64,000 nucleotides of DNA from positions 342,445-406,444 of the forward strand of contig NZ_LNYY01000019.1 in the NCBI RefSeq assembly GCF_001468005.1. The letters run 5' to 3'. The stretch is from Legionella steelei. Its GTDB lineage: Bacteria; Pseudomonadota; Gammaproteobacteria; Legionellales; Legionellaceae. Every line of letters begins with the position of its first letter. Within the stretch, counting starts at the first letter, position 1. A program made the position numbers and the translations under genes. Below are positions 1 to 64,000 of this stretch, one piece after another. Below the pieces are notes generated by a model, which made no database searches, was not told where the DNA came from, and saw only the letters and a program-made list of their open reading frames with translations.

Positions 1-235
1 GCGTGTTTTCGTAATTCCAGGGAAGCCAGGCTTGAGGCTCTTTAACAATTTGGTCTTTGTAAACCTGGAGTGCAATTAGGTATTCAAAGGGGTTGATGCC
101 TGCTAACTCACAGGTATAAATAATACTTGTGAGTACGCCGCCTACCATAGCTCCGTATTCGGTTTTATAAAACAACCAGGTGTTACGTCCTCGGATAGGG
201 ATTTTTAATCCTCGTTTTAAGGGCAGCAAGGTTAG
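1..235 (-). pseudogene. IS66-family transposase, C-terminal fragment
   Basis: Read on the minus strand, this stretch is open from just after a TAG to the window edge. It encodes GRNTWLFYKTEYGA, then ICELAGINPFEYL-like sequence (seen as YTCELAGINPFEYL) and an ALQVYKD tail. This matches the C-terminal end of IS66-family transposases, where a GRKNWLF block precedes a LNG-P-YL block. The upstream part of the enzyme is absent, and in its place other broken reading frames begin. No terminal inverted repeats were seen. It may continue past the left edge of the window. Confidence 0.6.
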
Positions 236-430
236 CTAGCAGTCCTAATAAAATCAATAGGTTGGGGCGAAAATAATGACTCAATGCTTTTTTGCCGTAA
301 AGTCACGATAATCATACTTAGTGGTATTAGCGGATTGGCGGATTCAACTCGTTAACGCAACAACACTAAATTGTGTAATAAATATTACAAAATCATTTTT
401 GCACTTGGAAGAATTACTTCCTATACTAAT

Positions 431-619
431 TTATTTCTTAAAAAGTCCTTGCTCTATCAAAAATTGCACTCTTGACGCCATGGCTTCTGCATCAGGTTTT
501 ATATCTGATTTCTTTATAGGTAATAAGGTTCCAAGAAAATTAATATTTTCTGGATCATTCAACATCGCATGTCTGAATGTATCAACCCAGCAGAGCTTTG
601 CATACAGCTTTTGAATGCT
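431..619 (-). pseudogene. orphan C-terminal protein fragment fused to IS debris
   Basis: About 62 codons are open on the minus strand, ending in TAA. They include the strings WVDTFRHAML and NFLGTLLPIKKSD and end GLFKK. I do not recognise the parent protein. The fragment has no start codon of its own and overlaps, in another frame, the 3' end of the neighbouring IS5-like remnant. It looks like the tail of a gene disrupted by transposition. Confidence 0.3.
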
Positions 620-990
620 TTAGGAATTGCAGCCAGAAAATTTTCTAATTGGAAATCATCCTTTAACGCTTTTTCTGCTTTCTCATTGACCACAGCGTTG
701 GTTCTAGGCGGTATCACGACATCAGCATCAGGAGAATGTGCTAGAACTGCCTCGTAAACAGGGGTTTCATCATAAGCCCCATCGTCTGTGAACTGGTCGA
801 TGGGTTCATTAGCCTGTTTCAGTAATGGCTTAACCTGGCTGTCATCATGACAAAAACGGTCAGTTACTGTGCAGGCTTCAAAATAATGATTTTGATTGAC
901 TGCTGCATGAAATTTACGCCAGCTGGCTTTACTCGCCAGCAATTCGTTTTGAATATGCCTATAATGAAAATAAGTATTAATGGGAGCCAT
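559..990 (-). pseudogene. IS5/IS4-family DDE transposase fragment
   Basis: The 143-codon frame contains TDDGAYD (the first catalytic Asp region of DDE transposases is of this DGAYD type in IS5-like elements) and DADVVIPPRTNAV, the VIPPR block typical of this family. Full-length family members are about 300 residues, so this is an internal piece. The similarity stops near IPKAF (around base 620), after which the frame runs into unrelated residues, suggesting a frameshift or junction at an A-run. Its ATG-proximal end overlaps the start region of the plus-strand gene that begins at 992. Probably inactive. Confidence 0.55.
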
Positions 991-991
991 A

Positions 992-2467
992 ATGCCTTAC
1001 TTTCAAACAGCATTTATTATAAGCAATCAGAATTTCGCCCAGGCAGTTCAAGACTTACAAGCCAACCGAGTGAATTCTAATATCATCCAGTTTAAACTGA
1101 CAAAGCCTTTAACTCAAAACGAATTAAATGCCTTACAGGCAGCATTGGTTCAGCATCAAGCAGTGGCGTCATCCAATGTGTTTTGCTTGGCTGGGTGCCA
1201 AAGCTCTCGCTTAGAACTATTAAACATGTTTCGCGGATTAGAAGACTTTGAGTGGCTGTCTCTTCAAATGGATTATCCATTAAAACTCAGCCTAGAAGAA
1301 TTTGGAGTGGTATGTCACATTATCCAAGATGCCAAAGAATCGCTTAACATGCTTTCCCTAAGCATCCCCGAAGGGAATGAACAAACTGTGTACCAAGCTC
1401 TAGCAAATAATTATTACCTGACAACGATAAATCTTTTCGGACAAGATGAATTTAATTCAATGCCCATTGGATGGGAGTTTGCAGCTCGAAATAAGGCGTG
1501 GCTAGATACACTAGAAAATTGGGTGTGTCATGATTTGATGGAGTCAGACTCAAAAGGACTTCCTCCTCGTCCCTTGCAAAACGTCATAGAATTTTCAGCA
1601 GACTACCAACTTCACGAAGGGCTCAAAGGATTAAGACAACCCTTGACCGATGAAGGAAACTGGGAAGTATTTCAAATTCTTACACAGTGTTACCCCCATC
1701 CCACACTCCAAAGCACTGCATCTCATGCTTTAGGATATTTCTTATATTTAAATCCCAATTTTTTTAAAACAAATCAAGATCAAATAGCTCAAAGCCTATT
1801 CATATTAAATGCGTTTCAAGATCTAGACCTTGATCCTACAGACGAAAGTGATATCACCAGAGCAACGCAAATCATGGCGGTGGCTTATGCCATTCAAAAA
1901 CTTCAACAAAAAGAGCTCTCTCTAGTAGATGTACGGGCATTCCTATCTGGTAACAAAGTATTGCTAAATTCTTTTGTTGTAGGAGAACTCATTGATAAAG
2001 CTCGAGAAACACTAACCCAAGCTCAAGACCCAGCATCAAAGAATGAACTCAACTTATTAAACGCCATTTCAAATCAACAAAACTATCACCCTCTTTTTAT
2101 GGATTACTTGTTACAATGCCCCTCTTTTGTAAGACAACTTAAAATGACCTACCCTTCATCAGAATCTTTTTATATAATAGATGATGGTTTATTCAAAAAC
2201 AGCGTTATCAGAGAGAAGTCTTTAACAGATGGACAGGTTGTAAAACCAGATCAACAAGGAATACCCAAAGATCTATGCCCTGATTTTGCAGCGACATTAC
2301 GCGCAGCACCAGCCTTAGTTCCTATTGATATAGAAAGCATCAGAGGCCAAATAAGAGCTTGTGTTTTACCTCATGTCCATTCACGCTATAGAATGTTTCA
2401 GCAGGAGCCTCAAGCTGAAAGTTCAGATCCTCGACCAAGTTCATCACATCAGCTAGGCAAATCCTAA
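992..2467 (+). CDS. unknown cytoplasmic protein, possible LRR-type effector
   Basis: A 491-residue soluble protein starting MPYFQTAF. The ATG at 992 is chosen over one 12 bases upstream because a GGAG lies six bases before it. Residues around 70-150 have leucine-spaced segments (LLNMFRGLEDFEWLSL, ALANNYYLTTINLFG) that resemble degenerate leucine-rich repeats of the ribonuclease-inhibitor type. The remainder is alpha-helical looking, with no signal peptide or membrane segment. The C-terminus is polar and Ser/Glu-rich (QAESSDPRPSSSHQ), as in many Dot/Icm substrates. It sits beside IS debris with no operon partner. Function is unknown; the LRR reading and effector status are weak inference. Confidence 0.65.
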   Translation: MPYFQTAFIISNQNFAQAVQDLQANRVNSNIIQFKLTKPLTQNELNALQAALVQHQAVASSNVFCLAGCQSSRLELLNMFRGLEDFEWLSLQMDYPLKLSLEEFGVVCHIIQDAKESLNMLSLSIPEGNEQTVYQALANNYYLTTINLFGQDEFNSMPIGWEFAARNKAWLDTLENWVCHDLMESDSKGLPPRPLQNVIEFSADYQLHEGLKGLRQPLTDEGNWEVFQILTQCYPHPTLQSTASHALGYFLYLNPNFFKTNQDQIAQSLFILNAFQDLDLDPTDESDITRATQIMAVAYAIQKLQQKELSLVDVRAFLSGNKVLLNSFVVGELIDKARETLTQAQDPASKNELNLLNAISNQQNYHPLFMDYLLQCPSFVRQLKMTYPSSESFYIIDDGLFKNSVIREKSLTDGQVVKPDQQGIPKDLCPDFAATLRAAPALVPIDIESIRGQIRACVLPHVHSRYRMFQQEPQAESSDPRPSSSHQLGKS

Positions 2468-2620
2468 ATGATTGCCTCGCTAGGGCTTTGTTGCTTAACC
2501 CCATGTTTAATGAATACTTATTTTCGCATTGCCTGCTGCATATGGTTAAAGTTTTGGAAGAGAATACTGAAGATATAAGCCATGAGTGAGTGGGATGTAA
2601 GAGTTTATAGCGTGATAGGA

Positions 2621-2803
2621 CTACTTTATTTCTAGCTCATAAGCATTGTTACTCAAATATGCCATCTTAATACTAAAATCATTTTTTTCTGTAGTTCTTG
2701 AATTTTTTTGATGTATTTTTTTTCCATTTTTGCACCTATTATTACTCCGGGAACTTGCACAGAAGGCTGGAGGAGTTATTAAGGCTAAAATAATATTTTT
2801 CAT
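2621..2803 (-). CDS. possible small exported peptide
   Basis: A 60-residue frame starting MKNIILALITPPAFCASS would have a short hydrophobic N-terminus ending in a plausible signal-peptidase site, followed by a basic polar stretch (NNRCKNGKKIHQKNS). The longer frame adds nine residues upstream to an ATG at 2830, which has an AAAGGAG-like tract only inside the coding part. It stands alone, and no family is recognised. Low confidence that it is a real gene. Confidence 0.2.
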   Translation of the reverse strand: MKNIILALITPPAFCASSRSNNRCKNGKKIHQKNSRTTEKNDFSIKMAYLSNNAYELEIK

Positions 2804-3018
2804 AACGTTCTCAATAAGCAAAGGAGACATTAATTTACATAAAAAAATACATTTTATGAATATACTTTATTAATCAACTTGGTGAGCTTCCTAGTTAAAC
2901 CCAATTTCAAAATAGCCTTACACTACTTTCAAGTCTATTTGCATTTTCTCTACTAAAATTATCAATGCAAGATTACTTGTGAGTTGGTTGGTATCAGGTC
3001 AGGATATTATAGGGAGGT

Positions 3019-3169
3019 AAGCAAGCGTAGGCTGGGCTGAAAAGCCCAGCAACTGCTCTGATGAATTGATTGATATTAGAATTAATATTCCGTTTTTGAG
3101 TTAATAATCGATTTCTAGGTAATACCCAAGCTTGGTCGCTGGGCTTTTCAGCCCAGCCTACGCTTGCTT
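3019..3169. repeat. 32-bp perfect inverted repeat of REP-like element
   Basis: The arm at 3019-3050 (core GTAGGCTGGGCT then AGCCCAGC) recurs as its exact reverse complement at 3138-3169. The arms are separated by about 87 bases. Each arm contains its own small hairpin (GCTGGGCT/AGCCCAGC). Related single copies occur at 23849 and 49486. It lies in a 580-base gap (2804-3382) that holds nothing else I can recognise. Confidence 0.75.
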
Positions 3170-3382
3170 GAGTTTTATATTTTCCTAGTTTCGATTTGAT
3201 CCGTCCATTATTTAATATAATAATCCAATTTCCAAATAAATCCTGAGGCAGGCGATTAATTCTTGGTGTGAATAAGTAAAACTTATAAGGGCTTAATAAA
3301 ATTTATTAGTGTGAAGATAATGATTTTGCAATTAAATTAAATTGGACCAATAATAAATTTATATAGAATAAAATGCATAATC

Positions 3383-4564
3383 ATGAAATGTCCAGAATGT
3401 CATTATATTAGGAAAAGAAGGGAAACAGTACCAGAATGGCAATGTCCCAATTGTGGAATTGCATATAATAAGCATCCGGACTATTTTCAAACATACAACT
3501 TCAAAATAAAGCTGCTCTATAAAATATATCCAAAAAATAAGGAAATTAAAGCACATACTATTTATGTATATTTATATAAAAATCATTTAAATATAGAGCA
3601 CATTCAGTTTGCCTTCCTGAATAAGGACAAAGTTATAATTCGTTTGGGCTTAGGTTCGGATCTTTTTATATATTCAGCAGAAATTTTCGAAGTATTAAAT
3701 AGTACGAGCAAAAAACTCCCAAAACTCCAAGAACATCATAAAAAAGCAATTATTGAGTATATATTACCTGAATATCTAAAAGACTCTTTACCAAAGGATA
3801 ATACTAAAAAATCAAATGAGATTATCGGCCTTCCATCTTCGAATAAAAAATACAATTTTTATAGTGTGTTTCTTAATAGACTGTCTATTGTTGTAATTAT
3901 CGGAACTATACTCTTTATTTATTATGATTTTAATTATTACATTATTCATCAGGGGCTGGGATTTGGATATATTTATAAATCACAGACACCTGAAGAAAGG
4001 GAGGCGCTGGCTAGATACTATTCACAAAATAATAAAATCAAAACATCAAATGCACCTAATAAAAACATATTTAATGGGACTTTTATAAATTCATCACTAA
4101 ATGATGAGGGGGATAAAGGCCTTTCGAAATTGCTTGGTGAAAATGGGGAACAACAAAATATCGATGAGGGAATAAGATTGCTTACCCAATCCGCAGAAAG
4201 AGGAAATCGTAAATCCCAATATAATTTGGGAATGGCTTATTATGAGGGATATGGCCTTGATAACGATAAGAAAAAAGCTCTTTTTTGGCTTATTAAAGCA
4301 GCAGAGAATGGTGAAGAAAAGGCACAATATAATGTGGGAATAATGTATCTACGGGGAGAAGGCACAATTAAAAACAAAAATAAGGCGCTGTATTGGATAA
4401 AAAAATCAGCGGATCAGGGTTTTACTCCAGCGATTAATTTATTATCTCAAATTAAAGAGGTAAATGAGAAACCAATCCCTGTCTATGAAGAACTTCCCTC
4501 ACACAAATTAATTTATAAAAAAGAAGATAAAAATGGAACATTGTTTACTGATAGTCCTAATTAG
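3383..4564 (+). CDS. zinc-ribbon, single-TM protein with Sel1 repeats
   Basis: The 393-residue protein begins MKCPECHYI, with a second pair CPNCG about 19 residues later, forming a treble CxxC zinc ribbon at residues 3-25. A PH-like or unknown globular part follows to about residue 160. A hydrophobic helix (LSIVVIIGTILFIYY) lies near residues 168-185. Residues about 245-360 hold at least two clear Sel1-type TPR repeats (SQYNLGMAYYEGYG, AQYNVGIMYLRGEG, each followed by A-W-KAA). The end (DKNGTLFTDSPN) resembles the start of a DUF4124-type segment. A membrane-anchored scaffold or chaperone-adaptor role is inferred. Sel1 proteins in Legionella include host-interaction factors such as LpnE. It is very AT-rich and stands alone. 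Confidence 0.75.
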   Translation: MKCPECHYIRKRRETVPEWQCPNCGIAYNKHPDYFQTYNFKIKLLYKIYPKNKEIKAHTIYVYLYKNHLNIEHIQFAFLNKDKVIIRLGLGSDLFIYSAEIFEVLNSTSKKLPKLQEHHKKAIIEYILPEYLKDSLPKDNTKKSNEIIGLPSSNKKYNFYSVFLNRLSIVVIIGTILFIYYDFNYYIIHQGLGFGYIYKSQTPEEREALARYYSQNNKIKTSNAPNKNIFNGTFINSSLNDEGDKGLSKLLGENGEQQNIDEGIRLLTQSAERGNRKSQYNLGMAYYEGYGLDNDKKKALFWLIKAAENGEEKAQYNVGIMYLRGEGTIKNKNKALYWIKKSADQGFTPAINLLSQIKEVNEKPIPVYEELPSHKLIYKKEDKNGTLFTDSPN

Positions 4565-4905
4565 TGCATCAATACTATTTGAGTAATGATGAATAAAGTG
4601 CATCTATCCAAGTCTTTTTGCAGTATCAATTCTCTATTCTATAGTTAATTCAAATCGAATTTAGAAGACGAAGGGAAGACTGCTGGTAAAAAATAAATAT
4701 TAAGTCTGACTACTTGAAAAGTAGACTTTAAGGAGAAAACTGAAATAGTTCAACGCTTGAAAACCAATTTATTTATCCTCATTAGCAGCAACGTTCGCAA
4801 AACCCCCGATTTTTTTCCTTTTAAAGGCTACCAAATGTAAGTGTCATAAAAACACATGGTTTTGAGCTTTGCTGAATTTGTAATTTTAGAAATTAAAAAA
4901 TCTAT
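4565..4905. other. intergenic stretch, nothing recognised
   Basis: About 340 bases between the Sel1 gene and the nuclease remnant. No open frame with family similarity, tRNA, strong terminator or repeat was seen on either strand. Confidence 0.4.
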
Positions 4906-5097
4906 TCAGCATCTAATGATCCCTCTTCCGGGACTTCGAATATCCTGTATCCATTTATATAAATTTTGTTTATTTACTTCTTCTATTGGGTATCCTCTAT
5001 TATTCACAGTTTCCCTGGCGCCGTTACTAAAACTAGAGGTAGTAACTATTAAGCCAAATTTCGCATTGTAAAATTCAATATCTGAAAGTATCAGCTG
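4906..5097 (-). pseudogene. Mrr-type restriction endonuclease, C-terminal remnant
   Basis: On the minus strand about 63 codons read without a start codon and include YNAKFGLIVTTSSFSNGARE, then NNRGYPIEEVNKQNLYKWI. This fits the end of the Mrr_cat PD-(D/E)xK domain, where a K-GI-VTTS-FS--A strand is followed by PI-L-D---L. The catalytic D and ExK residues would lie upstream and are missing, so the remnant cannot be active. The flanks (to 5386) hold no rest of the gene. It suggests a lost type IV restriction gene. Confidence 0.5.
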
Positions 5098-5386
5098 TTA
5101 TATGCCGGTACTTATCAGACTTGTGTTTGTTTGATAATTTCTGCGTTAAGCACAAAGCAAGGCTTGACCCTCTAGGTATTTTGAAGTGTACAGAGCGCTT
5201 GGGCGTAAAATCGATATTGTCTGAACTTTAAATAAATTTAAGCGAACGGTGAGTAATAAGTTAAATGAACCATCAAGTAGAGATAGGTTCATAAAAAAAT
5301 GAAATATTATTTGAAACTTAGTTCAAATAATAATCTATTATTTATTTATGTTCACCAATAATAAGATTAAATTGGTAGATGCATTA

Positions 5387-6601
5387 ATGAAAATACTTCT
5401 AGCGCGTCAGAGTATCTATGACAGGGAACGGCTAGTTAGAGCTTATGAATTACTTTATAGAGATGGAAGCTCCAAAGCTGCTCATGTGGATAACAAGGAT
5501 TTGAAAGCAGGGGATCATGCTACTTCGTCAGTGATCACACAATTATTTGCAAATTTAGACCTGAATGACGTGATTGGTGACAAACTAGCATTTATTAATT
5601 TTACTTACAATCATTTGATCAATCAAATTCCTAAATTACTCCCCAAAAATAGAATCATTGTTGAAGTAATTGAGGATATGCCTATCAATGATCAATTAAT
5701 TCATAACTTGATTGATTTGAGCAAAGAGGGATATAAGATCGCTTTGGATGACTTCATCTATACAGAACAAATTATTCCACTGATTCAAATTGCTGATATT
5801 ATTAAAATAGATGTATTACATCAAAATAAACAGCAAATCCGCAAGCAACTTACTCTACTGCAACACTTCAATGGTAAATTGCTTGCTGAAAAAATAGAGA
5901 ATAGAAGTCAATTTAATGATTGTGTCGAATTGGGATTTGATTACTTTCAAGGTTTTTTCCTGAATAAACCAGACCAATTAAGAGGACAAGCCATTACTGA
6001 AAATAGAACTCATTTAATACGATTATTGAGTGAACTGAATAACCCAGAGGTTTCTATTGAACGCATTGAAGATATTATTTTACAGATTCCAAAACTTAGC
6101 TATCGTATTTTACGTTTGGTCAATTCGGTTGCTTTATATAATGGAAAGGAGATTGAGTCTTTATTAGATGCGATTAAACTATTAGGAATTGTTCGTATCC
6201 GAGAATGGCTAAGCCTTTTGCTGTTATCAAGTATTCATGATGTTGAACTGGATCTTCTAGAACGCACTTTAATTCGGGCAAGAATGTGTGAAAATCTTGC
6301 TAAAATTAAATGCAAATCGAGTACTCATTTAGCATATACAGTTGGTATTTTTTCCACCTTAGATGCAGTTCTTCATGAGCCTATGGAGTCTTTACTTGCC
6401 AAGATCCAACTTAGTGCGCAACTCAAGAATGCGTTACTTTATTTTGAAGGCGAGCTAGGGGGTATTTTAAAAATGGTACTGGATTATGAAATGGCCAATT
6501 TTAAACAATTAGAGTCTGCCTTAGTTGATAGTAACTTATTGACATCTGCTTATCTTGATAGCGTTAAATATGCAATCAAAACACTCCAGCTTATTAAATA
6601 G
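5387..6601 (+). CDS. EAL-HDOD (YuxH-like) signalling protein, degenerate EAL
   Basis: The N-terminal half is an EAL-type fold and the C-terminal half (about 200-400) an HDOD domain (IERIEDIILQIPKLSYRILRLVNS). The start MKILLARQSIYDRE at 5387 matches how YuxH-family proteins begin; the frame is open to an ATG at 5348 with no ribosome site. Metal and catalytic positions of active c-di-GMP phosphodiesterases are altered: ELLYRD replaces the EAL motif, DDF lacks the usual GTG, and AEKIE replaces AEGVE. It is therefore probably a c-di-GMP or protein-interaction adaptor rather than an enzyme. It is a single gene followed by an unknown protein about 100 bases downstream. Confidence 0.85.
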   Translation: MKILLARQSIYDRERLVRAYELLYRDGSSKAAHVDNKDLKAGDHATSSVITQLFANLDLNDVIGDKLAFINFTYNHLINQIPKLLPKNRIIVEVIEDMPINDQLIHNLIDLSKEGYKIALDDFIYTEQIIPLIQIADIIKIDVLHQNKQQIRKQLTLLQHFNGKLLAEKIENRSQFNDCVELGFDYFQGFFLNKPDQLRGQAITENRTHLIRLLSELNNPEVSIERIEDIILQIPKLSYRILRLVNSVALYNGKEIESLLDAIKLLGIVRIREWLSLLLLSSIHDVELDLLERTLIRARMCENLAKIKCKSSTHLAYTVGIFSTLDAVLHEPMESLLAKIQLSAQLKNALLYFEGELGGILKMVLDYEMANFKQLESALVDSNLLTSAYLDSVKYAIKTLQLIK

Positions 6602-6705
6602 TGATATAATCTTCTTTATGTAATATTCTATGAATACACTCAGTTTTAACTTTTAAAATCAATTAATGATATTGAGCCAATTATAAATCATAGGAAATTT
6701 TGAAA

Positions 6706-7419
6706 ATGACCGTTAAATCCAGTCGAAAACGGAATTTTGCTGATAACGACAGTAGGGTAGCAAAAATAAAAAACCAAGAAACATTTGCTTATGGTACTCA
6801 TGTTGAGGAAATACCTACTAATCGGCTTCTAATATTGGATGGGTATGCTTTTGATATTGACGAATTGATGTCCCTACCTGAGAAAGATCTTTTTACTAAT
6901 ATGCATACTCAAATGGAGTTTAGTAAAGAAGCAAAAAGAACGCTATTATCAAATGAATCATTAAGAGAGAAAGCACAGCATCTTTTTCCAAAAAAACCTG
7001 ATTTTCCTGGTACTTTAATCATGGACACTTATAATTTAGGGATCACTTTGCTTCAGCAGTGTAATGACAAAGAACGTCGAGAGGCACTTACAACGTTTAG
7101 TCAGGGATTAGAGAAGGTACACTCAGGTATAAAAAGTGAGTTTTTAAATTTTACTATCAAAATGAGTAGCTATAATTACCGAGTAAAAGCCAACTTACTT
7201 TCAACCATCCAGGTTAGAAAATTACTTACAGATTTATCTGAAGATAAAATATGTGTTCGTGCCGGCGGAAACTGGTTAATTCAATTAGTACGTAGCATGA
7301 AGCCAGATATGGTTAATGAAGCTTATGCCTTAAAATTAAATCAAGAGTTTTCACACGCAACTCCTTTAACTCAAGTAAAAGCCGCACCAAGAATTCCTGC
7401 TTTTTTTGCTGATCGATAG
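6706..7419 (+). CDS. unknown basic protein
   Basis: A 237-residue soluble protein with a Lys/Arg-rich N-terminus (TVKSSRKRNFADNDSR) and a helical remainder. It has no signal peptide, membrane helix or motif that I recognise. ATG 6706 is preferred over the upstream TTG at 6700 because AGGAA lies nine bases before it. It follows the EAL-HDOD gene on the same strand with a gap of about 100 bases, so co-transcription is possible. No function is proposed. Confidence 0.65.
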   Translation: MTVKSSRKRNFADNDSRVAKIKNQETFAYGTHVEEIPTNRLLILDGYAFDIDELMSLPEKDLFTNMHTQMEFSKEAKRTLLSNESLREKAQHLFPKKPDFPGTLIMDTYNLGITLLQQCNDKERREALTTFSQGLEKVHSGIKSEFLNFTIKMSSYNYRVKANLLSTIQVRKLLTDLSEDKICVRAGGNWLIQLVRSMKPDMVNEAYALKLNQEFSHATPLTQVKAAPRIPAFFADR

Positions 7420-7458
7420 CATGCAGAATTCAGTATTGTCAGTTCATTATGGCTAAAG

Positions 7459-8031
7459 TTATTTTAATTTGTTTTCAATTCTTTTATCTGGAATGAACCA
7501 AATCATTGCAACAATTACATAAAGCATTTGCGCAATCCATGCGTAAATATAAGCAAGAGGAATTGCAAGTACATAAAGTATGATGGAAATATTTCCCTTA
7601 AAGTCATTGCCAATCGCGCGAGCGACAAGCGAGTCTTTACCTTCATGCAAGATAAGCGTATGCACAAGTATAGAATACGAAAGAGCAGCCATTAAAAGTA
7701 TTAGGCCATAAAACGATGTTGGGGTTGCTGTAAAGTGGTTTTCTCCCATCCAGCCTGTTGCGAATGGAAGTAAGGAAATCCAAAATAAAAGATTCAAATT
7801 TGCCCAAAGTACTTTTCCTGAAATACTTTGAGTCGCGGTAAACAAATGATGGTGGTTATTCCAGTAAATACCAATATAAATAAAACTGAGTAGATAGCTT
7901 GAGAAAATTGGAATGAGCGGGCGAAGACTAATTAAGTTATCGCCATGCGGAATTTTAATTTCCAACACCATAATGGTAATAATGATCGCCAGCACACCAT
8001 CACTAAATGCCTCCAATCGTGTTGTTCTCAT
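7459..8031 (-). CDS. TMEM175-family (DUF1211) membrane channel
   Basis: A 190-residue integral membrane protein with about six hydrophobic helices. The N-terminus TTRLEAFSDGVLAIIIT carries the RxxAFSDG signature of TMEM175 proteins, which form potassium-selective channels in lysosomes and bacteria. The start at 8031 is chosen because this signature normally sits within the first dozen residues and an AGGAAG precedes it; the frame continues to 8097. It is convergent with the unknown gene at 6706. Bacterial members are single-repeat and assemble as tetramers (family knowledge). Confidence 0.85.
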   Translation of the reverse strand: MRTTRLEAFSDGVLAIIITIMVLEIKIPHGDNLISLRPLIPIFSSYLLSFIYIGIYWNNHHHLFTATQSISGKVLWANLNLLFWISLLPFATGWMGENHFTATPTSFYGLILLMAALSYSILVHTLILHEGKDSLVARAIGNDFKGNISIILYVLAIPLAYIYAWIAQMLYVIVAMIWFIPDKRIENKLK

Positions 8032-8324
8032 CCTTTTCTTCCTAGTTGGGTGCCCTGAATCAATCGTATTTCCCATGCAAACAATCAATAATAGCACAAG
8101 ATTTTCCTGGAATGTTCACAGGCAGCATACGCGCACGTAAATGAGTCTGTTTGTATGTCGTTATATCTAATAAAAACAATAAGTTTCTTGTTTTTTTAAG
8201 GTGCATACATTCAATATTTTAGGCATAATTTGTATTGGATCTATTGACGCTGACCTAAAAATATGCAAAATTGATATTTTGTCTTCACTTATCCTAAAGG
8301 TGTCGTCTTCTAAGGTAATTTATT

Positions 8325-9851
8325 ATGAGTTCAAGTAGTTGTAAGCATGCCAAAATTTCATTGTTTAGCGCAACAGCACTTTCTGCTACTGCCATGGTTG
8401 GCTCAGGATGGCTCTTTAGCGCTCAATTAAACGCTAAGATTGCCGGAAATTACTCATTTCTTGCATGGATTTTAGCGGCATTATTGGTAATGGCAGTGGG
8501 ATTGTGCCTTGCACAAGTTGCCTCAATTTTCCCAGTACGTGGTGCTACTGCTCGCTCGAGTGCATTATCACACAACAATATTTTTGGTATGCCGTTCGCT
8601 TTTGCTAACTGGTTTGGACTCATGGTAACAATTGGCACAGAAGCCCAAGCAACCACACAATATTTAGCAGCCACCATTAAAAGTGATACCTTGATGATGG
8701 GCAATGTCCTTACTATTTATGGTAAGTTATTTGCCCTGGGGATCTTAGTCATTTATTTATTAATTAATTACTTTGGTATTAAATTATTAACCAAAATTAA
8801 TAATACAATTACCGTAGTAAAAATTCTCAGCCCAATTTTTACGATTATTATTTTTTTGATTCTACATTTTGACAAGAGCAACTTTAGTTTAGACACCAAC
8901 ACACAATATGGAATTGGCTCAGCAATTACGGCAATTATTTCAGCTGGTTTAATCTATTCTTACAATGGGTTCCAATTGGCAGTAGCTTTTGCAAGCGAAA
9001 TGGAGAATCCAAAGAGGAATATTCCTTTATCAATCGTTCTTTCGATTGTTATCGTCATGTGTGTCTACATGTTACTCCAATTATCGTTTATGGGGGCTGT
9101 CCCTCATGAAATGTTAGGTAGTGGTTGGAGCAGCCTTAACTTTCATTCACCATTAATTAATTTAGCGATGTTGATGGGGGTTCATTTTTTAGCAATGATC
9201 TTGATTGCTGACAGCATTGTGAGTCCATCAGGCACAGGATACTCTTATTTGGGCGGTGCTTCACGGATGTTTTATGCTATGGCTAAAGAGGGGCAAATGC
9301 CAAGTCGGTCAATTACTAAATTACATCCTAAATATAATTTGTGTCGCCGTTCTTTGCTGATTAATTTTAGCTTAACTGCCATCTTTCTCTGGAATTCTGA
9401 TAGTTGGGCTTCACTCATGGTGATTGTTACTGGTTATCATTTAATTGGGTATATGGCCGCACCGATTAGCATGGGGGCAATTAAACCTAAAACCAGGATA
9501 TTTGGACTCATTGTTTTTTGTATCCTTGGTGTCATGATGAGTACTTTACCTGCGAATGATTTTCTAAAGATGAATTTGTCGATTTTAATTTTAATGGTAA
9601 TTTATGGCGGAATACAAATTACACGACGAATGAAAGCAAGTACCTTATTTGTATTATCAACACCATTCCTAACTTATTTGTGGCTAATTTATTTCTATCA
9701 AAATGTTTATTATATTCTTTTGATATCTGGTCTGTTTTATTTATTAATTACACATAAAGACTACGTTAAATTATGTAAGGAAACTCAATTTATCGCCAAT
9801 GATACTGATTTGGTTGCCAATGTAGGTGTTGGCCAGGGGCAACAAGCGTAG
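8325..9851 (+). CDS. APC-superfamily amino-acid permease
   Basis: A 508-residue polytopic protein with about 12 membrane segments. The first helix has TALSATAMVGSGWLF, the glycine-rich unwound segment of APC transporters, and SYNGFQLAVAFASEMENPKRNIP is the TM6 and following-loop signature. It probably imports an amino acid by proton symport across the inner membrane. Members with this start (SATAMVGSGWLFS) resemble the aspartate or glutamate symporter group, but the substrate is not readable. An AAGG precedes the ATG. It is a single gene ending in a hairpin shared with the convergent outer-membrane gene. Confidence 0.85.
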   Translation: MSSSSCKHAKISLFSATALSATAMVGSGWLFSAQLNAKIAGNYSFLAWILAALLVMAVGLCLAQVASIFPVRGATARSSALSHNNIFGMPFAFANWFGLMVTIGTEAQATTQYLAATIKSDTLMMGNVLTIYGKLFALGILVIYLLINYFGIKLLTKINNTITVVKILSPIFTIIIFLILHFDKSNFSLDTNTQYGIGSAITAIISAGLIYSYNGFQLAVAFASEMENPKRNIPLSIVLSIVIVMCVYMLLQLSFMGAVPHEMLGSGWSSLNFHSPLINLAMLMGVHFLAMILIADSIVSPSGTGYSYLGGASRMFYAMAKEGQMPSRSITKLHPKYNLCRRSLLINFSLTAIFLWNSDSWASLMVIVTGYHLIGYMAAPISMGAIKPKTRIFGLIVFCILGVMMSTLPANDFLKMNLSILILMVIYGGIQITRRMKASTLFVLSTPFLTYLWLIYFYQNVYYILLISGLFYLLITHKDYVKLCKETQFIANDTDLVANVGVGQGQQA

Positions 9852-9889
9852 GTATACAATTTTTGTTTGCTTCATGCACAACTAAAGAC

Positions 9890-9917
9890 CTGAGCGCATC
9901 GATGCATGAGCTCAGGC
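9890..9917. terminator. hairpin between convergent genes
   Basis: CCTGAGC at 9890-9896 pairs with GCTCAGG at 9911-9917, and the loop contains a further GCATCGATGC palindrome. It sits between the permease end (9851) and the convergent outer-membrane gene end (9925). A bidirectional terminator is plausible, although neither side has a long T-run. Confidence 0.4.
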
Positions 9918-9924
9918 CAGTGGT

Positions 9925-10806
9925 CTAACCGAAACGTTTATTTATGGAAAGACTCACAGATTGTACGGCTACTTCCTGAGATGGATTAATGTAGGATGTT
10001 CCAATTAGATGGTCAGGTCCTATTTGATTGGTAAACGGACTTACATACTTAACCGTATTTCTTCCCGTTCTAGCGTACGTATAATTCACATCTAAGAACC
10101 AAGATGGATCAATGAAATAGGTTAGACCTAATTGTCCTGCTCCTCCCCATTCCCACATGGATTGGGATAAATTAACTGGAGCACCACTAATATCAGTTCC
10201 TTGCATACCATTATAATCAGCATATCCAATTAAATGATAAATATTAGATTGCATCCCTAATAATACTGCACCACCCCCCAAATAAGCATGAATATGCTCG
10301 AAGGAATGTCCTAAAAATGCCAAGAAAAGCAGCTCATGATTCACACTAGTTTGTGCCGATTCTACAGCATAATTTCCGGTGAAGTCTGTGGTCACGCCGG
10401 TGATTTCGTTATAGTTTGAACCCGCCTGAGCGATAGTCATATTGTAATCAGCGAAATGAGCATCTAAGAAATCATAGCTGAATTTAGCTCCCCAAAAATT
10501 AGGGCTTCCAGCAAAATGTTGAAAATAACCTGCTTGCGCATGAGGAGAAAATATATTTACGGTTTGATAAAAAGGATTAGAAAATCCTTCTGCGGATCCG
10601 GTACTTGTCAAAATCGGGCCCAAATAAGCGTCATTAACTCCTTTTCCCCAAATCTTTTGATTATCAAGGCTTGCGGAGTTATAGTTTCCACCGATACCCA
10701 CAAAAAAGCCCTTATCTACAACCGGGGCAGTAGGACCCATACTCCCAGCAAACACCGAACTAGAAAGTACTAGAGTACTGAGTCCTGCATAAAATCGTTT
10801 AGTCAT
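9925..10806 (-). CDS. outer-membrane beta-barrel protein
   Basis: A 293-residue protein with a Sec signal peptide (MTKRFYAGLSTLVLSSSVFA, cleavage before GSMGP). It is followed by alternating amphipathic strands rich in Gly, Tyr and Asn and ends in a Phe-Gly pair after SLSINKRFG, as expected of an outer-membrane barrel. The layout (GFFVGIGGNYNSASL early, AYLGGGAVLLG in the middle, a WFLDVNYTYAR strand late) fits the OmpA-like or Lom-like eight-stranded barrels that are numerous in Legionella. It may serve as a surface or porin protein. It is expressed alone, with a long AT-rich upstream region. Confidence 0.8.
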   Translation of the reverse strand: MTKRFYAGLSTLVLSSSVFAGSMGPTAPVVDKGFFVGIGGNYNSASLDNQKIWGKGVNDAYLGPILTSTGSAEGFSNPFYQTVNIFSPHAQAGYFQHFAGSPNFWGAKFSYDFLDAHFADYNMTIAQAGSNYNEITGVTTDFTGNYAVESAQTSVNHELLFLAFLGHSFEHIHAYLGGGAVLLGMQSNIYHLIGYADYNGMQGTDISGAPVNLSQSMWEWGGAGQLGLTYFIDPSWFLDVNYTYARTGRNTVKYVSPFTNQIGPDHLIGTSYINPSQEVAVQSVSLSINKRFG

Positions 10807-11028
10807 AAAATATCCGTATAAATAAAGTGAACGTTAAATATAGCAAGGTCAATGATGTATTGACATCTTGTTTGACTATACTAGCCTAAATTTATCTTCA
10901 GGCAAAGAATCTAAAAGAATAAATAATGAAGTAAATTCAAGGTAGTTATGTATTTTATGTATGGGGTCTGTAGACAATTATTTTACGTCTGATCAAGAGT
11001 GGTTCGTACTGAATATGCAAAATTAAAT
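10807..11028. other. intergenic stretch upstream of divergent genes
   Basis: This is most of a 337-base gap between the outer-membrane gene and the DUF423 gene. It is AT-rich with scattered TTGACA-like hexamers, but no confidently spaced promoter was found for the minus-strand gene. No RNA or remnant was seen. Confidence 0.35.
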
Positions 11029-11058
11029 TTCATATTTGTCTTACAAAAAACCTATAAT
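11029..11058 (+). promoter_or_regulatory. candidate sigma-70 promoter of DUF423 gene
   Basis: TTCATA at 11029-11034 is followed after 18 bases by a perfect TATAAT at 11053-11058. It would give a leader of about 80 bases before the ATG at 11144. Confidence 0.35.
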
Positions 11059-11143
11059 GAGGTACAAATATGCGTTACGCTAGCGCTCAGAGAGCTGATA
11101 TATCACACTGAGAGCACGTATTTAATTTCTTTGAGAAGAACAT

Positions 11144-11587
11144 ATGAACACATCGAAACGTTTTATTGCAATTGGGGCCTTATCCGCAATGATTGCGACA
11201 ATGTTGGGTGCATTTGCTGCACATAGTTTGAAATCACAGTTTAGTGATCTCCAGATGGAAATTTTTAAAACAGGAATTTTTTATCAAATGATACATAGTT
11301 TGGCGTTATTATTTGATGGGTTCCTTCTTTTGCACATTAATAACCGATTAATAAAAAGTTCAGGATGGCTCTTTTTGGTAGGTATTTGTTTTTTTTCTGG
11401 AAGTTTATATTTAATGAGTTTTTTTGCAATAAAAGCCTTAGGTATGGCCACACCACTTGGTGGCCTATGTTTTATTTTTGGTTGGTTTTTATTGGCTATT
11501 GGAGTTTACAGGGCGAGCAATGTTGAGAAGCCTCAACACACTGTGAAAGGTGTGCACGCGATTAATTTGAAAGTGCACCGCAATTAA
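11144..11587 (+). CDS. DUF423 (YgdD-like) membrane protein
   Basis: A 147-residue inner-membrane protein with four hydrophobic helices. The block AIGALSAMIATMLGAFAAHSLK near the N-terminus and MATPLGGLCFIFGW near the end are the conserved parts of the DUF423 family (E. coli YgdD). GAGAAG lies just before the ATG. The biochemical role of the family is not established. A hydrophilic tail of about 25 residues (KPQHTVKGVHAINL) is longer than usual. It lies immediately upstream of a broken hydrolase gene. Confidence 0.85.
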   Translation: MNTSKRFIAIGALSAMIATMLGAFAAHSLKSQFSDLQMEIFKTGIFYQMIHSLALLFDGFLLLHINNRLIKSSGWLFLVGICFFSGSLYLMSFFAIKALGMATPLGGLCFIFGWFLLAIGVYRASNVEKPQHTVKGVHAINLKVHRN

Positions 11588-11642
11588 AATATGCTTTTCT
11601 CTTTTAGAGTGAAATATATCTGATATATCACAGGAGACGTAT

Positions 11643-12741
11643 ATGAGGTATTTGGGGGGGAATTTTCATTTTGGTTTTGAACCTGCTTATTCCAAGCTTG
11701 GCTTATGCAAAACTGATTTGGCAAGAAACGCAAATTCCGATTAATACCAAAAATTGACCAGTAAAACTTGAAGCTTTATTGGTCTTTGCTGATGATCAAG
11801 CCAAACATCCTCTAGCCCTTATTAGTCATGGTTCTCCACGCAGCGCAAAAGATCGCCCTTATATGACGGCACTTTCTTATTTACCCATAGCTTATGAATT
11901 TGCACGACGTGGTTATTCTGTTGCTGTGGTATTAAGAAGGGGCTATGGTAGCTCAGGAGGAGGGTGGGCTGAAAGTTTTGATTCATGTAATAATCCTAAT
12001 TATATGAAAGCAGCGCGATCTGCAGCAGAAGACTTACATGGAGCAGTGGACTATTTAGGGACATTAAAACAATTTGATACGAACAAGTTCATTGCGGTGG
12101 GCGTTTCCGCGGGTGGCTTTGCTTCCATTGCACTTACTGCACTTAATCCTCCAGCAGGATTAAAGGCAGCCATTAGTTTTGCAGGTGGGCGTGGTTCGCA
12201 GTCTGATGATAATGTATGTAATGCAAATGCTCTTATTACAACATTTGCTCAATTTGGTAAGACCTCAAGAGTTCCTACGTTATGGGTCTATGCACAAAAC
12301 GATCATTTTTTTAATCCGGATCTGGCGAAAAAGTTATTTCATGCGTTTACTGGCGTCGGTGGGAATGCGTTTTTTATTCAAGCAAATCCATTTGGGAAGG
12401 AAGGTCACTATTTATTCTCGAAAGCTGGTATTCCTCAATGGGCGCCTATGGTAGATAATTTTTTAAAAAACAATAAATTAGCCTTAGTTGATACACTGCT
12501 TCCATTGCCTGTTTCTTCATTAAAAACACCAAATTACTTATCAAGCAGTGTCAAACAGACATTTTCCACCTACAAAAAGGCTGCACCACATAAAGCATTT
12601 GCTGTTTCTGAATGCGGCGCATATGGTTGGCGCTCAAGTCAACGTACGCAAGAGTTAGCAGAGAAAATTGCTTTAGGTACCTGTAAACAATACGGTGCGG
12701 AAGAATGCAAATTAATTGCGGTCGATGAGGAGCTAGTTTAA
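11643..12741 (+). pseudogene. secreted alpha/beta hydrolase, interrupted
   Basis: The coding trace runs from ATG 11643 through a signal-peptide-like stretch (ILVLNLLIPSLAYA) to a dienelactone-hydrolase-like domain. Nucleophile elbow GVSAGG, acid NDHFF and EGHYLF histidine are all intact downstream. Two lesions separate the start from the body. A run of eight G at 11654-11661 puts the ATG out of frame with the signal peptide, and an in-frame TGA lies at 11756-11758 (KN-stop-PVKLEA). A frame of about 320 codons could restart at TTG 11779 but would lack export. The C-terminal 50 residues (FAVSECGAYGW, then CKQYGAEECKL) resemble a DUF4189 module. It is either a pseudogene or, for the G-run, a phase-variable gene. 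Confidence 0.6.
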
Positions 12742-12744
12742 TCC

Positions 12745-12770
12745 CCCGTATTACTTTGCATTAATACGGG
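12745..12770. repeat. CCCGTATTA hairpin, copy 1
   Basis: CCCGTATTA at 12745-12753 pairs perfectly with TAATACGGG at 12762-12770 around an eight-base loop. It is placed directly after the hydrolase stop. Copies 2 and 3 lie at 15727 and 17357, so it is a dispersed element that may also act as a terminator. Confidence 0.6.
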
Positions 12771-12889
12771 CTATTCTAGCCTTTGCCGCATTATGATCAT
12801 TTTTATCGATACACTCCATCTCAGAATATAAGCCCAGAATTGTGCTATATATTAACAATAGGCCACTGTTTGGTCGTCATATCAATATG

Positions 12890-15700
12890 CCCTCATTACC
12901 TCAAGAAGTTTTAATAGAAAAGGCGAGTAAATGGCAAAGCCGTTTTATAGGAAATACCGCCAGTTTTAACAAAGAAGTAACAAACGAAGGCGTCTGCCTC
13001 GGATTAAGTGTTTGGCGTTTGTATTGCACGTTAACTGGAAAATATGAGCAATATGAACAGTTATTAAAGCTTATTTATAATTCAGACCCACTCGCAGAAG
13101 ATATTAGTCCTGAACTTCATCAAGCTTATGAAACATTTATTCAAAATACGCTTTGGTTGCATCGACTCTTGGCTGTTGAAGCAGGCACAACACAGGATCG
13201 TATGGAAGGCGCTTTAGAGGCTTTATTTAAACGAAAAGGAGAGCCCTTTCCGCTGACCTATCATCAACAATTTGCAGGTATTATTACTGTAGGCGAACTC
13301 AAGTCAACGCTTGCAACCTATTTAAAGATTGATCCAAGCCAACAACACGGCGTGGGATTTACGTTGAGCGGCCATGGACACTCCATATCAATAACCCGAG
13401 TTGGAAACCGAATTGAAGTGATCGATCCTGCGGATGGCAAGCTATGGGGTATTGATCTCCCTGAAAATGGAACGCCTGAAACCAATGCAGCAGCACTGAC
13501 ATCGGCAATAAATAAAATGTATGACCAAGTGCTTCATGGTGCTTTGCATTTTGATGAACCGAAATTTCAAGGTACTTATCACGGTATCCGCATGCATGTG
13601 TATTCTCGACTACATAATCCAAGTCCTGAGGTATTACCGACTATATATCCTTCTAAAACGGAACTAGTCACCGCAATCTATGAAAAAAGAAAGGACACCC
13701 TTGATAAACAAGATGGAGTTACAAAGCTCGATGCATTAGCTTATGCAGTGCAAAATGGTGATAGAGAGTTAGTACAATATCTCGAGCGAACTTTAGGAGA
13801 GGCAAAGCTTGCCGCGTGCAAAGAACGGGCATTTAAATCAGCAGTCTCATCAGGACAGCTTGAATATGTAACACGTTACTATAAAAAAGAGTATGTAGAC
13901 CATACAGTACTAGATAATGCATTCACCAGTGGCAACAAACAAATAATAGGTTTTCTGCTTGAAAAAGGACACCGCTTAGTAAAAGCCGGTTTTAACTATG
14001 CTCTTCTTAACGCAGCTCGTTTAGACCAGGGTTATACGTTTAATCTTCTTTTAGAATACTATGATAAATTTCACAAAGAGCAACCTGATTTAATTGATCC
14101 TGCCGAATTAAACTACTCTGGTAAGTTTCATAAAATCGCTACCCCATTATTGAATATTGCTGCGCAAAACAATAGTGTTGAAGTGATGCGCATGTTATTA
14201 GCAAGAAATGTTAATTTAACATTAACCGATGAGTTAGGTCGAAATTGCTTACATTATCTTTCGCTTCATCAACCTGAACTTTTTATTGCGATTGCATCGC
14301 GTAATCCAGCATTACTTTTTGTACCGGATAAAAAAGGTGCGCGTCCGATTCATCGATTGTATCAAGAGGGGGATGCGTTAAGTGAAAAAATTTGTCCATT
14401 ACTCATCAAAGCAGGGCAATGGCATGAAGCTTATATCTTAGCACTAAAAACGAACAATCAACGCATTATAAATTTGGTATTTCAAGTTGAAGACCTAGAT
14501 TCTAATCTATTTTTTAAAACAAGTACCATCGCTTCGTTACCATGGGAGGCATTGGCAAAAAAACCGGAGTTATTTGAGCTTGTTGCGAAAAAAGTGGATA
14601 TCAAAAAGTTAGGTAAAGAAGAGCTAGTTGAATATTATGTACTTGCTTTACATCATAAAAAAATGGACCTTTGTAAAGAAATTAGTGGTCATATTATTGA
14701 TAAAAGTGATCTTTTACTCAAAAGCCCACGCAGTAACACAAATCCTTCAGTCTTTTTTGAAAATGATGAAACTACTTATAATCAGCTAATAAGCCCTATG
14801 GATTTGGATGCTTTAAAACCCGTGGCATTAAATCAAGCGTATAAACTAGCATTGTTGCATCATAACCAAGATGTTTATCGGAAGTGTATCAAAAAATTAA
14901 AAGAAGATTCCGCTTTTCTCGAGCGTACCGATGATCTTGATTTATGTTACCAAAGAAAAAATAACGCTTTATTTAAGGAATTATTTTCAATAAAAAAAGT
15001 GAGTGAAGAATGGTGCAAAACAGCCTTTATCAAATCATTACATGAGAATAATTATGAGGTAGCGAGTGCTATCCTACAAAAGTTCCCTCAATTGGTCGAT
15101 GCGCAAATAGATAATATTAACGGCGTACCCCAATATCCTTTGTGGGTTGCCATTCATCAGGAAAATAAGGCACGCTGTCAATTTTTATTGACTCATAATG
15201 TAGATCCTTACATAAAAAGACTTAGTAGTACGTTAATGCTCGAGGCACAAAGACGTGAACCGTTAAAAGAACTATTTGTTTCCTATGATACGCATATTAA
15301 GAGTATGAAGAATCAGTGTGCGGAGGTGCTGGAGCAAATGCATGGATATAAGAAATGGAAGTTAACCAAAAAATACGGGCTTTTTGGTGACTTTACTGAT
15401 GCCATGCTCTTACCAATTAGGGGTAAATCGGTATACATTCCCAAGGGGGTAAATGACATTGTGCAGAATGTCTTAGCCATTATAAACGCAGAACCCAAAA
15501 TTTCAGTATTGAAAGAACAAGTAGAGAGGCTAACTAAGAGCATTCATGCAGTACCAGATACGATATTACCTGCAGATTTAAAATTAAAATTACTTAATAC
15601 GCTTAATCCTGTAGAAGCAACGTCTGCACATAAAGAGTCGCTTCAGGAAATGAGAAGGGGGGCCGACAAACAAGATGGTGCAGCGATAAGTGCCCCCTAA
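12890..15700 (+). CDS. YopT-like cysteine protease fold plus ankyrin repeats, candidate effector
   Basis: 936 residues from ATG 12890; the frame is open to a GTG at 12842 and neither has a clear ribosome site. Residues 1-260 resemble C58/YopT proteases: Cys36 in EGVCLGLSVW, His162 in GHGHSISI and Asp179 in VIDPADG. The spacings (126 and 17) are close to YopT's 119 and 16. Residues from about 265 to 850 are divergent ankyrin-like helix pairs (ALAYAVQNGDRELVQYL, PLLNIAAQNNSVEVMRMLL, PLWVAIHQENKARCQFLL). There is no signal peptide. Legionella has ankyrin effectors with protease-like folds (LegA7 is one I recall). A translocated host-directed protease is the likely role; target unknown. It is convergent with the 15774 gene. 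Confidence 0.75.
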   Translation, partial: PSLPQEVLIEKASKWQSRFIGNTASFNKEVTNEGVCLGLSVWRLYCTLTGKYEQYEQLLKLIYNSDPLAEDISPELHQAYETFIQNTLWLHRLLAVEAGTTQDRMEGALEALFKRKGEPFPLTYHQQFAGIITVGELKSTLATYLKIDPSQQHGVGFTLSGHGHSISITRVGNRIEVIDPADGKLWGIDLPENGTPETNAAALTSAINKMYDQVLHGALHFDEPKFQGTYHGIRMHVYSRLHNPSPEVLPTIYPSKTELVTAIYEKRKDTLDKQDGVTKLDALAYAVQNGDRELVQYLERTLGEAKLAACKERAFKSAVSSGQLEYVTRYYKKEYVDHTVLDNAFTSGNKQIIGFLLEKGHRLVKAGFNYALLNAARLDQGYTFNLLLEYYDKFHKEQPDLIDPAELNYSGKFHKIATPLLNIAAQNNSVEVMRMLLARNVNLTLTDELGRNCLHYLSLHQPELFIAIASRNPALLFVPDKKGARPIHRLYQEGDALSEKICPLLIKAGQWHEAYILALKTNNQRIINLVFQVEDLDSNLFFKTSTIASLPWEALAKKPELFELVAKKVDIKKLGKEELVEYYVLALHHKKMDLCKEISGHIIDKSDLLLKSPRSNTNPSVFFENDETTYNQLISPMDLDALKPVALNQAYKLALLHHNQDVYRKCIKKLKEDSAFLERTDDLDLCYQRKNNALFKELFSIKKVSEEWCKTAFIKSLHENNYEVASAILQKFPQLVDAQIDNINGVPQYPLWVAIHQENKARCQFLLTHNVDPYIKRLSSTLMLEAQRREPLKELFVSYDTHIKSMKNQCAEVLEQMHGYKKWKLTKKYGLFGDFTDAMLLPIRGKSVYIPKGVNDIVQNVLAIINAEPKISVLKEQVERLTKSIHAVPDTILPADLKLKLLNTLNPVEATSAHKESLQEMRRGADKQDGAAISAP

Positions 15701-15726
15701 TGGACTCGATTTCGATATACACATAG

Positions 15727-15752
15727 CCCGTATTAGCACAGTGTAATATGGG
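15727..15752. repeat. CCCGTATTA hairpin, copy 2
   Basis: CCCGTATTA pairs with TAATATGGG (one G-U pair) around GCACAGTG, between the two convergent candidate effector genes. The G-U pair keeps the fold while the sequence has drifted, which is consistent with a selected hairpin. Confidence 0.5.
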
Positions 15753-15773
15753 GTTTAGATATCATGAAGCAAA

Positions 15774-16769
15774 TTACACTACTTTCATTGCAGACGCACA
15801 CGGGGCAGAATCATGCTCTAAAACTTTAGAGGGTACAATTCTTTTTACTTTAAAAGGTCGTGATGCACCATACTTAATTTCTTCTAAGGGTTCACTGAAC
15901 ACTATATCTTTTACAAATACGGGTGCCAGTTCGGGGGGCGAGACTTTCATTTCGGGTAGATTGAGTGCTTTTTTTAAAACGGCTTTTTTACGTATGAGCA
16001 AATTAGCCCATTGTTCTAATAATTTTTTATTATCAGAAGGCAATAGCCCCAAATATTCCTCACGGATAATCAGTTTTTTGATGTGTGCATCGTCTAAACT
16101 GGCAAATTTTGCCAATTCAGATTTAAGTTTTTCTTTATCAATATCATGAAAAAATTCACTGAAATGTAAATTTCCAATTATATTTTGAGGATTATTACAT
16201 ACTTTGCTGAATGAAAAGGGGGCATAGATTAAAGGATTATCTAATGATAAATTGGCTGCAAACTTAAGTAGAGCACTATCAATATCTGCTGAATCGAATA
16301 TGGAATCACCTGGATCTATTTTTATGATTTGATGTTTGCTCGAACACTTAATGAGTCCTATATTACGCATTGCAGAACCAAGCACATCCATATCGTCTAG
16401 AATAATCGCGGCAGCAAGCAGCGCTTCTTTTCCACAAATTGATAAATCACTTTCCACTTTCTTATACGCAGCAACACAGTCATCGACTTTACTCTGTTGA
16501 TTGATTTCTTCTAATGCTTTTTTATTACTAAACCATTCAACCAGATCCTTATAACCAGGTATAACTTTTGAGAATAAACCCAGTTGCTTTTGATAATAGC
16601 CAATATATAAATTGGCAGTATGTACTCGAAATACTTGATAAATTGAGTTAGCAATATGATCGCGAATGGCATTGATTGCTGTAAGTTGTTCAAGTCCTTT
16701 TTTTAGCTTGATTATATAATACTCTTCAGCATCAACATCTGACCAAAAAGAATATTTTGCCTTAGCCAT
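15774..16769 (-). CDS. compact PI3/4-kinase-like protein, candidate effector
   Basis: A 331-residue soluble protein. The centre has DDMDVLGSAMRNIGLI followed 9-10 residues later by KIDPGDS. This is the order of a PI3/PI4-kinase or actin-fragmin-kinase catalytic loop (D-x-x-x-N-I) and a DFG-equivalent (IDFG/IDPG). Upstream, EYYIIKLKKG and an AIRDHIANSIYQVF helix could supply the ATP-site Lys and its Glu partner, with little room for a glycine loop, so the N-terminus is short. The C-terminal third is helical and Lys-rich. The assignment is by motif only and could be wrong; several Legionella effectors have this fold. It is convergent with the protease-ankyrin gene. Confidence 0.6.
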   Translation of the reverse strand: MAKAKYSFWSDVDAEEYYIIKLKKGLEQLTAINAIRDHIANSIYQVFRVHTANLYIGYYQKQLGLFSKVIPGYKDLVEWFSNKKALEEINQQSKVDDCVAAYKKVESDLSICGKEALLAAAIILDDMDVLGSAMRNIGLIKCSSKHQIIKIDPGDSIFDSADIDSALLKFAANLSLDNPLIYAPFSFSKVCNNPQNIIGNLHFSEFFHDIDKEKLKSELAKFASLDDAHIKKLIIREEYLGLLPSDNKKLLEQWANLLIRKKAVLKKALNLPEMKVSPPELAPVFVKDIVFSEPLEEIKYGASRPFKVKRIVPSKVLEHDSAPCASAMKVV

Positions 16770-16966
16770 AGCGTTCCCACGTAGTAATTATGTAAGTTTC
16801 TATGGTGAGGAATATTCTTTAAAATGGCAACTATTTGGTGATGAAAAGAGGAATTTGCATTAGAGAAAGACATGACTTAATAAAACCTTAATGTTTGTTG
16901 ACTAAAATATGATCACACCAACCAATATCAGGTCAATCCTGGTGTTAACGTTATTAAGGAAGCTGT

Positions 16967-17326
16967 GTGATTAAAATTATGTCCCTTTCTCTTTTTATTA
17001 TCATTGGATTGTTCTGTTCGCAATCAAATGCATCACAAAAAACAATTAAACTGAATCCAAATGAAACGAAGTCACTTGCAAACAATACGCTATGGACTCT
17101 AAATGCCACATGTGTTGTTCAAAGTACCCATCTAAATAAAAGCAAAATTAAAATTAATGTAGTCAAAAATTGTGGCTCTGTTAATGGAAAAAAATTGTCT
17201 ACAGGGCAAGGAACTTTAATCAAGGTTAAAAATAACAGCAGTGTCTCTGTCACAGCGGAACCTGGCACGCAAATCAATCTTATCAATTTAGGAACAGACG
17301 ATCTGCAAGCAGTGTGTTCTACTTAA
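16967..17326 (+). CDS. small periplasmic protein
   Basis: A 119-residue protein with signal peptide MSLSLFIIIGLFCSQSNA. The start is taken as GTG 16967 because AAGGAAG lies about six bases before it, whereas the next ATG (16979) is too far from it. The mature part is mainly beta and Thr/Asn/Lys-rich, with three Cys residues (TCVVQ, KNCGS, and the end AVCST). No family is recognised. It is a single gene followed by a palindromic repeat. Confidence 0.7.
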   Translation: MIKIMSLSLFIIIGLFCSQSNASQKTIKLNPNETKSLANNTLWTLNATCVVQSTHLNKSKIKINVVKNCGSVNGKKLSTGQGTLIKVKNNSSVSVTAEPGTQINLINLGTDDLQAVCST

Positions 17327-17356
17327 ATATGAAGATATAATCAAAATCAAAACTTT

Positions 17357-17386
17357 AGCCCATATTAGTGCCACGTAATACGGGCT
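17357..17386. repeat. CCCGTATTA hairpin, copy 3
   Basis: AGCCCATATTA pairs with TAATACGGGCT (one A-C mismatch) around GTGCCACG, between the small periplasmic gene and the dsbD operon. Same family as 12745 and 15727. Confidence 0.5.
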
Positions 17387-17429
17387 GTCGTAGTTGATTT
17401 CTTTATATTCTTTATGCTATGGTGGGTAA

Positions 17430-17735
17430 ATGAACAAATATCGTTCGTTAATCCTATTACTACTTCTGAGTGCTGTTTTACTTACACCACTCAAACTGCC
17501 AACGTGCCCAAAACAAAATTTGGATTCGCCTGTTGCTTTTTCTCTTGCAGTGTCTCCTTGCTCTATCCAACAAACCATGAACAGCAGCTGCTTTTCTTCT
17601 TCATACTGGCTTCAAGATGAATTTCGTTTGGCTTCATCATGGATAGTACGTAGTCTCATCGGTTTGTTAAGCTTTTTACTTATTTGCTCTAAATACAACT
17701 CACCATTGGATGAAATTTATCGTCCCCCGATTTGA
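17430..17735 (+). CDS. small membrane protein upstream of dsbD
   Basis: A 101-residue protein with an N-terminal hydrophobic segment (SLILLLLLSAVLLTP) and a second near residues 70-87 (WIVRSLIGLLSFLLIC). The periplasmic part between them holds three Cys residues (PTCPK, SPCSI, SSCFS). A GGTGGG precedes the ATG closely. It ends 48 bases before dsbD on the same strand, so it is probably co-transcribed. The Cys content suggests a thiol partner or substrate of DsbD, which is inference only. No family is recognised. Confidence 0.6.
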   Translation: MNKYRSLILLLLLSAVLLTPLKLPTCPKQNLDSPVAFSLAVSPCSIQQTMNSSCFSSSYWLQDEFRLASSWIVRSLIGLLSFLLICSKYNSPLDEIYRPPI

Positions 17736-17783
17736 TTCCTTTTTATTTTTAAATTCAAAAAAATAAATTATTGAGGAATCAAA

Positions 17784-19094
17784 ATGAAAAAACTATTTTT
17801 GTCATTATTGATGACATTTATCTCTACTTCTGTTTTTGCAGCGGACTTTGGCAGTGTAAATCCTACAGATTTGATGCTGTTTATCCAAAATAACAGTCCG
17901 ATTTTTTATTTAACGGCGTTCTTTTTTTTGGGGGTTCTGTTAGCGTTTACTCCCTGTGTCTTGCCCATGGTGCCGATTCTTTCGGGTATTATCACCGGCC
18001 AGGGTGCCAGTAGCGGTCGACATGCTTTTAAATTATCTTTAGGCTACGTGTTTGGAATGGCAGTTACTTATGCCATAGCCGGGATGTTGGCAGCATGGTT
18101 TGGCTCAACGGTACAAACTCTAATGCAGCAGCCGATGATTATTGGCGGTTTTAGTATTTTATTTACACTTATGGCCTTGTGGCTTCTAGGTGTTTTTGAA
18201 TTGCGACTTCCATCTTTTATTCGGATTGCTCCCAACAAAGCACGCCAACATGGTGTGATATCAGCTACAGTCATGGGATCTTTATCTACCTTAGTTGTCT
18301 CGCCCTGTGTCACCGCACCCTTAATTGGTATTCTTACCTATATTGCACAGAGCAATCATGTCGCTCAAGGTGGTTTATTACTCTTTGTTTTGGCTTTGGG
18401 CATGGGAATGCCATTATTGATTGTAGGAGCAGGGTATGGCCGCTTTTTACCAAGTTCTGGTCCATGGATGGTTCGTATCAAACAGGTATTCGCCATGATG
18501 ATGTTTGCTATGGCTGTCTGGCTATTGAGCCGTGTCGCCCCTAAATTTTGGATCGATATGCTCTGGGTCGTTGTTTTTCTTGTTAATGCATGGGTTTTTG
18601 GTGCTTTTCGTCAAGAACATCAATGGGGTGGACGACTGTTACAAGCTGTGGTTTTATTATCCATGATGGGGGCAGGGGCATTGGCTTATCACGCATTTGC
18701 TCCCACTCCTCTTGCGCAGGCAGAAACGAACTCTCCATTTGTTATGGTGCATACACTTGAGGAGGTTAATGCAAAACTCGCTGCGGCCAAGGCCAAAAAT
18801 CAACGCGTGTTTATTGAGTTTTTTGCGGGATGGTGTAGTGATTGCCAGGCTATGGATAAGCATGTTTTTAATCAATCAGAGGTCATTGGTGCCATGCAAG
18901 GCTCAGTAAATCTTCGTGTTGATATTAGTGAAAAATCAGAGGCCGTAGCAAAGATTCGTCAAGCGTTCCACATTTATGGTATACCTACTATGCTATTTTA
19001 TGATAAGCAAGGAAATGCACTGACTCAATTAAGCTCTGTTGGGCAGATATCTAAAGAAAAAACTTTAGAATTATTATCCCAATTTCGCAGCTAG
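17784..19094 (+). CDS. dsbD: thiol:disulfide interchange protein DsbD, short form
   Basis: 436 residues: signal peptide ending VFAAD, then eight hydrophobic helices with the TPCVLPMVPIL and VSPCVTAPLIG motifs of the DsbD/CcdA transmembrane electron carrier. A C-terminal thioredoxin domain carries WCSDC (Cys351, Cys354) and a cis-Pro in YGIPTM. It passes electrons from cytoplasmic thioredoxin to periplasmic thiols. The N-terminal immunoglobulin-like alpha domain of E. coli DsbD (about 565 residues) is absent. It therefore resembles the shorter DsbD forms known in Legionella, and the acceptor must be a separate protein. It is followed at once by a strong hairpin. Confidence 0.92.
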   Translation: MKKLFLSLLMTFISTSVFAADFGSVNPTDLMLFIQNNSPIFYLTAFFFLGVLLAFTPCVLPMVPILSGIITGQGASSGRHAFKLSLGYVFGMAVTYAIAGMLAAWFGSTVQTLMQQPMIIGGFSILFTLMALWLLGVFELRLPSFIRIAPNKARQHGVISATVMGSLSTLVVSPCVTAPLIGILTYIAQSNHVAQGGLLLFVLALGMGMPLLIVGAGYGRFLPSSGPWMVRIKQVFAMMMFAMAVWLLSRVAPKFWIDMLWVVVFLVNAWVFGAFRQEHQWGGRLLQAVVLLSMMGAGALAYHAFAPTPLAQAETNSPFVMVHTLEEVNAKLAAAKAKNQRVFIEFFAGWCSDCQAMDKHVFNQSEVIGAMQGSVNLRVDISEKSEAVAKIRQAFHIYGIPTMLFYDKQGNALTQLSSVGQISKEKTLELLSQFRS

Positions 19095-19106
19095 AGTAAG
19101 CAACTT

Positions 19107-19130
19107 CCCTTCTCCCCTTGGGGAGAAGGG
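19107..19130 (+). terminator. hairpin after dsbD
   Basis: CCCTTCTCCCC pairs with GGGGAGAAGGG over 11 base pairs around a TT loop, 12 bases after the dsbD stop. No T-run follows, so it may be a terminator, an RNA-stabilising hairpin or a dispersed repeat. Confidence 0.5.
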
Positions 19131-19168
19131 ACTTTAATGGTAAAAAAACGTGCATATTTACCCTGGCT

Positions 19169-20005
19169 TTATTTTAAAATATTGGATAGTTTTTTGTTAT
19201 TCGAGATGGAGTTCCGGAATAGAGAATTATCCATTTCCACGATGTCAGAAGCGATACTATCCAGACTCATAAATACAGTTTCAATCATCCTTTTTGTCTC
19301 ATCGCCACGCGCAAGCAGATTCTCCAATACTTCTTTTAAACCCATCTGATCTTGTTGGTATCCTAGATATTCAGGATTACTTACGATAAAGGAGTCGATA
19401 GCAATACCGGTCTTAAGATTTAATGTGATTGAGAAAAAAGCATCAGTAACCATAACATCTTCAGGAGAGAGATATTCAGGAAGCTTGTCGAGGTCTATCT
19501 TTATTGCAAGCAATGCAGATAAACCGGTGTAATTACCAGCATCATCTTTGGTTGTTGAAGTAACTACTCCTTTGATAAAAATAGCGTCACCATATTCTTC
19601 GGTATAGCTCTTCACGGTTTCCTCTAAAAGTTCAATGGATTTAGGAACCATTTCATTGCTCTGTTCACGGGACAAAAACTTGGTGAGATCAAAACCTAAT
19701 GAACCTTTGAGTGTGGTGGTCGGCGATATGCCATCGTTATAGTCATAACCTAGATTATCAACTTTTATGATGAAATTATTTTTCGAGCCAATTTTGCTAT
19801 AAAGGCCATTTAAAGCGACTTTGAGTGCGCGCTCATTATTTATTTCTACTGCATCAAATTTGAGTTTTGCAGCAGTGGCTTGATTTTGAAAAGGTGTAAG
19901 AATGTTAGTAATTTCGGTATTTAATAAATCAAGAGGAGAATCACCGGCTAACGCACTAGAAATAACACTCAAACTTAAACCAAGAGTACAAAAGAATTTT
20001 TTCAT
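19169..20005 (-). CDS. periplasmic protein of unknown function
   Basis: A 278-residue protein with signal peptide MKKFFCTLGLSLSVISSALA, cleavage before GDSPL. The mature part alternates long beta strands (KLKFDAVEINNERALKVALNGLYS, TTLKGSLGFDLTKFL, ITLNLKTGIAIDSFIV) and ends in a helix. This resembles lipid-binding or LolA/DUF-type beta sheets, but I cannot name the family. AGGAT precedes the ATG. It is convergent with dsbD and shares no operon. Confidence 0.7.
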   Translation of the reverse strand: MKKFFCTLGLSLSVISSALAGDSPLDLLNTEITNILTPFQNQATAAKLKFDAVEINNERALKVALNGLYSKIGSKNNFIIKVDNLGYDYNDGISPTTTLKGSLGFDLTKFLSREQSNEMVPKSIELLEETVKSYTEEYGDAIFIKGVVTSTTKDDAGNYTGLSALLAIKIDLDKLPEYLSPEDVMVTDAFFSITLNLKTGIAIDSFIVSNPEYLGYQQDQMGLKEVLENLLARGDETKRMIETVFMSLDSIASDIVEMDNSLFRNSISNNKKLSNILK

Positions 20006-20157
20006 AATAAAACATCCTGTTATTTATATTGATTCGGGTTTATCAGTTAGTCTTCACAAACTGAGGGGTTATTATGTCATTTTTTATCAGCAAAAAAAAT
20101 CGTGGTAAACAGAATGTATACGCAATTTTGAAACGATTGAAATGATACTGTTGAAAA

Positions 20158-20194
20158 AATCAATGGGTTCTGATTAAGTTAGAGCCCATTGATT
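20158..20194 (-). terminator. Rho-independent terminator of the 20216 gene
   Basis: On the minus strand a 14-base-pair stem (AATCAATGGGCTCT against AGAACCCATTGATT, one G-U pair) with a nine-base loop is followed by TTTTTTC. It lies 22 bases past the stop of the small periplasmic gene. Confidence 0.75.
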
Positions 20195-20215
20195 TATTTG
20201 GAAATAGTACTGATT

Positions 20216-20431
20216 CTATCTATTCATTTTGAATAGACTTTTTCCTGTTAGTGGTTGAGTGTAGACGCCGCTATCATATTCTTGCCAGTTATCGGCAGGT
20301 TTGATATTACATTTTTTGGAAACCATGTGCCATCCGGGTTGATGTTTATAACAGTTTGTTGCATGGGCAGATCCAAATACAGCGATCATACCAATAGCAA
20401 TTAATCCTGCTGTTGATGATTTGATCTTCAT
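20216..20431 (-). CDS. small exported protein
   Basis: A 71-residue protein with a signal peptide (STAGLIAIGMIAVFGSAHA) and a mature part of about 45 residues. That part has two Cys residues (ATNCYKHQPGWH, KKCNIKPADNW), likely to form one disulfide. An excellent AAGGAG lies about six bases before the ATG, and a clear terminator follows, so it is a self-standing gene. No family is recognised. Confidence 0.7.
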   Translation of the reverse strand: MKIKSSTAGLIAIGMIAVFGSAHATNCYKHQPGWHMVSKKCNIKPADNWQEYDSGVYTQPLTGKSLFKMNR

Positions 20432-20621
20432 TTAGAACTCCTTATCTCGCTAGTAAGATGCAAAATGCATCAATATGATTATATTATGATCAATTGAGAT
20501 GTGCAAATTTTGTTTCGCTTTTTAAGCAAAGCACAGTCGAATTAATATTGTATATGTTTGACTCGTCAATAGCGGTTATTCCATTTTTCTAGTTCTATTA
20601 TTATAAGACACTAATAATTAA

Positions 20622-22307
20622 TCAATTTTTTTTACAATCAGAAGAGTAGTCCGTAATGAACTTACTTTGCCAGTTCGTTTTTTTCCTAATTACAAGCCCT
20701 GAGGCATAGAGCACAATACCGGTAAGAATAAGGGATAATGTGCGAATAATGGTTGGCGTTGATGACGCGTCATAAAGTAGTGCCTTACCAGCCGCAAAAA
20801 ATAAAACGATCAGTACTGATTTTGCAATCAGTATATCGTTTCTCAATGTTGAAACCTGTAGCATGATGAGTACATAAGCAAGCCAGGATGCAGAGACTGC
20901 CAAGGTTCCATATTCCGAAGTGAGTTGGTAAAGGCTCATGATCGCCAGGAGATGTGTAGCTGCTAGCAAAACGTAACAATATTCTTCTTTATGGACGAAT
21001 TCTTTGCGATTTTTTATTAGTAGGCACCAAATACTGGCAAAAGATGGCCAAGCCACTACAGACCAAGTTAATTCTTTGCTGCTCAGCAAGTGACCTATCA
21101 TACTTAAATATTCAATACCTAAAATTGCAGAAAGCGCTACAAATGGGATTAAAAAAGGGATACTCCATTTAACCACACTAATTCTTGTATGCAACAAGGT
21201 ATATCCAAAAACAATCATCGGGAAAAGCCAAGGCCTGATATTTAAAGGCAAAAGGCCGAGATAAATGGAGTGGAAGCAAACAAGTGTCACAAAGGTCAAT
21301 AATACATTACGACTGTTAAAGCGACGTTCAGGAAGCCATTTTTTAGCGGAATAATAAAGCCCTACTAAAAGCGCTGCTGCAGCCAGAGAAACGCATGAGG
21401 CTATAGTCTGATCAATGCGACTGAGATAATAATATTCCATAGCGTAGAAAATGAGTAATACAGGGAATAGACTCCATGACTCTTTTTCAGTGAGTTGTTG
21501 TTGGGTCAAGCGTGTATGAAACAGAGTGCCAATTGAGTAGATAAGAAAATTAATGGCAAGTACTGTAGCAATTAACACATCTTGATGGAGCTTCAGACCA
21601 ATTGCTGCTGTTATGGATATCGCTAAATAAGCTGAAATCATAGTTAATGTACGTGACTCCACCCAAATAGCAAGCGTTGCAAAATTCAATGAACAGATCG
21701 TGAAATAATACAATGAATAGATCGTGTTATATTCAACACCTGAAACAATTGGAGCAATGTAAGCTCCTAGGGCAGCTATAATCGCATAAATGTCATGCTT
21801 AAATCGTAAATAAAACCAAATTGAAATCCCGGAGACAACTGTGGTGATGGCAATAACTGTTTGGAATGAAATAAGAAGGTAATACTGATGGGCGGCAAAA
21901 CCAGTGAAATAAAGCACGGTAGCGCCTGCAGCAGGTAAAAAGCATGCATATATTCTATCTGCATTAGAAATAACAATACCGCCTATAAATAATGCCATTC
22001 CAAATAGAGTTGCTACTCCAAGCTGCTTTTCATGCGTGAGCCATCCGGATTCAATGGATAATTTAACAATGAAGCAAGCTGCTAGAATAAAGCAAGCAGA
22101 GGCAACAAAACCTAGCCAATTACCCGACATGGGTTTGGGTGTGGACTTTGACCGGTCTACACTTTTCTTATTTTTAATGAGCTTAGATTGTTTGATTGGC
22201 GCGATGGGAGATACGCTACCAATAATTTTTTCAACTGTGGATACTCGAGTGTCTAGTGACTCTATGCTTTTTTCAATATCAATCGATTTCAAGAAAATAT
22301 TCCACAC
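20622..22307 (-). CDS. DUF2339-type polytopic membrane protein
   Basis: 561 residues from a GTG start (no better ATG in frame). Residues 1-60 are a soluble, partly coiled-coil head (IEKSIESLDTRVSTVEKII) with a Lys-rich linker. Residues about 60-550 form 15 or more hydrophobic helices. The opening NWLGFVASACFILAACFIVKLSIESGWL and repeated small-residue helices match the DUF2339 family, whose members have about 20 membrane helices and unknown function. It is probably an envelope component. It is a single gene with divergent neighbours. Confidence 0.75.
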   Translation of the reverse strand: MWNIFLKSIDIEKSIESLDTRVSTVEKIIGSVSPIAPIKQSKLIKNKKSVDRSKSTPKPMSGNWLGFVASACFILAACFIVKLSIESGWLTHEKQLGVATLFGMALFIGGIVISNADRIYACFLPAAGATVLYFTGFAAHQYYLLISFQTVIAITTVVSGISIWFYLRFKHDIYAIIAALGAYIAPIVSGVEYNTIYSLYYFTICSLNFATLAIWVESRTLTMISAYLAISITAAIGLKLHQDVLIATVLAINFLIYSIGTLFHTRLTQQQLTEKESWSLFPVLLIFYAMEYYYLSRIDQTIASCVSLAAAALLVGLYYSAKKWLPERRFNSRNVLLTFVTLVCFHSIYLGLLPLNIRPWLFPMIVFGYTLLHTRISVVKWSIPFLIPFVALSAILGIEYLSMIGHLLSSKELTWSVVAWPSFASIWCLLIKNRKEFVHKEEYCYVLLAATHLLAIMSLYQLTSEYGTLAVSASWLAYVLIMLQVSTLRNDILIAKSVLIVLFFAAGKALLYDASSTPTIIRTLSLILTGIVLYASGLVIRKKTNWQSKFITDYSSDCKKN

Positions 22308-22624
22308 ACATTAATAATTGAACAATTTTACACCATTTTGCCTGTTATTTTCGAGTATTATTTTAAAATTATTCATTTTTAGCTGTTTTTATCAAGCCGT
22401 TAGTCTTTGTAAGTACTGTAATTAGGGTAATTAAAATAAAAAAAGAAAAATTGTTTAAGTCAAGACTGTTTTTTTCTTTTTTATTTGTTTATGATGACCA
22501 CGCCTAAGTTCTTTTTTTATATCTACTCTTGTGGATATTTGCGCGTATCAAATATTGAATTGCTCTCCAATAATTACCAAAAGCCATATTCCATCTCGTG
22601 TTCAACGTACGAGCTATCGCTGAG
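22308..22624. other. AT-rich intergenic stretch
   Basis: This is the left part of the 536-base gap between the DUF2339 gene and the BioH-like gene. It is very T/A-rich with poly-T runs (22466-22490). Short plus-strand frames here have no supporting start signal. Nothing was recognised apart from the DnaA-box pair to the right. Confidence 0.35.
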
Positions 22625-22647
22625 TTATTCACATTTTCTGTGGATAA
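22625..22647. other. inverted pair of DnaA-box-like sequences
   Basis: TTATTCACA at 22625-22633 and TGTGGATAA (the reverse complement of the consensus TTATCCACA) at 22639-22647 face each other across five bases, inside an AT-rich gap. No dnaA, dnaN or replication gene is nearby. It could be a DnaA titration or regulatory site, or chance. Confidence 0.35.
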
Positions 22648-22843
22648 GTCTGTTTATAGCCTGTCAAACACCATATAGAATTTAGAAAGTAAATGGATGG
22701 CACATCATGTTCCAAAGTGCTATTTATGGAGCAATGAAATGATTCGTGAATCATGCACAGTCCTTATACTAGATTTTAAAGTGCTCAACAAGAATGCTTC
22801 ATTAGCATATAAAAAAGTAGATCTCGCCGCTTTTGTTCAGCAC

Positions 22844-23548
22844 TTACTTCATTTGGTCTTCCAGCCAAAATCTCAATAAAGAGGTCACCGCTTGGGGTTG
22901 TTCAATGTGAAGCATATGTCCACAATCTTCAATGATTGCTAGTCTTGCCGAATGAATCGCTGCTTTCATTGCTTGTTGTGACTCTAAAGTAAAGGCACTG
23001 TCTTGTCTGCCGTACATAATTAATGTCGGACAAACAATTTTGTGAAGTTGCTCGGTAGTTGATTGGCTATTGAGCATCGCTTTGGTTTGATTTAGAAAAC
23101 CTTGTTTGGGAAACTTTGCTTGTCCTTCGATGAGCGTGTTCATTAATATGGGGTCATTGCTGCGAAAAGGGGCAACACTGGTGGCGTTGACTTCATTGAG
23201 TAAACTCTCAAGACGGTTGCTTTCAATTTCATGTTGCCATCGTTCAAAATATTGACGCTTTTCGTGATCTAAATCTCCTGTCCAACTGCCCATGACAATC
23301 AGTTGCGATACCCTGTGAGGGGCTTGTATGGCGACCATCTGAGCTAGCCATCCTCCTAAAGAATGCCCACAAATTATAAATTGTTCCGGTGTATCAGCAA
23401 GTAGTTGTTCCGCCATTTGTTCTATTGTTTCAACATCAAAAAAATATTTGACAGTAATATCAGCGATATCAGCAAGGTGTTGGTATTGATGTGTCCACAA
23501 TTTTTCTGTGCCCCCCCATCCAGGGACTATAATCAATTGTTGTTTCAT
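22844..23548 (-). CDS. alpha/beta hydrolase, BioH-like carboxylesterase
   Basis: A 234-residue single-domain hydrolase. It begins LIIVPGWGGTEKLWTHQ (oxyanion-hole GWG), has nucleophile Ser63 in CGHSLGGWL, an acid in MYGRQDSAF and the catalytic His in DCGHMLHIEQP. Size and layout match BioH (pimeloyl-ACP methyl ester esterase) and related small esterases. No biotin gene is adjacent, so the role is uncertain. It is a single gene, preceded on the minus strand by a clear AAGGAGTCAAC ribosome site. Confidence 0.8.
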   Translation of the reverse strand: MKQQLIIVPGWGGTEKLWTHQYQHLADIADITVKYFFDVETIEQMAEQLLADTPEQFIICGHSLGGWLAQMVAIQAPHRVSQLIVMGSWTGDLDHEKRQYFERWQHEIESNRLESLLNEVNATSVAPFRSNDPILMNTLIEGQAKFPKQGFLNQTKAMLNSQSTTEQLHKIVCPTLIMYGRQDSAFTLESQQAMKAAIHSARLAIIEDCGHMLHIEQPQAVTSLLRFWLEDQMK

Positions 23549-23720
23549 GTTGACTCCTTAGTAGCAGTAGCGTCTTTGCAGAGAATTATAGAACACTTTA
23601 ATGTAATCTAATACGAGGAAGAATCGAGGGATTTTCAAAAGCATCAGGTTTTTAATGGGGACTAATGTTTGTATCGTGTCATCGCTGTATATATCCGATA
23701 ATTCGTTCGCCTGCTAAATT

Positions 23721-23750
23721 GTAGCCTGGCTGCAGCGAGGCGGAACCCGG
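23721..23750. repeat. GTAGCCTGG-type intergenic element
   Basis: The segment starting GTAGCCTGGCTGCAGCGAGG and ending GGAACCCGG has the look of a common bacterial REP-like palindrome. A relative with the same first nine bases lies at 38183. It sits in the long gap 23549-24440. Confidence 0.4.
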
Positions 23751-23848
23751 AGAGCTGCTAAACCAAGCATCTGCAGAGTTAATTTGTACTCTCCAAAAAT
23801 TTCTTTATGAAGTTCAATTACCCATGGTGTTCGAGCTCATTATTGCAT

Positions 23849-23874
23849 GCTGGGCTTAGCAGCCCAGCCTACGG
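23849..23874. repeat. REP-like GCTGGGCT hairpin
   Basis: GCTGGGCT/AGCCCAGC with a four-base loop, followed by CTACGG. Same family as the long inverted repeat at 3019-3169 and the copy at 49486. Confidence 0.6.
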
Positions 23875-23934
23875 TTATTTATTTTCCACTGATTGGTATA
23901 GGCATTTTTATTGATTGCGGGAGCACAAATCTAA

Positions 23935-24149
23935 ATGAATAAAACACTCTCTTTGTTGAACGTAATCATTTGAGTTTTGCTACTCAGTAGCGATACTGCT
24001 GCGCAATTATTATTTAAAGTAGCAGCGCTTATCCATTCATTTTTTTCCATGAGCAAATAAGTCCAATTCAGTGGATAGGTACTTTATTAATTGCCGCAGG
24101 AACCTGCCTTTTAGGATATCATGATGGAAAGCAACCTCAGATACCCTAG
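23935..24149 (+). pseudogene. small EamA/SMR-type transporter, decayed
   Basis: From ATG 23935 the trace reads MNKTLSLLNVII, an in-frame TGA (23971-23973), then VLLLSSDTAAQLLFKVAALIHS, the DTxxQLxFK first helix of small drug/metabolite transporters. In another frame it continues QWIGTLLIAAGTCLLGY to a TAG at 24147. The family has about 110-140 residues, so the middle helices are deleted. An upstream fragment (FPLIGIGIFIDCGSTNLNE, ending at 23943) looks like the last helix of a second copy. That suggests an ancestral tandem pair, now dead. Confidence 0.5.
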
Positions 24150-24440
24150 ATATTTTACAAACCCCTTTTCAGCTTGCTCATTATAAAAACGATCAATATG
24201 TAACTCATTATTTAGAAATATTTTAAATTAGAATGTGATCGTTAAGATTTTCCCAAAAAAATTTTGATCTTGTAAAAAGAATAAGACATATCAATTATTT
24301 GGTATTCTATCGTTCTGTTTTTATTAAAAAATATTTAATATGATTTTTTATCAGAACGCAAATGTCATTATAGTCACTGGATGCCTTTTTTGAGCTCATC
24401 ATCGAGCGAAAGGTTGTAGCTAAAAACTAAGGAATGGTCG

Positions 24441-25001
24441 ATGCGCAACAGCAAGCAACAAAAACAAAGTCCTCTTGATGAACTCGCTAATGAGATGATA
24501 TTGGCCGTTCTTAACGCGCGTAATAAGGATGAGAGTTATATCATTGAGCCCAAGGATATGGCGTCGGTTGCTTTAAGTAGCAGACGTTTGAACATGCTAA
24601 GTCAAAACGCCAATTGTATTTTTTTTCCACATATGTACAAAAATGTTCGGGAGAAAGCTTCAGATTATCATGACTATAAAGAAAAACGACTGGGTCAATT
24701 ACAATATGAGCAAAGAATGCGAAACGAAAAAAGCGCTCCATTTTATTTGAATAAGGCTGCAAGAAAAACAATGGCCTGTGGTTTCAGTTTGCTCTTGGCG
24801 TCCTTTTTGGCATTCAAATTTGAGATGAGCTATCCTGGTTTTTTCTTAATGACTGTGGTTTTTACCTTACTGACTATGGTCATTAATGAATTTCTTCATC
24901 ATCATGTAGAATGCACTTTAGATAAATCTAAAGTAAGGGAGATTCCTCTTGAGTTTTTCGAAGAAGAAATAGCAAGTAAAACGACTTCATTTAGTCTGTA
25001 A
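24441..25001 (+). CDS. F-box-like protein with two membrane helices, candidate effector
   Basis: 186 residues. Residues 11-56 (PLDELANEMILAVLNAR, then DMASVALSSRRLNMLSQ) fit an F-box: a proline-led LP-E-L helix, then V-L-S-R-L. A charged segment follows. Residues about 110-152 form a membrane hairpin (MACGFSLLLASFLAF, then PGFFLMTVVFTLLTMVI), and the tail is acidic. F-boxes bind Skp1 of eukaryotic SCF ubiquitin ligases, so the protein would make sense only inside a host cell, anchored to a membrane. The LANE in place of LPNE makes the call less certain than for the 39701 gene. It is a single gene. Confidence 0.6.
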   Translation: MRNSKQQKQSPLDELANEMILAVLNARNKDESYIIEPKDMASVALSSRRLNMLSQNANCIFFPHMYKNVREKASDYHDYKEKRLGQLQYEQRMRNEKSAPFYLNKAARKTMACGFSLLLASFLAFKFEMSYPGFFLMTVVFTLLTMVINEFLHHHVECTLDKSKVREIPLEFFEEEIASKTTSFSL

Positions 25002-25021
25002 GTAACAACAGATTTAAATTT

Positions 25022-25480
25022 TCAACATTGCGATAATGTTTTCGGGTGGATCAAGTTTAAAAAATCGATGCATTTGATTTTTAACAATTGATCGTGATTC
25101 CCTGCATTAAACACTAGCCATTCTTTATGTGCGAGGCTATCTGCAAGATAGACATCCATACCATAAAGTTCACCAAAAATCGGTAAAGCACCAATTTCGC
25201 AATCTTTAAATCGGTCTTGAAATTCAAACTCTTGAGCAATTTCGGCTCGCTTAGCGTGAGCTTCTTTTTTTAATTGCTTTAAATTCAGACGAATATTTGC
25301 AGGAATTGCTACAAGTACAAATTTGCCATCCAATTTGACAATGACAGATTTAGCAAAATTGTTCCTTTTAATATGAGCTCCTTGTGCACATTGTGAAGCT
25401 GTATATGCTTTAGGATGATTGATTGTTTCATAGGCGATATCATGATCCTTCATATATTTTCTTATGGATAAGCTTAGCAT
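25022..25480 (-). CDS. YbaK/ProX-family aminoacyl-tRNA deacylase
   Basis: A 152-residue single-domain protein. The core YETINHPKAYTASQCAQGAHI, then FAKSVIVKLDGKFVLVAIPA, carries the conserved Lys of YbaK/ProXp editing domains in the K-V-V-K-D-G strand. IGALPIFGELYGMDVYLAD is the G-x-x-P-x-G block. It hydrolyses mischarged tRNA (for example Cys-tRNA-Pro or Ala-tRNA-Pro); specificity cannot be read. A strong AGGAG precedes the ATG. It is convergent with the F-box-like gene. Confidence 0.85.
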   Translation of the reverse strand: MLSLSIRKYMKDHDIAYETINHPKAYTASQCAQGAHIKRNNFAKSVIVKLDGKFVLVAIPANIRLNLKQLKKEAHAKRAEIAQEFEFQDRFKDCEIGALPIFGELYGMDVYLADSLAHKEWLVFNAGNHDQLLKIKCIDFLNLIHPKTLSQC

Positions 25481-25573
25481 GTGGGGCTCCTACAAAAAAT
25501 GTATTGTTTAATTATAGTTCAATTTATTGCGTCTAATAGCTCAAATGAAGGTATTAGGTGGGGAGTCTCATTG

Positions 25574-25846
25574 TCAAAACAAATACTCAAGTAAAAAAGG
25601 TAAAAAAACGAAAAGTAGCCCTATGATCAAATAAAACATAAACTGATCTTGAATACGTCTTTGCTCTTCTTCTTTTGAACGTAGCATGTAAAATGCAATA
25701 AAAAGAAAGACGATTCCAATTGTGATGCTTAAAACTTGTACATATAAAGGTACTGACGTAAAATAAGATGAAGTGGTTTGTGCAACATTTTCTTTTATTG
25801 GACTCACCTCAACTGTAGCAGCATATAAATTCATTGTTTTTGACAT
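25574..25846 (-). CDS. small membrane protein
   Basis: 90 residues from the ATG at 25846 (MSKTMNLYAATVE); the frame is open to 25933, but that extension overlaps the start region of the divergent cca gene. Two hydrophobic helices (YVQVLSITIGIVFLFIAFYML and QFMFYLIIGLLFVFLPFLLEYLF) are separated by a charged loop (RSKEEEQRRIQD). No family is recognised. It is either divergent from cca or follows nothing in an operon. Confidence 0.45.
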   Translation of the reverse strand: MSKTMNLYAATVEVSPIKENVAQTTSSYFTSVPLYVQVLSITIGIVFLFIAFYMLRSKEEEQRRIQDQFMFYLIIGLLFVFLPFLLEYLF

Positions 25847-25981
25847 AAGATTATTAATACCTGCCTTATTGGTCCATATTTCAAGTATAAACAAAATCCC
25901 ATAAATCGTAATTTTTTGTTGATATATACTCAAATTGCATTTAAAATGCCCACATTAGGTTTGTTTTATACTTTAAATATG

Positions 25982-27112
25982 ATGAAAATTTATCTAGTAG
26001 GTGGCGCAGTACGTGATCAATTACTCGGTCATCACCCTAAAGATAACGATTGGGTTGTGGTAGGCACATCTCAGGAGGGTATGCTAAAACTAGGTTATAA
26101 GCCAATACCAAGTAACGCAAAAAATTTTCCTGTATTCTTACATCCTGAAACCAAAGAAGAGCATGCTCTTGCTCGATGCGAAAAGCGAATAGGTCCCGGG
26201 CATGCAGGTTTTGAGTTTGACGTTTCTCCTTCAATCACTTTAAACGATGATTTAAGGCGGCGAGACTTGACAATTAATGCCATGGCTCGACCACTTGAAG
26301 ATGGAGCTTTGGGCGAGTTGATTGACCCTTATAATGGCAAAGCCGATTTAGAAAACCATATATTACGGCATGTATCTGCTGCATTTGTTGAAGATCCACT
26401 CCGACTAATTCGCACAGCACGTTTTGCTGCGAGCTTAGGTTTTCAAGTAGCTCCTGAAACGATGATACTCATGAAGCAGATGGTTGTTGAGGGAAAAATC
26501 AGTGAACTAAGTATGGAGCAGATCTGGAGGGAGTTGGAGCGTGCACTCATGGGCTCACATCCGAAAAAATTTTTTGATGTACTTAAAAAATGCGGGGCAG
26601 ATGGTATTTTATTTCCCCTTATAAAAATACCAGGTGCTGGCATCAATGCATTACAACAATCTGCTGCTTATAAAGATTCTGCTTATGTACGTTTTGCTGT
26701 ATTGATGCATGACTTAACTCAAGCGGATGTAATCAATTTCTGCAAACAATTTAATGTATCAAATCAGTACCGTAATTTGGCGTTATTGGTTAATCAAAAT
26801 TTAGCAAAATTTCGACGTGTCCCAGAACTGGACGCGGAAGGACTTCTGGATTTATTGGTAAATATGGGGGCTTTCTATAGTAAAGAACGGTTCAACGAGT
26901 GCTTACATATTTTTGAGCTATGTACAGAAGAACCGACTTATGTAGCGCAAGTACGTAATGCCTTCCAAGCTGCTAAATCCATTAATACTAAAGAATTCGC
27001 CTCGAGATATGTTGGACATGAAATTACGAGTCAAATTAAGGCAGCACGTCTTGAAGCAATCCAACAATGTCTTAATAGCGTAACATCCAGCGCTACATAT
27101 TACGTATCTTAA
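25982..27112 (+). CDS. cca: CCA tRNA nucleotidyltransferase
   Basis: 376 residues starting MKIYLVGGAVRDQLLG, the class II nucleotidyltransferase G-G-x-V-R-D signature, with metal-binding DNDWVV, then ERIGPG (as KRIGPG) and RRRDLTINAMA. EDPLRLIRTARFAA is the next conserved block. The enzyme adds or repairs the 3' CCA of tRNA. The C-terminal part is short. Where E. coli Cca has an HD phosphohydrolase domain, only FAVLMHDL is left, and it runs straight into other helices, so hydrolase activity is unlikely. The frame is open to 25916, but the family start at 25979/25982 is clear. Confidence 0.93.
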   Translation: MKIYLVGGAVRDQLLGHHPKDNDWVVVGTSQEGMLKLGYKPIPSNAKNFPVFLHPETKEEHALARCEKRIGPGHAGFEFDVSPSITLNDDLRRRDLTINAMARPLEDGALGELIDPYNGKADLENHILRHVSAAFVEDPLRLIRTARFAASLGFQVAPETMILMKQMVVEGKISELSMEQIWRELERALMGSHPKKFFDVLKKCGADGILFPLIKIPGAGINALQQSAAYKDSAYVRFAVLMHDLTQADVINFCKQFNVSNQYRNLALLVNQNLAKFRRVPELDAEGLLDLLVNMGAFYSKERFNECLHIFELCTEEPTYVAQVRNAFQAAKSINTKEFASRYVGHEITSQIKAARLEAIQQCLNSVTSSATYYVS

Positions 27113-27149
27113 AAACTAGAATTGATAAAGCAAACCACGAACATCCTAA

Positions 27150-28133
27150 CTATCTGTTATGTGGTTGTTGCTTCTTTTCATGCTGGGCACTGTATAAAAA
27201 TAAAAGAATGAACATAGGAATCAACATCAAATACACTCGTGATTCTTTTATCATCGCAAATGTAATAATGCTTAAAATAATTACCACATAGATCATAAAA
27301 AGTTCTTTCTGGTTTTGATTGAATTTTCGATAAATTAAGGACAGCAAACCGAGAGTTATCGCAATAAAAAACCATCCTTTATTTAAGGTTAAGTTTAAGG
27401 TCAAGTTTTCTTTAAGCACTATAAAATTTCCTAGCATCTCATGTTGTAAATCAGGTGTTCCATCGGGCTTGCTTTGGAAAAGTAATGTTCTTACTATTTT
27501 AGTTTCGGCGATTCCCAGTACTATTAACCCTAAGCCTATAGTGACGTCGTTAATGGAGCTAATTGTTATTTTTGGTGCATTGTTTAAGTTAATGCCCCTA
27601 ATGATAAAATAAAATGCAATAAAGAGGGCGCTTTCTCTATTGAGCAATGCAATGAAAAATAATAAAACAATCCAGACATCGCGCGATTGTGTGAGGATCA
27701 TATTCGCAAATAAGGTAAAGAAAATGATATCCATGCTATCCCATGGATAGTACCAGTAATCTTGGAAAATTAGGAATAACACACAATAACGCAACATAAA
27801 TATTCTTACTCTCCGCTCTTCTAGCTTCAGAGTCGTTTTAGCTATTGATTGTAACAATAGATTTTCGATCAGGAATGTAGTGAAAAAATATGTCTTTAAT
27901 GCGGTAGAGTAAGTTAATCCCAGTTTGGACATTGCCAAAACTATATAAGGGCCCAAAATCCGATTTTGATATGCTATCCAATGTGGTTTTCCTTCAATAA
28001 CACCATAAGCGGCTTTCACCAATAAATCAAAATTCCTTTGATGACCAATCATAAAAATAAAAAAAGTAACGATCGTTATTATGATAGTAAACTTATATTG
28101 CTTTAAGCCATTTACATGCAATAAAGAGGGCAT
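27150..28133 (-). CDS. polytopic membrane protein, possible GT-C-like
   Basis: A 327-residue protein with about nine hydrophobic helices. Between them are short conserved-looking polar motifs (AYQNRILGPYIV, FQDYWYYPWDSMDIIF, LLNRESALFIAF, IKESRVYLMLIPMF). Acidic residues in a first loop and an N-R-E motif recall GT-C glycosyltransferases or EpsG-like proteins, but I cannot assign a family. It is convergent with cca and starts about 110 bases from the next minus-strand gene's end. Confidence 0.6.
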   Translation of the reverse strand: MPSLLHVNGLKQYKFTIIITIVTFFIFMIGHQRNFDLLVKAAYGVIEGKPHWIAYQNRILGPYIVLAMSKLGLTYSTALKTYFFTTFLIENLLLQSIAKTTLKLEERRVRIFMLRYCVLFLIFQDYWYYPWDSMDIIFFTLFANMILTQSRDVWIVLLFFIALLNRESALFIAFYFIIRGINLNNAPKITISSINDVTIGLGLIVLGIAETKIVRTLLFQSKPDGTPDLQHEMLGNFIVLKENLTLNLTLNKGWFFIAITLGLLSLIYRKFNQNQKELFMIYVVIILSIITFAMIKESRVYLMLIPMFILLFLYSAQHEKKQQPHNR

Positions 28134-28246
28134 AGAGGTTCTCTAAGGAGAGTATCCAAATAGGGAACAAGCATTATATCAGTTGATTATATTAAATAAA
28201 TGATTTACTACTTACGAACACTTCGGGGCTTATCATGGCATACATT

Positions 28247-31200
28247 CTAGACGAGTCTTTGAGAAAAATCGGGGGCAATGACACTCTCATCATTACAGAC
28301 AGCTTCCATCCTAGTCTTTATTTCCTTTTCCCAGTCTATTGGATTTGCGCCGTGGATGCCAAAAACTTTTCTTAAACCTTCATCTTGAGATATTAGATTA
28401 ACTAAATTTTCAGCTGATGTGGTTGATGTAGAATAAGATTTGAAAAGATTGGTTCTTGTCATACATACAGTTTTAAACAAGAGACTAATTGCTTCTTCTA
28501 ATTTTTGTTCATCACCTCTCAGATAATGAACGTTTATTTTCATTAAACTTTGTTTAATATAATGCTCTTTTGTTTCTCTATGCTTCGTTGTATCCACACT
28601 TGTTAAATCCAGTTGGATATTAGCTGGCATGAGCTCAGGGTTTTGTTGCAAGATAGCGCGCACTTCATTTTCCGACAAATTTGCATAGGGACCTTCTGAG
28701 CCTTTGCTCATTAATACTCTTTGCTCAAATAAGGAAATATTAGCGATCGGGGCGTGGACAAATTGATCTTTTTGTTGTGCATATGCCGCCATCACTTTTT
28801 CCCATCCCTGTTGATATCTATCTTCGAATTGCGGGTCTAATTTCATTTGTTGCTGGTAAAATTGATGAAAGTTAGGTGGGGCAGCAATAGCGGCTGGGGT
28901 TGGAGGTGATACCTGATAACCTGGGATTAGATCAAGTGCGTACTGTGCTGGTCCAAGCACCTCATGCAAACTATGTAGCCCTCCACTTACCATATAGGCA
29001 GACACAGCGGCTAAGTAATTTTGTTTTGCATCAACACGTGTAAAATTTCCATAGTTTTCCATAATGCCCATAAACAAACTGGTCATACCTGATGGTCCTG
29101 CTGCATAGACAGCATCATTTTCAAACAAGTCCCTAGCAAATGGAGCATCTAAATTTACCCCTTGATACTTCGAATCAGGTGTCCAACTGGAGCGATCTAC
29201 ATCCAAACCTTCTTGATTTTGCCCAAGCAACATGACGCCCATTTGGCTGGAAAATGTCTGTGGCAATGGTCCTTCTCGCCCTCTTGAAGGATCGGCAGTA
29301 AATAATTGGGAGCCATATATTTTGTGGTCAGAAATAAATTTCAATTTCATCATATCAAAATTATCAAAAAAGGCCTTAGGATTATTCCTATATTCTCCAT
29401 CATTGTATTCTTTAATTAATTCGAGCATTTTCCCTGTAGGCTCATTTCTATTAGGCGGTAAAATGGATTCAGGGAGCATTCGCATATACTTTTGCGCAAA
29501 TAGAAAGTGGATGAACATGATTTGATTTAAGTTTTTAGGGTCATTTCCTTGTAAAATTTCTTTAACTCGATCAATGGTAATTTCTTCTGGTTGAGAGCCG
29601 AAACCCGTCTGCTCTTGTCCGCTGGTTAGTTTTTGGGCAAATTCTTCCAGAATATCACTAAAACCCTGTTCTTCAAGTTGCTTAAAAACGTTCAGTATGG
29701 CTTGAGATACATGGCCAACGGACACCATCATCTTATCTGTAGGGCTTTTGAGTAAGGCGATTTGCATTTCAGATTCAAAACGTCTGGCTAATGGGTTTTC
29801 GTATTTTTCTCGTGGTGTTTGCTCATAAGTACTATGCTCAATGGCTGAGGCTATGTTGCAAAGTAGCGCTTGTTGTTCTCCATTTTCAAGTTTTGCTGCT
29901 AGAGAGGTTAAAATATGCACCGCTTTCTTAGGATTTTGCTCATGATTTTCAATTAGAATTTTCATTTCTTTAATTGCTTGCTTGATATGTGCATTGTCTG
30001 TTGTTTTTGCAAGCTCTATTAAGTTGTGCAAAGCAAAAAAGTAGGCTTCTGTTTTTGATTTAAAGGGGGCGTCTTCAACTTTGATATCACGTGCCATGAT
30101 GGCCTGTAATGCATCTTTTGCCTGCTGTATATTGAGACGGCGATCTGCATCAGGTTCTGTTAAGCCTTGAATCAGTTCTTGAAATTTTTTTCCCTTGGGT
30201 GATTGAAATACTTCTGCATCAAATTTCATGAACGTAGGATGATCTTTTGATTCTCGGGGAAATTCACTCAGCTCCGTGCCAGTAATATAACAATATAAGC
30301 TTAGCCCCATAAGATAGGAATGTTCTTTTTCTGCAGAAAACGGCTCCACACCTTCAAATTGTGGGGATTGGAATCCTGGCGTATAGAGTATGTAGTTGTC
30401 TTCATTTTGTATCTTATTAGGGTCGACGAGTCCATTTTCAGTATTTAAGAAGGATTTCGTATCAGCAATAAACACTTGATCAAATTCATTAACTAAAAAA
30501 TTCGTAGGTTTTGCATCTGGAAAAAATTTATGATTTGCTTGAAACCTTAAAAAAATATCGGTCATTTGGCCATAAATGTTGGCCGCATTTAAAAATTGAG
30601 TTTCTCTTAACTGAGCAAGTATTCTTTGTTTCTCTTCAAGTGAAACCTCATGGTTATCCGTAAACTCAGCATATAATTTTTGTAATTCGTCCTGTTCAGT
30701 AGCTTCAATCCCACCAGCAAGATCTTTCGCAATCAGTGCAATTTTTGCATGCATTTTCAAACCATGAGATAATACATCGCCCTTAGGGCAAAACTCAGTC
30801 ACTTCGAGACTACAAATATAACCACCATGTTTTCCCTGTATCGCTTGCTGAGATGCATATACCTCTGTAATACTATCTTTTACGTCGGTTAATTTAATAT
30901 GCTCATACGCTTTTCTGGAGTTTCCCTTATGGGGCGTAATTTTTAAAACTTGCCGCTGACCGGTTTCCATATCGGTAAGTAAATAGTTTTTTGCATTTTC
31001 ACCACCTAAAAATTTTATATTATATTTTTCTAGTCCAGGGATTACGCTGTCAAATTCATCATGAAATACTTCGGCGTTAAACTCTGCTGGTGTAGAAAGA
31101 ATATCTGTAATTTTTTGTAGGTTTTCATAGCTGAGGTTGTCTATGTTTTGTGCCAAACTTGCAGCTTGAGAAGGATAAACTTTAGAACGTAATTGAGGAT

Positions 31201-31828
31201 TATTTTCTACTATAGTAAATAACCGATTGTTTATTTTCGCAATTAAATTATTTAATGTTGCTCTATCTTCGATAGAAATCGTTTCCGAGGCGATCAACTC
31301 ACGAAGAGATTGTTTTAAAGTAGTCAGTTGATAATAATTTTTTTCGCTATCTTCACCAATGATTCTCGAATTAATTTCTTTCAATAAACGAGTGGCTTTT
31401 GCAATGGCGGGTGATGTTTGGGCGCCGAAAATTCGCCCAAAAAATTCTGGCTTAGTTTCTTTTTCAAATAACAATGCAGAAGGAATGCTTTCATTCGTTT
31501 TACACTGTTCTATATCCCATTGATTCATTTGTCTTGTGCTAAAACCGGGACACCCTAAATCACTAAGTTCTTTCTGAATTTTTTGGGATAAATCCTGATA
31601 AAATGGAACATAACGGAAGGAGCCTGCTATGGCTAAAGTAGCGATGTCGCGTCCAATATTCGCATCCATCTTGAGTAGTTGTTGGTGCACCTGTAGTAAT
31701 GCCTCTGCAGTAGGGACTGTATTATATATATCGATTAAACGATTTAATTTTTCTATATCCCTATTAATATTATCTATATAAGTGTCATCATCATATTCTT
31801 TTATAAATAGTTTGGCTTTCTCTAACAT
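28247..31828 (-). CDS. protein-kinase-like plus S...HxxxE (LnaB-like) domain, candidate effector
   Basis: 1193 residues. Residues 1-230 are helical. Residues about 260-590 look like a protein kinase: QVLKIT (ATP Lys), a Glu-bearing helix, Asp438 in PDAKPTNFLV (catalytic loop D-x-K-P-x-N), and ADTKSF where DFG is expected. Residues about 840-1000 contain AAGPSGMTSL with Ser913 and GGLHSLHEVL with His952 and Glu956. This is the S...HxxxE arrangement described for the phosphoryl-AMPylase effector LnaB. The same domain is in the 33375 gene. AGGTG lies six bases before the ATG, and it starts 20 bases after the ankyrin gene, so it is in an operon with it. Kinase and AMP-transfer activities are inferred from motifs only. 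Confidence 0.8.
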   Translation of the reverse strand: MLEKAKLFIKEYDDDTYIDNINRDIEKLNRLIDIYNTVPTAEALLQVHQQLLKMDANIGRDIATLAIAGSFRYVPFYQDLSQKIQKELSDLGCPGFSTRQMNQWDIEQCKTNESIPSALLFEKETKPEFFGRIFGAQTSPAIAKATRLLKEINSRIIGEDSEKNYYQLTTLKQSLRELIASETISIEDRATLNNLIAKINNRLFTIVENNPQLRSKVYPSQAASLAQNIDNLSYENLQKITDILSTPAEFNAEVFHDEFDSVIPGLEKYNIKFLGGENAKNYLLTDMETGQRQVLKITPHKGNSRKAYEHIKLTDVKDSITEVYASQQAIQGKHGGYICSLEVTEFCPKGDVLSHGLKMHAKIALIAKDLAGGIEATEQDELQKLYAEFTDNHEVSLEEKQRILAQLRETQFLNAANIYGQMTDIFLRFQANHKFFPDAKPTNFLVNEFDQVFIADTKSFLNTENGLVDPNKIQNEDNYILYTPGFQSPQFEGVEPFSAEKEHSYLMGLSLYCYITGTELSEFPRESKDHPTFMKFDAEVFQSPKGKKFQELIQGLTEPDADRRLNIQQAKDALQAIMARDIKVEDAPFKSKTEAYFFALHNLIELAKTTDNAHIKQAIKEMKILIENHEQNPKKAVHILTSLAAKLENGEQQALLCNIASAIEHSTYEQTPREKYENPLARRFESEMQIALLKSPTDKMMVSVGHVSQAILNVFKQLEEQGFSDILEEFAQKLTSGQEQTGFGSQPEEITIDRVKEILQGNDPKNLNQIMFIHFLFAQKYMRMLPESILPPNRNEPTGKMLELIKEYNDGEYRNNPKAFFDNFDMMKLKFISDHKIYGSQLFTADPSRGREGPLPQTFSSQMGVMLLGQNQEGLDVDRSSWTPDSKYQGVNLDAPFARDLFENDAVYAAGPSGMTSLFMGIMENYGNFTRVDAKQNYLAAVSAYMVSGGLHSLHEVLGPAQYALDLIPGYQVSPPTPAAIAAPPNFHQFYQQQMKLDPQFEDRYQQGWEKVMAAYAQQKDQFVHAPIANISLFEQRVLMSKGSEGPYANLSENEVRAILQQNPELMPANIQLDLTSVDTTKHRETKEHYIKQSLMKINVHYLRGDEQKLEEAISLLFKTVCMTRTNLFKSYSTSTTSAENLVNLISQDEGLRKVFGIHGANPIDWEKEIKTRMEAVCNDESVIAPDFSQRLV

Positions 31829-31848
31829 AGGGCACCTATAAAGTGTAA

Positions 31849-33126
31849 TTAGGCGGTTGAGTTCATGACAGCGCGAGCAAATTTATTATCAAGATAGTCT
31901 TGTAATGATTTACCCATGTTGTCCGTGAGCTCTGGTTGGGCACCAGCTTCGCGGAGCTCATTAACTAATGCTTGAACTCTATCAAGGTTTGGCGCATCGT
32001 CTGCTGTCTCGTGTAACAGATTCATTAGGGCTGTTCGTCCATATTTATCTTGTTGATTTACATCGATTCCTGCAACATTAGAAATTAACCACTTAACCAA
32101 CTCGATATCTAACGACATCAATGCATAATGAAGTACATCTTTTCCATGCTGGTCCTGTAGTTTTGCATTAGCGCCTTTTTGAATGAGTAGCTTCACCTTA
32201 TTCATGTGTCCTTGTTCTGCTGCTAACATTAAAGGTGTTTTTAAATTAAGATCTTGGGAATCAAGATATGGAGCTCTTGCAAAGCTTTCCAGGGTAGAGT
32301 CGCTACTGTACATCGCAGCGTAATGGATAGGTAAACGACCATTTTTATCGGGTATCGCTAATAACGCCTCTTCTTTGATTAGTACATTAATACTATCAAT
32401 TTGGTTATTTAAAATCGCTGAATGCAATGGCGTATGAGTAGCAGAGTTTTTCTTCTTCAGCAGTTTTGGTTGATTCTGGAGAATGTCTTCAAGAATCGTA
32501 GCAAATCCATTTTCTGCCGCAACATGTGCTAATGTATCATCACTGTCATCAGTTACAGTGATGTTTCTTGGATTATTAGCCATTAAATCATAAAATATAG
32601 CTTGTTTTCTTTCTATGAAAGAAGACCTGTCTTTAGCTAAAATGGTTGGCGGTATGCTCAGTGCTAAATGAGCTGGAGATTGTTGCAATCGAGTCATTAA
32701 GTTAGATTTTGCGCCGTGTCCGAGTAAAACTTTTGCTGTAAAATGATGTCCGTAAAGTGCAGCAAGATGTAAGGGGGTTAATTGACTACTCGTTGTCAGA
32801 TTAACGGCACTTTTATCTTTTTCTAAAGTTTTATACAAGTAAATATCATATCCCTTCTTGCTTGCGTACTGTATTGCATTCATACCGCCTAAACGATTGA
32901 GTTTTTCAGAACATTGAGTGACTGGAATGTCGTCGACTGTATCAAGAAAATGTGAAATTTCTTGTTTGAGAGTTGTTAGCTTTTTATCTGTTGTAACAGA
33001 ACTATCATAAAGAGGCTGTTTACTAACATTCTGTAGATACCATAGCTCTAATTTGCTTACGTCATGCTGATCAGAAATTTTAGGATTTAATGATAAAGTT
33101 TTAAGTAGTTCATCCCATTTTGCCAC
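31849..33126 (-). CDS. ankyrin-repeat protein, candidate effector
   Basis: 425 residues from GTG 33126, supported by GGAG seven bases upstream. Residues 1-90 are a non-repeat helical head. From about residue 91 there are seven or so ankyrin repeats, the clearest being TPLHLAALYGHHFTAKVLL, TPLHSAILNNQIDSINVLI, LPIHYAAMYSSD, TPLMLAAEQGHMNKVKLLIQKGA and TALMNLLHETAD. No enzymatic domain or signal peptide is seen. It probably binds a host protein. It lies between the two S...HxxxE genes, 20 bases ahead of the large kinase-like gene, which suggests joint expression and possibly joint action. Confidence 0.85.
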   Translation of the reverse strand: MAKWDELLKTLSLNPKISDQHDVSKLELWYLQNVSKQPLYDSSVTTDKKLTTLKQEISHFLDTVDDIPVTQCSEKLNRLGGMNAIQYASKKGYDIYLYKTLEKDKSAVNLTTSSQLTPLHLAALYGHHFTAKVLLGHGAKSNLMTRLQQSPAHLALSIPPTILAKDRSSFIERKQAIFYDLMANNPRNITVTDDSDDTLAHVAAENGFATILEDILQNQPKLLKKKNSATHTPLHSAILNNQIDSINVLIKEEALLAIPDKNGRLPIHYAAMYSSDSTLESFARAPYLDSQDLNLKTPLMLAAEQGHMNKVKLLIQKGANAKLQDQHGKDVLHYALMSLDIELVKWLISNVAGIDVNQQDKYGRTALMNLLHETADDAPNLDRVQALVNELREAGAQPELTDNMGKSLQDYLDNKFARAVMNSTA

Positions 33127-33374
33127 AGTATTCTCCGATAAATTTTAAATTGGTTATGTTATAAAAATGATAGGTTTTAATGTTATTTATTTACCATGCT
33201 TTTTTATAAGTATAATTCAATTCAATCAATTTGATTTTTTTTAAAGCGAAATTGTTTTGTGATGGTTGGTGCGCCTGAGCTATATAGGGTTACGGAATAG
33301 CAAAATAAGATGTAATTAGATAAAAACAGGTGTAACTAGAAGAGGAAGCCTGTCGTTATCAGCAATGCCTTTTA

Positions 33375-34757
33375 TTAGGAACAACAAGAAAATACGTGTT
33401 TTAATTTTTCTATTAATGATTCATCTTTGGGGGCGGGGTAATTTTGAACGGGCATCAGCTCAGGATATTTTTCAAACATCCAACGCATTGTCGCATCCCA
33501 AGCATGATTAATATTTTTTGATACCGTTTCATCGTTTCGAAATAAGTTAAAGAAATCATTATAGTTTCCTGCATGAGAGCCATAAGCTTTATAGAAATTG
33601 AGTAAGCCTAAGCGTTCATGAAAAACTGTGAGTACTTCATGAATACTATGTAGGCCTCCACCTACAATAAATGACATAATCGCTAAAATATAATGGTGAT
33701 GTTCTTCTAGGCTTTTAAATTGTCCCATAAATAACATACTGGCACTTAACAATGATGTCATCCCAGAAGGGCCGGCAACATAAGGAATACCACAGCGAAT
33801 CAGCGCTTGTGTATACTCTGAATCAAGATCTGCTTCCTGACAAATACAATCAGGACTCCATGTCGTTTCAAATAATGGAAAGTTTTCTCGATCTTTTGAG
33901 TCAACACAAATACCTAATCTTTGGGAGCTATAAGATTTAAACTCGCCTCTGCCTCTGTCGAAGTATAAAGGGAACGAAGAATAACCCCAGAAAAAAGAAC
34001 CAATATCAGTCTCTTTATTTTCTAAAGTAAACTGTTTCAGACTTCCTTTATAGTCAAAATTCTTAACGTGATTTTGGATTTCTAGGCTTGGCTCAAAATG
34101 ACAATAAACATCACGCATCAACATAAAATGAATTAACATTATTCTGGCAAAATTCCGTTGTTCTTTAAGTGTTGCCATAACTTCTTTTATATTGGGAGTA
34201 GTTGAATAACGCCCAAAAGCCAAAGGAAGGTTTGGTTTATGCGGATCATTTAGCTCAGGACCTAAATGTTCGAGAAAAGTCTTAAAGAGTTCCTCATCAT
34301 AGTTTAACTCTATAAATCGAATGATATTGTTACTTACTGTATTGATGCAATCCCATGTTGCTTTGCTGGGATTTTGTAACATTATTGTTGCAATGTTGGA
34401 TTCAAAAATACGTGCTACTTGACACTCAAGATCTTTCGCACTGACTTTCGTTTTTTTAAAGTAACTTTGAAAAGCAGAATCTTGGATTGTTTCAAGCACA
34501 TGGCTAATAAAAAATTTAAGCGGTTCTGAAATGTTTGATCGTTGTTTTAAATGATGTTTTAAAGTGAATGCTAGAGTTACAAAAGATTGCTCATGGTTAA
34601 GGAACAAATTTTTAAGATCAGGAAGTATTGAGCGAATAAACAGCTTATCTTGGGCGGTTTCTGCTTTATAACGAGATAGCTTTGTTATTAATAAAGCATA
34701 CACATTAAGTGGTTCTTTGCCAGATAACTGACATACTTCTTGAAAAAAATTGCGCAT
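33375..34757 (-). CDS. stand-alone S...HxxxE (LnaB-like) domain protein, candidate effector
   Basis: 460 residues from ATG 34757; a TTG three codons upstream is possible, and neither has a good ribosome site. The second half is homologous to the C-terminal domain of the 28247 gene. Shared features are YVAGPSGMTSL (Ser331), FIVGGGLHSIHEVL (His370, Glu374), a preceding GRG-F-SYSSQRLG / GR-TFSSQMG block, W-PD, and a following helix (HAWDATMRWM). The N-terminal half is helical, with no recognised domain. No kinase part is present. It is the first gene of the minus-strand effector cluster, separated from the ankyrin gene by a 248-base gap. Activity as an AMP-transferring enzyme is inferred from the motif. 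Confidence 0.75.
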   Translation of the reverse strand: MRNFFQEVCQLSGKEPLNVYALLITKLSRYKAETAQDKLFIRSILPDLKNLFLNHEQSFVTLAFTLKHHLKQRSNISEPLKFFISHVLETIQDSAFQSYFKKTKVSAKDLECQVARIFESNIATIMLQNPSKATWDCINTVSNNIIRFIELNYDEELFKTFLEHLGPELNDPHKPNLPLAFGRYSTTPNIKEVMATLKEQRNFARIMLIHFMLMRDVYCHFEPSLEIQNHVKNFDYKGSLKQFTLENKETDIGSFFWGYSSFPLYFDRGRGEFKSYSSQRLGICVDSKDRENFPLFETTWSPDCICQEADLDSEYTQALIRCGIPYVAGPSGMTSLLSASMLFMGQFKSLEEHHHYILAIMSFIVGGGLHSIHEVLTVFHERLGLLNFYKAYGSHAGNYNDFFNLFRNDETVSKNINHAWDATMRWMFEKYPELMPVQNYPAPKDESLIEKLKHVFSCCS

Positions 34758-34824
34758 AAATTTCAAAATGTAATAAAGTGCTCAAAAATCATATTATAAC
34801 TCACATTTTAAAATATGCGGAGCT

Positions 34825-34941
34825 CTAATAATCGGTCACATTGATATGGCTACCGCCATCTACAAACATAATATCACCAGTAATATAATCAGCCTCAGCC
34901 AAGTATAAAACGGCACCAGCAACATCTTCAGGTCTGTTGTT
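34825..34941 (-). pseudogene. short-chain dehydrogenase, C-terminal remnant
   Basis: On the minus strand about 38 codons read RPEDVAGAVLYLAEAD, then YITGDIMFVDGGSHI, ending in TAG. This is the standard end of classical SDR enzymes (PEDVA..V.FL, ITG....DGG). The preceding codon is a TGA and no Rossmann part is present. It is not a piece of the two plus-strand SDR genes next door, which have different endings. Confidence 0.65.
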
Positions 34942-35024
34942 TCATGTTTCATAGATACTGAATACTATAGCGGACGCTAAGATGATGGAAAAATAATTGA
35001 TAAAAGCACTAAATAGGAAAGTCA

Positions 35025-35729
35025 ATGGAAGTGAAAAAAAGTAAATTAATTTTGATTACTGGGGGACGAGGGGGCCTTGGTAAAGCATTGGCCGAACAGC
35101 TTATCAAGGAGAATGCCACAGTTATCGTTACCTCAAGACACGCAACATTCCAAGAAAATATGACCCTGGTTCCGGGGGATATTCACCTACAACAATTGGA
35201 TGTAACGCAGGAACACTCTGTACAGCGTCTATTTTCTTGGCTGAATTCGTTGAAGAACCCACTCGATGTGTTGGTTAATAATGCAGGCCTTGGTACGTTC
35301 AATTCTGTTGAAAATACATCAACTGATGAATGGGATTTAATCATTAAAACCAATTTAACGGGTGCCTTTTTATGTGCGAGAGAAGCCTACCGTATTATGA
35401 AAGAAAATGGCGGTGGTCGCATCATTAACATAGGCTCTATCGCCAATAAAGTAGGACTAAATAATAATCTGGCTTATGGTGCTTCTAAATGGGGGCTAAA
35501 AGGCTTGTCTACAAATCTAAGTGAAGAAGGAAAGCCTTATCATATACGTGTCACGCACGTTACTTTAGGCGCAACATATACTGAAATTTGGAATGATCGA
35601 CCTGGGTTTTCAATAAGCGATATGTTGGACCCTGCGCTTGTTGCGCGATGCTTATCCCATCTGATGTTGTTACCTTTAGAAATCGCTGTTAATGAGATTG
35701 AAATATTGCCAGAAAAAGGAATTTTATAA
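35025..35729 (+). CDS. short-chain dehydrogenase/reductase
   Basis: 234 residues, classical SDR fold. The cofactor loop is TGGRGGLG (residues about 13-20). The rest has a D-V after beta 4 (LDVTQ), NNAGLG, catalytic Ser in INIGSIA, and YGASKWG as YxxxK. TSR after beta 2 favours NADP(H). The C-terminus is short and lacks the usual DGG end, so the substrate region is reduced. AGGAAAG precedes the ATG. The stop overlaps the next SDR start by one base (TAATG), indicating translational coupling. Substrate unknown. Confidence 0.88.
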   Translation: MEVKKSKLILITGGRGGLGKALAEQLIKENATVIVTSRHATFQENMTLVPGDIHLQQLDVTQEHSVQRLFSWLNSLKNPLDVLVNNAGLGTFNSVENTSTDEWDLIIKTNLTGAFLCAREAYRIMKENGGGRIINIGSIANKVGLNNNLAYGASKWGLKGLSTNLSEEGKPYHIRVTHVTLGATYTEIWNDRPGFSISDMLDPALVARCLSHLMLLPLEIAVNEIEILPEKGIL

Positions 35730-36502
35730 TGAAACAATCTAATAAACGGCGCATTGCATTAATTACTGGTGCGGGTGCTGGTATTGGGGCGGCTATTGCA
35801 GAAAAAATTATAGAAGCAGTAGATCATTTAATTTTATTCGATCTTATTCTCGAGCCCATCTCGTTGCTTGCGCAAAAACTACAAAAAAAACATAATAAAA
35901 TCATTCAAGTTTATCAATGTGATGTAGGTGATGGTGTACGCGTAGAACAGATTTTAAACCAGATAAAAGAAACAGGGAACCTCCCCAATATCGTCGTCAA
36001 TAATGCGGGTTTTGGTGGCTCATTTCATACCCTTGATCAAGTGAGCGATGCCGAGTGGGATAGGGTAATTAATACCAATCTGAGAAGTATTTTTTATTTT
36101 GCCAGATACTTACTGCCTGAAATGAAAAAGCAATCATATGGCAAAATAGTGAATATTGCGTCGATACAAGGTTTATTAGGCGCATCCTTATCCTCTACAT
36201 ATGTTGCAAGCAAGCATGGGGTTATTGGTTATACCAAAGCCATTGCAGCGGAATGGGGCGAATATGGTATTAGCTGTAATGCAATTTGTCCCGGATATGT
36301 GGACACTCGGATGGGCGTACAAGATGCTGTGATTACTAACCACATGGAAAAAGTAATTCATTTAACCCCAGCAAAACGGATTGCCACCCCTCAGGAAATA
36401 GCTGAACTTGCAAATTATTTAATAAGCGATCACGCCGCATTTATTAATGGAGCAAGCATTACTATCGATGGTGGCTTGAGTTGTCATGTGGGTGTTTCAT
36501 GA
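35729..36502 (+). CDS. short-chain dehydrogenase/reductase
   Basis: 257 residues, classical SDR: TGAGAGIG cofactor loop, CDVGD, NNAGFGG, Ser in VNIASIQG, YVASKHG (YxxxK), and a complete end (PQEIAELANYLIS then NGASITIDGGLS). FD after beta 2 suggests NAD(H). It is close to the 3-hydroxybutyrate-dehydrogenase / 3-oxoacyl-ACP-reductase type, but the substrate is not certain. It is coupled to the preceding SDR by a one-base overlap, so the two probably form a two-step oxidoreductase pair. Confidence 0.88.
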   Translation: MKQSNKRRIALITGAGAGIGAAIAEKIIEAVDHLILFDLILEPISLLAQKLQKKHNKIIQVYQCDVGDGVRVEQILNQIKETGNLPNIVVNNAGFGGSFHTLDQVSDAEWDRVINTNLRSIFYFARYLLPEMKKQSYGKIVNIASIQGLLGASLSSTYVASKHGVIGYTKAIAAEWGEYGISCNAICPGYVDTRMGVQDAVITNHMEKVIHLTPAKRIATPQEIAELANYLISDHAAFINGASITIDGGLSCHVGVS

Positions 36503-36518
36503 CGGTATAAGTGCTCTA

Positions 36519-36799
36519 TCAAGTAGCCTGGTTGCTTGCAATCAGGCTCAATAAAACACCCGCTAAATAAAAAATGGCATTTACTTTACAAAAGAGACTA
36601 TCTTCTAAAGCAATAGCATCGGAAATATCTTTTTTCGCGGTCTCCCTAGGTAGCCCATATTTTTTTGCTGCGTCTCACTTTCATAGGAGTTAATCGTACT
36701 TAAATGATGGCGAGAAAGTATTTGGATTTCAGAGGCTACTTCTAAATACCATCTCCTGGTATCGCAAAAATAAACAGGTTGTTCGTTATTTAATCTATA
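36519..36799 (-). pseudogene. frameshifted remnant of a small C-terminal-anchored protein
   Basis: The minus-strand trace reads VYFCDTRRWYLEVASEIQIL, then SRHHLSTINSYESETQQ. It shifts frame at an A-run near 36664 and continues KYGLPRETAKKDISDAIALE, then KVNAIFYLAGVLLSLIASNQ to a TGA. The last 20 residues would be a membrane helix. No start codon is in frame. The parent family is not recognised. It fills most of the 330-base gap between the SDR pair and the Fic-like gene. Confidence 0.4.
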
Positions 36800-36833
36800 C
36801 TAATATTAATTTCCTTCTAAATTATTAAGCATC

Positions 36834-38147
36834 ATGTATCAAAAGCTAAGATTTTTTCGTACAGGAGATTCCGTAATCTCTGAAAATAATCTAAAACGAT
36901 TTTTTGATAATTTCCCAGAAAAAGAATTTTGGCGGTTTTTTGTAGAGCGCGTGCGATATGATTATCGGCAAGAATTATATCGCAAATTGTATGCGAAAAT
37001 GAACGCTGTACCTGAGGAACAGGCAAAAAAGATCCCGGTTTCTGAAATTCAAGAGATGGTAAAAGACGTTACCATAGGCCATGTATATATGCTTGCAGAA
37101 CGATTGAGCGACCAGGAAGTTTTAAAGGGACTAGACGATTTATTTCATGTCACCGATCGAAAAGATGAGCACATTACTTCGCTGTTTAACAAACACCAAG
37201 GCTGGCTAGGATTTGAGGATAATGAGCCAGGTTATTTACTCAATGTAACCAATGGGTTTTGTCTGATTGTTGAGCATCTATTGTCTGAGCAACCCCTTAC
37301 ATTGGATTTTATTAAAGAGTTACATAAAACGTGCACTCAAGGTGTGAGGAAAATGTTGACGCAAACTCCAGGCGAATTTCGTGCCAACGGAGCCTCATGG
37401 CAAATGGATCTTAAAGGGGATTCGCTAGAGGGATTAATCGAAACGATTAATTACCTAAAATCTGTAGAGGAACGCATGGGAACAGCTGGTGTTGATATTA
37501 TAATAGAAAAAGATGGGAGTTATGAAAGGATTTCAAGTTTTCTTAATGAGGATACTTTTGTTTTAGCGAATAGAATATGGAGCTGCTTCAATAATGGTGC
37601 TGTCATTTATTATAATGCCAGAGAAAACAAACAGTTCGACAGCAGTCAATTTTTACATGATGTATGCACAGAGCATATTCGACAATTAGGACAGTCATTA
37701 GATAATGCCATAACAAAAGAAGACAAGCTGGCTGCTCTATTTACTTATTTAAAGCACACAGTATTGCATCATCCTTTTCAAGATGGGGTAGGTCGAACTT
37801 ATTCCATGGTGTTATTGCAATACTTATTAATGCGTGAAAATTTTCTGCCCGTTTTAATTCTTAATTCGAACGCAATTCCTGGACACTCAGTAAAAGAGCT
37901 TGTAGATGAGTATTTACGAGCAGAAAAAGAAATGGAGCGAATTCTCGAGGAGCCTCACTATATTTCAAGTGATGAAATGGTAATGCCTAATGTTACTACA
38001 GAAGCGCTTTTAGCTGCCTCAACTACCGAGGATGTAGCCATTTTTGTAAAAGCTTTAACGCAGTTTCAGGAAATAAAAAGAAGCTATTTAGAGTGGTGTA
38101 GTACACAAGAAAGTCAAAGTTCTACTTTCCTCCATAACAATATGTAG
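36834..38147 (+). CDS. Fic-domain protein with altered motif, candidate effector
   Basis: 437 residues. A Fic core spans roughly 125-350: PGEFRANGAS matches the PGxFR segment that precedes the active site, and HPFQDGVGR at residues 313-321 is the Fic motif HxFx(D/E)GNGR with the Asn replaced by Val. That Asn normally holds the phosphate of the nucleotide, so activity may be changed or lost, although His313 and the Arg are kept. The N-terminal 120 residues are helical and unlike common Fic proteins, and the C-terminal tail is helical. No antitoxin gene is adjacent, which favours an effector over a toxin-antitoxin role. Confidence 0.8.
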   Translation: MYQKLRFFRTGDSVISENNLKRFFDNFPEKEFWRFFVERVRYDYRQELYRKLYAKMNAVPEEQAKKIPVSEIQEMVKDVTIGHVYMLAERLSDQEVLKGLDDLFHVTDRKDEHITSLFNKHQGWLGFEDNEPGYLLNVTNGFCLIVEHLLSEQPLTLDFIKELHKTCTQGVRKMLTQTPGEFRANGASWQMDLKGDSLEGLIETINYLKSVEERMGTAGVDIIIEKDGSYERISSFLNEDTFVLANRIWSCFNNGAVIYYNARENKQFDSSQFLHDVCTEHIRQLGQSLDNAITKEDKLAALFTYLKHTVLHHPFQDGVGRTYSMVLLQYLLMRENFLPVLILNSNAIPGHSVKELVDEYLRAEKEMERILEEPHYISSDEMVMPNVTTEALLAASTTEDVAIFVKALTQFQEIKRSYLEWCSTQESQSSTFLHNNM

Positions 38148-38182
38148 ATACAGAATTATTGTATGCTTTCATTAGGTAAGTT

Positions 38183-38211
38183 GTAGCCTGGTCGCTGTAG
38201 GCCAGGCCTAC
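38183..38211. repeat. GTAGCCTGG-type intergenic element
   Basis: GTAGCCTGG and CCAGGCCTAC form an imperfect hairpin between the Fic-like and rhlE stop codons (convergent genes). Its first nine bases match the element at 23721. It could double as a terminator. Confidence 0.45.
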
Positions 38212-38216
38212 GTTTG

Positions 38217-39488
38217 CTAAGACGACTTAGAGCGCGTTCTATCCGATTTTTTTGCAAATGGTTTTCTATTGGATTTGTTGGATGGAGACGATGTTTTCAT
38301 TTTAGCAGGGGACTGTTTTTTAGATTTTGCAGCGATATTGGTTTGGGGTACATTGTGTTTTGGTTCAAAATCTTCTATTTCAATACGGTTTAATTGACGC
38401 TGAATTAGTTTTTCTATGGCTTGCAATTGATGTATCTCATCAGCACATACTAAAGAAACGGCCAATCCGGTTGCGCCTGCGCGACCTGTTCGACCGATAC
38501 GGTGGACATAATCTTCCGCTACTTGAGGTAAATCAAAATTAACCACACAAGGCAATTGATCAATATCGATTCCTCGAGCAGCAATGTCCGTAGCTACTAA
38601 TATGTGCAATTCTCCTGATTTAAACTCCTCTAAAACCTTGGTACGTTGAGATTGCGATTTATTGCCATGGATGGCGGCAGCATGAATTTGTGCTTCAGCC
38701 AATTGCTTAACCAGCTTATTTGCGCCATGTTTCGTTTTTGAAAATACTAAAGTCTGGCCCCATTTATTTTTATGAATCAGATGGCTAAGTAAGGCTGCTT
38801 TTCGGCTTTTATCGACTGGATGTATTGTTTGTTGGATTTTTACTACAGTTGTATTTCGAGGTGTAACATCGATTTCAACAGGTTGATCAAAAATGGTTTT
38901 TACAAGACTGCGAACGCCATCATTAAACGTCGCAGAAAACAGTAGATTTTGCCGGTTTCTGGGTAGCCAATTAATGATTCGTTTCATGTCATGAATGAAT
39001 CCCATATCCAGCATTCTATCGGCTTCATCCAAAACAAGGGTTTCAACTTGATCGAACTGAATGGCTCGTTGCTGATGCAAATCCAGTAAACGACCTGGTG
39101 TGGCAACTAATATTTCAACACCAGAACGTAGTCTTATCATTTGTGGATTAATTTTTACTCCACCGAAGACTACAGCGGAGCGTAGTGATAAATGACGTCC
39201 ATATTGCAGAATACTCTCATGTACTTGGTTCGCTAATTCACGTGTTGGCGTTAGAATGAGCGCATATGTCCTATTGCTTTTGGCTCGAGGCTTTGAGCTA
39301 AGCTTTTGCAAAAGAGGTAATACAAAACTTGCAGTTTTACCTGTTCCTGTTTGTGCTGAGGCAAGAACGTCTTTACCTGATAATATCTGTGGAATCGCTT
39401 GATCTTGAATAGGAGAGGGTTCTTTATAACCTAATTCGTTAATGGATTGAAGTAATGGCTCGATTAAACCTAGGGACTTAAAACTCAT
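38217..39488 (-). CDS. rhlE: DEAD-box RNA helicase RhlE
   Basis: 423 residues starting [16 protein letters not shown] at 39488, with AAGGAAA before it; a longer frame to 39569 is not needed. All DEAD-box motifs are seen in order: Q motif (SPIQDQAIP), [27 protein letters not shown], then [19 protein letters not shown] and [10 protein letters not shown]. The C-terminal 60 residues are basic and Ser/Lys-rich, typical of RhlE. It remodels RNA and ribosome-assembly intermediates in the cytoplasm. It is a single housekeeping gene among candidate effectors. Confidence 0.93.
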
Positions 39489-39700
39489 GCTGTTTCCTTT
39501 ATTTATTGGTATCTGCAAAGGGGAACAGGATGTTAATTTTGTTGCCCAATATGCTCTCTTTGGGGGCAATTATACCACAAGTGTTATAGACTACGTTAAA
39601 ACATCATAAAATGAAATGCATTCAGGCTGACATTGTAAGTTGAAGTTGATTGATTATCTGAGCTAGTACACTCGTAATTAATGTACAATTATGGAGCATC

Positions 39701-40522
39701 ATGGTACTATTCGCGCTTGAAAAAATTGTAACTGTTCCAAGTCGGAGGCAAATGAAAACAACTGCAATGGTACCATCCAATGCTATAAATCCTTTTGATA
39801 GTCTGCCGAATGAAATACTGCACTATTTGCTTCGTTTTAGCAATCATCAGGCCATGCTAGTATGCAAACGCTTTCTGAATGCTGATAGAGTAGCAACCAA
39901 AAATGAAGCGCGCGAGTCATTCAATGACTACCTAAGAACAAGAACGATAGACTTGGGCTCAGTAAACCCTCTAAAAATAATACATTTTATAACTGTTTTT
40001 GCGCAGAATGAATTACCTAAAATATCAGATTCAGTCGAAAAAACGGCCAGTATTGGTATCTTATTAGTACAATTGTATGAAGTGCTGTATTTCTATACCA
40101 ACCATAACCAGATTAAATTTACACTGCCACGCGAACCAGACATACTAGAGAGTTCTGCATTGGCAGTTTCTTATTTTATTACTTCTAATGATGAGAGTGA
40201 TTCCCTAAGGACCTCTATTAGTGAACAAGACATTGAGCAGATCAAAGACGATGTAGGTGATATGCTGGTTTTTCTTAGCGATAAAAAAAGTAAAAAAAAC
40301 ATCAAAACAGGTTATTTTAATGGAATTGTCACAGGCATGCTGCACGATTTCCAAACTGGCTTGAAGCATGCATTGGCTAATACATCTGGCTATAACTTAC
40401 GTTTTTTTAGTTTTACCGCCACTGAAAGTAAAGAGCAAATGATTTTGCGTTTGCTGAATCAATGCGCTTCTATGCTTGAAAACCAGCTCTTTACACCTCA
40501 ACCAAGCTGCACCTTATTTTAA
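39701..40522 (+). CDS. F-box protein, candidate effector
   Basis: 273 residues, with GGAG six bases before ATG 39701. Residues 31-62 (PFDSLPNEILHYLLRF, then AMLVCKRFLNAD) are a clear F-box with the LPNEIL opening and the V-CK-F second helix. The rest is helical, with an acidic middle (SNDESDSLRTSISEQDIEQIK) and no known substrate-binding repeat. There is no membrane helix. F-box proteins recruit targets to the host SCF ubiquitin ligase through Skp1, so this is probably a Dot/Icm substrate; the target is unknown. It is a single gene, convergent with the histidine kinase. Confidence 0.8.
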   Translation: MVLFALEKIVTVPSRRQMKTTAMVPSNAINPFDSLPNEILHYLLRFSNHQAMLVCKRFLNADRVATKNEARESFNDYLRTRTIDLGSVNPLKIIHFITVFAQNELPKISDSVEKTASIGILLVQLYEVLYFYTNHNQIKFTLPREPDILESSALAVSYFITSNDESDSLRTSISEQDIEQIKDDVGDMLVFLSDKKSKKNIKTGYFNGIVTGMLHDFQTGLKHALANTSGYNLRFFSFTATESKEQMILRLLNQCASMLENQLFTPQPSCTLF

Positions 40523-40571
40523 GATTGAAACTGTAAGGATAATAGGAAGCCACATAGGAGTATTGCCCGCA

Positions 40572-40662
40572 GGGTCTCCCTAAAAAGCAATTTTGCTGGC
40601 GTGTTTTTGCCAAAATTTTGAAAAATTTTGGTGATTTTGATAAACATCTTGCCAGCGGACCC
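40572..40662. other. possible structured RNA or terminator between convergent genes
   Basis: GGGTCT (40572-40577) can pair with GGACCC (40657-40662). GCTGGC (40595-40600) pairs with the adjacent GCCAGC (40651-40656), and CCAAAATTT/AAATTTTGG forms an inner hairpin at 40610-40631. This nested fold lies in the 337-base gap between the F-box and histidine-kinase stops. It has no obvious family, and the rest of the gap holds nothing I recognise. Confidence 0.3.
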
Positions 40663-40860
40663 ATCCAAAGTGATATAAATGACTCGATTTATTTTCTCTG
40701 AAATAGGGGGCTCTCAGCCAGAGTAAATCCTCTACTACAATACAAGAATTCAAAATTTACAATGACCAAGAGTCGAATCAACATAAAAACCTCCATTTCA
40801 AAAAAATTGTCTTGAGGTTAGAGTAAAAAATTCTATAAATTGAAAAGATGCTTATACGAA

Positions 40861-43245
40861 TTAACGCGAAAGCCATTGATTGATTGCATCTTTAGTTTCA
40901 TCAATTACTTCACATAACTGTTTATAAAGTGGTTCAAGAAATTTTTGATACCCGGCTTTATGATATCGTTCAAGATATTGACAGGCATGGATTAATTTAA
41001 AAGCGCCACAATAAACTAAGCCCCCCTTCATTTGGTGGGCAAGCTTTTCAATTGATTCCCATTCTCCAGAAGCATATGCCTTTTCCAGGGCCTTAATTGT
41101 CTTGGGTATTTCTTGTTCCATCATAAACTTTAAATTCTGAGTGAGTAAGGTCGCATTATTACCCATGCTTGTCAGCGCACTATCAGCATCTAATAATAGA
41201 AAGACATCTAGTTTAAATAGTTCTTCTTCTGTATCAGGCAAATCAGGACCAAGCTTTTTTGACTTATTTTTGGGAGTAGAACTGGCGGTTTGCATTGTGG
41301 TTGTAAGGTAAGTTGATTTAATTTTTTCTAGAGTTTCTAAGTTTAATGGCTTGGTAAAAGCGGCATTCATCCCTGTTTTGATGCATTTATTTTTTATTTT
41401 ATTTTCATCATGACCTGTTAGTCCAATAATCGGAACGGGTATTTTGTGATGTTTTTTTTCATGCGCTCTTATTCTTTGTGTGAGCTCGAGGCCTGATAAG
41501 CCTGGAAGTCCCAGATCTGTAATAATTAAATCAAATGTTTCTGTTTTAGCCAGCTCCAGTGCTTGTTCTGCATCGTTAGCACTGCTATAGCGAAGGCCTG
41601 CTTGGTTAACTAAACTTTCAAGAGAAACCAACGCAATGTAATTGTCTTCAATAAGCAATAATTTTGGTGCATTTGAGGGGGCTTCAGAACGTAGAGGCGT
41701 GGGAGTTACTTGTAATTTTTCCTTGTTATTTAATAACATTTGATTATGGTTGTCATCGCCAATTTTTAATAAGAGATCAAAATAAAACGTCGTTCCTACA
41801 CCGGGTTCACTCGTTAATAGAAGTTGTCCACCTAATAAATTTGCATAAGATTGTGCGATGTGTAAACCCAGACCATGTCCTCTATATACTCCTTTATATG
41901 AGGGGGTGCCACGGAAAAATTTATTGAATACTTTATCTTGTAGTTCATAAGGAATACCAATACCTGTGTCGGTGACACTAAAGTGTAGCAATGCGTGTGT
42001 TTTCATTTGCTTGAGGAGCATTACCTCAATCGTAATATGGCCTACCTTTGTAAATTTAATCGCATTACCAAGCAAATTTAATAAAATGCGACGTAGTTTC
42101 AGGTGATCACCGACTAAAGAAGGAGGGATGTTCTCATCTATATGAGTTTTTAAATCAATACCTTTTGTTATCGTAGAGGGGCGTACAAGTTGTAAAATTT
42201 CTTGAATGATTTGATTGAGCTCGAAAGGTTCTTCGTGTAACGCTGCTTCATTGACGTTTTCTGCCGAAACTGTGTCCAATATTACGTTTAACATATTTAG
42301 AAGTTGTTTCGCACTATCGCTTAACCATTGGGCATATTGTTTTTGATTAGGATCTTCGACTATGTCCTCTAATAATTTTGACATTCCTATAACCCCTGTT
42401 AGGGGAGATCTGATGTCATGACTCATATTGGCCAGGAATTCAGTTTTTAAACGATTTTGTTGCTCGAGTTCTTTATTTTTTCTTTGTAATTGCTCTTCGA
42501 GTTGTTTTTGTTCCGAGATATCACGTACAGCGGCTAAAGCCAACAAACCGTCCTCGGTTTCCAATGGACTTAAACTAATCGCAACGGGAAACTCATGTCC
42601 CTTTTTATGCTGTCCATATAACGCTAAGCCTGCGCCCATAGGCCTTACTCGTGGCTCAGAAAAATAATTATTACGATGATGAACATGATTGCCATGAAAG
42701 CGTTCAGGTATTAAGCATTCTATATTTTGGCCAATGAGTTCATTGGGTTTGTGCCCGAACAGTTGTTCTGTACGATTATTAACTAAGACAATTTCTCCCT
42801 CATTATTAATAACAACCAAACAATCAGGGGTGGCTTCTAAAATGGATTTAAATTTTGCTTCGACTTTTTTACGGATGCCAATGTCTCGTACAGCAGCGAG
42901 GGCAAAAGTGCCATCATCTGTTTTAAGTGGGCTTAAGCTTATTTCTACAGGAAATTCAGTGCCATTTTTTTTTATGCCAAATAACTCTAATTCTGAACCC
43001 ATGGAGCGCATTTTGGGTGCTACAAAATAATGATCACGATGGTGTACATGTTTGCTGTGATAGCGTTTGGGCATTAATTGTTCCACATGTTGACCCAATA
43101 ATTCAGTCCGTGCATATCCAAATAATTTTTCTGTTTGGCCGTTAATTAAAATAATTCGCCCATTATTATCAATAATAACCAAAGCATCTGGCATTGATTC
43201 TATGATGCTGGAAAGATGAAGAAAATAAGATAATTGACTGTCCAT
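40861..43245 (-). CDS. hybrid sensor histidine kinase with two PAS domains, receiver and HPt
   Basis: 794 residues. Two near-identical PAS domains lie at about 5-125 and 130-250 (DALVIIDNNGRI / DCLVVINNEGEI; both carry a His-rich HVHHRxxYF loop). Next come HisKA with phospho-His276 in ANMSHDIRSPL, an HATPase domain (LLGNAIKFTK, DTGIGI, GHGLGLHI), a receiver with Asp577 in IITDLGLPG and Lys in TKPLN, and an HPt domain with His737 in AHQMKGG. No membrane helix is present, so it senses a cytoplasmic signal and runs a full four-step phosphorelay. GAGGG precedes the ATG. The output regulator is not in the window. Confidence 0.92.
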   Translation of the reverse strand: MDSQLSYFLHLSSIIESMPDALVIIDNNGRIILINGQTEKLFGYARTELLGQHVEQLMPKRYHSKHVHHRDHYFVAPKMRSMGSELELFGIKKNGTEFPVEISLSPLKTDDGTFALAAVRDIGIRKKVEAKFKSILEATPDCLVVINNEGEIVLVNNRTEQLFGHKPNELIGQNIECLIPERFHGNHVHHRNNYFSEPRVRPMGAGLALYGQHKKGHEFPVAISLSPLETEDGLLALAAVRDISEQKQLEEQLQRKNKELEQQNRLKTEFLANMSHDIRSPLTGVIGMSKLLEDIVEDPNQKQYAQWLSDSAKQLLNMLNVILDTVSAENVNEAALHEEPFELNQIIQEILQLVRPSTITKGIDLKTHIDENIPPSLVGDHLKLRRILLNLLGNAIKFTKVGHITIEVMLLKQMKTHALLHFSVTDTGIGIPYELQDKVFNKFFRGTPSYKGVYRGHGLGLHIAQSYANLLGGQLLLTSEPGVGTTFYFDLLLKIGDDNHNQMLLNNKEKLQVTPTPLRSEAPSNAPKLLLIEDNYIALVSLESLVNQAGLRYSSANDAEQALELAKTETFDLIITDLGLPGLSGLELTQRIRAHEKKHHKIPVPIIGLTGHDENKIKNKCIKTGMNAAFTKPLNLETLEKIKSTYLTTTMQTASSTPKNKSKKLGPDLPDTEEELFKLDVFLLLDADSALTSMGNNATLLTQNLKFMMEQEIPKTIKALEKAYASGEWESIEKLAHQMKGGLVYCGAFKLIHACQYLERYHKAGYQKFLEPLYKQLCEVIDETKDAINQWLSR

Positions 43246-43469
43246 TGTCCCTCTGTATCAGTTGCACTGTTTTTTGCCGTTGAGAATAGGTGAAAGAGCT
43301 TGCTTCTAATCAAGTAATTACTAAGGAATTAGATTTTGGCAATTTGAAAAGTATAGAATATATACTTGGAAATTTGAATCATAGATTCTACTGCTATCTT
43401 GAGCAGGATTGTCTCTTATAAAGTCAGTTCTTCAATGTTGTATGTGGATGAAACCTTAAAGGCTACTTG

Positions 43470-44249
43470 ATGAACAATAAAATAGAAATCATAGTTGATC
43501 CATCGTTTGCAAATCTTAATTTCGTTGAGCATGGTTTTTTCACCCGTACTGGAGGAGTCAGCGAGGGCGTATATGCTTCATTGAACTGTTCTTATTTTCA
43601 AGAGGATAAAAAAGTCGTACGAGAAAACAGGCAATTGGCTATGTCACACATCAATAAGTCATTATCTCAACTCGTACTTTTTACTGACTGCTATAGTAAC
43701 AAAACGATTATTGTTGACCAACCTTGGGGGGCAGAGGAAACAATTCATGCTGATGCTATGGTGACTCAAAATAGGAATATTGTTCTCGGTGCGTTAAGTG
43801 CTGACTGCCCAGTTATTTTATTTGCTGATCACGATAAAAAAGTCATTGGCATAGCGCATGCTGGTTGGCGCTCTGCAAGGGCAGGCATTATAGAATCTTG
43901 CGTACACACGATGTTTTCGCTGGGTGTTTTCCCGGGTAACCTTTCTGCTGTAATTAGTCCTTGCATTACGCAGCCATCTTATGAAGTGGATTCTGAATTC
44001 TATAAACAAATCATCAGTGACTCCCCCATGTACTCAGAATATTTCAATTCTTCAGTAAATAAAGATCACTATATGTTTGATTTAAGGATGTATGTATATA
44101 AGAAATTAATCAATTTAGGTATCGAGCAGGTGTCTTTTGTAGATATAGATACTTACCAAGATGAGGCACGTTTTTTCAGTTGTCGTCGCGCATATCATAA
44201 AAAAGAGCAGGGACACGGTTGCCAATTATCTTTTATTCATTTTGCCTAA
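43470..44249 (+). CDS. pgeF: YfiH/PgeF-family multicopper-like purine nucleoside enzyme
   Basis: 259 residues from ATG 43470, preceded by AAAGG (a TTG at 43467 is in frame but too close). It has the family blocks HGFFTRTGGVSEGVYASLN, HADAMVT, LSADCPVILF with the metal Cys, and IAHAGWRSARAGI with the metal His. Family members (E. coli YfiH, human LACC1) hydrolyse or phosphorolyse purine nucleosides, and YfiH also removes L-Ser-containing peptidoglycan precursors. It is divergent from the histidine kinase and has no operon partner. Confidence 0.87.
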   Translation: MNNKIEIIVDPSFANLNFVEHGFFTRTGGVSEGVYASLNCSYFQEDKKVVRENRQLAMSHINKSLSQLVLFTDCYSNKTIIVDQPWGAEETIHADAMVTQNRNIVLGALSADCPVILFADHDKKVIGIAHAGWRSARAGIIESCVHTMFSLGVFPGNLSAVISPCITQPSYEVDSEFYKQIISDSPMYSEYFNSSVNKDHYMFDLRMYVYKKLINLGIEQVSFVDIDTYQDEARFFSCRRAYHKKEQGHGCQLSFIHFA

Positions 44250-44462
44250 GTGAAAATAGACCGTGTCATTGAGTCAAAGTACAACCTACATTTGCTGAAA
44301 ATTTGTGAGGCATCCAAGCCTCATTTAAGAAATACGTCCTCTATTTTTTATTCATAAATAAATCTGACGGATATAGGATCATAAAATACGTAGTCAATGA
44401 AACGTTCCTTTAACATTATAAATGTTACTCTTGATATACCAACTGAGTAAAAGGAAATATAA

Positions 44463-47400
44463 ATGGCTACTCTATACATTTCGCATCAATTGGCGTTGGA
44501 GCTCAAAAAACTACCGCAAGGAATTGAAAAACTATTTCCAAATTGCTTGCGAGGAATCCCCAAAATTGTTGATATTTTATATGCAATAAAAGGTAGCCAT
44601 TTTAAAATATTCAGCCACAGAGATTCCCTAAAAGAATATGGCCTGTCAATAAAATATGAAATTAATCATCTTAAAATCAACTCAATAGAGGATTTCTTTA
44701 ATGCGGGATTAATGGAGGATTATCTCCAAAAAATAATTGATATGTTTGGAAAATATCCAAATACAATTTTTGAAAGTGAGAAAATTTCTCTTGGAGTAAC
44801 AATAAATATCAAAGAATACCTTAGCGCTTACATGCATAAAATCCAAAACATCAGAGCGAGGTATTTGATTGAGCATATTAATGAAATATATAAGGAATAC
44901 TGTAATAGGTATGATCAAAACAAAGATGTCAGTTCCGAATGTAATCTAATTATTCATTTTATAGGAAAAATATTTCCAGAAAATCAAGATGAGAATATTA
45001 CCAACGCAATTGAAGCCTTTAAAACATTAACTTTACCCAAACCATTAAAAACCGAAACTATGGGTTCGATGGAAACTTTTCCTGTTGAACAGGAGAAGAA
45101 ACGCGAGCATAGTCATCGAGAGCTCGCTAAGACAAAGAGTGAGACAATTACTTACAAAAAATCACCTTCGAAACATGTCATGACCGTACCTGAGTGGGAT
45201 GCACAGGAATATGTACCTACTGAAAATATAGTGGTAAAAAGCAAGAAGCATAGAGCAAGCCACTTACCTAAACTACATGTACCTAGTGTGTCTAAAAAAT
45301 TAAGACCAAGTCATAAAAAGAAAACGACACAGATCGGGCTAGAGCAAGATATTCAGGACTCCGTACCAACAGAAACAATCATATCTGAAAAAAGTTCCAG
45401 GTTTAAAAAGCTTAAAAAAATATCATTATCACCAATGAAATTTAAACGAAAAAGTGAATCTAAGTCGAACAAGATTGAAGAGCAACTTGAGGATTTTTTA
45501 GATAAGGAACCTTCTGACGAAACAACAATAATCAATATAAAGAAAATTTTGGCAAGTTCTAGTGTGCACCAGGAACGCCCTCTAACAACAATTGCGGATT
45601 TAAGAAGAGCTGCTTTTGATCAGGAGTTTGCTCAGGAAAAACAAAAATTACGAGCGCTTTTTGATCATAAAAAGACGAGTATTGGTGACTTACAAGAAGG
45701 TTTTAAAAAACTGTGTGCAGAAAGAGAAAAACGCAATGCGAATACTTGCCTTAGCTACACAGAAACACCTGATAGCCTTTGTAATGCGCTCTATTGGAAA
45801 ATAGCTTATGAGCTCTTTCAACCTGATTCATTACACGATATCTGTAAGATTTTGTTGCCTGGTGTTAAACAAAAACTGAAAGTTGATGTCCTTTATAACA
45901 CACACTCCAACCCAAGGCCTGTACCTGTACTGAAGTGTAATGTCACCGATTCTCCATTCAGCATGTTTGATCCGGCCGATGAAGTAATAACAGAAGAAGT
46001 ATCAGGCCAGCTCGCATCTTTTACCATAGAGGGTGACACTCTTTTTGATGTGAACCAAATTGCCCGCTTTCCTTTTTCGTTGCATAGGCAATTTTATGAT
46101 TACCTTGATTCGAATACACAATTAAGAAGCGCTATTTATCAAAAAAGCAACGATCTACAACAGCTTCTAGTTGATATTTTGAACGTTAATGAAAACGGAA
46201 CTCCACCCCTGGTAGTTCTGAACAAATTAATTGATGGACTGGCTCTGGGCAGTAAAAATCTTCGCGGTACTGAAGAATATGCCACAGTTGAGGCTGAATT
46301 AGCTTATGAAGCCTTCTGTTTCTATTTAGGAAGCTTACCTGAAAAATATAAAAATCAATTATTACAACTGACATCACCTCAAGATAAAACTATTGCGCAG
46401 GTAATAAAAAATCTGGGTGATCGCTCCGCTGGTTTTGCTCGTTGCACGCAAACTGCTGTGACTGATTTATTTCATATTATCAATAATCCAGACAATAAAG
46501 ATTTTTTAAGCCGACCGCTTAAACTTCAGTCGGAGGATCTGACACAGATTATTGCACGTTATAGACATAAAGAGCTGAAGGTTGTAGGGCAAAAAAATCC
46601 TAATTTACCAGTTGATATTAAAGAGAATCTCTATAAGAAAATGACTGTAGAGTACCATACACTTACTGGACTTTTGCTTGAGTTACCTAGTGATGAATAT
46701 GCATCTTTCATAAAAAATGCCAATTTCAAGATTATCCTAAACGAACACAATAATTCCGCAGATTTTAATAAAGTAACCAAACAGCAAGCATCACAAATTA
46801 TTCACGATCTTTTTGAAAAATTATCACCATTAGATCATCGAGCTAAGAAAGTAATTTGCTATTTTTGTTGGTTATATGGTGACCGAAACGGATTGGAAAA
46901 AGTTGCTAAAGAACTAAAGAATGATGACTTAAATAGCCATGATATGGGAGTTAATCTTAAAGAGTTATTTGCTTCAATGCCAAAGCATTTCGGATGCGAA
47001 TTACTCACTTTAAGTGACAGGACACCGCTTGGTGATAATTCACTTTACCAGCATATTTATGTTTTACATGGAGATAAGCTTTATTATTACGACAGTAATT
47101 CAAAACAAACAGAACTAACCATTGATAGTGATAGCGCAAGAAAAAAACGTTTATTTTCTGATATTAAAAAAGAGTTCCCCGCTGTTAGTGGGCATCGTAT
47201 CAAAGCAACAAATTCCTGTATGGCTTTGATTAATGAGGCCTTTAATAGCAATGCAGAGCGTACTGAAAAAAAACCAGAAACAAGTCATATAGAGGATGAC
47301 GCGTTAACACTTACGAAAGTTCATAGCCCATCACATGACAATAGTGAGCAAACTGTTCCTGTATCAAGGAATACAGGGAACACGAATGATACTACACCTA

Positions 47401-47909
47401 TTCATAGAGATGCTTCTCCTTTAAAAAGAGAACAAGTTGGCATAAAGGGAAAGTCAGTAACAAATACAGAAGCGCAAAAAATTGAAGAAGTTTCTATCTT
47501 TGACATTGCATACGATGTGCTCTTATTTATTGCTGGAATGGCAGCAACGGCAGGTCTTGGTGCATTTATAGGTACACTTATTGCTCCGGGTATTGGTACT
47601 GCGATAGGTGCTGCAATTGGAGCAGGTGTCCCAATTGTAACGGGGCTAGGCGCGTTATTGTATAATACCTGTGTTAATTCATCTGAGGAAATTGAGTCTT
47701 CCATTACTGAACCAACTGAACCAACTGGTCCAGCTGTCCCGCTTTATCAAAATATACATATGCAACCAAATCCTGAAAAGCAAAGACAAGCTAAACGAGA
47801 AGCTGCTTTAAGCGCAGAGACTTCTTTAAAATCAGATCAAGTGTCAAGTTCGGAGTTTAGAAAAGTTGAGGAGGATGATGGTTTAACTCAAGTTTCCTTT
47901 CAAAAATAA
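44463..47909 (+). CDS. large unknown protein with glycine-zipper membrane segment, candidate effector
   Basis: 1148 residues, AAGGA before the ATG. Residues 1-200 are helical. Residues 200-370 are a Lys/Ser/Glu-rich linker with two related stretches (VPEWDAQEYVPTENI and LEQDIQDSVPTETI). Residues 370-930 are an alpha-rich globular part. Residues about 1015-1075 contain a long hydrophobic region with GxxxG spacing (AGMAATAGLGAFIG, APGIGTAIGAAIGAGVPIV), a glycine zipper able to insert into membranes. The tail is polar and acidic near the end (RKVEEDDGLTQVSFQK), as in Dot/Icm signals. No enzyme motif is recognised. It is followed on the same strand by a kinase gene. Confidence 0.7.
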   Translation: MATLYISHQLALELKKLPQGIEKLFPNCLRGIPKIVDILYAIKGSHFKIFSHRDSLKEYGLSIKYEINHLKINSIEDFFNAGLMEDYLQKIIDMFGKYPNTIFESEKISLGVTINIKEYLSAYMHKIQNIRARYLIEHINEIYKEYCNRYDQNKDVSSECNLIIHFIGKIFPENQDENITNAIEAFKTLTLPKPLKTETMGSMETFPVEQEKKREHSHRELAKTKSETITYKKSPSKHVMTVPEWDAQEYVPTENIVVKSKKHRASHLPKLHVPSVSKKLRPSHKKKTTQIGLEQDIQDSVPTETIISEKSSRFKKLKKISLSPMKFKRKSESKSNKIEEQLEDFLDKEPSDETTIINIKKILASSSVHQERPLTTIADLRRAAFDQEFAQEKQKLRALFDHKKTSIGDLQEGFKKLCAEREKRNANTCLSYTETPDSLCNALYWKIAYELFQPDSLHDICKILLPGVKQKLKVDVLYNTHSNPRPVPVLKCNVTDSPFSMFDPADEVITEEVSGQLASFTIEGDTLFDVNQIARFPFSLHRQFYDYLDSNTQLRSAIYQKSNDLQQLLVDILNVNENGTPPLVVLNKLIDGLALGSKNLRGTEEYATVEAELAYEAFCFYLGSLPEKYKNQLLQLTSPQDKTIAQVIKNLGDRSAGFARCTQTAVTDLFHIINNPDNKDFLSRPLKLQSEDLTQIIARYRHKELKVVGQKNPNLPVDIKENLYKKMTVEYHTLTGLLLELPSDEYASFIKNANFKIILNEHNNSADFNKVTKQQASQIIHDLFEKLSPLDHRAKKVICYFCWLYGDRNGLEKVAKELKNDDLNSHDMGVNLKELFASMPKHFGCELLTLSDRTPLGDNSLYQHIYVLHGDKLYYYDSNSKQTELTIDSDSARKKRLFSDIKKEFPAVSGHRIKATNSCMALINEAFNSNAERTEKKPETSHIEDDALTLTKVHSPSHDNSEQTVPVSRNTGNTNDTTPIHRDASPLKREQVGIKGKSVTNTEAQKIEEVSIFDIAYDVLLFIAGMAATAGLGAFIGTLIAPGIGTAIGAAIGAGVPIVTGLGALLYNTCVNSSEEIESSITEPTEPTGPAVPLYQNIHMQPNPEKQRQAKREAALSAETSLKSDQVSSSEFRKVEEDDGLTQVSFQK

Positions 47910-48076
47910 GGCTGGATAGTAGTGCCGTGTTAATAGCTCTTTTCTATGTGGATATATATCCAGTGATTTGAGTTCATTAAAAAATCAGCATATGCTTTTT
48001 TTATCACTTAATGGACTTTGCTCTATAAAATGCGCAGAATTGATGTGGGAGCTAATGAAGATAAGGGCAAAGGATT

Positions 48077-49384
48077 ATGCCAAAAAACTATAAATTCCAT
48101 GATGACGATGATAATAGTTCTGAGGAGTCGTGTTATGAAAGCGAAGAAGGAACGGAATATTATCCAGTAAAAACCATTGGTTCTGGAACATACGCCAATG
48201 CAAGAAAGTTCCAATCTGCTGATGGCCAAAGATCACAAGCAGTGCTTAAGCCTCTAGATCAGGATAATATTGATTATAAGGAAGTTTATAATAAATATAA
48301 ATTTTTCAAGACTCTGTACCCCACACAGAATATTAAATTAATAAAACGTGAAGATACTTATAGACTGGTGCTTCCATACATTGCTGGCATACCTTATGAG
48401 AGTCTGCATTTCACTAGCAAAAAACAACAAATAAAACTTTTTATTTCTGCAATTGAAGCATTAAAAGATTGTCATAATAAGGGATTTATTGTTCTGGATT
48501 TAAAAGCAGATAATATCCATTACGACATGAGTTCTGGTAAGAGTTATTTACTTGATGGTGGGCTTTCAATAAAGGAAAATAAGCTGCTCGATTCCGATAT
48601 CTTTGTTGTAGAGACAAACGAAGAGAGGATATCAAAAAGAAAGAAATATACACAAATTGCACCAGAGTGTTGGTCACAAACGCCGATACCTGCTAAAAAA
48701 AGCATGGATGTCTACGCGCTGGCTTCTATGATGCAATCTGTATTAAAGAAGCCTTCCCCTGATATCAATCGTCTCATTCAATCATGCCTAGTTCCTCGAC
48801 CAGAACGAAGGCCTACTTTACATACGCTGGAAAAACAACTTCGAAAACTATTACTTCCTCAAAGAAATCAGACAAATGAGGTGCCTCATGAAAAACGCTT
48901 AAGTAATGAAAAAAACAATTATGCCTATTCTTTGAAAATACTGACAGCAAACAATATTGTACCCACAAAAAAACAATATAAAAGAATTAGAGAAAATAAT
49001 AATATTCAAAAGGCTATAATTGATTTTAATAAAGCATGTACTCAGCTCCATGGGAGCCTTGATATAATAAAACACATTTATTTTAGTATTTATAAAAGAG
49101 AAACTTTAAGCTTAATGCTCCGTGGTGCTATTGAATTTATAAAGGAATATCCCGCTATTGAGAAAAGGGCTATGGTCTTTATTAATACGGCATTGTTTAA
49201 ACAATTTATTCAGATTCACGCCGGAATGATTGTAACAACGCTATGCAGCTCCAAAACAGGATTAGCTACAACATCTACTTCGCATCAATCTAGGGGTAGC
49301 CTTTTATTATTTCAAGCGCCTAAAAAAGTACCTGAACGTGATGAAACACTTTGGTTGAGTCAAATGGATCAACCAATTCGTTAA
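48077..49384 (+). CDS. eukaryote-like Ser/Thr protein kinase, candidate effector
   Basis: 435 residues with AAAGGA before the ATG. The N-terminus is acidic (HDDDDNSSEES). The kinase domain covers about 28-265: glycine loop GSGTYANARKF (35-45), ATP Lys58 in AVLKPL, Asp141 in VLDLKADNIHY (the HRD His and Arg are replaced by V and L), Asp160 in LLDGG for DFG, then APECW and DVYALASMM. The essential Lys and both Asp residues are kept, so activity is possible. The C-terminal 170 residues are helical. It resembles the LegK class of Legionella effectors, but I do not name an ortholog. Confidence 0.85.
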   Translation: MPKNYKFHDDDDNSSEESCYESEEGTEYYPVKTIGSGTYANARKFQSADGQRSQAVLKPLDQDNIDYKEVYNKYKFFKTLYPTQNIKLIKREDTYRLVLPYIAGIPYESLHFTSKKQQIKLFISAIEALKDCHNKGFIVLDLKADNIHYDMSSGKSYLLDGGLSIKENKLLDSDIFVVETNEERISKRKKYTQIAPECWSQTPIPAKKSMDVYALASMMQSVLKKPSPDINRLIQSCLVPRPERRPTLHTLEKQLRKLLLPQRNQTNEVPHEKRLSNEKNNYAYSLKILTANNIVPTKKQYKRIRENNNIQKAIIDFNKACTQLHGSLDIIKHIYFSIYKRETLSLMLRGAIEFIKEYPAIEKRAMVFINTALFKQFIQIHAGMIVTTLCSSKTGLATTSTSHQSRGSLLLFQAPKKVPERDETLWLSQMDQPIR

Positions 49385-49485
49385 CGGCATTTGATTAAAT
49401 TGTCATTCCTGCCATTCGTAGGAATGGCAACAAATTCCTGGGATACACCGGCTCGGGATAGGTAATAACAAAAGAAGCTAAATAA

Positions 49486-49511
49486 CCGTAGGCTGGGCTG
49501 TTAAGCCCAAC
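49486..49511. repeat. REP-like GCTGGGCT hairpin
   Basis: CCGTAGGCTGGGCT then GTTAAGCCCAAC forms a hairpin of the same family as 3019, 3138 and 23849. It lies in the 318-base gap 49385-49702. That gap also has a CATTCCT/AGGAATG hairpin just after the kinase stop and otherwise nothing I recognise. Confidence 0.55.
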
Positions 49512-49702
49512 ATTTACGGAATTAATTCTTATGCTCTAAAATGTCCATTCACGAAACCTATCACTGTAAGTTCAATTAACAAATACTTTATCCCTTGTTC
49601 TTAAAGATATGGGTGTTGTGGCATGCCGGGCTTATGGTTATTTAGTTTTGTCACGAATCACCTAAACATATAGGGATGGCGTGCTGGCTACAGTGCGAAC
49701 TC

Positions 49703-50128
49703 TTATGCCAAGCCTATGACTAAAATGCCGATGAAAATTAAGAGCCCACCAATAATGACTGAAAGATTCACATGCACTTGATTAAATAAAAACCAAGTAA
49801 AAATAATGGTAAATATGGGGTACGTTAATTCGACGATACCTGCAATTGTAGCATTTTTAAGATTGATAGAGGCAGCGATAAAATAACTGGCGACAAGCAC
49901 GATTACTATCTCGGCTATAGTTAATAAGAGCAAACCGGAATCTGTTGTTAGAAGTTCAACATCTCGTTTCATAGTAGTAAAAAATGAAATGCAGGTAAAC
50001 AATACAGCACCAATTGTCATTTCCAATGCTAATAGAGTCACGGGGGAAATGCTGTTTAATATTTTTTCAGCCAATGCGTAATTAAAACCCCATAAAATGG
50101 CAGCAAAAATAGCAAATGTGAACCACAT
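49703..50128 (-). CDS. half-size EamA/DMT-family transporter
   Basis: A 141-residue protein with five hydrophobic helices and one EamA repeat (WFTFAIFAAILWGFNYALAEKIL at the start, ATIAGIVELTYPIFTIIFTWFLF and GGLLIFIGILVIGLA at the end). Most EamA proteins have two repeats (about 300 residues). Single-repeat forms of about 140 residues exist and pair as dimers, so this is probably complete. Substrate unknown. It is a single gene. The dead transporter at 23935 belongs to a related group. Confidence 0.8.
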   Translation of the reverse strand: MWFTFAIFAAILWGFNYALAEKILNSISPVTLLALEMTIGAVLFTCISFFTTMKRDVELLTTDSGLLLLTIAEIVIVLVASYFIAASINLKNATIAGIVELTYPIFTIIFTWFLFNQVHVNLSVIIGGLLIFIGILVIGLA

Positions 50129-50350
50129 GACTTACTCCTGAGAAACAGATTATCTTGTTATTTTTTTAATGAGGACACGCCTTTTAAAGCAATCTGGGGC
50201 TTAAGTTGAATGAGCATTATAACATCAAATAGATAAAAAATCAATCACATAGGGGTAGGTTGGAGTAGTAGTCATCTTTACAAACAAAAAATTATCAAGA
50301 AATGCTTCGGAGGTAATTATGGCAGTAACACTCATTTTCAATGAAGACTT

Positions 50351-50581
50351 GATGTAATAAAAGATCAGTTTGGTGAATTTCTTTACTCTTCATTAAATAA
50401 TGAGTATAACGCTCTAAAGGAGCTGGCTTTTGCGGTTATTGGCAACGAGCGAGGAATTTTAATCAAAGCTAGAAAATCTGGTAAAATCTCCAACGAAGTC
50501 TTTTATCTTCTTTGAGATGAGCTGATATATAAGAATTACGAGCAAAGACTGATGCTTATAATTACCGATAGCAAAGTCTGA
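50351..50581 (+). pseudogene. CPA1 Na+/H+ antiporter, C-terminal tail remnant
   Basis: About 75 codons read ALKELAFAVIGNERGILIKA, then RKSGKISNEVFYLL, an in-frame TGA at 50513-50515, and DELIYKNYEQRLM to a TGA. The pattern (R-x-x-L-x-x-x-R-x-x-G-x-I-x-x-E-V-x-x-x-L-x-x-E-L) is that of the cytoplasmic tail of NhaP-type antiporters. The position of the internal TGA is Arg in that pattern, so CGA to TGA is the likely lesion. No membrane part remains upstream. Confidence 0.35.
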
Positions 50582-50651
50582 CTTTTGTTATCCCTCAAAT
50601 TTACAAAAATTTATAAATATGATTCTTCATGAGAAGTAGGAAAAACGTGCC

Positions 50652-51356
50652 ATGTTAAAAAAAATATCTCAAGCTGAAATCCAACTGGCTCGACAAGCAC
50701 TAAGTCTTCTGGATCCTTCTCTTGCCAGAGCAAATGAGGTCATACCTATATTGGATTGGTGAACAAGGGCAAGCGGTTTTGCTGGTCTGGTGCGACTTAT
50801 ATTGGAACAACAGGTGTCAGTTGCTTCCGCCAATGCGATCTGGAATCGACTTGAGATGGGACTAGTTATAGTTAATCCACAGCAGATTCTCAGTAGAACA
50901 ATTGAAGAACTAAAGACTTATGGTCTGTCCGCACCAAAAGCACGCTACATTCATGGACTTGCTCAAGCGTATGAAAAGGGGGAAATCGATTTTGAAGCGC
51001 TTAAAGGACTTGATGATGAAGCAGCAAGTGCCAAGCTTGTAACATTAAAGGGGATAGGGCGATGGACTGCGGAAGCCTATTTAATGTGGTGTGAAGCACG
51101 TACCGATGTATTTCCCGCTGCAGATATAGCATTGCAAGAAGCAATTAGAATTCTTGACGGTGTTGCGAGCCGTCCTACAACTGAAGAATTATACTTGAGA
51201 TCCAAGAAGTGGAGCCCATATCGAAGTTTTGCTGCCGATCTGCTTTGGGGCTATTATGGAGCCATCAAAAAAAACACGATTCCTATGCCGCAAGGTGTGC
51301 AGCCCTTGAAAAAATCAACTCGATCTACAGAGAAAACAAATGCAAGCGATCGATGA
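50652..51356 (+). pseudogene. AlkA-type DNA-3-methyladenine glycosylase, nonsense-interrupted
   Basis: From ATG 50652 the trace reads MLKKISQAEIQLARQALSLL to ILDW, then TGA at 50760-50762, then TRASGFAGLVRLILEQQVSV and the rest of a HhH-GPD glycosylase. The helix-hairpin-helix is LVTLKGIGRWTAEAYLM, and the catalytic Asp lies in FPAADIALQ. Apart from the single stop the gene is complete (234 codons). The stop falls where related proteins have Arg after DW, so one C-to-T change would explain it. A GTG at 50790 could start a truncated protein lacking the N-terminal 46 residues. Very recent inactivation or a sequencing error. Confidence 0.65.
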
Positions 51357-51507
51357 TGTCAGGAAATTTTTAGGTTCGGTTATGAATGCTGAGCAAGAGT
51401 ATTCGGGACTGGGGGAAATCGTAGAAAACAAGAATCTGCCTTCAAGAACGACAGCCTTTATTTGGTGCATCTTGGTAGTTGGTCAGTTGTTGGTGCTGGG
51501 AAAATGA
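51340..51507 (+). CDS. possible 55-residue membrane-anchored peptide
   Basis: The frame MQAIDDVRKFLGSVMNAEQE to the hydrophobic end AFIWCILVVGQLLVLGK overlaps the glycosylase 3' end. Its TGA overlaps the GH5 start as ATGA, the classic coupling arrangement. It has a single membrane helix at the C-terminus. It may be a real leader gene of the polysaccharide locus or the stump of a gene cut by the insertion of the GH5 gene. No family is recognised. Confidence 0.3.
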   Translation: MQAIDDVRKFLGSVMNAEQEYSGLGEIVENKNLPSRTTAFIWCILVVGQLLVLGK

Positions 51508-52763
51508 AATTATTTTTTCGGAGGAATGTCACTTTTTCTTACAGGAGCCGAGCAATTTTTCGGAGCTTCATTGGCTTTTCATTCCTCTTTTCCCTGGGAT
51601 TCTCCTTCGCTCAAACCCTTCCATTGCATGTGGATGGTTCTATCTTAAGGGATTCCAATGGGCAGGCTATCATCTTGCGTGGGATCAATCACCATGGTTT
51701 CCTTGATGTGCCTGATGGGGCTTGGGATCCTCCGGGTTTACCCCTCTATTCAGGAATGGGCAATTGGGATCCAGAAGTAGTGAAGGAAACCTTGGATTCC
51801 TACAAAAAGCTTGGGTTCAATGTGGTCCGCCTCCACACGGTGGTGGATTGGTGGAAGAATAATCCTGTTACCTACAAAGATCCTTATCGGGAGGTGACCT
51901 ACCAGGAGACATACCGTCAAATGATACAGGACACGGTGAAGTGGGCCGGAGACAGAGATCTTTATGTGATTTTTGATTTTTTTGCACTGAAAAATGTTCA
52001 AGGGCGCCAATCAGGCCAGGAGTCCCTTCCATGGGCCCCTTGGGGGAGATTTCCCGAGGTTGTTCGAGATCGCTCTGAATTTATTGCTCTTTGGGATTCG
52101 GTGGTAGACCAATTAGGTGCTTATCCAAATGTTCTTTTTGAGTTATATAACGAGCCGCATGGGGATAGTCAAGCTGAGGAGGAATGGTTCAAATTCGTCG
52201 AAGAAGTTCTTCCCATCCTCCGTCACCGGACGAGCAATCCAGTGATTGTTCAATGGAATTATGACTGTTGGGTCAATCTCGACTACCCACCACCATCCCA
52301 CCCTGCATCCACCTTGGAATGGATTGAAAAACATCCTTTGAAAGATAACAATTTAATCTATGGGGCTCACCTGTACCGAAATTCCGGAGGAGGATCATCG
52401 GGACTGGCTCACCGAGGAGTGAGCTCCATTGTCAATCTATGGGAACGAGGTGATATCCTCCAGGCCCTTCAATGGGCTCTTTTTCCAAAGGTCTTAAAAA
52501 CAGATAAAAAGCTGCTTCTTGTGACAGAAATTGGAGCTTATCTTTCCAATGGAGAAGAAGACCAAGAACATGAATTGGAGTGGTTGAAGAATACTCTCTC
52601 CATTCTCAACGAGTGGGGAATAGGTTATGTGGCTTGGGCCTGGCGATCTGACCAACAACTAGGACACGGGATGCTTCACGAAGGATATCCTAACCGGGCT
52701 GGCAGTCTTTTTCTAGAGTCTCTGAAAGATCTGAAAAACCCTGCTAATACATCAATATCCTAG
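51504..52763 (+). CDS. exported glycoside hydrolase family 5 (cellulase-like)
   Basis: 419 residues from ATG 51504 (MKLFFRRN), which gives an N-terminal signal peptide (SFIGFSFLFSLGFSFAQ); the frame is open upstream to 51462. The catalytic domain shows the GH5 landmarks RGINHHGF, VVRLH, acid/base Glu217 in FELYNEPHG, YGAHLYRN and nucleophile Glu342 in LLVTEIGAY. It should cut a beta-1,4-linked glucan, mannan or similar polymer in the periplasm or outside the cell. Base composition is visibly richer in G+C than its neighbours, with many GGG/CCC codons, which suggests horizontal gain. Position suggests a role like BcsZ, the glucanase of cellulose operons. Confidence 0.88.
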   Translation: MKLFFRRNVTFSYRSRAIFRSFIGFSFLFSLGFSFAQTLPLHVDGSILRDSNGQAIILRGINHHGFLDVPDGAWDPPGLPLYSGMGNWDPEVVKETLDSYKKLGFNVVRLHTVVDWWKNNPVTYKDPYREVTYQETYRQMIQDTVKWAGDRDLYVIFDFFALKNVQGRQSGQESLPWAPWGRFPEVVRDRSEFIALWDSVVDQLGAYPNVLFELYNEPHGDSQAEEEWFKFVEEVLPILRHRTSNPVIVQWNYDCWVNLDYPPPSHPASTLEWIEKHPLKDNNLIYGAHLYRNSGGGSSGLAHRGVSSIVNLWERGDILQALQWALFPKVLKTDKKLLLVTEIGAYLSNGEEDQEHELEWLKNTLSILNEWGIGYVAWAWRSDQQLGHGMLHEGYPNRAGSLFLESLKDLKNPANTSIS

Positions 52764-53031
52764 TATCAAAGCAACTCATCAGAGAGGATGATTTCGATAT
52801 TATTTCGCTGTTTTAGTGCTTCTTAATAATCTGACACAATTTGCAATGTGCGGCCTTTGTTTGTTGATCATATGATCTTAACCAGTTGATTGAATATGAA
52901 AATTGGTTATTTATTGAGTGGTTCAACAAAATAAAAATTAGTCTATAGTATAATAAATGGTTTATATATTTGCCAAAACCAACGCTTTTATAAAATATTT
53001 TTTGGGACAATGTCGCTATTCGGAGTAAAGT

Positions 53032-53220
53032 ATGTATTCAAAATTAGCTCTAATACATAAAGTTGTATTTCTTGTTGCTGGTTTAGGGATTCGATTTTAC
53101 CAGCTACAAAAGCCTCTGCTAAAGAAATGTTACCTGTTATCTGAGACATTAATCGATTCGATCAACCAGGCGTTGAAAGTTCAAAAAAAGTACTTAAACA
53201 AAAAGCAACATAAAATGTAA
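53032..53220 (+). pseudogene. galU: galU (UTP-glucose-1-phosphate uridylyltransferase) N-terminal remnant
   Basis: The trace reads VVFLVAGLGIRF and then, after losing about one T in the run near 53097, PATKASAKEMLPVI followed by a TGA, and finally LIDSINQAL in the first frame. GalU proteins have VFPVAGLGTRFLPATKA followed by KEMLPV and LI, so the match covers the UTP-binding N-terminus. The remaining 230 or so residues are gone. It lies directly before the phosphomannomutase gene, where a sugar-nucleotide pyrophosphorylase would be expected. Confidence 0.7.
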
Positions 53221-53255
53221 TACCACTAAAAAGCCTAAACTGGGAGTAAAAAAAG

Positions 53256-54680
53256 ATGAATCAGGACAAATCTATCAAATTATCCCAGAAAACAACGTAC
53301 CGACAAATACAAGTTCCTAGCACTGTTTTTAAAGCCTATGATATTAGAGGGATAATAGGTAAAGAATTATATGAGGACTCATTTTATAGTATTGGTTTGG
53401 CTTTAGGTTACTATTTAAGTAAATTACAACGTCAGAAAATTGTACTTGCTCGCGATGGTCGCATAACTAGTCCTGTTTTAGCTTTAGCCTTAAAACAAGG
53501 ATTGCTTGATAGTGGCATTGATGTTTTTGATATAGGCTTGGTCACCACACCAATGATGTATTTTGCAACACATACTAAAGGTATTGATTCTGGTGTAATG
53601 GTTACTGGAAGCCATAATCCAATTAACTATAACGGCATCAAAATAGTATTGTCTGGTAAGACTTTAATGCAAGAAGATATTCGTATTTTATACACCATGA
53701 TTGCTGAGGGTAAGCGAGTTAATGGATGTGGTAAAGAAATAGAGCTAGATATCATGGAAGAGTATACAAAACGTATTGTAAGTGACATACAAATAAAGCG
53801 TTCATTGAAAATTATTGTGGACTGTGGGAATGGCACTGCAGGACTAGTCGCCCCGCAAGTGCTTGAAAAATTAGGTTGTGAAGTCATTCCGCTATATTGT
53901 GATGTAGACGGTCGTTTTCCAAATCATCATCCTGATCCAACAATAGAAGACAATTTAGTTGATTTAAAAAATGAAGTTATTGCGCAAAAGGCCGACCTTG
54001 GTTTTGCTTTTGATGGTGATGCCGATAGACTTGGTTTAGTGACTAATACTGGCGAAACGATATATCCCGATCGTTTGATGATGCTATATGCTCGTGAACT
54101 CTTAACCAGATGTCCTGGTAGCGTTATAGTTTTTGATGTTAAGTGTTCCAATAATTTGGCGGCAGTGATTAAAGATGCAGGGGGAATAGCTAAAATGTGT
54201 CCTACTGGACACTCTATAGTGAAGGATGTGATGAAAAAAGAAGGGGCTATCCTGGCCGGTGAAATGAGTGGGCATTTGTTTTTTAAGAATCGTTGGTATG
54301 GATTTGACGATGCGCTTTACAGTGCCTGTCGTTTGCTGGAAATCATTACCTCATCTAATCTAACAGCAAGTGATCAATTTAAATTAATTCCTAAAAGTGT
54401 CGGTACATCTGAGCTAAAAATTGCTATGCCCGATGAGAAAAAATTTGTGTTTATGCACCGTTTTAGGGAGAAAGCACAGTTTCCTCAAGCACAAATTATT
54501 ACTATTGATGGAGTACGCGTTGAATTTGCTACAGGTTGGGGCATACTACGTGCTTCTAATACCACTCCATGCTTGGTGGCTCGCTTTGAGGCGGTAGATA
54601 AAGAAAGTTTGCTCCACATTCAGCAACTATTTAAAACACAAATCCTCTTATTAGAACCGAAACTGGCGCTGCCATTTTAG
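53256..54680 (+). CDS. phosphomannomutase/phosphoglucomutase (AlgC/ManB type)
   Basis: 474 residues, GGGAG before the ATG. All four domains of the alpha-D-phosphohexomutase family are seen: FKAYDIRGI, phospho-Ser119 in VTGSHNPINYNG, metal loop FDGDADRLG, sugar-binding GEMSGHLFF, and phosphate-binding RASNTTPCL. It interconverts hexose 6-phosphate and 1-phosphate, feeding GDP-mannose or UDP-glucose synthesis. About 25 extra residues precede the usual start (a Lys/Gln-rich head). It follows the galU remnant and is part of the polysaccharide locus, convergent with the GT2 gene. Confidence 0.9.
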   Translation: MNQDKSIKLSQKTTYRQIQVPSTVFKAYDIRGIIGKELYEDSFYSIGLALGYYLSKLQRQKIVLARDGRITSPVLALALKQGLLDSGIDVFDIGLVTTPMMYFATHTKGIDSGVMVTGSHNPINYNGIKIVLSGKTLMQEDIRILYTMIAEGKRVNGCGKEIELDIMEEYTKRIVSDIQIKRSLKIIVDCGNGTAGLVAPQVLEKLGCEVIPLYCDVDGRFPNHHPDPTIEDNLVDLKNEVIAQKADLGFAFDGDADRLGLVTNTGETIYPDRLMMLYARELLTRCPGSVIVFDVKCSNNLAAVIKDAGGIAKMCPTGHSIVKDVMKKEGAILAGEMSGHLFFKNRWYGFDDALYSACRLLEIITSSNLTASDQFKLIPKSVGTSELKIAMPDEKKFVFMHRFREKAQFPQAQIITIDGVRVEFATGWGILRASNTTPCLVARFEAVDKESLLHIQQLFKTQILLLEPKLALPF

Positions 54681-54705
54681 TACCCATTACATCAATGCCA
54701 ATTGA

Positions 54706-56136
54706 TCATTTCCTTTTTTTGAACCAATCTACTACTTTTTTCTTGAACAAAGAGGTGTTTGCATTAGTTTTGGTAGTACGAATCCATACAAGCCCTCCTT
54801 CCCCTAGATACATACTAAACCCAATTGTGATAGGAACAAGCCAGAAAAACCACCAAAACATGGCAAAAATTGGATTCACTCGGAACATGTACCAAATTCG
54901 CGAGGACAGATTATCCAGCACTAGACTCGTTCGTTTCCACGTTTTGTAATAAAGGAATGATTGTTGAATAATACAAGCTGCAATGTTTATTATGCTAAGT
55001 ATGATCAACCACATGGGAAAGATGTTGCGATTGTGAATCCAGGCCAATAAGGCCCATACCCCCGTAGGTAGGCCAATTATATTAAACCATAGGCAGAGGC
55101 AGGGTAGAAAGTTCATCCATGCTAGAATTTTTTGACGTCTACTCATACCAAGGCGTGACAACGGCTCGGTTAGACTTTGAAAAAATCCGCAGATCCATCG
55201 CTTTCGTTGAGTAACCCCACCCATGAAAGTAAGGGGAACTTCTTCAATAACAGGTTTTTCAATGATTCCAAGTTTTTTTCCATTCATCCAAAATCGCATA
55301 CCGACTTCAGGATCTTCTATTGCCATCCAAGGATGAAATCCACCAAGATTGAGTAGATCTGATGCTTTATAATAAAGTGCTTTCCCTAACACCCAATAAG
55401 GGTGCTTTCCATTAGCAGATAAATGAGGATATTTTAGTCCATCCCATAACATATGATCAAATGCATGAAAACTTGAAGGCCATGTTTGATTCAGATTGCC
55501 TGCAATATTTGTAGCCTGTAATACGTCATAATGTCGAATGCCAACTGCAGCGTCAAGGAAATGATCTATAGGTAAGCACGTGTCTGCATCAACATAATTA
55601 ACGAGAAAATCTTCTTTCCCATCAAACTGCTGGGCAATGTGATAAAAAGCATAAATGAGCTGGCGGGTCTTTTTAGGTGGGAGATTAGTGACCCCAGCGT
55701 GTTTTCCTAGATGCCACCAGTACGCTTTTTCATTAGCACTCCAGTTGTCCCACACGATTTGCCAAGAAGGATCATCAGTAGGAGGTACCTCCATGATTTC
55801 TAAAAAAACAAATGTCTTTTGTAGATCCCTCAGTTTTTCTATCGTCTCAAAATCATTCGAATTAGGAATTGCAATAATGCGGTATCTATCTTTAGGATAA
55901 TACAGTTTCTCAAACGATTTCATTGTTGTATACATTGTTCCTTCTGGTTCTTTCAAAACCGGATAAAACAATACAATAAAAGGAAATTCATCCTCACGAG
56001 GGTCAATGGTTTCTTTCGTATCCACCCAATTCACGGGGCGGGAGTATAAATATAAATCCACAAGAAAAGAAAGCGAATAAATAATTTGTGCAAAAGCATA
56101 TAATGTTGTCAAAGCAATGAAGTAAGGTTCTGCCAT
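54706..56136 (-). CDS. processive family 2 glycosyltransferase (cellulose-synthase-like)
   Basis: 476 residues. An N-terminal membrane helix (FIALTTLYAFAQIIYSLSFLV) is followed by a cytoplasmic GT-A domain with the D,D,D,QxxRW set: YVDADT (Asp183, Asp185), Asp275 in AIEDPEVG and QRKRW at 310-314. Three to four C-terminal helices follow (CLWFNIIGLPTGVWALLAW, MWLIILSIINIAACII, FAMFWWFFWLVPITIGFSM). This is the plan of synthases that polymerise and extrude a beta-linked polysaccharide. It is shorter than BcsA and has no PilZ domain for c-di-GMP. It lies 59 bases downstream of the epimerase gene, in one operon. Confidence 0.88.
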   Translation of the reverse strand: MAEPYFIALTTLYAFAQIIYSLSFLVDLYLYSRPVNWVDTKETIDPREDEFPFIVLFYPVLKEPEGTMYTTMKSFEKLYYPKDRYRIIAIPNSNDFETIEKLRDLQKTFVFLEIMEVPPTDDPSWQIVWDNWSANEKAYWWHLGKHAGVTNLPPKKTRQLIYAFYHIAQQFDGKEDFLVNYVDADTCLPIDHFLDAAVGIRHYDVLQATNIAGNLNQTWPSSFHAFDHMLWDGLKYPHLSANGKHPYWVLGKALYYKASDLLNLGGFHPWMAIEDPEVGMRFWMNGKKLGIIEKPVIEEVPLTFMGGVTQRKRWICGFFQSLTEPLSRLGMSRRQKILAWMNFLPCLCLWFNIIGLPTGVWALLAWIHNRNIFPMWLIILSIINIAACIIQQSFLYYKTWKRTSLVLDNLSSRIWYMFRVNPIFAMFWWFFWLVPITIGFSMYLGEGGLVWIRTTKTNANTSLFKKKVVDWFKKRK

Positions 56137-56195
56137 AACTATTTCCCCGCCACTATTGATGAATCAAAAGAGTTTTTTACCAATGGTCCTAGAAC

Positions 56196-57266
56196 TTATT
56201 TTACCCAGTTGATTAATTCCATCATTCCTTCTGTAAGATTTTTTTGAGGTTTAAAACCATAAACTCGCTCAATTTTTTTGATATCTGCAAAACAATGCCG
56301 AATATCCCCAACCCTATATTCATTTGAAATTACAGGCGCAATTTTTTTATTCATTAGGCTTGCAAGCGTTTCCGCAACCTGCTGGATGCTCACAGCAGAA
56401 CCGCTTCCCACATTAAAAACATCATATACTTCTTTTTCATTCTCTAAGACACAAGCAAATGCATTGGCGACATCGCTAACATGCACAAAATCACGCTGTT
56501 GCTTCCCATCTTCAAACACTAAAGGGGGTAAATCCTTCAGCAAGCGAGCAATAAAGATAGCTCCCACTCCTGTATATGGATTGCTCAAGGCTTGACGAGA
56601 ACCATAGGTATTAAAAAGTCTAAGGGCGACAGTAGGGATATTAAGGGCTCTTCCCACAACGAGGAACATCTCTTCGTGATCCCGTTTATTAATTGCATAA
56701 ATTGACGCTGGCATTAATGGTTTTTCTTCTGTGGTAGGAATAGGAATTAGGATCTCACCATCGTGATACAGTTCCCATTTTTTTTCTTTGAGCTGTTTAT
56801 TGTTCCTAAGACTTGGCGCAAATGTCAGAGGGCCTGCGGCTGTTCGATATTGTCCTTCACCATAAATAGACATAGATGATGCAGTTACAATCTTTTTGAC
56901 TGAATGATTTCCCTTTGAAAGCACTTGAAGCATAACTGCTGCTGACATAGTATTGTTTTTAGTATAGTCAACAATATTAGCCATACTTTGCCCCACACCA
57001 ACAGAAGCAGCTAAATGAACAAGGTGGGTTATTCCCTTTAAATTCTTTTCAAATTGGTCTTCTGAAGAAAGGTCGCCTTTTATTCGTCGAGCACGTTTAT
57101 TTAAGTAAATAGGCCATCCTTCTGAATCCTTTTCTTCATCATGATGAACTTGATCCACTAAACAATCCAAAATTGTAACTTCATATCCTCGATCAAGAAG
57201 CCGGTCCACAAGATGAGATCCAATAAAGCCTGCACCACCGGTGACTAATACGTGACCCTTTCCCAT
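56196..57266 (-). CDS. NAD-dependent sugar-nucleotide epimerase/dehydratase
   Basis: 356 residues, extended SDR. It has TGGAGFIGSHLVDRLL (NAD loop), HLAASVGVGQS, Ser in TASSMSIYG, YAINKRDHE (YxxxK), RLFNTYGSRQ, RDFVHVSDVANA and a complete sugar-binding half. It is of the UDP-glucose/UDP-glucuronate 4-epimerase type; the insert between SIYG and YAINK (about 45 residues, with YHDGEILIPIP) is unusually long and may widen the active site. It is 20 bases downstream of the TPR-barrel gene and 59 before the synthase, so the three are co-transcribed. The exact sugar is not readable. Confidence 0.88.
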   Translation of the reverse strand: MGKGHVLVTGGAGFIGSHLVDRLLDRGYEVTILDCLVDQVHHDEEKDSEGWPIYLNKRARRIKGDLSSEDQFEKNLKGITHLVHLAASVGVGQSMANIVDYTKNNTMSAAVMLQVLSKGNHSVKKIVTASSMSIYGEGQYRTAAGPLTFAPSLRNNKQLKEKKWELYHDGEILIPIPTTEEKPLMPASIYAINKRDHEEMFLVVGRALNIPTVALRLFNTYGSRQALSNPYTGVGAIFIARLLKDLPPLVFEDGKQQRDFVHVSDVANAFACVLENEKEVYDVFNVGSGSAVSIQQVAETLASLMNKKIAPVISNEYRVGDIRHCFADIKKIERVYGFKPQKNLTEGMMELINWVK

Positions 57267-57286
57267 ATAAAAATGTCTCCATCAGT

Positions 57287-59359
57287 TTATACTTTATAAA
57301 TAAATGAAAGGCTTGCAGCCTTTGCCCAAAAAGACCCACCGTTGCGACTTGTTCTAAAAATGCTGTTATTTTGATTATAATATTGTGCGCCCAATCTCAT
57401 TCCCAAATGGGTGATGATTTTATAATCCATATATCCGGCTACTGCATTTCCATAACTAGAATTTTGTGGAAAAAAGGACAATCCATCTTCAATCCCCATC
57501 CGTAATTTTGATGTGACAAAATGTTCTATTCGCACTTTCCCTGTATGAACCTGAAAATCTATCGGGTCATAATATGCTGATTGACTGTGATTGTTTTGAG
57601 TAAATATCGGGGCAGGGTTGGAATAATTGAGGTAAAAGAAATCGTATATAATTCTTACCTCAGGAATATTTATCAGTTTATAGTTCGCTTCAAAACTTGC
57701 TTGAGTTCGGTTATTGCCGTCAGAGTATTTACCATAAATCCCTTTGCCCCATAAAGATAAATTTTGTGTCGGCTGATAATACATTGTACCACTATAATCA
57801 TCGGTTCGTATATTTAAACCAACCGCACCAATCGCTACAATATAATTGTAAATTTGGATACTAAAAGGAGGTTCGGTGTCGATGATGTCAGAATGGTTGA
57901 ACGTTATAGTTGCATTCAGAGTTTCTGACCAAGAATATTTCAATGCTACATTGCCATTAAGATTATTAAAGCCATTGTTATAAACTTTGTCGGAAATTCC
58001 CGCAAACAGCTGCCAATGCTCTGTAAATAGTTTTGACCCTTGCAATTGCACCATATTTCTAGAAACACTATCGAATCCATTTTGCTCGAATCCTGAATAA
58101 ACTTCTGAAAGATTTAGCCTGGTATTGGTCATTGCATAAAAATCAGCAGCTACACCAACATCTTGGCGGCGAAAAGTATTTGAACTATCATAAAAGTCCG
58201 CACTGATTGGTATCATAGGAGACTGATAGTAATCGACCAGCTGCTGCTGCAAAAATGGGCGCTCCCAATTATAAACTTCTTGCCAACGATCGTAGGCAAC
58301 TCGGTTGCCTTCATATTCATGTGCTGCAGCCGTAGACGATAAAACACCCCATAACGCATCGCTGTTGTAAGGATACTTCTGTAAAACTTTTTGATAATAA
58401 ATATTTGCCCGCATGTATTGCCCACATTTGCGATAAACATCACCCATTCCCAACAAGTAGCCAGAACTGCGTTTATCCGATATATCCGATAGCAAATAGA
58501 ATGCGGTATCACAATTTCCTTTTTGAGCTTCTAATTTCGCCAAAGCTTCTTTTGCTTCGGGACTTGGATAATCATCTAGGGATTGGGTTAACATTTTATA
58601 TGCAGCATCATATTGCCCAAGCTCAACTAATTTGCTGCCCCATTCATAAGAGAGAAATGCATTGTGTGGAAATCGTTGCATAAGCTGCTGATATTGAGCT
58701 GCTGCCAGAGCATATTGCTTATTCTTAAACAATGTTCTGGCAAATTCTAGCCGAGTAAAATTATCAGTTTTTTTGTTGGCTATTAAGGTTCTACCGAGCG
58801 CGATCGCATGATTATATTCATTATGGTATATGTAATTATTAAACAAATCTTTTTGTAGTGCTAAATTATTTGGATCGCGTGCCAGCTTTTGTTTCAGTTC
58901 ATAAATTTTTAATTCATTTTCTGTATTGGCCAGCAGAGGAGCTTTAATGAAAGCATTGGTATAGTTACTATTTAGCCAGCGAGAAGAGTAAAAGTGTTTG
59001 AAATCTCTTTGAGATTCGGCAAGATTTCCCAAATAAAATTCATCCCAAGCTAAGCCCTGATACATATTAGTTCCTTGGGGGTGGTTCAATGCTTTCTGGA
59101 AAGCCACGGTGGCTTGCTCCGTAAAGCCAAATAGATGTAAAAACCAAGCATCATGGGTTAAATAACCAGGATTTTTAGGGTCGAGGGCCGATGCGTTTCG
59201 GAAAGCATTTCTAGCTTCAAATGCATATAAGGCTTGCTCATAATTGACCCCCTTGAGGTAGGACTTATATGCAATTGCTTTTGCATTGTCGGCAAAAACA
59301 GCACTTGATACTAAATGGAATACAAAAAAGGAGAGTTGTTTTTTAAAAGCTCCATGCAT
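57287..59359 (-). CDS. TPR plus outer-membrane beta-barrel polysaccharide exporter
   Basis: 690 residues: signal peptide (LSFFVFHLVSSAVFA), about ten TPR repeats from residue 30 to 370 (ALYAFEARNAFRNASALDP, ATVAFQKALNHP, ALAAAQYQQLMQRFPHN, ANIYYQKVLQKYP), then about 300 residues of amphipathic strands. These are rich in Tyr and Asn and end SLSFIYKV, an outer-membrane barrel. This two-part plan is that of BcsC and PgaA, which carry a newly made polysaccharide through the periplasm and outer membrane. It is the first gene of the operon with the epimerase and synthase. Specificity is inferred from these partners. Confidence 0.85.
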   Translation of the reverse strand: MHGAFKKQLSFFVFHLVSSAVFADNAKAIAYKSYLKGVNYEQALYAFEARNAFRNASALDPKNPGYLTHDAWFLHLFGFTEQATVAFQKALNHPQGTNMYQGLAWDEFYLGNLAESQRDFKHFYSSRWLNSNYTNAFIKAPLLANTENELKIYELKQKLARDPNNLALQKDLFNNYIYHNEYNHAIALGRTLIANKKTDNFTRLEFARTLFKNKQYALAAAQYQQLMQRFPHNAFLSYEWGSKLVELGQYDAAYKMLTQSLDDYPSPEAKEALAKLEAQKGNCDTAFYLLSDISDKRSSGYLLGMGDVYRKCGQYMRANIYYQKVLQKYPYNSDALWGVLSSTAAAHEYEGNRVAYDRWQEVYNWERPFLQQQLVDYYQSPMIPISADFYDSSNTFRRQDVGVAADFYAMTNTRLNLSEVYSGFEQNGFDSVSRNMVQLQGSKLFTEHWQLFAGISDKVYNNGFNNLNGNVALKYSWSETLNATITFNHSDIIDTEPPFSIQIYNYIVAIGAVGLNIRTDDYSGTMYYQPTQNLSLWGKGIYGKYSDGNNRTQASFEANYKLINIPEVRIIYDFFYLNYSNPAPIFTQNNHSQSAYYDPIDFQVHTGKVRIEHFVTSKLRMGIEDGLSFFPQNSSYGNAVAGYMDYKIITHLGMRLGAQYYNQNNSIFRTSRNGGSFWAKAASLSFIYKV

Positions 59360-59527
59360 AATATATATACCTTGTGGTAAGTTCTTATCGTCTAGCTATG
59401 CATTCAACCCACGGTCTTAATGCCAGTTTGATAATTTCTCTCATTCCATCCGAATCCTCTTTAATCAATTACTATATTTCAATAGGCCGATTATCTCAAT
59501 CATACTATATTAAAATTAATCATGAAT

Positions 59528-60484
59528 TCAATTATGTAAAGAAAGTTTATTGGCAAAATATTCTATTGTACGTTTTAACCCATCTCGCAAATCAACTTGT
59601 GGCTGCCAATTTAACTTGGTTTTTGCCAATGTAATATCCGGTCGTCGTTGCTTTGGATCATCAATCGGCAAACTGTGAAATACCGTATGAGTCGTTCCAC
59701 CAACTAATTCGATAATAATTTTCGCTAATTCCATAATCGTAAATTCATTAGGGTTCCCAAGGTTAATTGGCCCAGAACACTCTTTATCGGTAGCCATTAA
59801 TTTGATCAATCCATCTACTAAATCGCTGATATAGCAAAAACTGCGTGTTTGATTGCCTGTCCCATAGACACTGAGATCCTGGTTTTGTAATGCCTGAATG
59901 ACAAAATTACTGACCACTCGTCCATCATTTGCTTGCATTTTTGGACCATAAGTATTGAAAATCCGGGCAATTTTCACCTCTAGACCATATTTATGTAGAT
60001 AATTTGTAAAAATAGTTTCAGCACAACGCTTGCCTTCATCATAGCAAGCGCGAGGTCCAATGGGATTCACATTGCCCCAGTAAGATTCTGGTTGTGGATG
60101 TATGGTTGGATCACCATAGACTTCTGATGTGGAAGTTTGCAAAATTTTCGCTCTATTCTTTCTAGCCAATTCCAACAAATTGAAAGCGCCAAGAACCGAG
60201 GTTTTAATAGTAAAAAGTGGATCCTTTTGATACTGGATGGGTGATGCAGGACAAGCAATATTATAAATTTCATCGATATTTTTTAAATCAAGCGGCGTAC
60301 AAATATCATGCTCAATAACAGTAAAGTTCTTATTTTCTTGCATAGGAGCAATATTTTCCAATGTACCAGTAAAAAAATTGTCTAAACAGATCACTTTGTA
60401 ATTTTGTTCAAGCAGTGCCTCACACAAGTTTGTGCCAATAAAACCAGCACCTCCGGCGACTAATACAGTTTTTACTGTTTTCAT
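59528..60484 (-). CDS. UDP-glucuronate decarboxylase (UDP-xylose synthase)
   Basis: 318 residues from ATG 60484, preceded by GGAG (an ATG 15 bases upstream would place GGAG inside the gene). Features are VAGGAGFIGTNLCEALL, LDNFFTG, the hallmark ACPASPIQYQKDP, TSTSEVYGDP, ACYDEGKR (YxxxK) and RIFNTYGPKM. This set is specific to UXS enzymes, which turn UDP-glucuronate into UDP-xylose in the cytoplasm. The UDP-glucose dehydrogenase that makes its substrate is divergently encoded next to it. It points to xylose or a related sugar in the polymer. Confidence 0.92.
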   Translation of the reverse strand: MKTVKTVLVAGGAGFIGTNLCEALLEQNYKVICLDNFFTGTLENIAPMQENKNFTVIEHDICTPLDLKNIDEIYNIACPASPIQYQKDPLFTIKTSVLGAFNLLELARKNRAKILQTSTSEVYGDPTIHPQPESYWGNVNPIGPRACYDEGKRCAETIFTNYLHKYGLEVKIARIFNTYGPKMQANDGRVVSNFVIQALQNQDLSVYGTGNQTRSFCYISDLVDGLIKLMATDKECSGPINLGNPNEFTIMELAKIIIELVGGTTHTVFHSLPIDDPKQRRPDITLAKTKLNWQPQVDLRDGLKRTIEYFANKLSLHN

Positions 60485-60777
60485 AAGATTGTGCTCCATG
60501 CCTAAAGTGTTTTTCTGAATAAGAAATTGTCATGCGGTTGATAAATCCCTTTTCATTTGAATCTTTCATTGACTTAAATTTATACTATAATTGCTATTGT
60601 ATCAACTAACTATACATTGTTATCCATTTCCTCACTCGCTTTCAACCAAGGAAGTGAGGAACGAGCGAGGTTGGTCCCTGGTGGCCTTAGGAGCATATGT
60701 TTTGCTGTATAAGACATGCGAAAAGGCGTCAGTTATTTGTGGTAGCGCTATTTTTGAACCTCAAGGGGAGCTCAAAA

Positions 60778-60912
60778 ATGAGCGGATTAGGATTGTCCTG
60801 GGACTGCCGGAGTTATATTTGTTGCTTGTATTGTTCCTTCTGGGGTTGGATGTTTTGGAAGGCTCTCAAAAACTGGCGACGCGCTTGTGGGAGACCTTTT
60901 AAGCATGAATAA
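60778..60912 (+). CDS. 44-residue Cys/Trp-rich small membrane peptide
   Basis: The frame MSGLGLSWDCRSYICCLYCSF to KALKNWRRACGRPFKHE has the best ribosome site in the region (AGGGGAG seven bases before the ATG). It overlaps the start of the ugd gene by eight bases, so it could couple ugd translation. A hydrophobic Cys-rich core is followed by a basic tail. No family is recognised. The rest of the 60485-60777 gap holds no other supported feature. Confidence 0.35.
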   Translation: MSGLGLSWDCRSYICCLYCSFWGWMFWKALKNWRRACGRPFKHE

Positions 60913-62275
60913 AATCACCGTTCACGGAATTGGATATGTGGGACTGGTTTTAGGGAGCGGATTGGCTGAACTTGGTAATCAAGTAATTTGTCTTGATACC
61001 GATGAAAAGAAAATTGAACAACTCAATGAAGGCATTGTGTCGTTCTTTGAGCCAGGGCTGGAAGAATTGCTGAAGAAAAATTTAGCGAATAATCGTATCT
61101 CATTCACTACTGATCCCGTCAAAGCGGTGCAACATGGAGATTATCAATTTATCACCGTGGGTACACCTCCTGCTGAGGCTGGTTCTGCCGATTTATCTTA
61201 CGTTTTTGCAGCGAGCAAAAATATTGGTCAATTTATTGACAAAGACTGTATCGTCATCACGAAATCAACCATTCCTATAGGCACAACACATAAAGTAAAA
61301 GCCATTATTGACACCGAATTAGCTGAGAGAAAATCAAATATAAAAGTAGGAATTGCTTTTAATCCTGAGTTCTTACAGGAAGGGAATGCTGTTCATAATT
61401 TTATGTATCCTAATCGCATTATCATTGGCTCTGAAGATCCTGATATTATTCATAAAATGAAAGAGTTATTTAAAGCAACACTAACTTCTGATAAGCAATT
61501 TATTACCATGAGCACCTGTTCTGCTGAACTCGTTAAATATGCCTCTAACACTTTCCTAGCATTGAAAATAAGCTTTATTAATGAAATCGCTAACATTGCT
61601 GACTATATGGGTGCAAATATCAATAGTATAAAAGAAGGAATGGGGGCGGATGAACGTATTAATCCTTTTTTTCTTAGTGCTGGCGGTGGTTATGGAGGAT
61701 CCTGTTTTTCCAAAGATATTAAAGCACTGTTAAAAGCTGAAAAAAGAATTCATTATTCTTTTCCAATACTAAATGCAATCGAGCGAGTAAATGAACGGCA
61801 AAAACATGTCTTATTTTACAAAGTGTTTCGATATTTTAATGAGTATTTGTATGATAAAACGATTGCTGTATGGGGGCTGGCATTTAAGCCCAATTCCTCT
61901 GATATGCGTGATGCCGTCAGCATTACCTTATTACAAGAATTATGGCAGCACGGCGCCAAGGTTAGAGCTTATGATCCAGCTGCCATGCCTGAAGCTAGAG
62001 CCTTATTTGGGACACGGGACGATTTAATTTTCTGCACGAGCAAAGAAGATGCCTTGATAGGTGTGGATGCGCTAATAATTGTTACTGAATGGGAGGACTT
62101 CTTAAACCCTGATTTTCAACTAATAAAAAAATCGTTAAAATATCCTGTTATTTTTGATGGTAGAAATATATATAATCGTGAGTATCTAACAAGTTTAGGT
62201 ATCGAGTATTTAAGTATTGGCAGAGGTACTTGTCGAATCTGTGAGGAAACAAAAAAACACGCCTCCTCTAACTAA
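60905..62275 (+). CDS. ugd: UDP-glucose 6-dehydrogenase
   Basis: 456 residues from ATG 60905 (MNKITVHGIGYVGLVLGSGLA, the NAD loop G-x-G-Y-V-G-L). Conserved blocks follow: VGTPP, STIPIGT, NPEFLQEG, the helix AELVKYASNTFLALKISFINE, catalytic Cys267 in GGSCFSKD, and AFKPNSSDMRD. It oxidises UDP-glucose to UDP-glucuronate with two NAD+. A frame extension to GTG 60887 is possible. It provides the substrate of the neighbouring divergent UXS enzyme. Confidence 0.93.
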   Translation: MNKITVHGIGYVGLVLGSGLAELGNQVICLDTDEKKIEQLNEGIVSFFEPGLEELLKKNLANNRISFTTDPVKAVQHGDYQFITVGTPPAEAGSADLSYVFAASKNIGQFIDKDCIVITKSTIPIGTTHKVKAIIDTELAERKSNIKVGIAFNPEFLQEGNAVHNFMYPNRIIIGSEDPDIIHKMKELFKATLTSDKQFITMSTCSAELVKYASNTFLALKISFINEIANIADYMGANINSIKEGMGADERINPFFLSAGGGYGGSCFSKDIKALLKAEKRIHYSFPILNAIERVNERQKHVLFYKVFRYFNEYLYDKTIAVWGLAFKPNSSDMRDAVSITLLQELWQHGAKVRAYDPAAMPEARALFGTRDDLIFCTSKEDALIGVDALIIVTEWEDFLNPDFQLIKKSLKYPVIFDGRNIYNREYLTSLGIEYLSIGRGTCRICEETKKHASSN

Positions 62276-62377
62276 CTTCATAAACAGTTGAGCTGTGAGA
62301 GATGGCGCAAGCCATCGTAAGAACTGGTGAGGTTTATAGCTAATGGTATTGGACTCACACTCAAATAATGGGCTATA

Positions 62378-63340
62378 TCATTTTGTGATTCGCCACTCTA
62401 ATGCTTCAAGGCCATCGACTATATTGTTAGATGAAAATACCTCATAAGATTTAATGGGTTTAACAAGATCCTTAGCTACAAGAATAGTATCAGGAAGAGC
62501 ATTTTTTTGCATGTGTCCAGCAATGTCAATGACTCTATCACTAAACTCTTCTAATGGGGTTGATAAATCATAATATACAAAACCAGTATTTATCCCACAC
62601 CGAATATGAAAATCTTGTTTCATCATTTTAGTTGACTGATTAAAATCAGGTAAACTCGATAGAATGTCTTTTGCCGCTTCAAAGGCTTGTTCTGTTGTAT
62701 TAAAACAACACATGACTCCGTCAGGTGTCCAGCTTGCTTTAATGTAGCCATGCTCTTTAATCTTGCATAAAATGAAATCATGATATTGATTAAAATCATT
62801 TTCAACAATTGTCGGATCTTCGCCAATCTTCATGTTAGTAGAATCTACCACGTCAATTGCTAAAAATGAGAGGTTTCTACCTGTTTTTTCAAGTTCTTTT
62901 TTAAGTTGGGCAAATTCCTTTAAAAGCGTTTGTCTGTTTTTTTCCTTAGGTTCATCTTTATCAAGGGTTTCTTCTATCTTTTTAACTAAAGTTTGTTGTT
63001 CTTTTGTTATAGCTTGTTTTTTAAACTCATTTAAGCTACGCATCATTTTTGCTTTTTGGATTAAAAGAATGTAATTAGAAAGAATGGAGGATAGAATCAA
63101 CAAGCCAATTATTGGAATCGCTCTGGAAAGATCCCAACCAGCCACTCGTGTAGGTATATAGTGTTTTATAGTGACATTAATTGCTTTGTCGGTTTGAATT
63201 ACCGGTTTTAAAAAAGAGTAAGAGGACAAGTTACTGATATAAGGCGCAATAATTCCCAGAAATAGAGTTAATATAAAACACCATACTAGGAGCTTTAGTC
63301 CCTTTAGAATATAAATACTGAAGAGATAAACTGCTTTCAT
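62378..63340 (-). CDS. membrane-anchored class III nucleotide cyclase
   Basis: 320 residues. Two N-terminal hydrophobic helices (LKLLVWCFILTLFLGIIAPYI and LSRAIPIIGLLILSSILSNYI) flank a loop of about 35 residues outside the membrane. A Lys/Glu-rich coiled coil (about 105-150) leads to a cyclase catalytic domain with FLAIDVVDST (first metal Asp), ASWTPDGVMCCF (second metal Asp; Gly-Asp-Gly is Pro-Asp-Gly here), and CGINTGFVYYD. It probably makes cAMP in response to an external or membrane signal. Legionella has many such cyclases. It is convergent with ugd. Confidence 0.82.
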   Translation of the reverse strand: MKAVYLFSIYILKGLKLLVWCFILTLFLGIIAPYISNLSSYSFLKPVIQTDKAINVTIKHYIPTRVAGWDLSRAIPIIGLLILSSILSNYILLIQKAKMMRSLNEFKKQAITKEQQTLVKKIEETLDKDEPKEKNRQTLLKEFAQLKKELEKTGRNLSFLAIDVVDSTNMKIGEDPTIVENDFNQYHDFILCKIKEHGYIKASWTPDGVMCCFNTTEQAFEAAKDILSSLPDFNQSTKMMKQDFHIRCGINTGFVYYDLSTPLEEFSDRVIDIAGHMQKNALPDTILVAKDLVKPIKSYEVFSSNNIVDGLEALEWRITK

Positions 63341-63690
63341 ATTATTTTATCTAAACCAATTTATTGGTAATTAATATAATTATAGTTGACTTTTTTTAGA
63401 TCATTTATTTTTTATTATTTACTCACGTACCCGATCTCATTGTGAGTTTGCATTTTCAATGGCGGATAAAAAACGTGGCATTAACTCCAGGTAAATTAGT
63501 GTGTCCTGCCCATATTTTCTTATATCATTTTATCAAAATGGGAACACTCTCAGCAGATAGAGCTGTTCTTTTTAGATGTCTCATTGATTAAACTTCCATA
63601 GCCAACAATATATCTGGAAGAGTAGGTACATTCATGCAATTTGTACCCTGTAAACTAAAAAGATTGGAGTTATTTTACATAAAGTCTTAC
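63341..63690. other. intergenic stretch, nothing recognised
   Basis: About 350 bases between the cyclase start and the tRNA. It is AT-rich with no supported gene, repeat or RNA. It should contain the cyclase promoter, but no well-spaced boxes stand out. Confidence 0.35.
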
Positions 63691-63767
63691 TGGCGTCCCG
63701 GAGAGGATTTGAACCTCCGACCTGCCCCTTAGGAGGGGGCTGCGCTATCCAGCTGTGCCACCGGGAC
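63691..63767 (-). tRNA. tRNA-Arg (anticodon CCT)
   Basis: The minus strand folds into a full cloverleaf of 77 bases including an encoded CCA. The acceptor stem is GTCCCGG with CCGGGAC and discriminator G. The D-arm has AGCTGGATA, the anticodon stem is GCCCC/GGGGC around CTCCTAA, and the T-arm has TTCGAAT. The anticodon CCT reads the rare arginine codon AGG. Confidence 0.96.
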
Positions 63768-63783
63768 CTTGATTGACGCGGTA

Positions 63784-63812
63784 AGTCTACCGTTATCCTT
63801 GAAAAATAACAA
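63784..63812 (-). promoter_or_regulatory. candidate tRNA-Arg promoter
   Basis: On the minus strand TTGTTA, 17 bases, then TAGACT, ending 16 bases before the tRNA. It is followed by a G/C-rich discriminator (CCGCG) typical of stringently controlled stable-RNA promoters. Confidence 0.4.
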
Positions 63813-63872
63813 CTTCCGAAGTTATGAATGCATCGAAAATGAATTAATTGTGATCATTTTGCATGTTAATTA

Positions 63873-63881
63873 TGGTATAAT
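63873..63881 (+). promoter_or_regulatory. extended -10 promoter of the right-edge gene
   Basis: TGGTATAAT at 63873-63881 is an extended -10 (TGn plus perfect TATAAT), 28 bases before the ATG at 63910. No good -35 box is present, as is common with extended -10 promoters. Confidence 0.45.
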
Positions 63882-63909
63882 GAAATGCCTATTTTTTTGA
63901 GCATCTGTA

Positions 63910-64000
63910 ATGGACACTTTCGATCTAAAACATCCATTTCATTCAGCCTGGAATTTTTTATGGCAAGTCATTAAACCATATCGCTGGTGGTATGTTTTAA
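63910..64000 (+). CDS. probable ABC transporter (permease-ATPase), 5' end only
   Basis: The first 30 codons read MDTFDLKHPFHSAWNFLWQV, then IKPYRWWYVL, running off the window. The motif PYRWWY just before a first membrane helix is typical of fused ABC exporters of the MsbA type. The ribosome site is weak. The call rests on this short N-terminus and an upstream extended -10. Confidence 0.5.
   Translation, partial: MDTFDLKHPFHSAWNFLWQVIKPYRWWYVL

What the first reader, a model, noticed from the sequence alone, without database searches (positions are those of the whole stretch)
51504..62275. Putative synthase-dependent exopolysaccharide system with a GH5 glycosidase and UDP-xylose enzymes
The gene set (GT2 with D,D,D,QxxRW; TPR plus outer-membrane barrel; exported GH5; phosphohexomutase; epimerase; UXS; UGD) is a functional parallel to cellulose or PNAG export. 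It differs by using GH5 in place of GH8 BcsZ, lacking PilZ and a BcsB, and carrying UDP-glucuronate and UDP-xylose synthesis. Such a polymer is not part of the standard picture of Legionella surfaces.
Basis: partly seen in the sequence, partly recalled or inferred. Interest (0 to 1): 0.8.

Follow-up and report, generated by a model that had tools for sequence, protein, structure and literature searches.

The report
Mobile pentose-polysaccharide cassette in Legionella
A movable block of genes, found in few Legionella species, probably makes and exports a sugar coat built from xylose-type sugars, using a polymer-making enzyme of a little-known kind whose relatives in other bacteria often sit beside genes for xylan-cutting enzymes.

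Summary
In detail: all seven genes are at the stated place. They form one cassette. GT2, barrel and GH5 are full length in the same 3 of 45 Legionella genomes, in three different settings, under purifying selection (dN/dS 0.10-0.22). L. anisa also carries GalU, of which the window keeps a remnant, so its cassette encodes the whole route Glc-6-P to UDP-xylose. Close GT2 relatives (47-57% identity) turned up otherwise only outside the window's class. There the GT2 usually lies beside the same epimerase, and in three of eight loci opened a GH10 xylanase-family gene stands next to the pair. Three of seven whole genomes with the GT2 hold one GH10 match each, always within 5 kb of the GT2 (one is partial); four hold none. 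Best reading: a synthase-dependent exopolysaccharide made from UDP-pentoses, possibly xylan-like, exported by a PgaA-like TPR protein and trimmed by GH5. It works like the Sinorhizobium arabinose polysaccharide (APS), but synthase and epimerase are not its orthologues. Mannose is not needed. The polymer itself is unproven.

The parts
51457..62294 (.). Extent of the cassette as shared with L. anisa (about 91% DNA identity in the two long blocks, 80% in the short middle one)
   Evidence: blastn blocks 51457-52873, 52872-53138 and 53135-62294 against L014; different flanks in L. anisa and L. steigerwaltii
51504..52763 (+). Exported GH5 glycosidase
   Evidence: PF00150 E 3e-27; leader-like hydrophobic stretch 17-36 and NEP/TEIG; 3 of 45 Legionella genomes; GC 0.46 against window 0.37
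53029..53141 (+). Remnant of galU (UTP-glucose-1-phosphate uridylyltransferase), broken; an intact copy exists in L. anisa
   Evidence: tblastn of the L. anisa protein: two short pieces in two frames, E 1e-7; L. anisa protein TIGR01099 361 bits against 327
53256..54680 (+). Phosphohexomutase (phosphoglucomutase/phosphomannomutase, PgmG-like)
   Evidence: PF02878/PF02879/PF02880/PF00408; NCBIfam best PgmG 465 bits, below its cut-off of 600
54706..56136 (-). GT2 polysaccharide synthase, 476 aa, one N-terminal and about three C-terminal hydrophobic segments, DAD / ED / QRKRW
   Evidence: PF13632; segments and motifs; family alignment A5 of 11
56196..57266 (-). NAD-dependent sugar-nucleotide epimerase (candidate UDP-xylose 4-epimerase), usual partner of the GT2
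   Evidence: PF01370; directly next to the GT2 in 5 of 8 loci outside the class, one small gene apart in a sixth; UXS within 8 kb in 5 of 5 plasmid contexts opened
57287..59359 (-). TPR protein, probably with an outer-membrane barrel (PgaA/BcsC-like architecture)
   Evidence: TPR_19 E 3e-11; TIGR03939 PgaA 43 bits, best stretch 511-616; 3 of 45 Legionella genomes
59528..60499 (-). UDP-glucuronate decarboxylase (UDP-xylose synthase, UXS)
   Evidence: phmmer 2b69 E 6e-109 with aligned signatures; 93% orthologues only in the other two cassette species, next best 48%
60905..62275 (+). UDP-glucose 6-dehydrogenase (UGD)
   Evidence: TIGR03026 429 bits against cut-off 190; GGSCFSKD; start by comparison with L014 and L015
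62378..63340 (-). Neighbour, probably not part of the cassette: membrane protein with a divergent class III cyclase domain; homologues sit beside the GT2 in L074 and L075
   Evidence: PF00211 22.4 bits, cut-off 21.9; 37% homologues next to the GT2; full length in 14 of 45 Legionella genomes, 12 of them without the cassette

Best explanation
It is a horizontally mobile cassette for a synthase-dependent exopolysaccharide built from UDP-pentoses. Inferred flow: mutase gives Glc-1-P; GalU (in the cassette in L. anisa, here a remnant, so presumably a chromosomal copy) gives UDP-Glc; UGD gives UDP-GlcA; UXS gives UDP-xylose; the epimerase makes the 4-epimer (most likely UDP-L-arabinose). The single membrane GT2 polymerises UDP-xylose and/or its epimer while passing the chain through the inner membrane. 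The exported GH5 trims or releases the chain, and the TPR-barrel protein carries it through the outer membrane. Shown by sequence: gene identities, linkage, co-inheritance, purifying selection, the GT2-epimerase pairing, GH10 neighbours in some relatives. Inferred: donor sugar, linkage, processivity, export route. A xylan-like backbone is the favoured detail (about 0.4); a pentose-derived polymer in general about 0.6.
For: (a) Co-inheritance: GT2, barrel and GH5 full length in the same 3 of 45 Legionella genomes, UXS orthologues (93%) in the same three; flanks differ in the three. (b) dN/dS 0.10-0.22 for the seven genes (mutase against L. anisa only). (c) With the L. anisa GalU (TIGR01099 above cut-off) the cassette encodes an unbroken route to UDP-xylose, and only one glycosyltransferase, so a backbone made by it would draw on this route. 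(d) Outside the class the GT2 (47-57% identity) is directly next to the same epimerase in 5 of 8 loci opened, one small gene apart in L077 and about 5 kb away in L059; L076 ends just behind the GT2. UXS is also in the cluster in L058, L059 and L077, UGD in L058. (e) 7 of 7 GT2-bearing genomes searched hold a UXS candidate: 6 with a best match of 58-60% identity, one only a 35% homologue that keeps SSSEIYGDP and lies next to a UGD. (f) A GH10 follows the epimerase and points towards it in L058, L074 and L075, and L058 has a second; 3 of 7 whole genomes have exactly one GH10 match, 1.3-4.5 kb from the GT2; the GH10 of L074 matches endo-1,4-beta-xylanases at E 1e-44, and the glutamates of NE and TELDV are invariant in the four full-length GH10s (that they are catalytic is recalled).
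Against: GH10 is absent from 4 of 7 GT2-bearing genomes outside the class and from all three cassette-bearing Legionella. In G434 the match is partial (105 of 311 positions). G1202 and G1193 are of one genus, so not independent. The Legionella GH5 resembles endoglucanases best among solved structures, weakly (E 1e-7). The first conserved Asp of the GT2 is not where expected, so processive catalysis is not assured. The epimerase is only 25% identical to Uxe of S. meliloti and its profile hits many solved sugar epimerases and dehydratases, so its substrate is open. G1202 has no UXS above 35% identity. The TPR-barrel exporter was not found by tblastn in the stretches held around the GT2 outside the class nor in plasmids. 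No structure could be predicted.
Confidence: 0.6

Rival explanations
1. A beta-glucan (cellulose-like) system: the GT2 polymerises UDP-glucose, GH5 is its endoglucanase, and UGD/UXS/epimerase serve something else or decorate the chain.
For: The only solved chains that the GT2 profile hits are bacterial cellulose synthases, and the best solved GH5s are endoglucanases; a GH5 partner of a cellulose synthase is known in Clostridia (CcsZ, PMC7710045, passages incl. part of the abstract).
Against: CelA model 23 bits against a cut-off of 699; no BcsB or PilZ matched; the cassette has no second glycosyltransferase to add pentoses, yet carries UXS and an epimerase, the latter staying with the GT2 across classes; the hydrolase neighbours found in relatives are GH10.
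Confidence: 0.15
2. A uronic-acid polymer: the epimerase is a UDP-glucuronate 4-epimerase giving UDP-galacturonate, and the GT2 uses UDP-GlcA/UDP-GalA; UXS is a side branch.
For: UGD in the Legionella cassette and in the Rhizobium cluster; the epimerase profile hits 6zl6 at E 1.5e-38, which I recall as a UDP-glucuronate 4-epimerase.
Against: UXS is kept in the cassette of all three Legionella and in L058, L059, L077 and would drain UDP-GlcA; GH10 enzymes cut xylans; 5 of 5 plasmid contexts of the epimerase family opened have a UXS within 8 kb.
Confidence: 0.12
3. The GT2 is not a polymer synthase but adds one or few sugars to a lipid or LPS acceptor.
For: The first Asp motif is replaced; the protein is short with few hydrophobic segments.
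Against: QxxRW, ED and DxD are kept; in Legionella it is linked to an exported glycosidase and a TPR exporter, parts of polymer systems, and in some relatives to GH10.
Confidence: 0.1
4. Unlinked genes collected by chance around a hot spot near tRNA-Arg.
For: A tRNA-Arg gene lies at 63691-63767; short neighbour frames on the left.
Against: The same gene set, less mutase in one, in three species at different places and the GT2-epimerase pair across classes.
Confidence: 0.03

Closest known systems
[quoted passage not shown]
   Same: UXS, a second sugar-nucleotide enzyme, one GT2 synthase and hydrolase genes in one cluster. The product contains arabinose, gives red colonies on Congo red and rises with c-di-GMP (PMC7902896, passages). 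In the pSymB stretch L061 I find an AraC-type gene, UXS (59% to the window's), an epimerase, a GT2 and a GH26 match; calling them cuxR, uxs1, uxe, apsS and apsH1 is by gene order and recall.
   Different: Synthase not an orthologue (hhalign probability about 1%, generic motifs only); epimerase 25% identical; GH26 rather than GH5/GH10; no tblastn match of the TPR-barrel protein in the 40 kb.
PNAG (pga) and cellulose (bcs) synthase-dependent systems
   Same: Inner-membrane GT2, periplasmic or exported glycosidase, TPR plus barrel exporter.
   Different: Models far below cut-off or not matched; no BcsB or PilZ matched; own UDP-xylose supply.
Clostridial cellulose synthase Ccs with GH5 CcsZ (PMC7710045, passages)
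   Same: GH5 as cognate hydrolase of a cellulose-type synthase.
   Different: Clostridial; CcsZ is specific for cellulosic material; no UDP-pentose genes mentioned in the passages seen.
Plant and algal xylan synthase XYS1/IRX10 (GT47; PMC5902652, passages)
   Same: Would make a similar polymer if the xylan reading is right.
   Different: GT47, not GT2; no sequence relation tested.
Legionella longbeachae capsule (PMC11419355, passages)
   Same: A Legionella surface polysaccharide cluster of restricted distribution.
   Different: 48 kb, 33 genes, ABC transporter; another export route.

Membership tests
Gram-negative synthase-dependent exopolysaccharide system (features as listed in PMC7112194, passages) | Inner-membrane polysaccharide synthase | tested here: met
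   GT2 with N- and C-terminal hydrophobic segments, DxD, ED, QRKRW; first Asp motif replaced; activity not tested
Gram-negative synthase-dependent exopolysaccharide system (features as listed in PMC7112194, passages) | c-di-GMP-binding regulatory domain or co-polymerase | tested here: not met
   No PilZ or other such domain in the ten proteins scanned; a divergent cyclase-like neighbour is the only signalling-type protein among them
Gram-negative synthase-dependent exopolysaccharide system (features as listed in PMC7112194, passages) | Periplasmic modifying enzyme | tested here: met
   GH5 with leader-like N-terminus
Gram-negative synthase-dependent exopolysaccharide system (features as listed in PMC7112194, passages) | TPR domain with outer-membrane pore | tested here: inconclusive
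   TPRs clear; barrel only by a weak PgaA match; structure prediction unavailable
S. meliloti APS system | Orthologous synthase and epimerase | tested here: not met
S. meliloti APS system | UXS in the cluster | tested here: met
   59% identity to the pSymB UXS
S. meliloti APS system | Arabinose in the product | not testable with these tools
   needs glycan analysis
Bacterial cellulose synthase (Bcs) | CelA/BcsA model above cut-off, BcsB, PilZ | tested here: not met
   TIGR03030 23.3 bits against 699.1; no BcsB or PilZ
PNAG (Pga) | PgaA model above cut-off; PgaB and PgaC models matched | tested here: not met
   PgaA 43.2 bits against 366.65; no PgaB or PgaC match listed
Xylan synthase (activity) | UDP-xylose-dependent beta-1,4-xylan formation | not testable with these tools
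   only neighbourhood evidence: UXS and GH10

The most novel reading that the evidence does not exclude
It would be a bacterial, cellulose-synthase-like answer to a polymer that plants make with GT47 enzymes, paired with its own epimerase and a GH10 or GH5 trimming enzyme, and carried into amoeba-dwelling Legionella as a cassette.
Probability: 0.3. Interest if true: 0.75.

Novelty: new variant of a known kind. Interest (0 to 1): 0.55.

Why it matters
The 2020 survey that I read in passages lists five synthase-dependent polymers as identified (cellulose, acetylated cellulose, PNAG, alginate, Pel; PMC7112194); it does not list the S. meliloti APS. A further one built from UDP-pentoses by an unrelated synthase would widen the class, and a one-protein xylan-type synthase would be useful for glycan synthesis and for asking how often hemicellulose-like polymers arose. 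For Legionella it adds an accessory surface polymer of few species; the L. longbeachae capsule is the other case that I met.

Tried and rejected
That the cluster is an orthologue of S. meliloti APS: rejected for synthase and epimerase, kept as a functional parallel. That the cyclase-like neighbour (62378-63340) belongs to the system: 37% homologues stand beside the GT2 in two loci of one genus outside the class, but 14 of 45 Legionella genomes carry it full length, 12 of them without the cassette; in L. steigerwaltii it is on another contig and in L. anisa there is only a weak hit; not accepted. A viral origin: no pattern match in viral contigs; PHROGs gave only epimerase, dehydrogenase and reductase hits. 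Promoter- and terminator-like sites were within chance (42 against 36.0 sd 5.5; 7 against 8.7 sd 3.3), and the few repeats listed do not lie at the cassette edges. UDP-apiose: considered through PMC5607165 (passages), not pursued. An alignment with a wrong reading frame for one locus (A2) was dropped and remade (A3). Literature searches for this system in Legionella or a bacterial GT2 xylan synthase: no such title or abstract start in the rows listed (15 of 32, 15 of 63, 15 of 27, 12 of 3,362 and 10 of 113 papers); the library holds open-licence papers only.
Full report
Observation. Signature motifs are present in each enzyme (which motifs are catalytic is recalled). The GT2 keeps DAD, ED and QRKRW. 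In place of the usual first Asp motif it has PN..D, invariant in the 11 members aligned, so D,D,D,QxxRW is not quite right.

A cassette. In 45 Legionella genomes the GT2 (which searched 92 genomes in all), the barrel and the GH5 are full length in exactly the same three: the window's own, L. anisa and L. steigerwaltii (names, where a scan for close relatives found these two only). Three further Legionella genomes and one other genome gave short, 23-27% matches to the GT2. UXS orthologues at 93% are in the same three; the next best is 48% in one further genome, then 36% and less. DNA identity to L. anisa runs from 51457 to 62294 within the 20 kb compared. The neighbours differ: in L. anisa an IS701-type transposase frame lies beyond UGD, and gamma-glutamyltransferase and coaD beyond GH5; in L. 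steigerwaltii an ovoA-type gene lies beyond UGD and an enolase-superfamily epimerase beyond GH5; in the window an HhH-GPD frame and the cyclase-like gene. L. anisa has a GalU gene between GH5 and mutase (TIGR01099, 361 bits against 327); the window keeps a remnant of it; L. steigerwaltii has neither mutase nor GalU there. dN/dS between the species is 0.10-0.22 for every gene (mutase against L. anisa only), so the genes are maintained. GH5 stands out with 46% GC against 37% for the window and a dS of 0.70 to L. steigerwaltii where the five other genes compared have 0.21-0.44: it may have a separate history.

Relatives. In 369 genomes of the class only the window's own has a full-length GT2; the other 20 with a match show short generic hits. 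In a sample of 398 genomes of the phylum 102 have a match, but only G434 and G545 besides the window's own are near full length; both belong to one other class (2 of 385 there at E 1e-40). Among 41 relatives of G545 six have it, G545 included; among 39 of G434 only itself. Among 72,556 plasmids six records match: Rhizobium sp. BG4 (Alphaproteobacteria) at 57% over 96%, a Natrinema archaeal record at 24% over 81%, and four shorter, at most 32% identical.

Neighbourhoods. I opened eight loci outside the class (L058-L060, L073-L077). The same epimerase is directly next to the GT2 in five (L058, L060, L073, L074, L075), one small gene apart in L077, about 5 kb away in L059; L076 ends just behind the GT2. 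UXS is in the cluster in L058, L059 and L077, UGD in L058. In L058, L074 and L075 a GH10 gene follows the epimerase and points towards it; L058 has a second beyond UXS; L059 has a partial GH10 domain. PF00331 over seven whole genomes with the GT2 and the three Legionella: G1202, G1193 and G434 have one match each, 1.4, 1.3 and 4.5 kb from the GT2; the other seven of the ten have none; 4 of 14 control genomes have GH10. The chance of one randomly placed gene lying so close is about 8e-4, 5e-4 and 2e-3 in turn, but G1202 and G1193 are of one genus and G434's match covers 105 of 311 positions. The GH10 of L074 matches endo-1,4-beta-xylanases at E 1e-44, and the NE and TELDV glutamates are invariant in the four full-length GH10s.

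Donor sugar. Seven of seven GT2 genomes searched have a UDP-glucuronate decarboxylase candidate: six with a best match of 58-60% identity to the window's, and G1202 only a 35% homologue, which keeps SSSEIYGDP and lies beside a UGD about 14 kb from the GT2. Relatives of the epimerase outside GT2 clusters also keep company with UXS: four such plasmid contexts opened, of 155 records found, all have one within 8 kb, as has the BG4 cluster itself. The cassette has one glycosyltransferase and, in L. anisa, enzymes for every step from Glc-6-P to UDP-xylose. The simplest reading is that the GT2 polymerises UDP-xylose, its 4-epimer or both. The epimerase's substrate is inferred; comparison with solved epimerases does not decide it.

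Mechanism proposed. Cytoplasm: mutase, (GalU), UGD, UXS and epimerase supply UDP-pentoses. Inner membrane: GT2 elongates and passes the chain. Periplasm or outside: GH5 here, GH10 in some relatives, trims or releases it. Outer membrane: the TPR-barrel lets it out. The last three steps are inferred from architecture. How the systems outside the class cross the outer membrane is open: no TPR-barrel relative was found in their loci by tblastn.

Comparison. S. meliloti makes an arabinose-containing polysaccharide from uxs1-uxe-apsS-apsH1-apsE-apsH2 under c-di-GMP and CuxR, seen as red wrinkled colonies on Congo red (PMC7902896, passages; the one primary paper asked for was not held). I located UXS, an epimerase, a GT2, a GH26 match and an AraC-type gene in pSymB. 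The logic is the same, but synthase and epimerase are not orthologues. Cellulose and PNAG membership fails by model scores. A GH5 as synthase partner has a precedent in the clostridial cellulose system (PMC7710045, passages). Plant xylan synthase is GT47 (PMC5902652, passages, which also says that xylan is among the polymers found in some other algae and bacteria). Searches for print reports of this system or of a bacterial GT2 xylan synthase showed none in the rows listed; the lists were capped and the library is open-licence only, so this is not proof of absence.

Limits. No structure prediction was possible. Counts rest on one genome per species and on even samples of large groups. Four of seven GT2 genomes and the three Legionella lack GH10; the Legionella GH5 is nearest, weakly, to endoglucanases, which keeps a glucan alive at about 0.15.

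Noticed in passing
62378-63340 (-): Membrane protein with a divergent class III cyclase domain, full length in 14 of 45 Legionella genomes; a distant homologue sits right beside the GT2 in two genomes outside the class (L074, L075). Coincidence or link is unexplained.
   Followed up: partly
48077-49384 (+): Protein with a eukaryotic-type protein kinase domain (PF00069, 42 bits), and just before it a 1148-aa frame (44463-47909) without a Pfam match.
   Followed up: partly
49703-50128 (-) and 50790-51356 (+): EamA-type (141 aa) and HhH-GPD (188 aa) frames at the left edge of the cassette that look shortened, suggesting a rearranged site.
   Followed up: no
63691-63767 (-): tRNA-Arg (CCT), the only tRNA found in the window, lies 1.4 kb beyond the cassette's right edge.
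   Followed up: no
L058:6387-8123 (+): In Rhizobium sp. BG4 a PAS-GGDEF-EAL protein lies beside a GH10 gene that flanks the cluster, hinting at c-di-GMP control there.
   Followed up: no
L073:8187-8867 and L077:8693-9298: A small lipoprotein-like gene, 32% identical between the two loci, directly precedes the GT2 in both; no Pfam match.
   Followed up: partly
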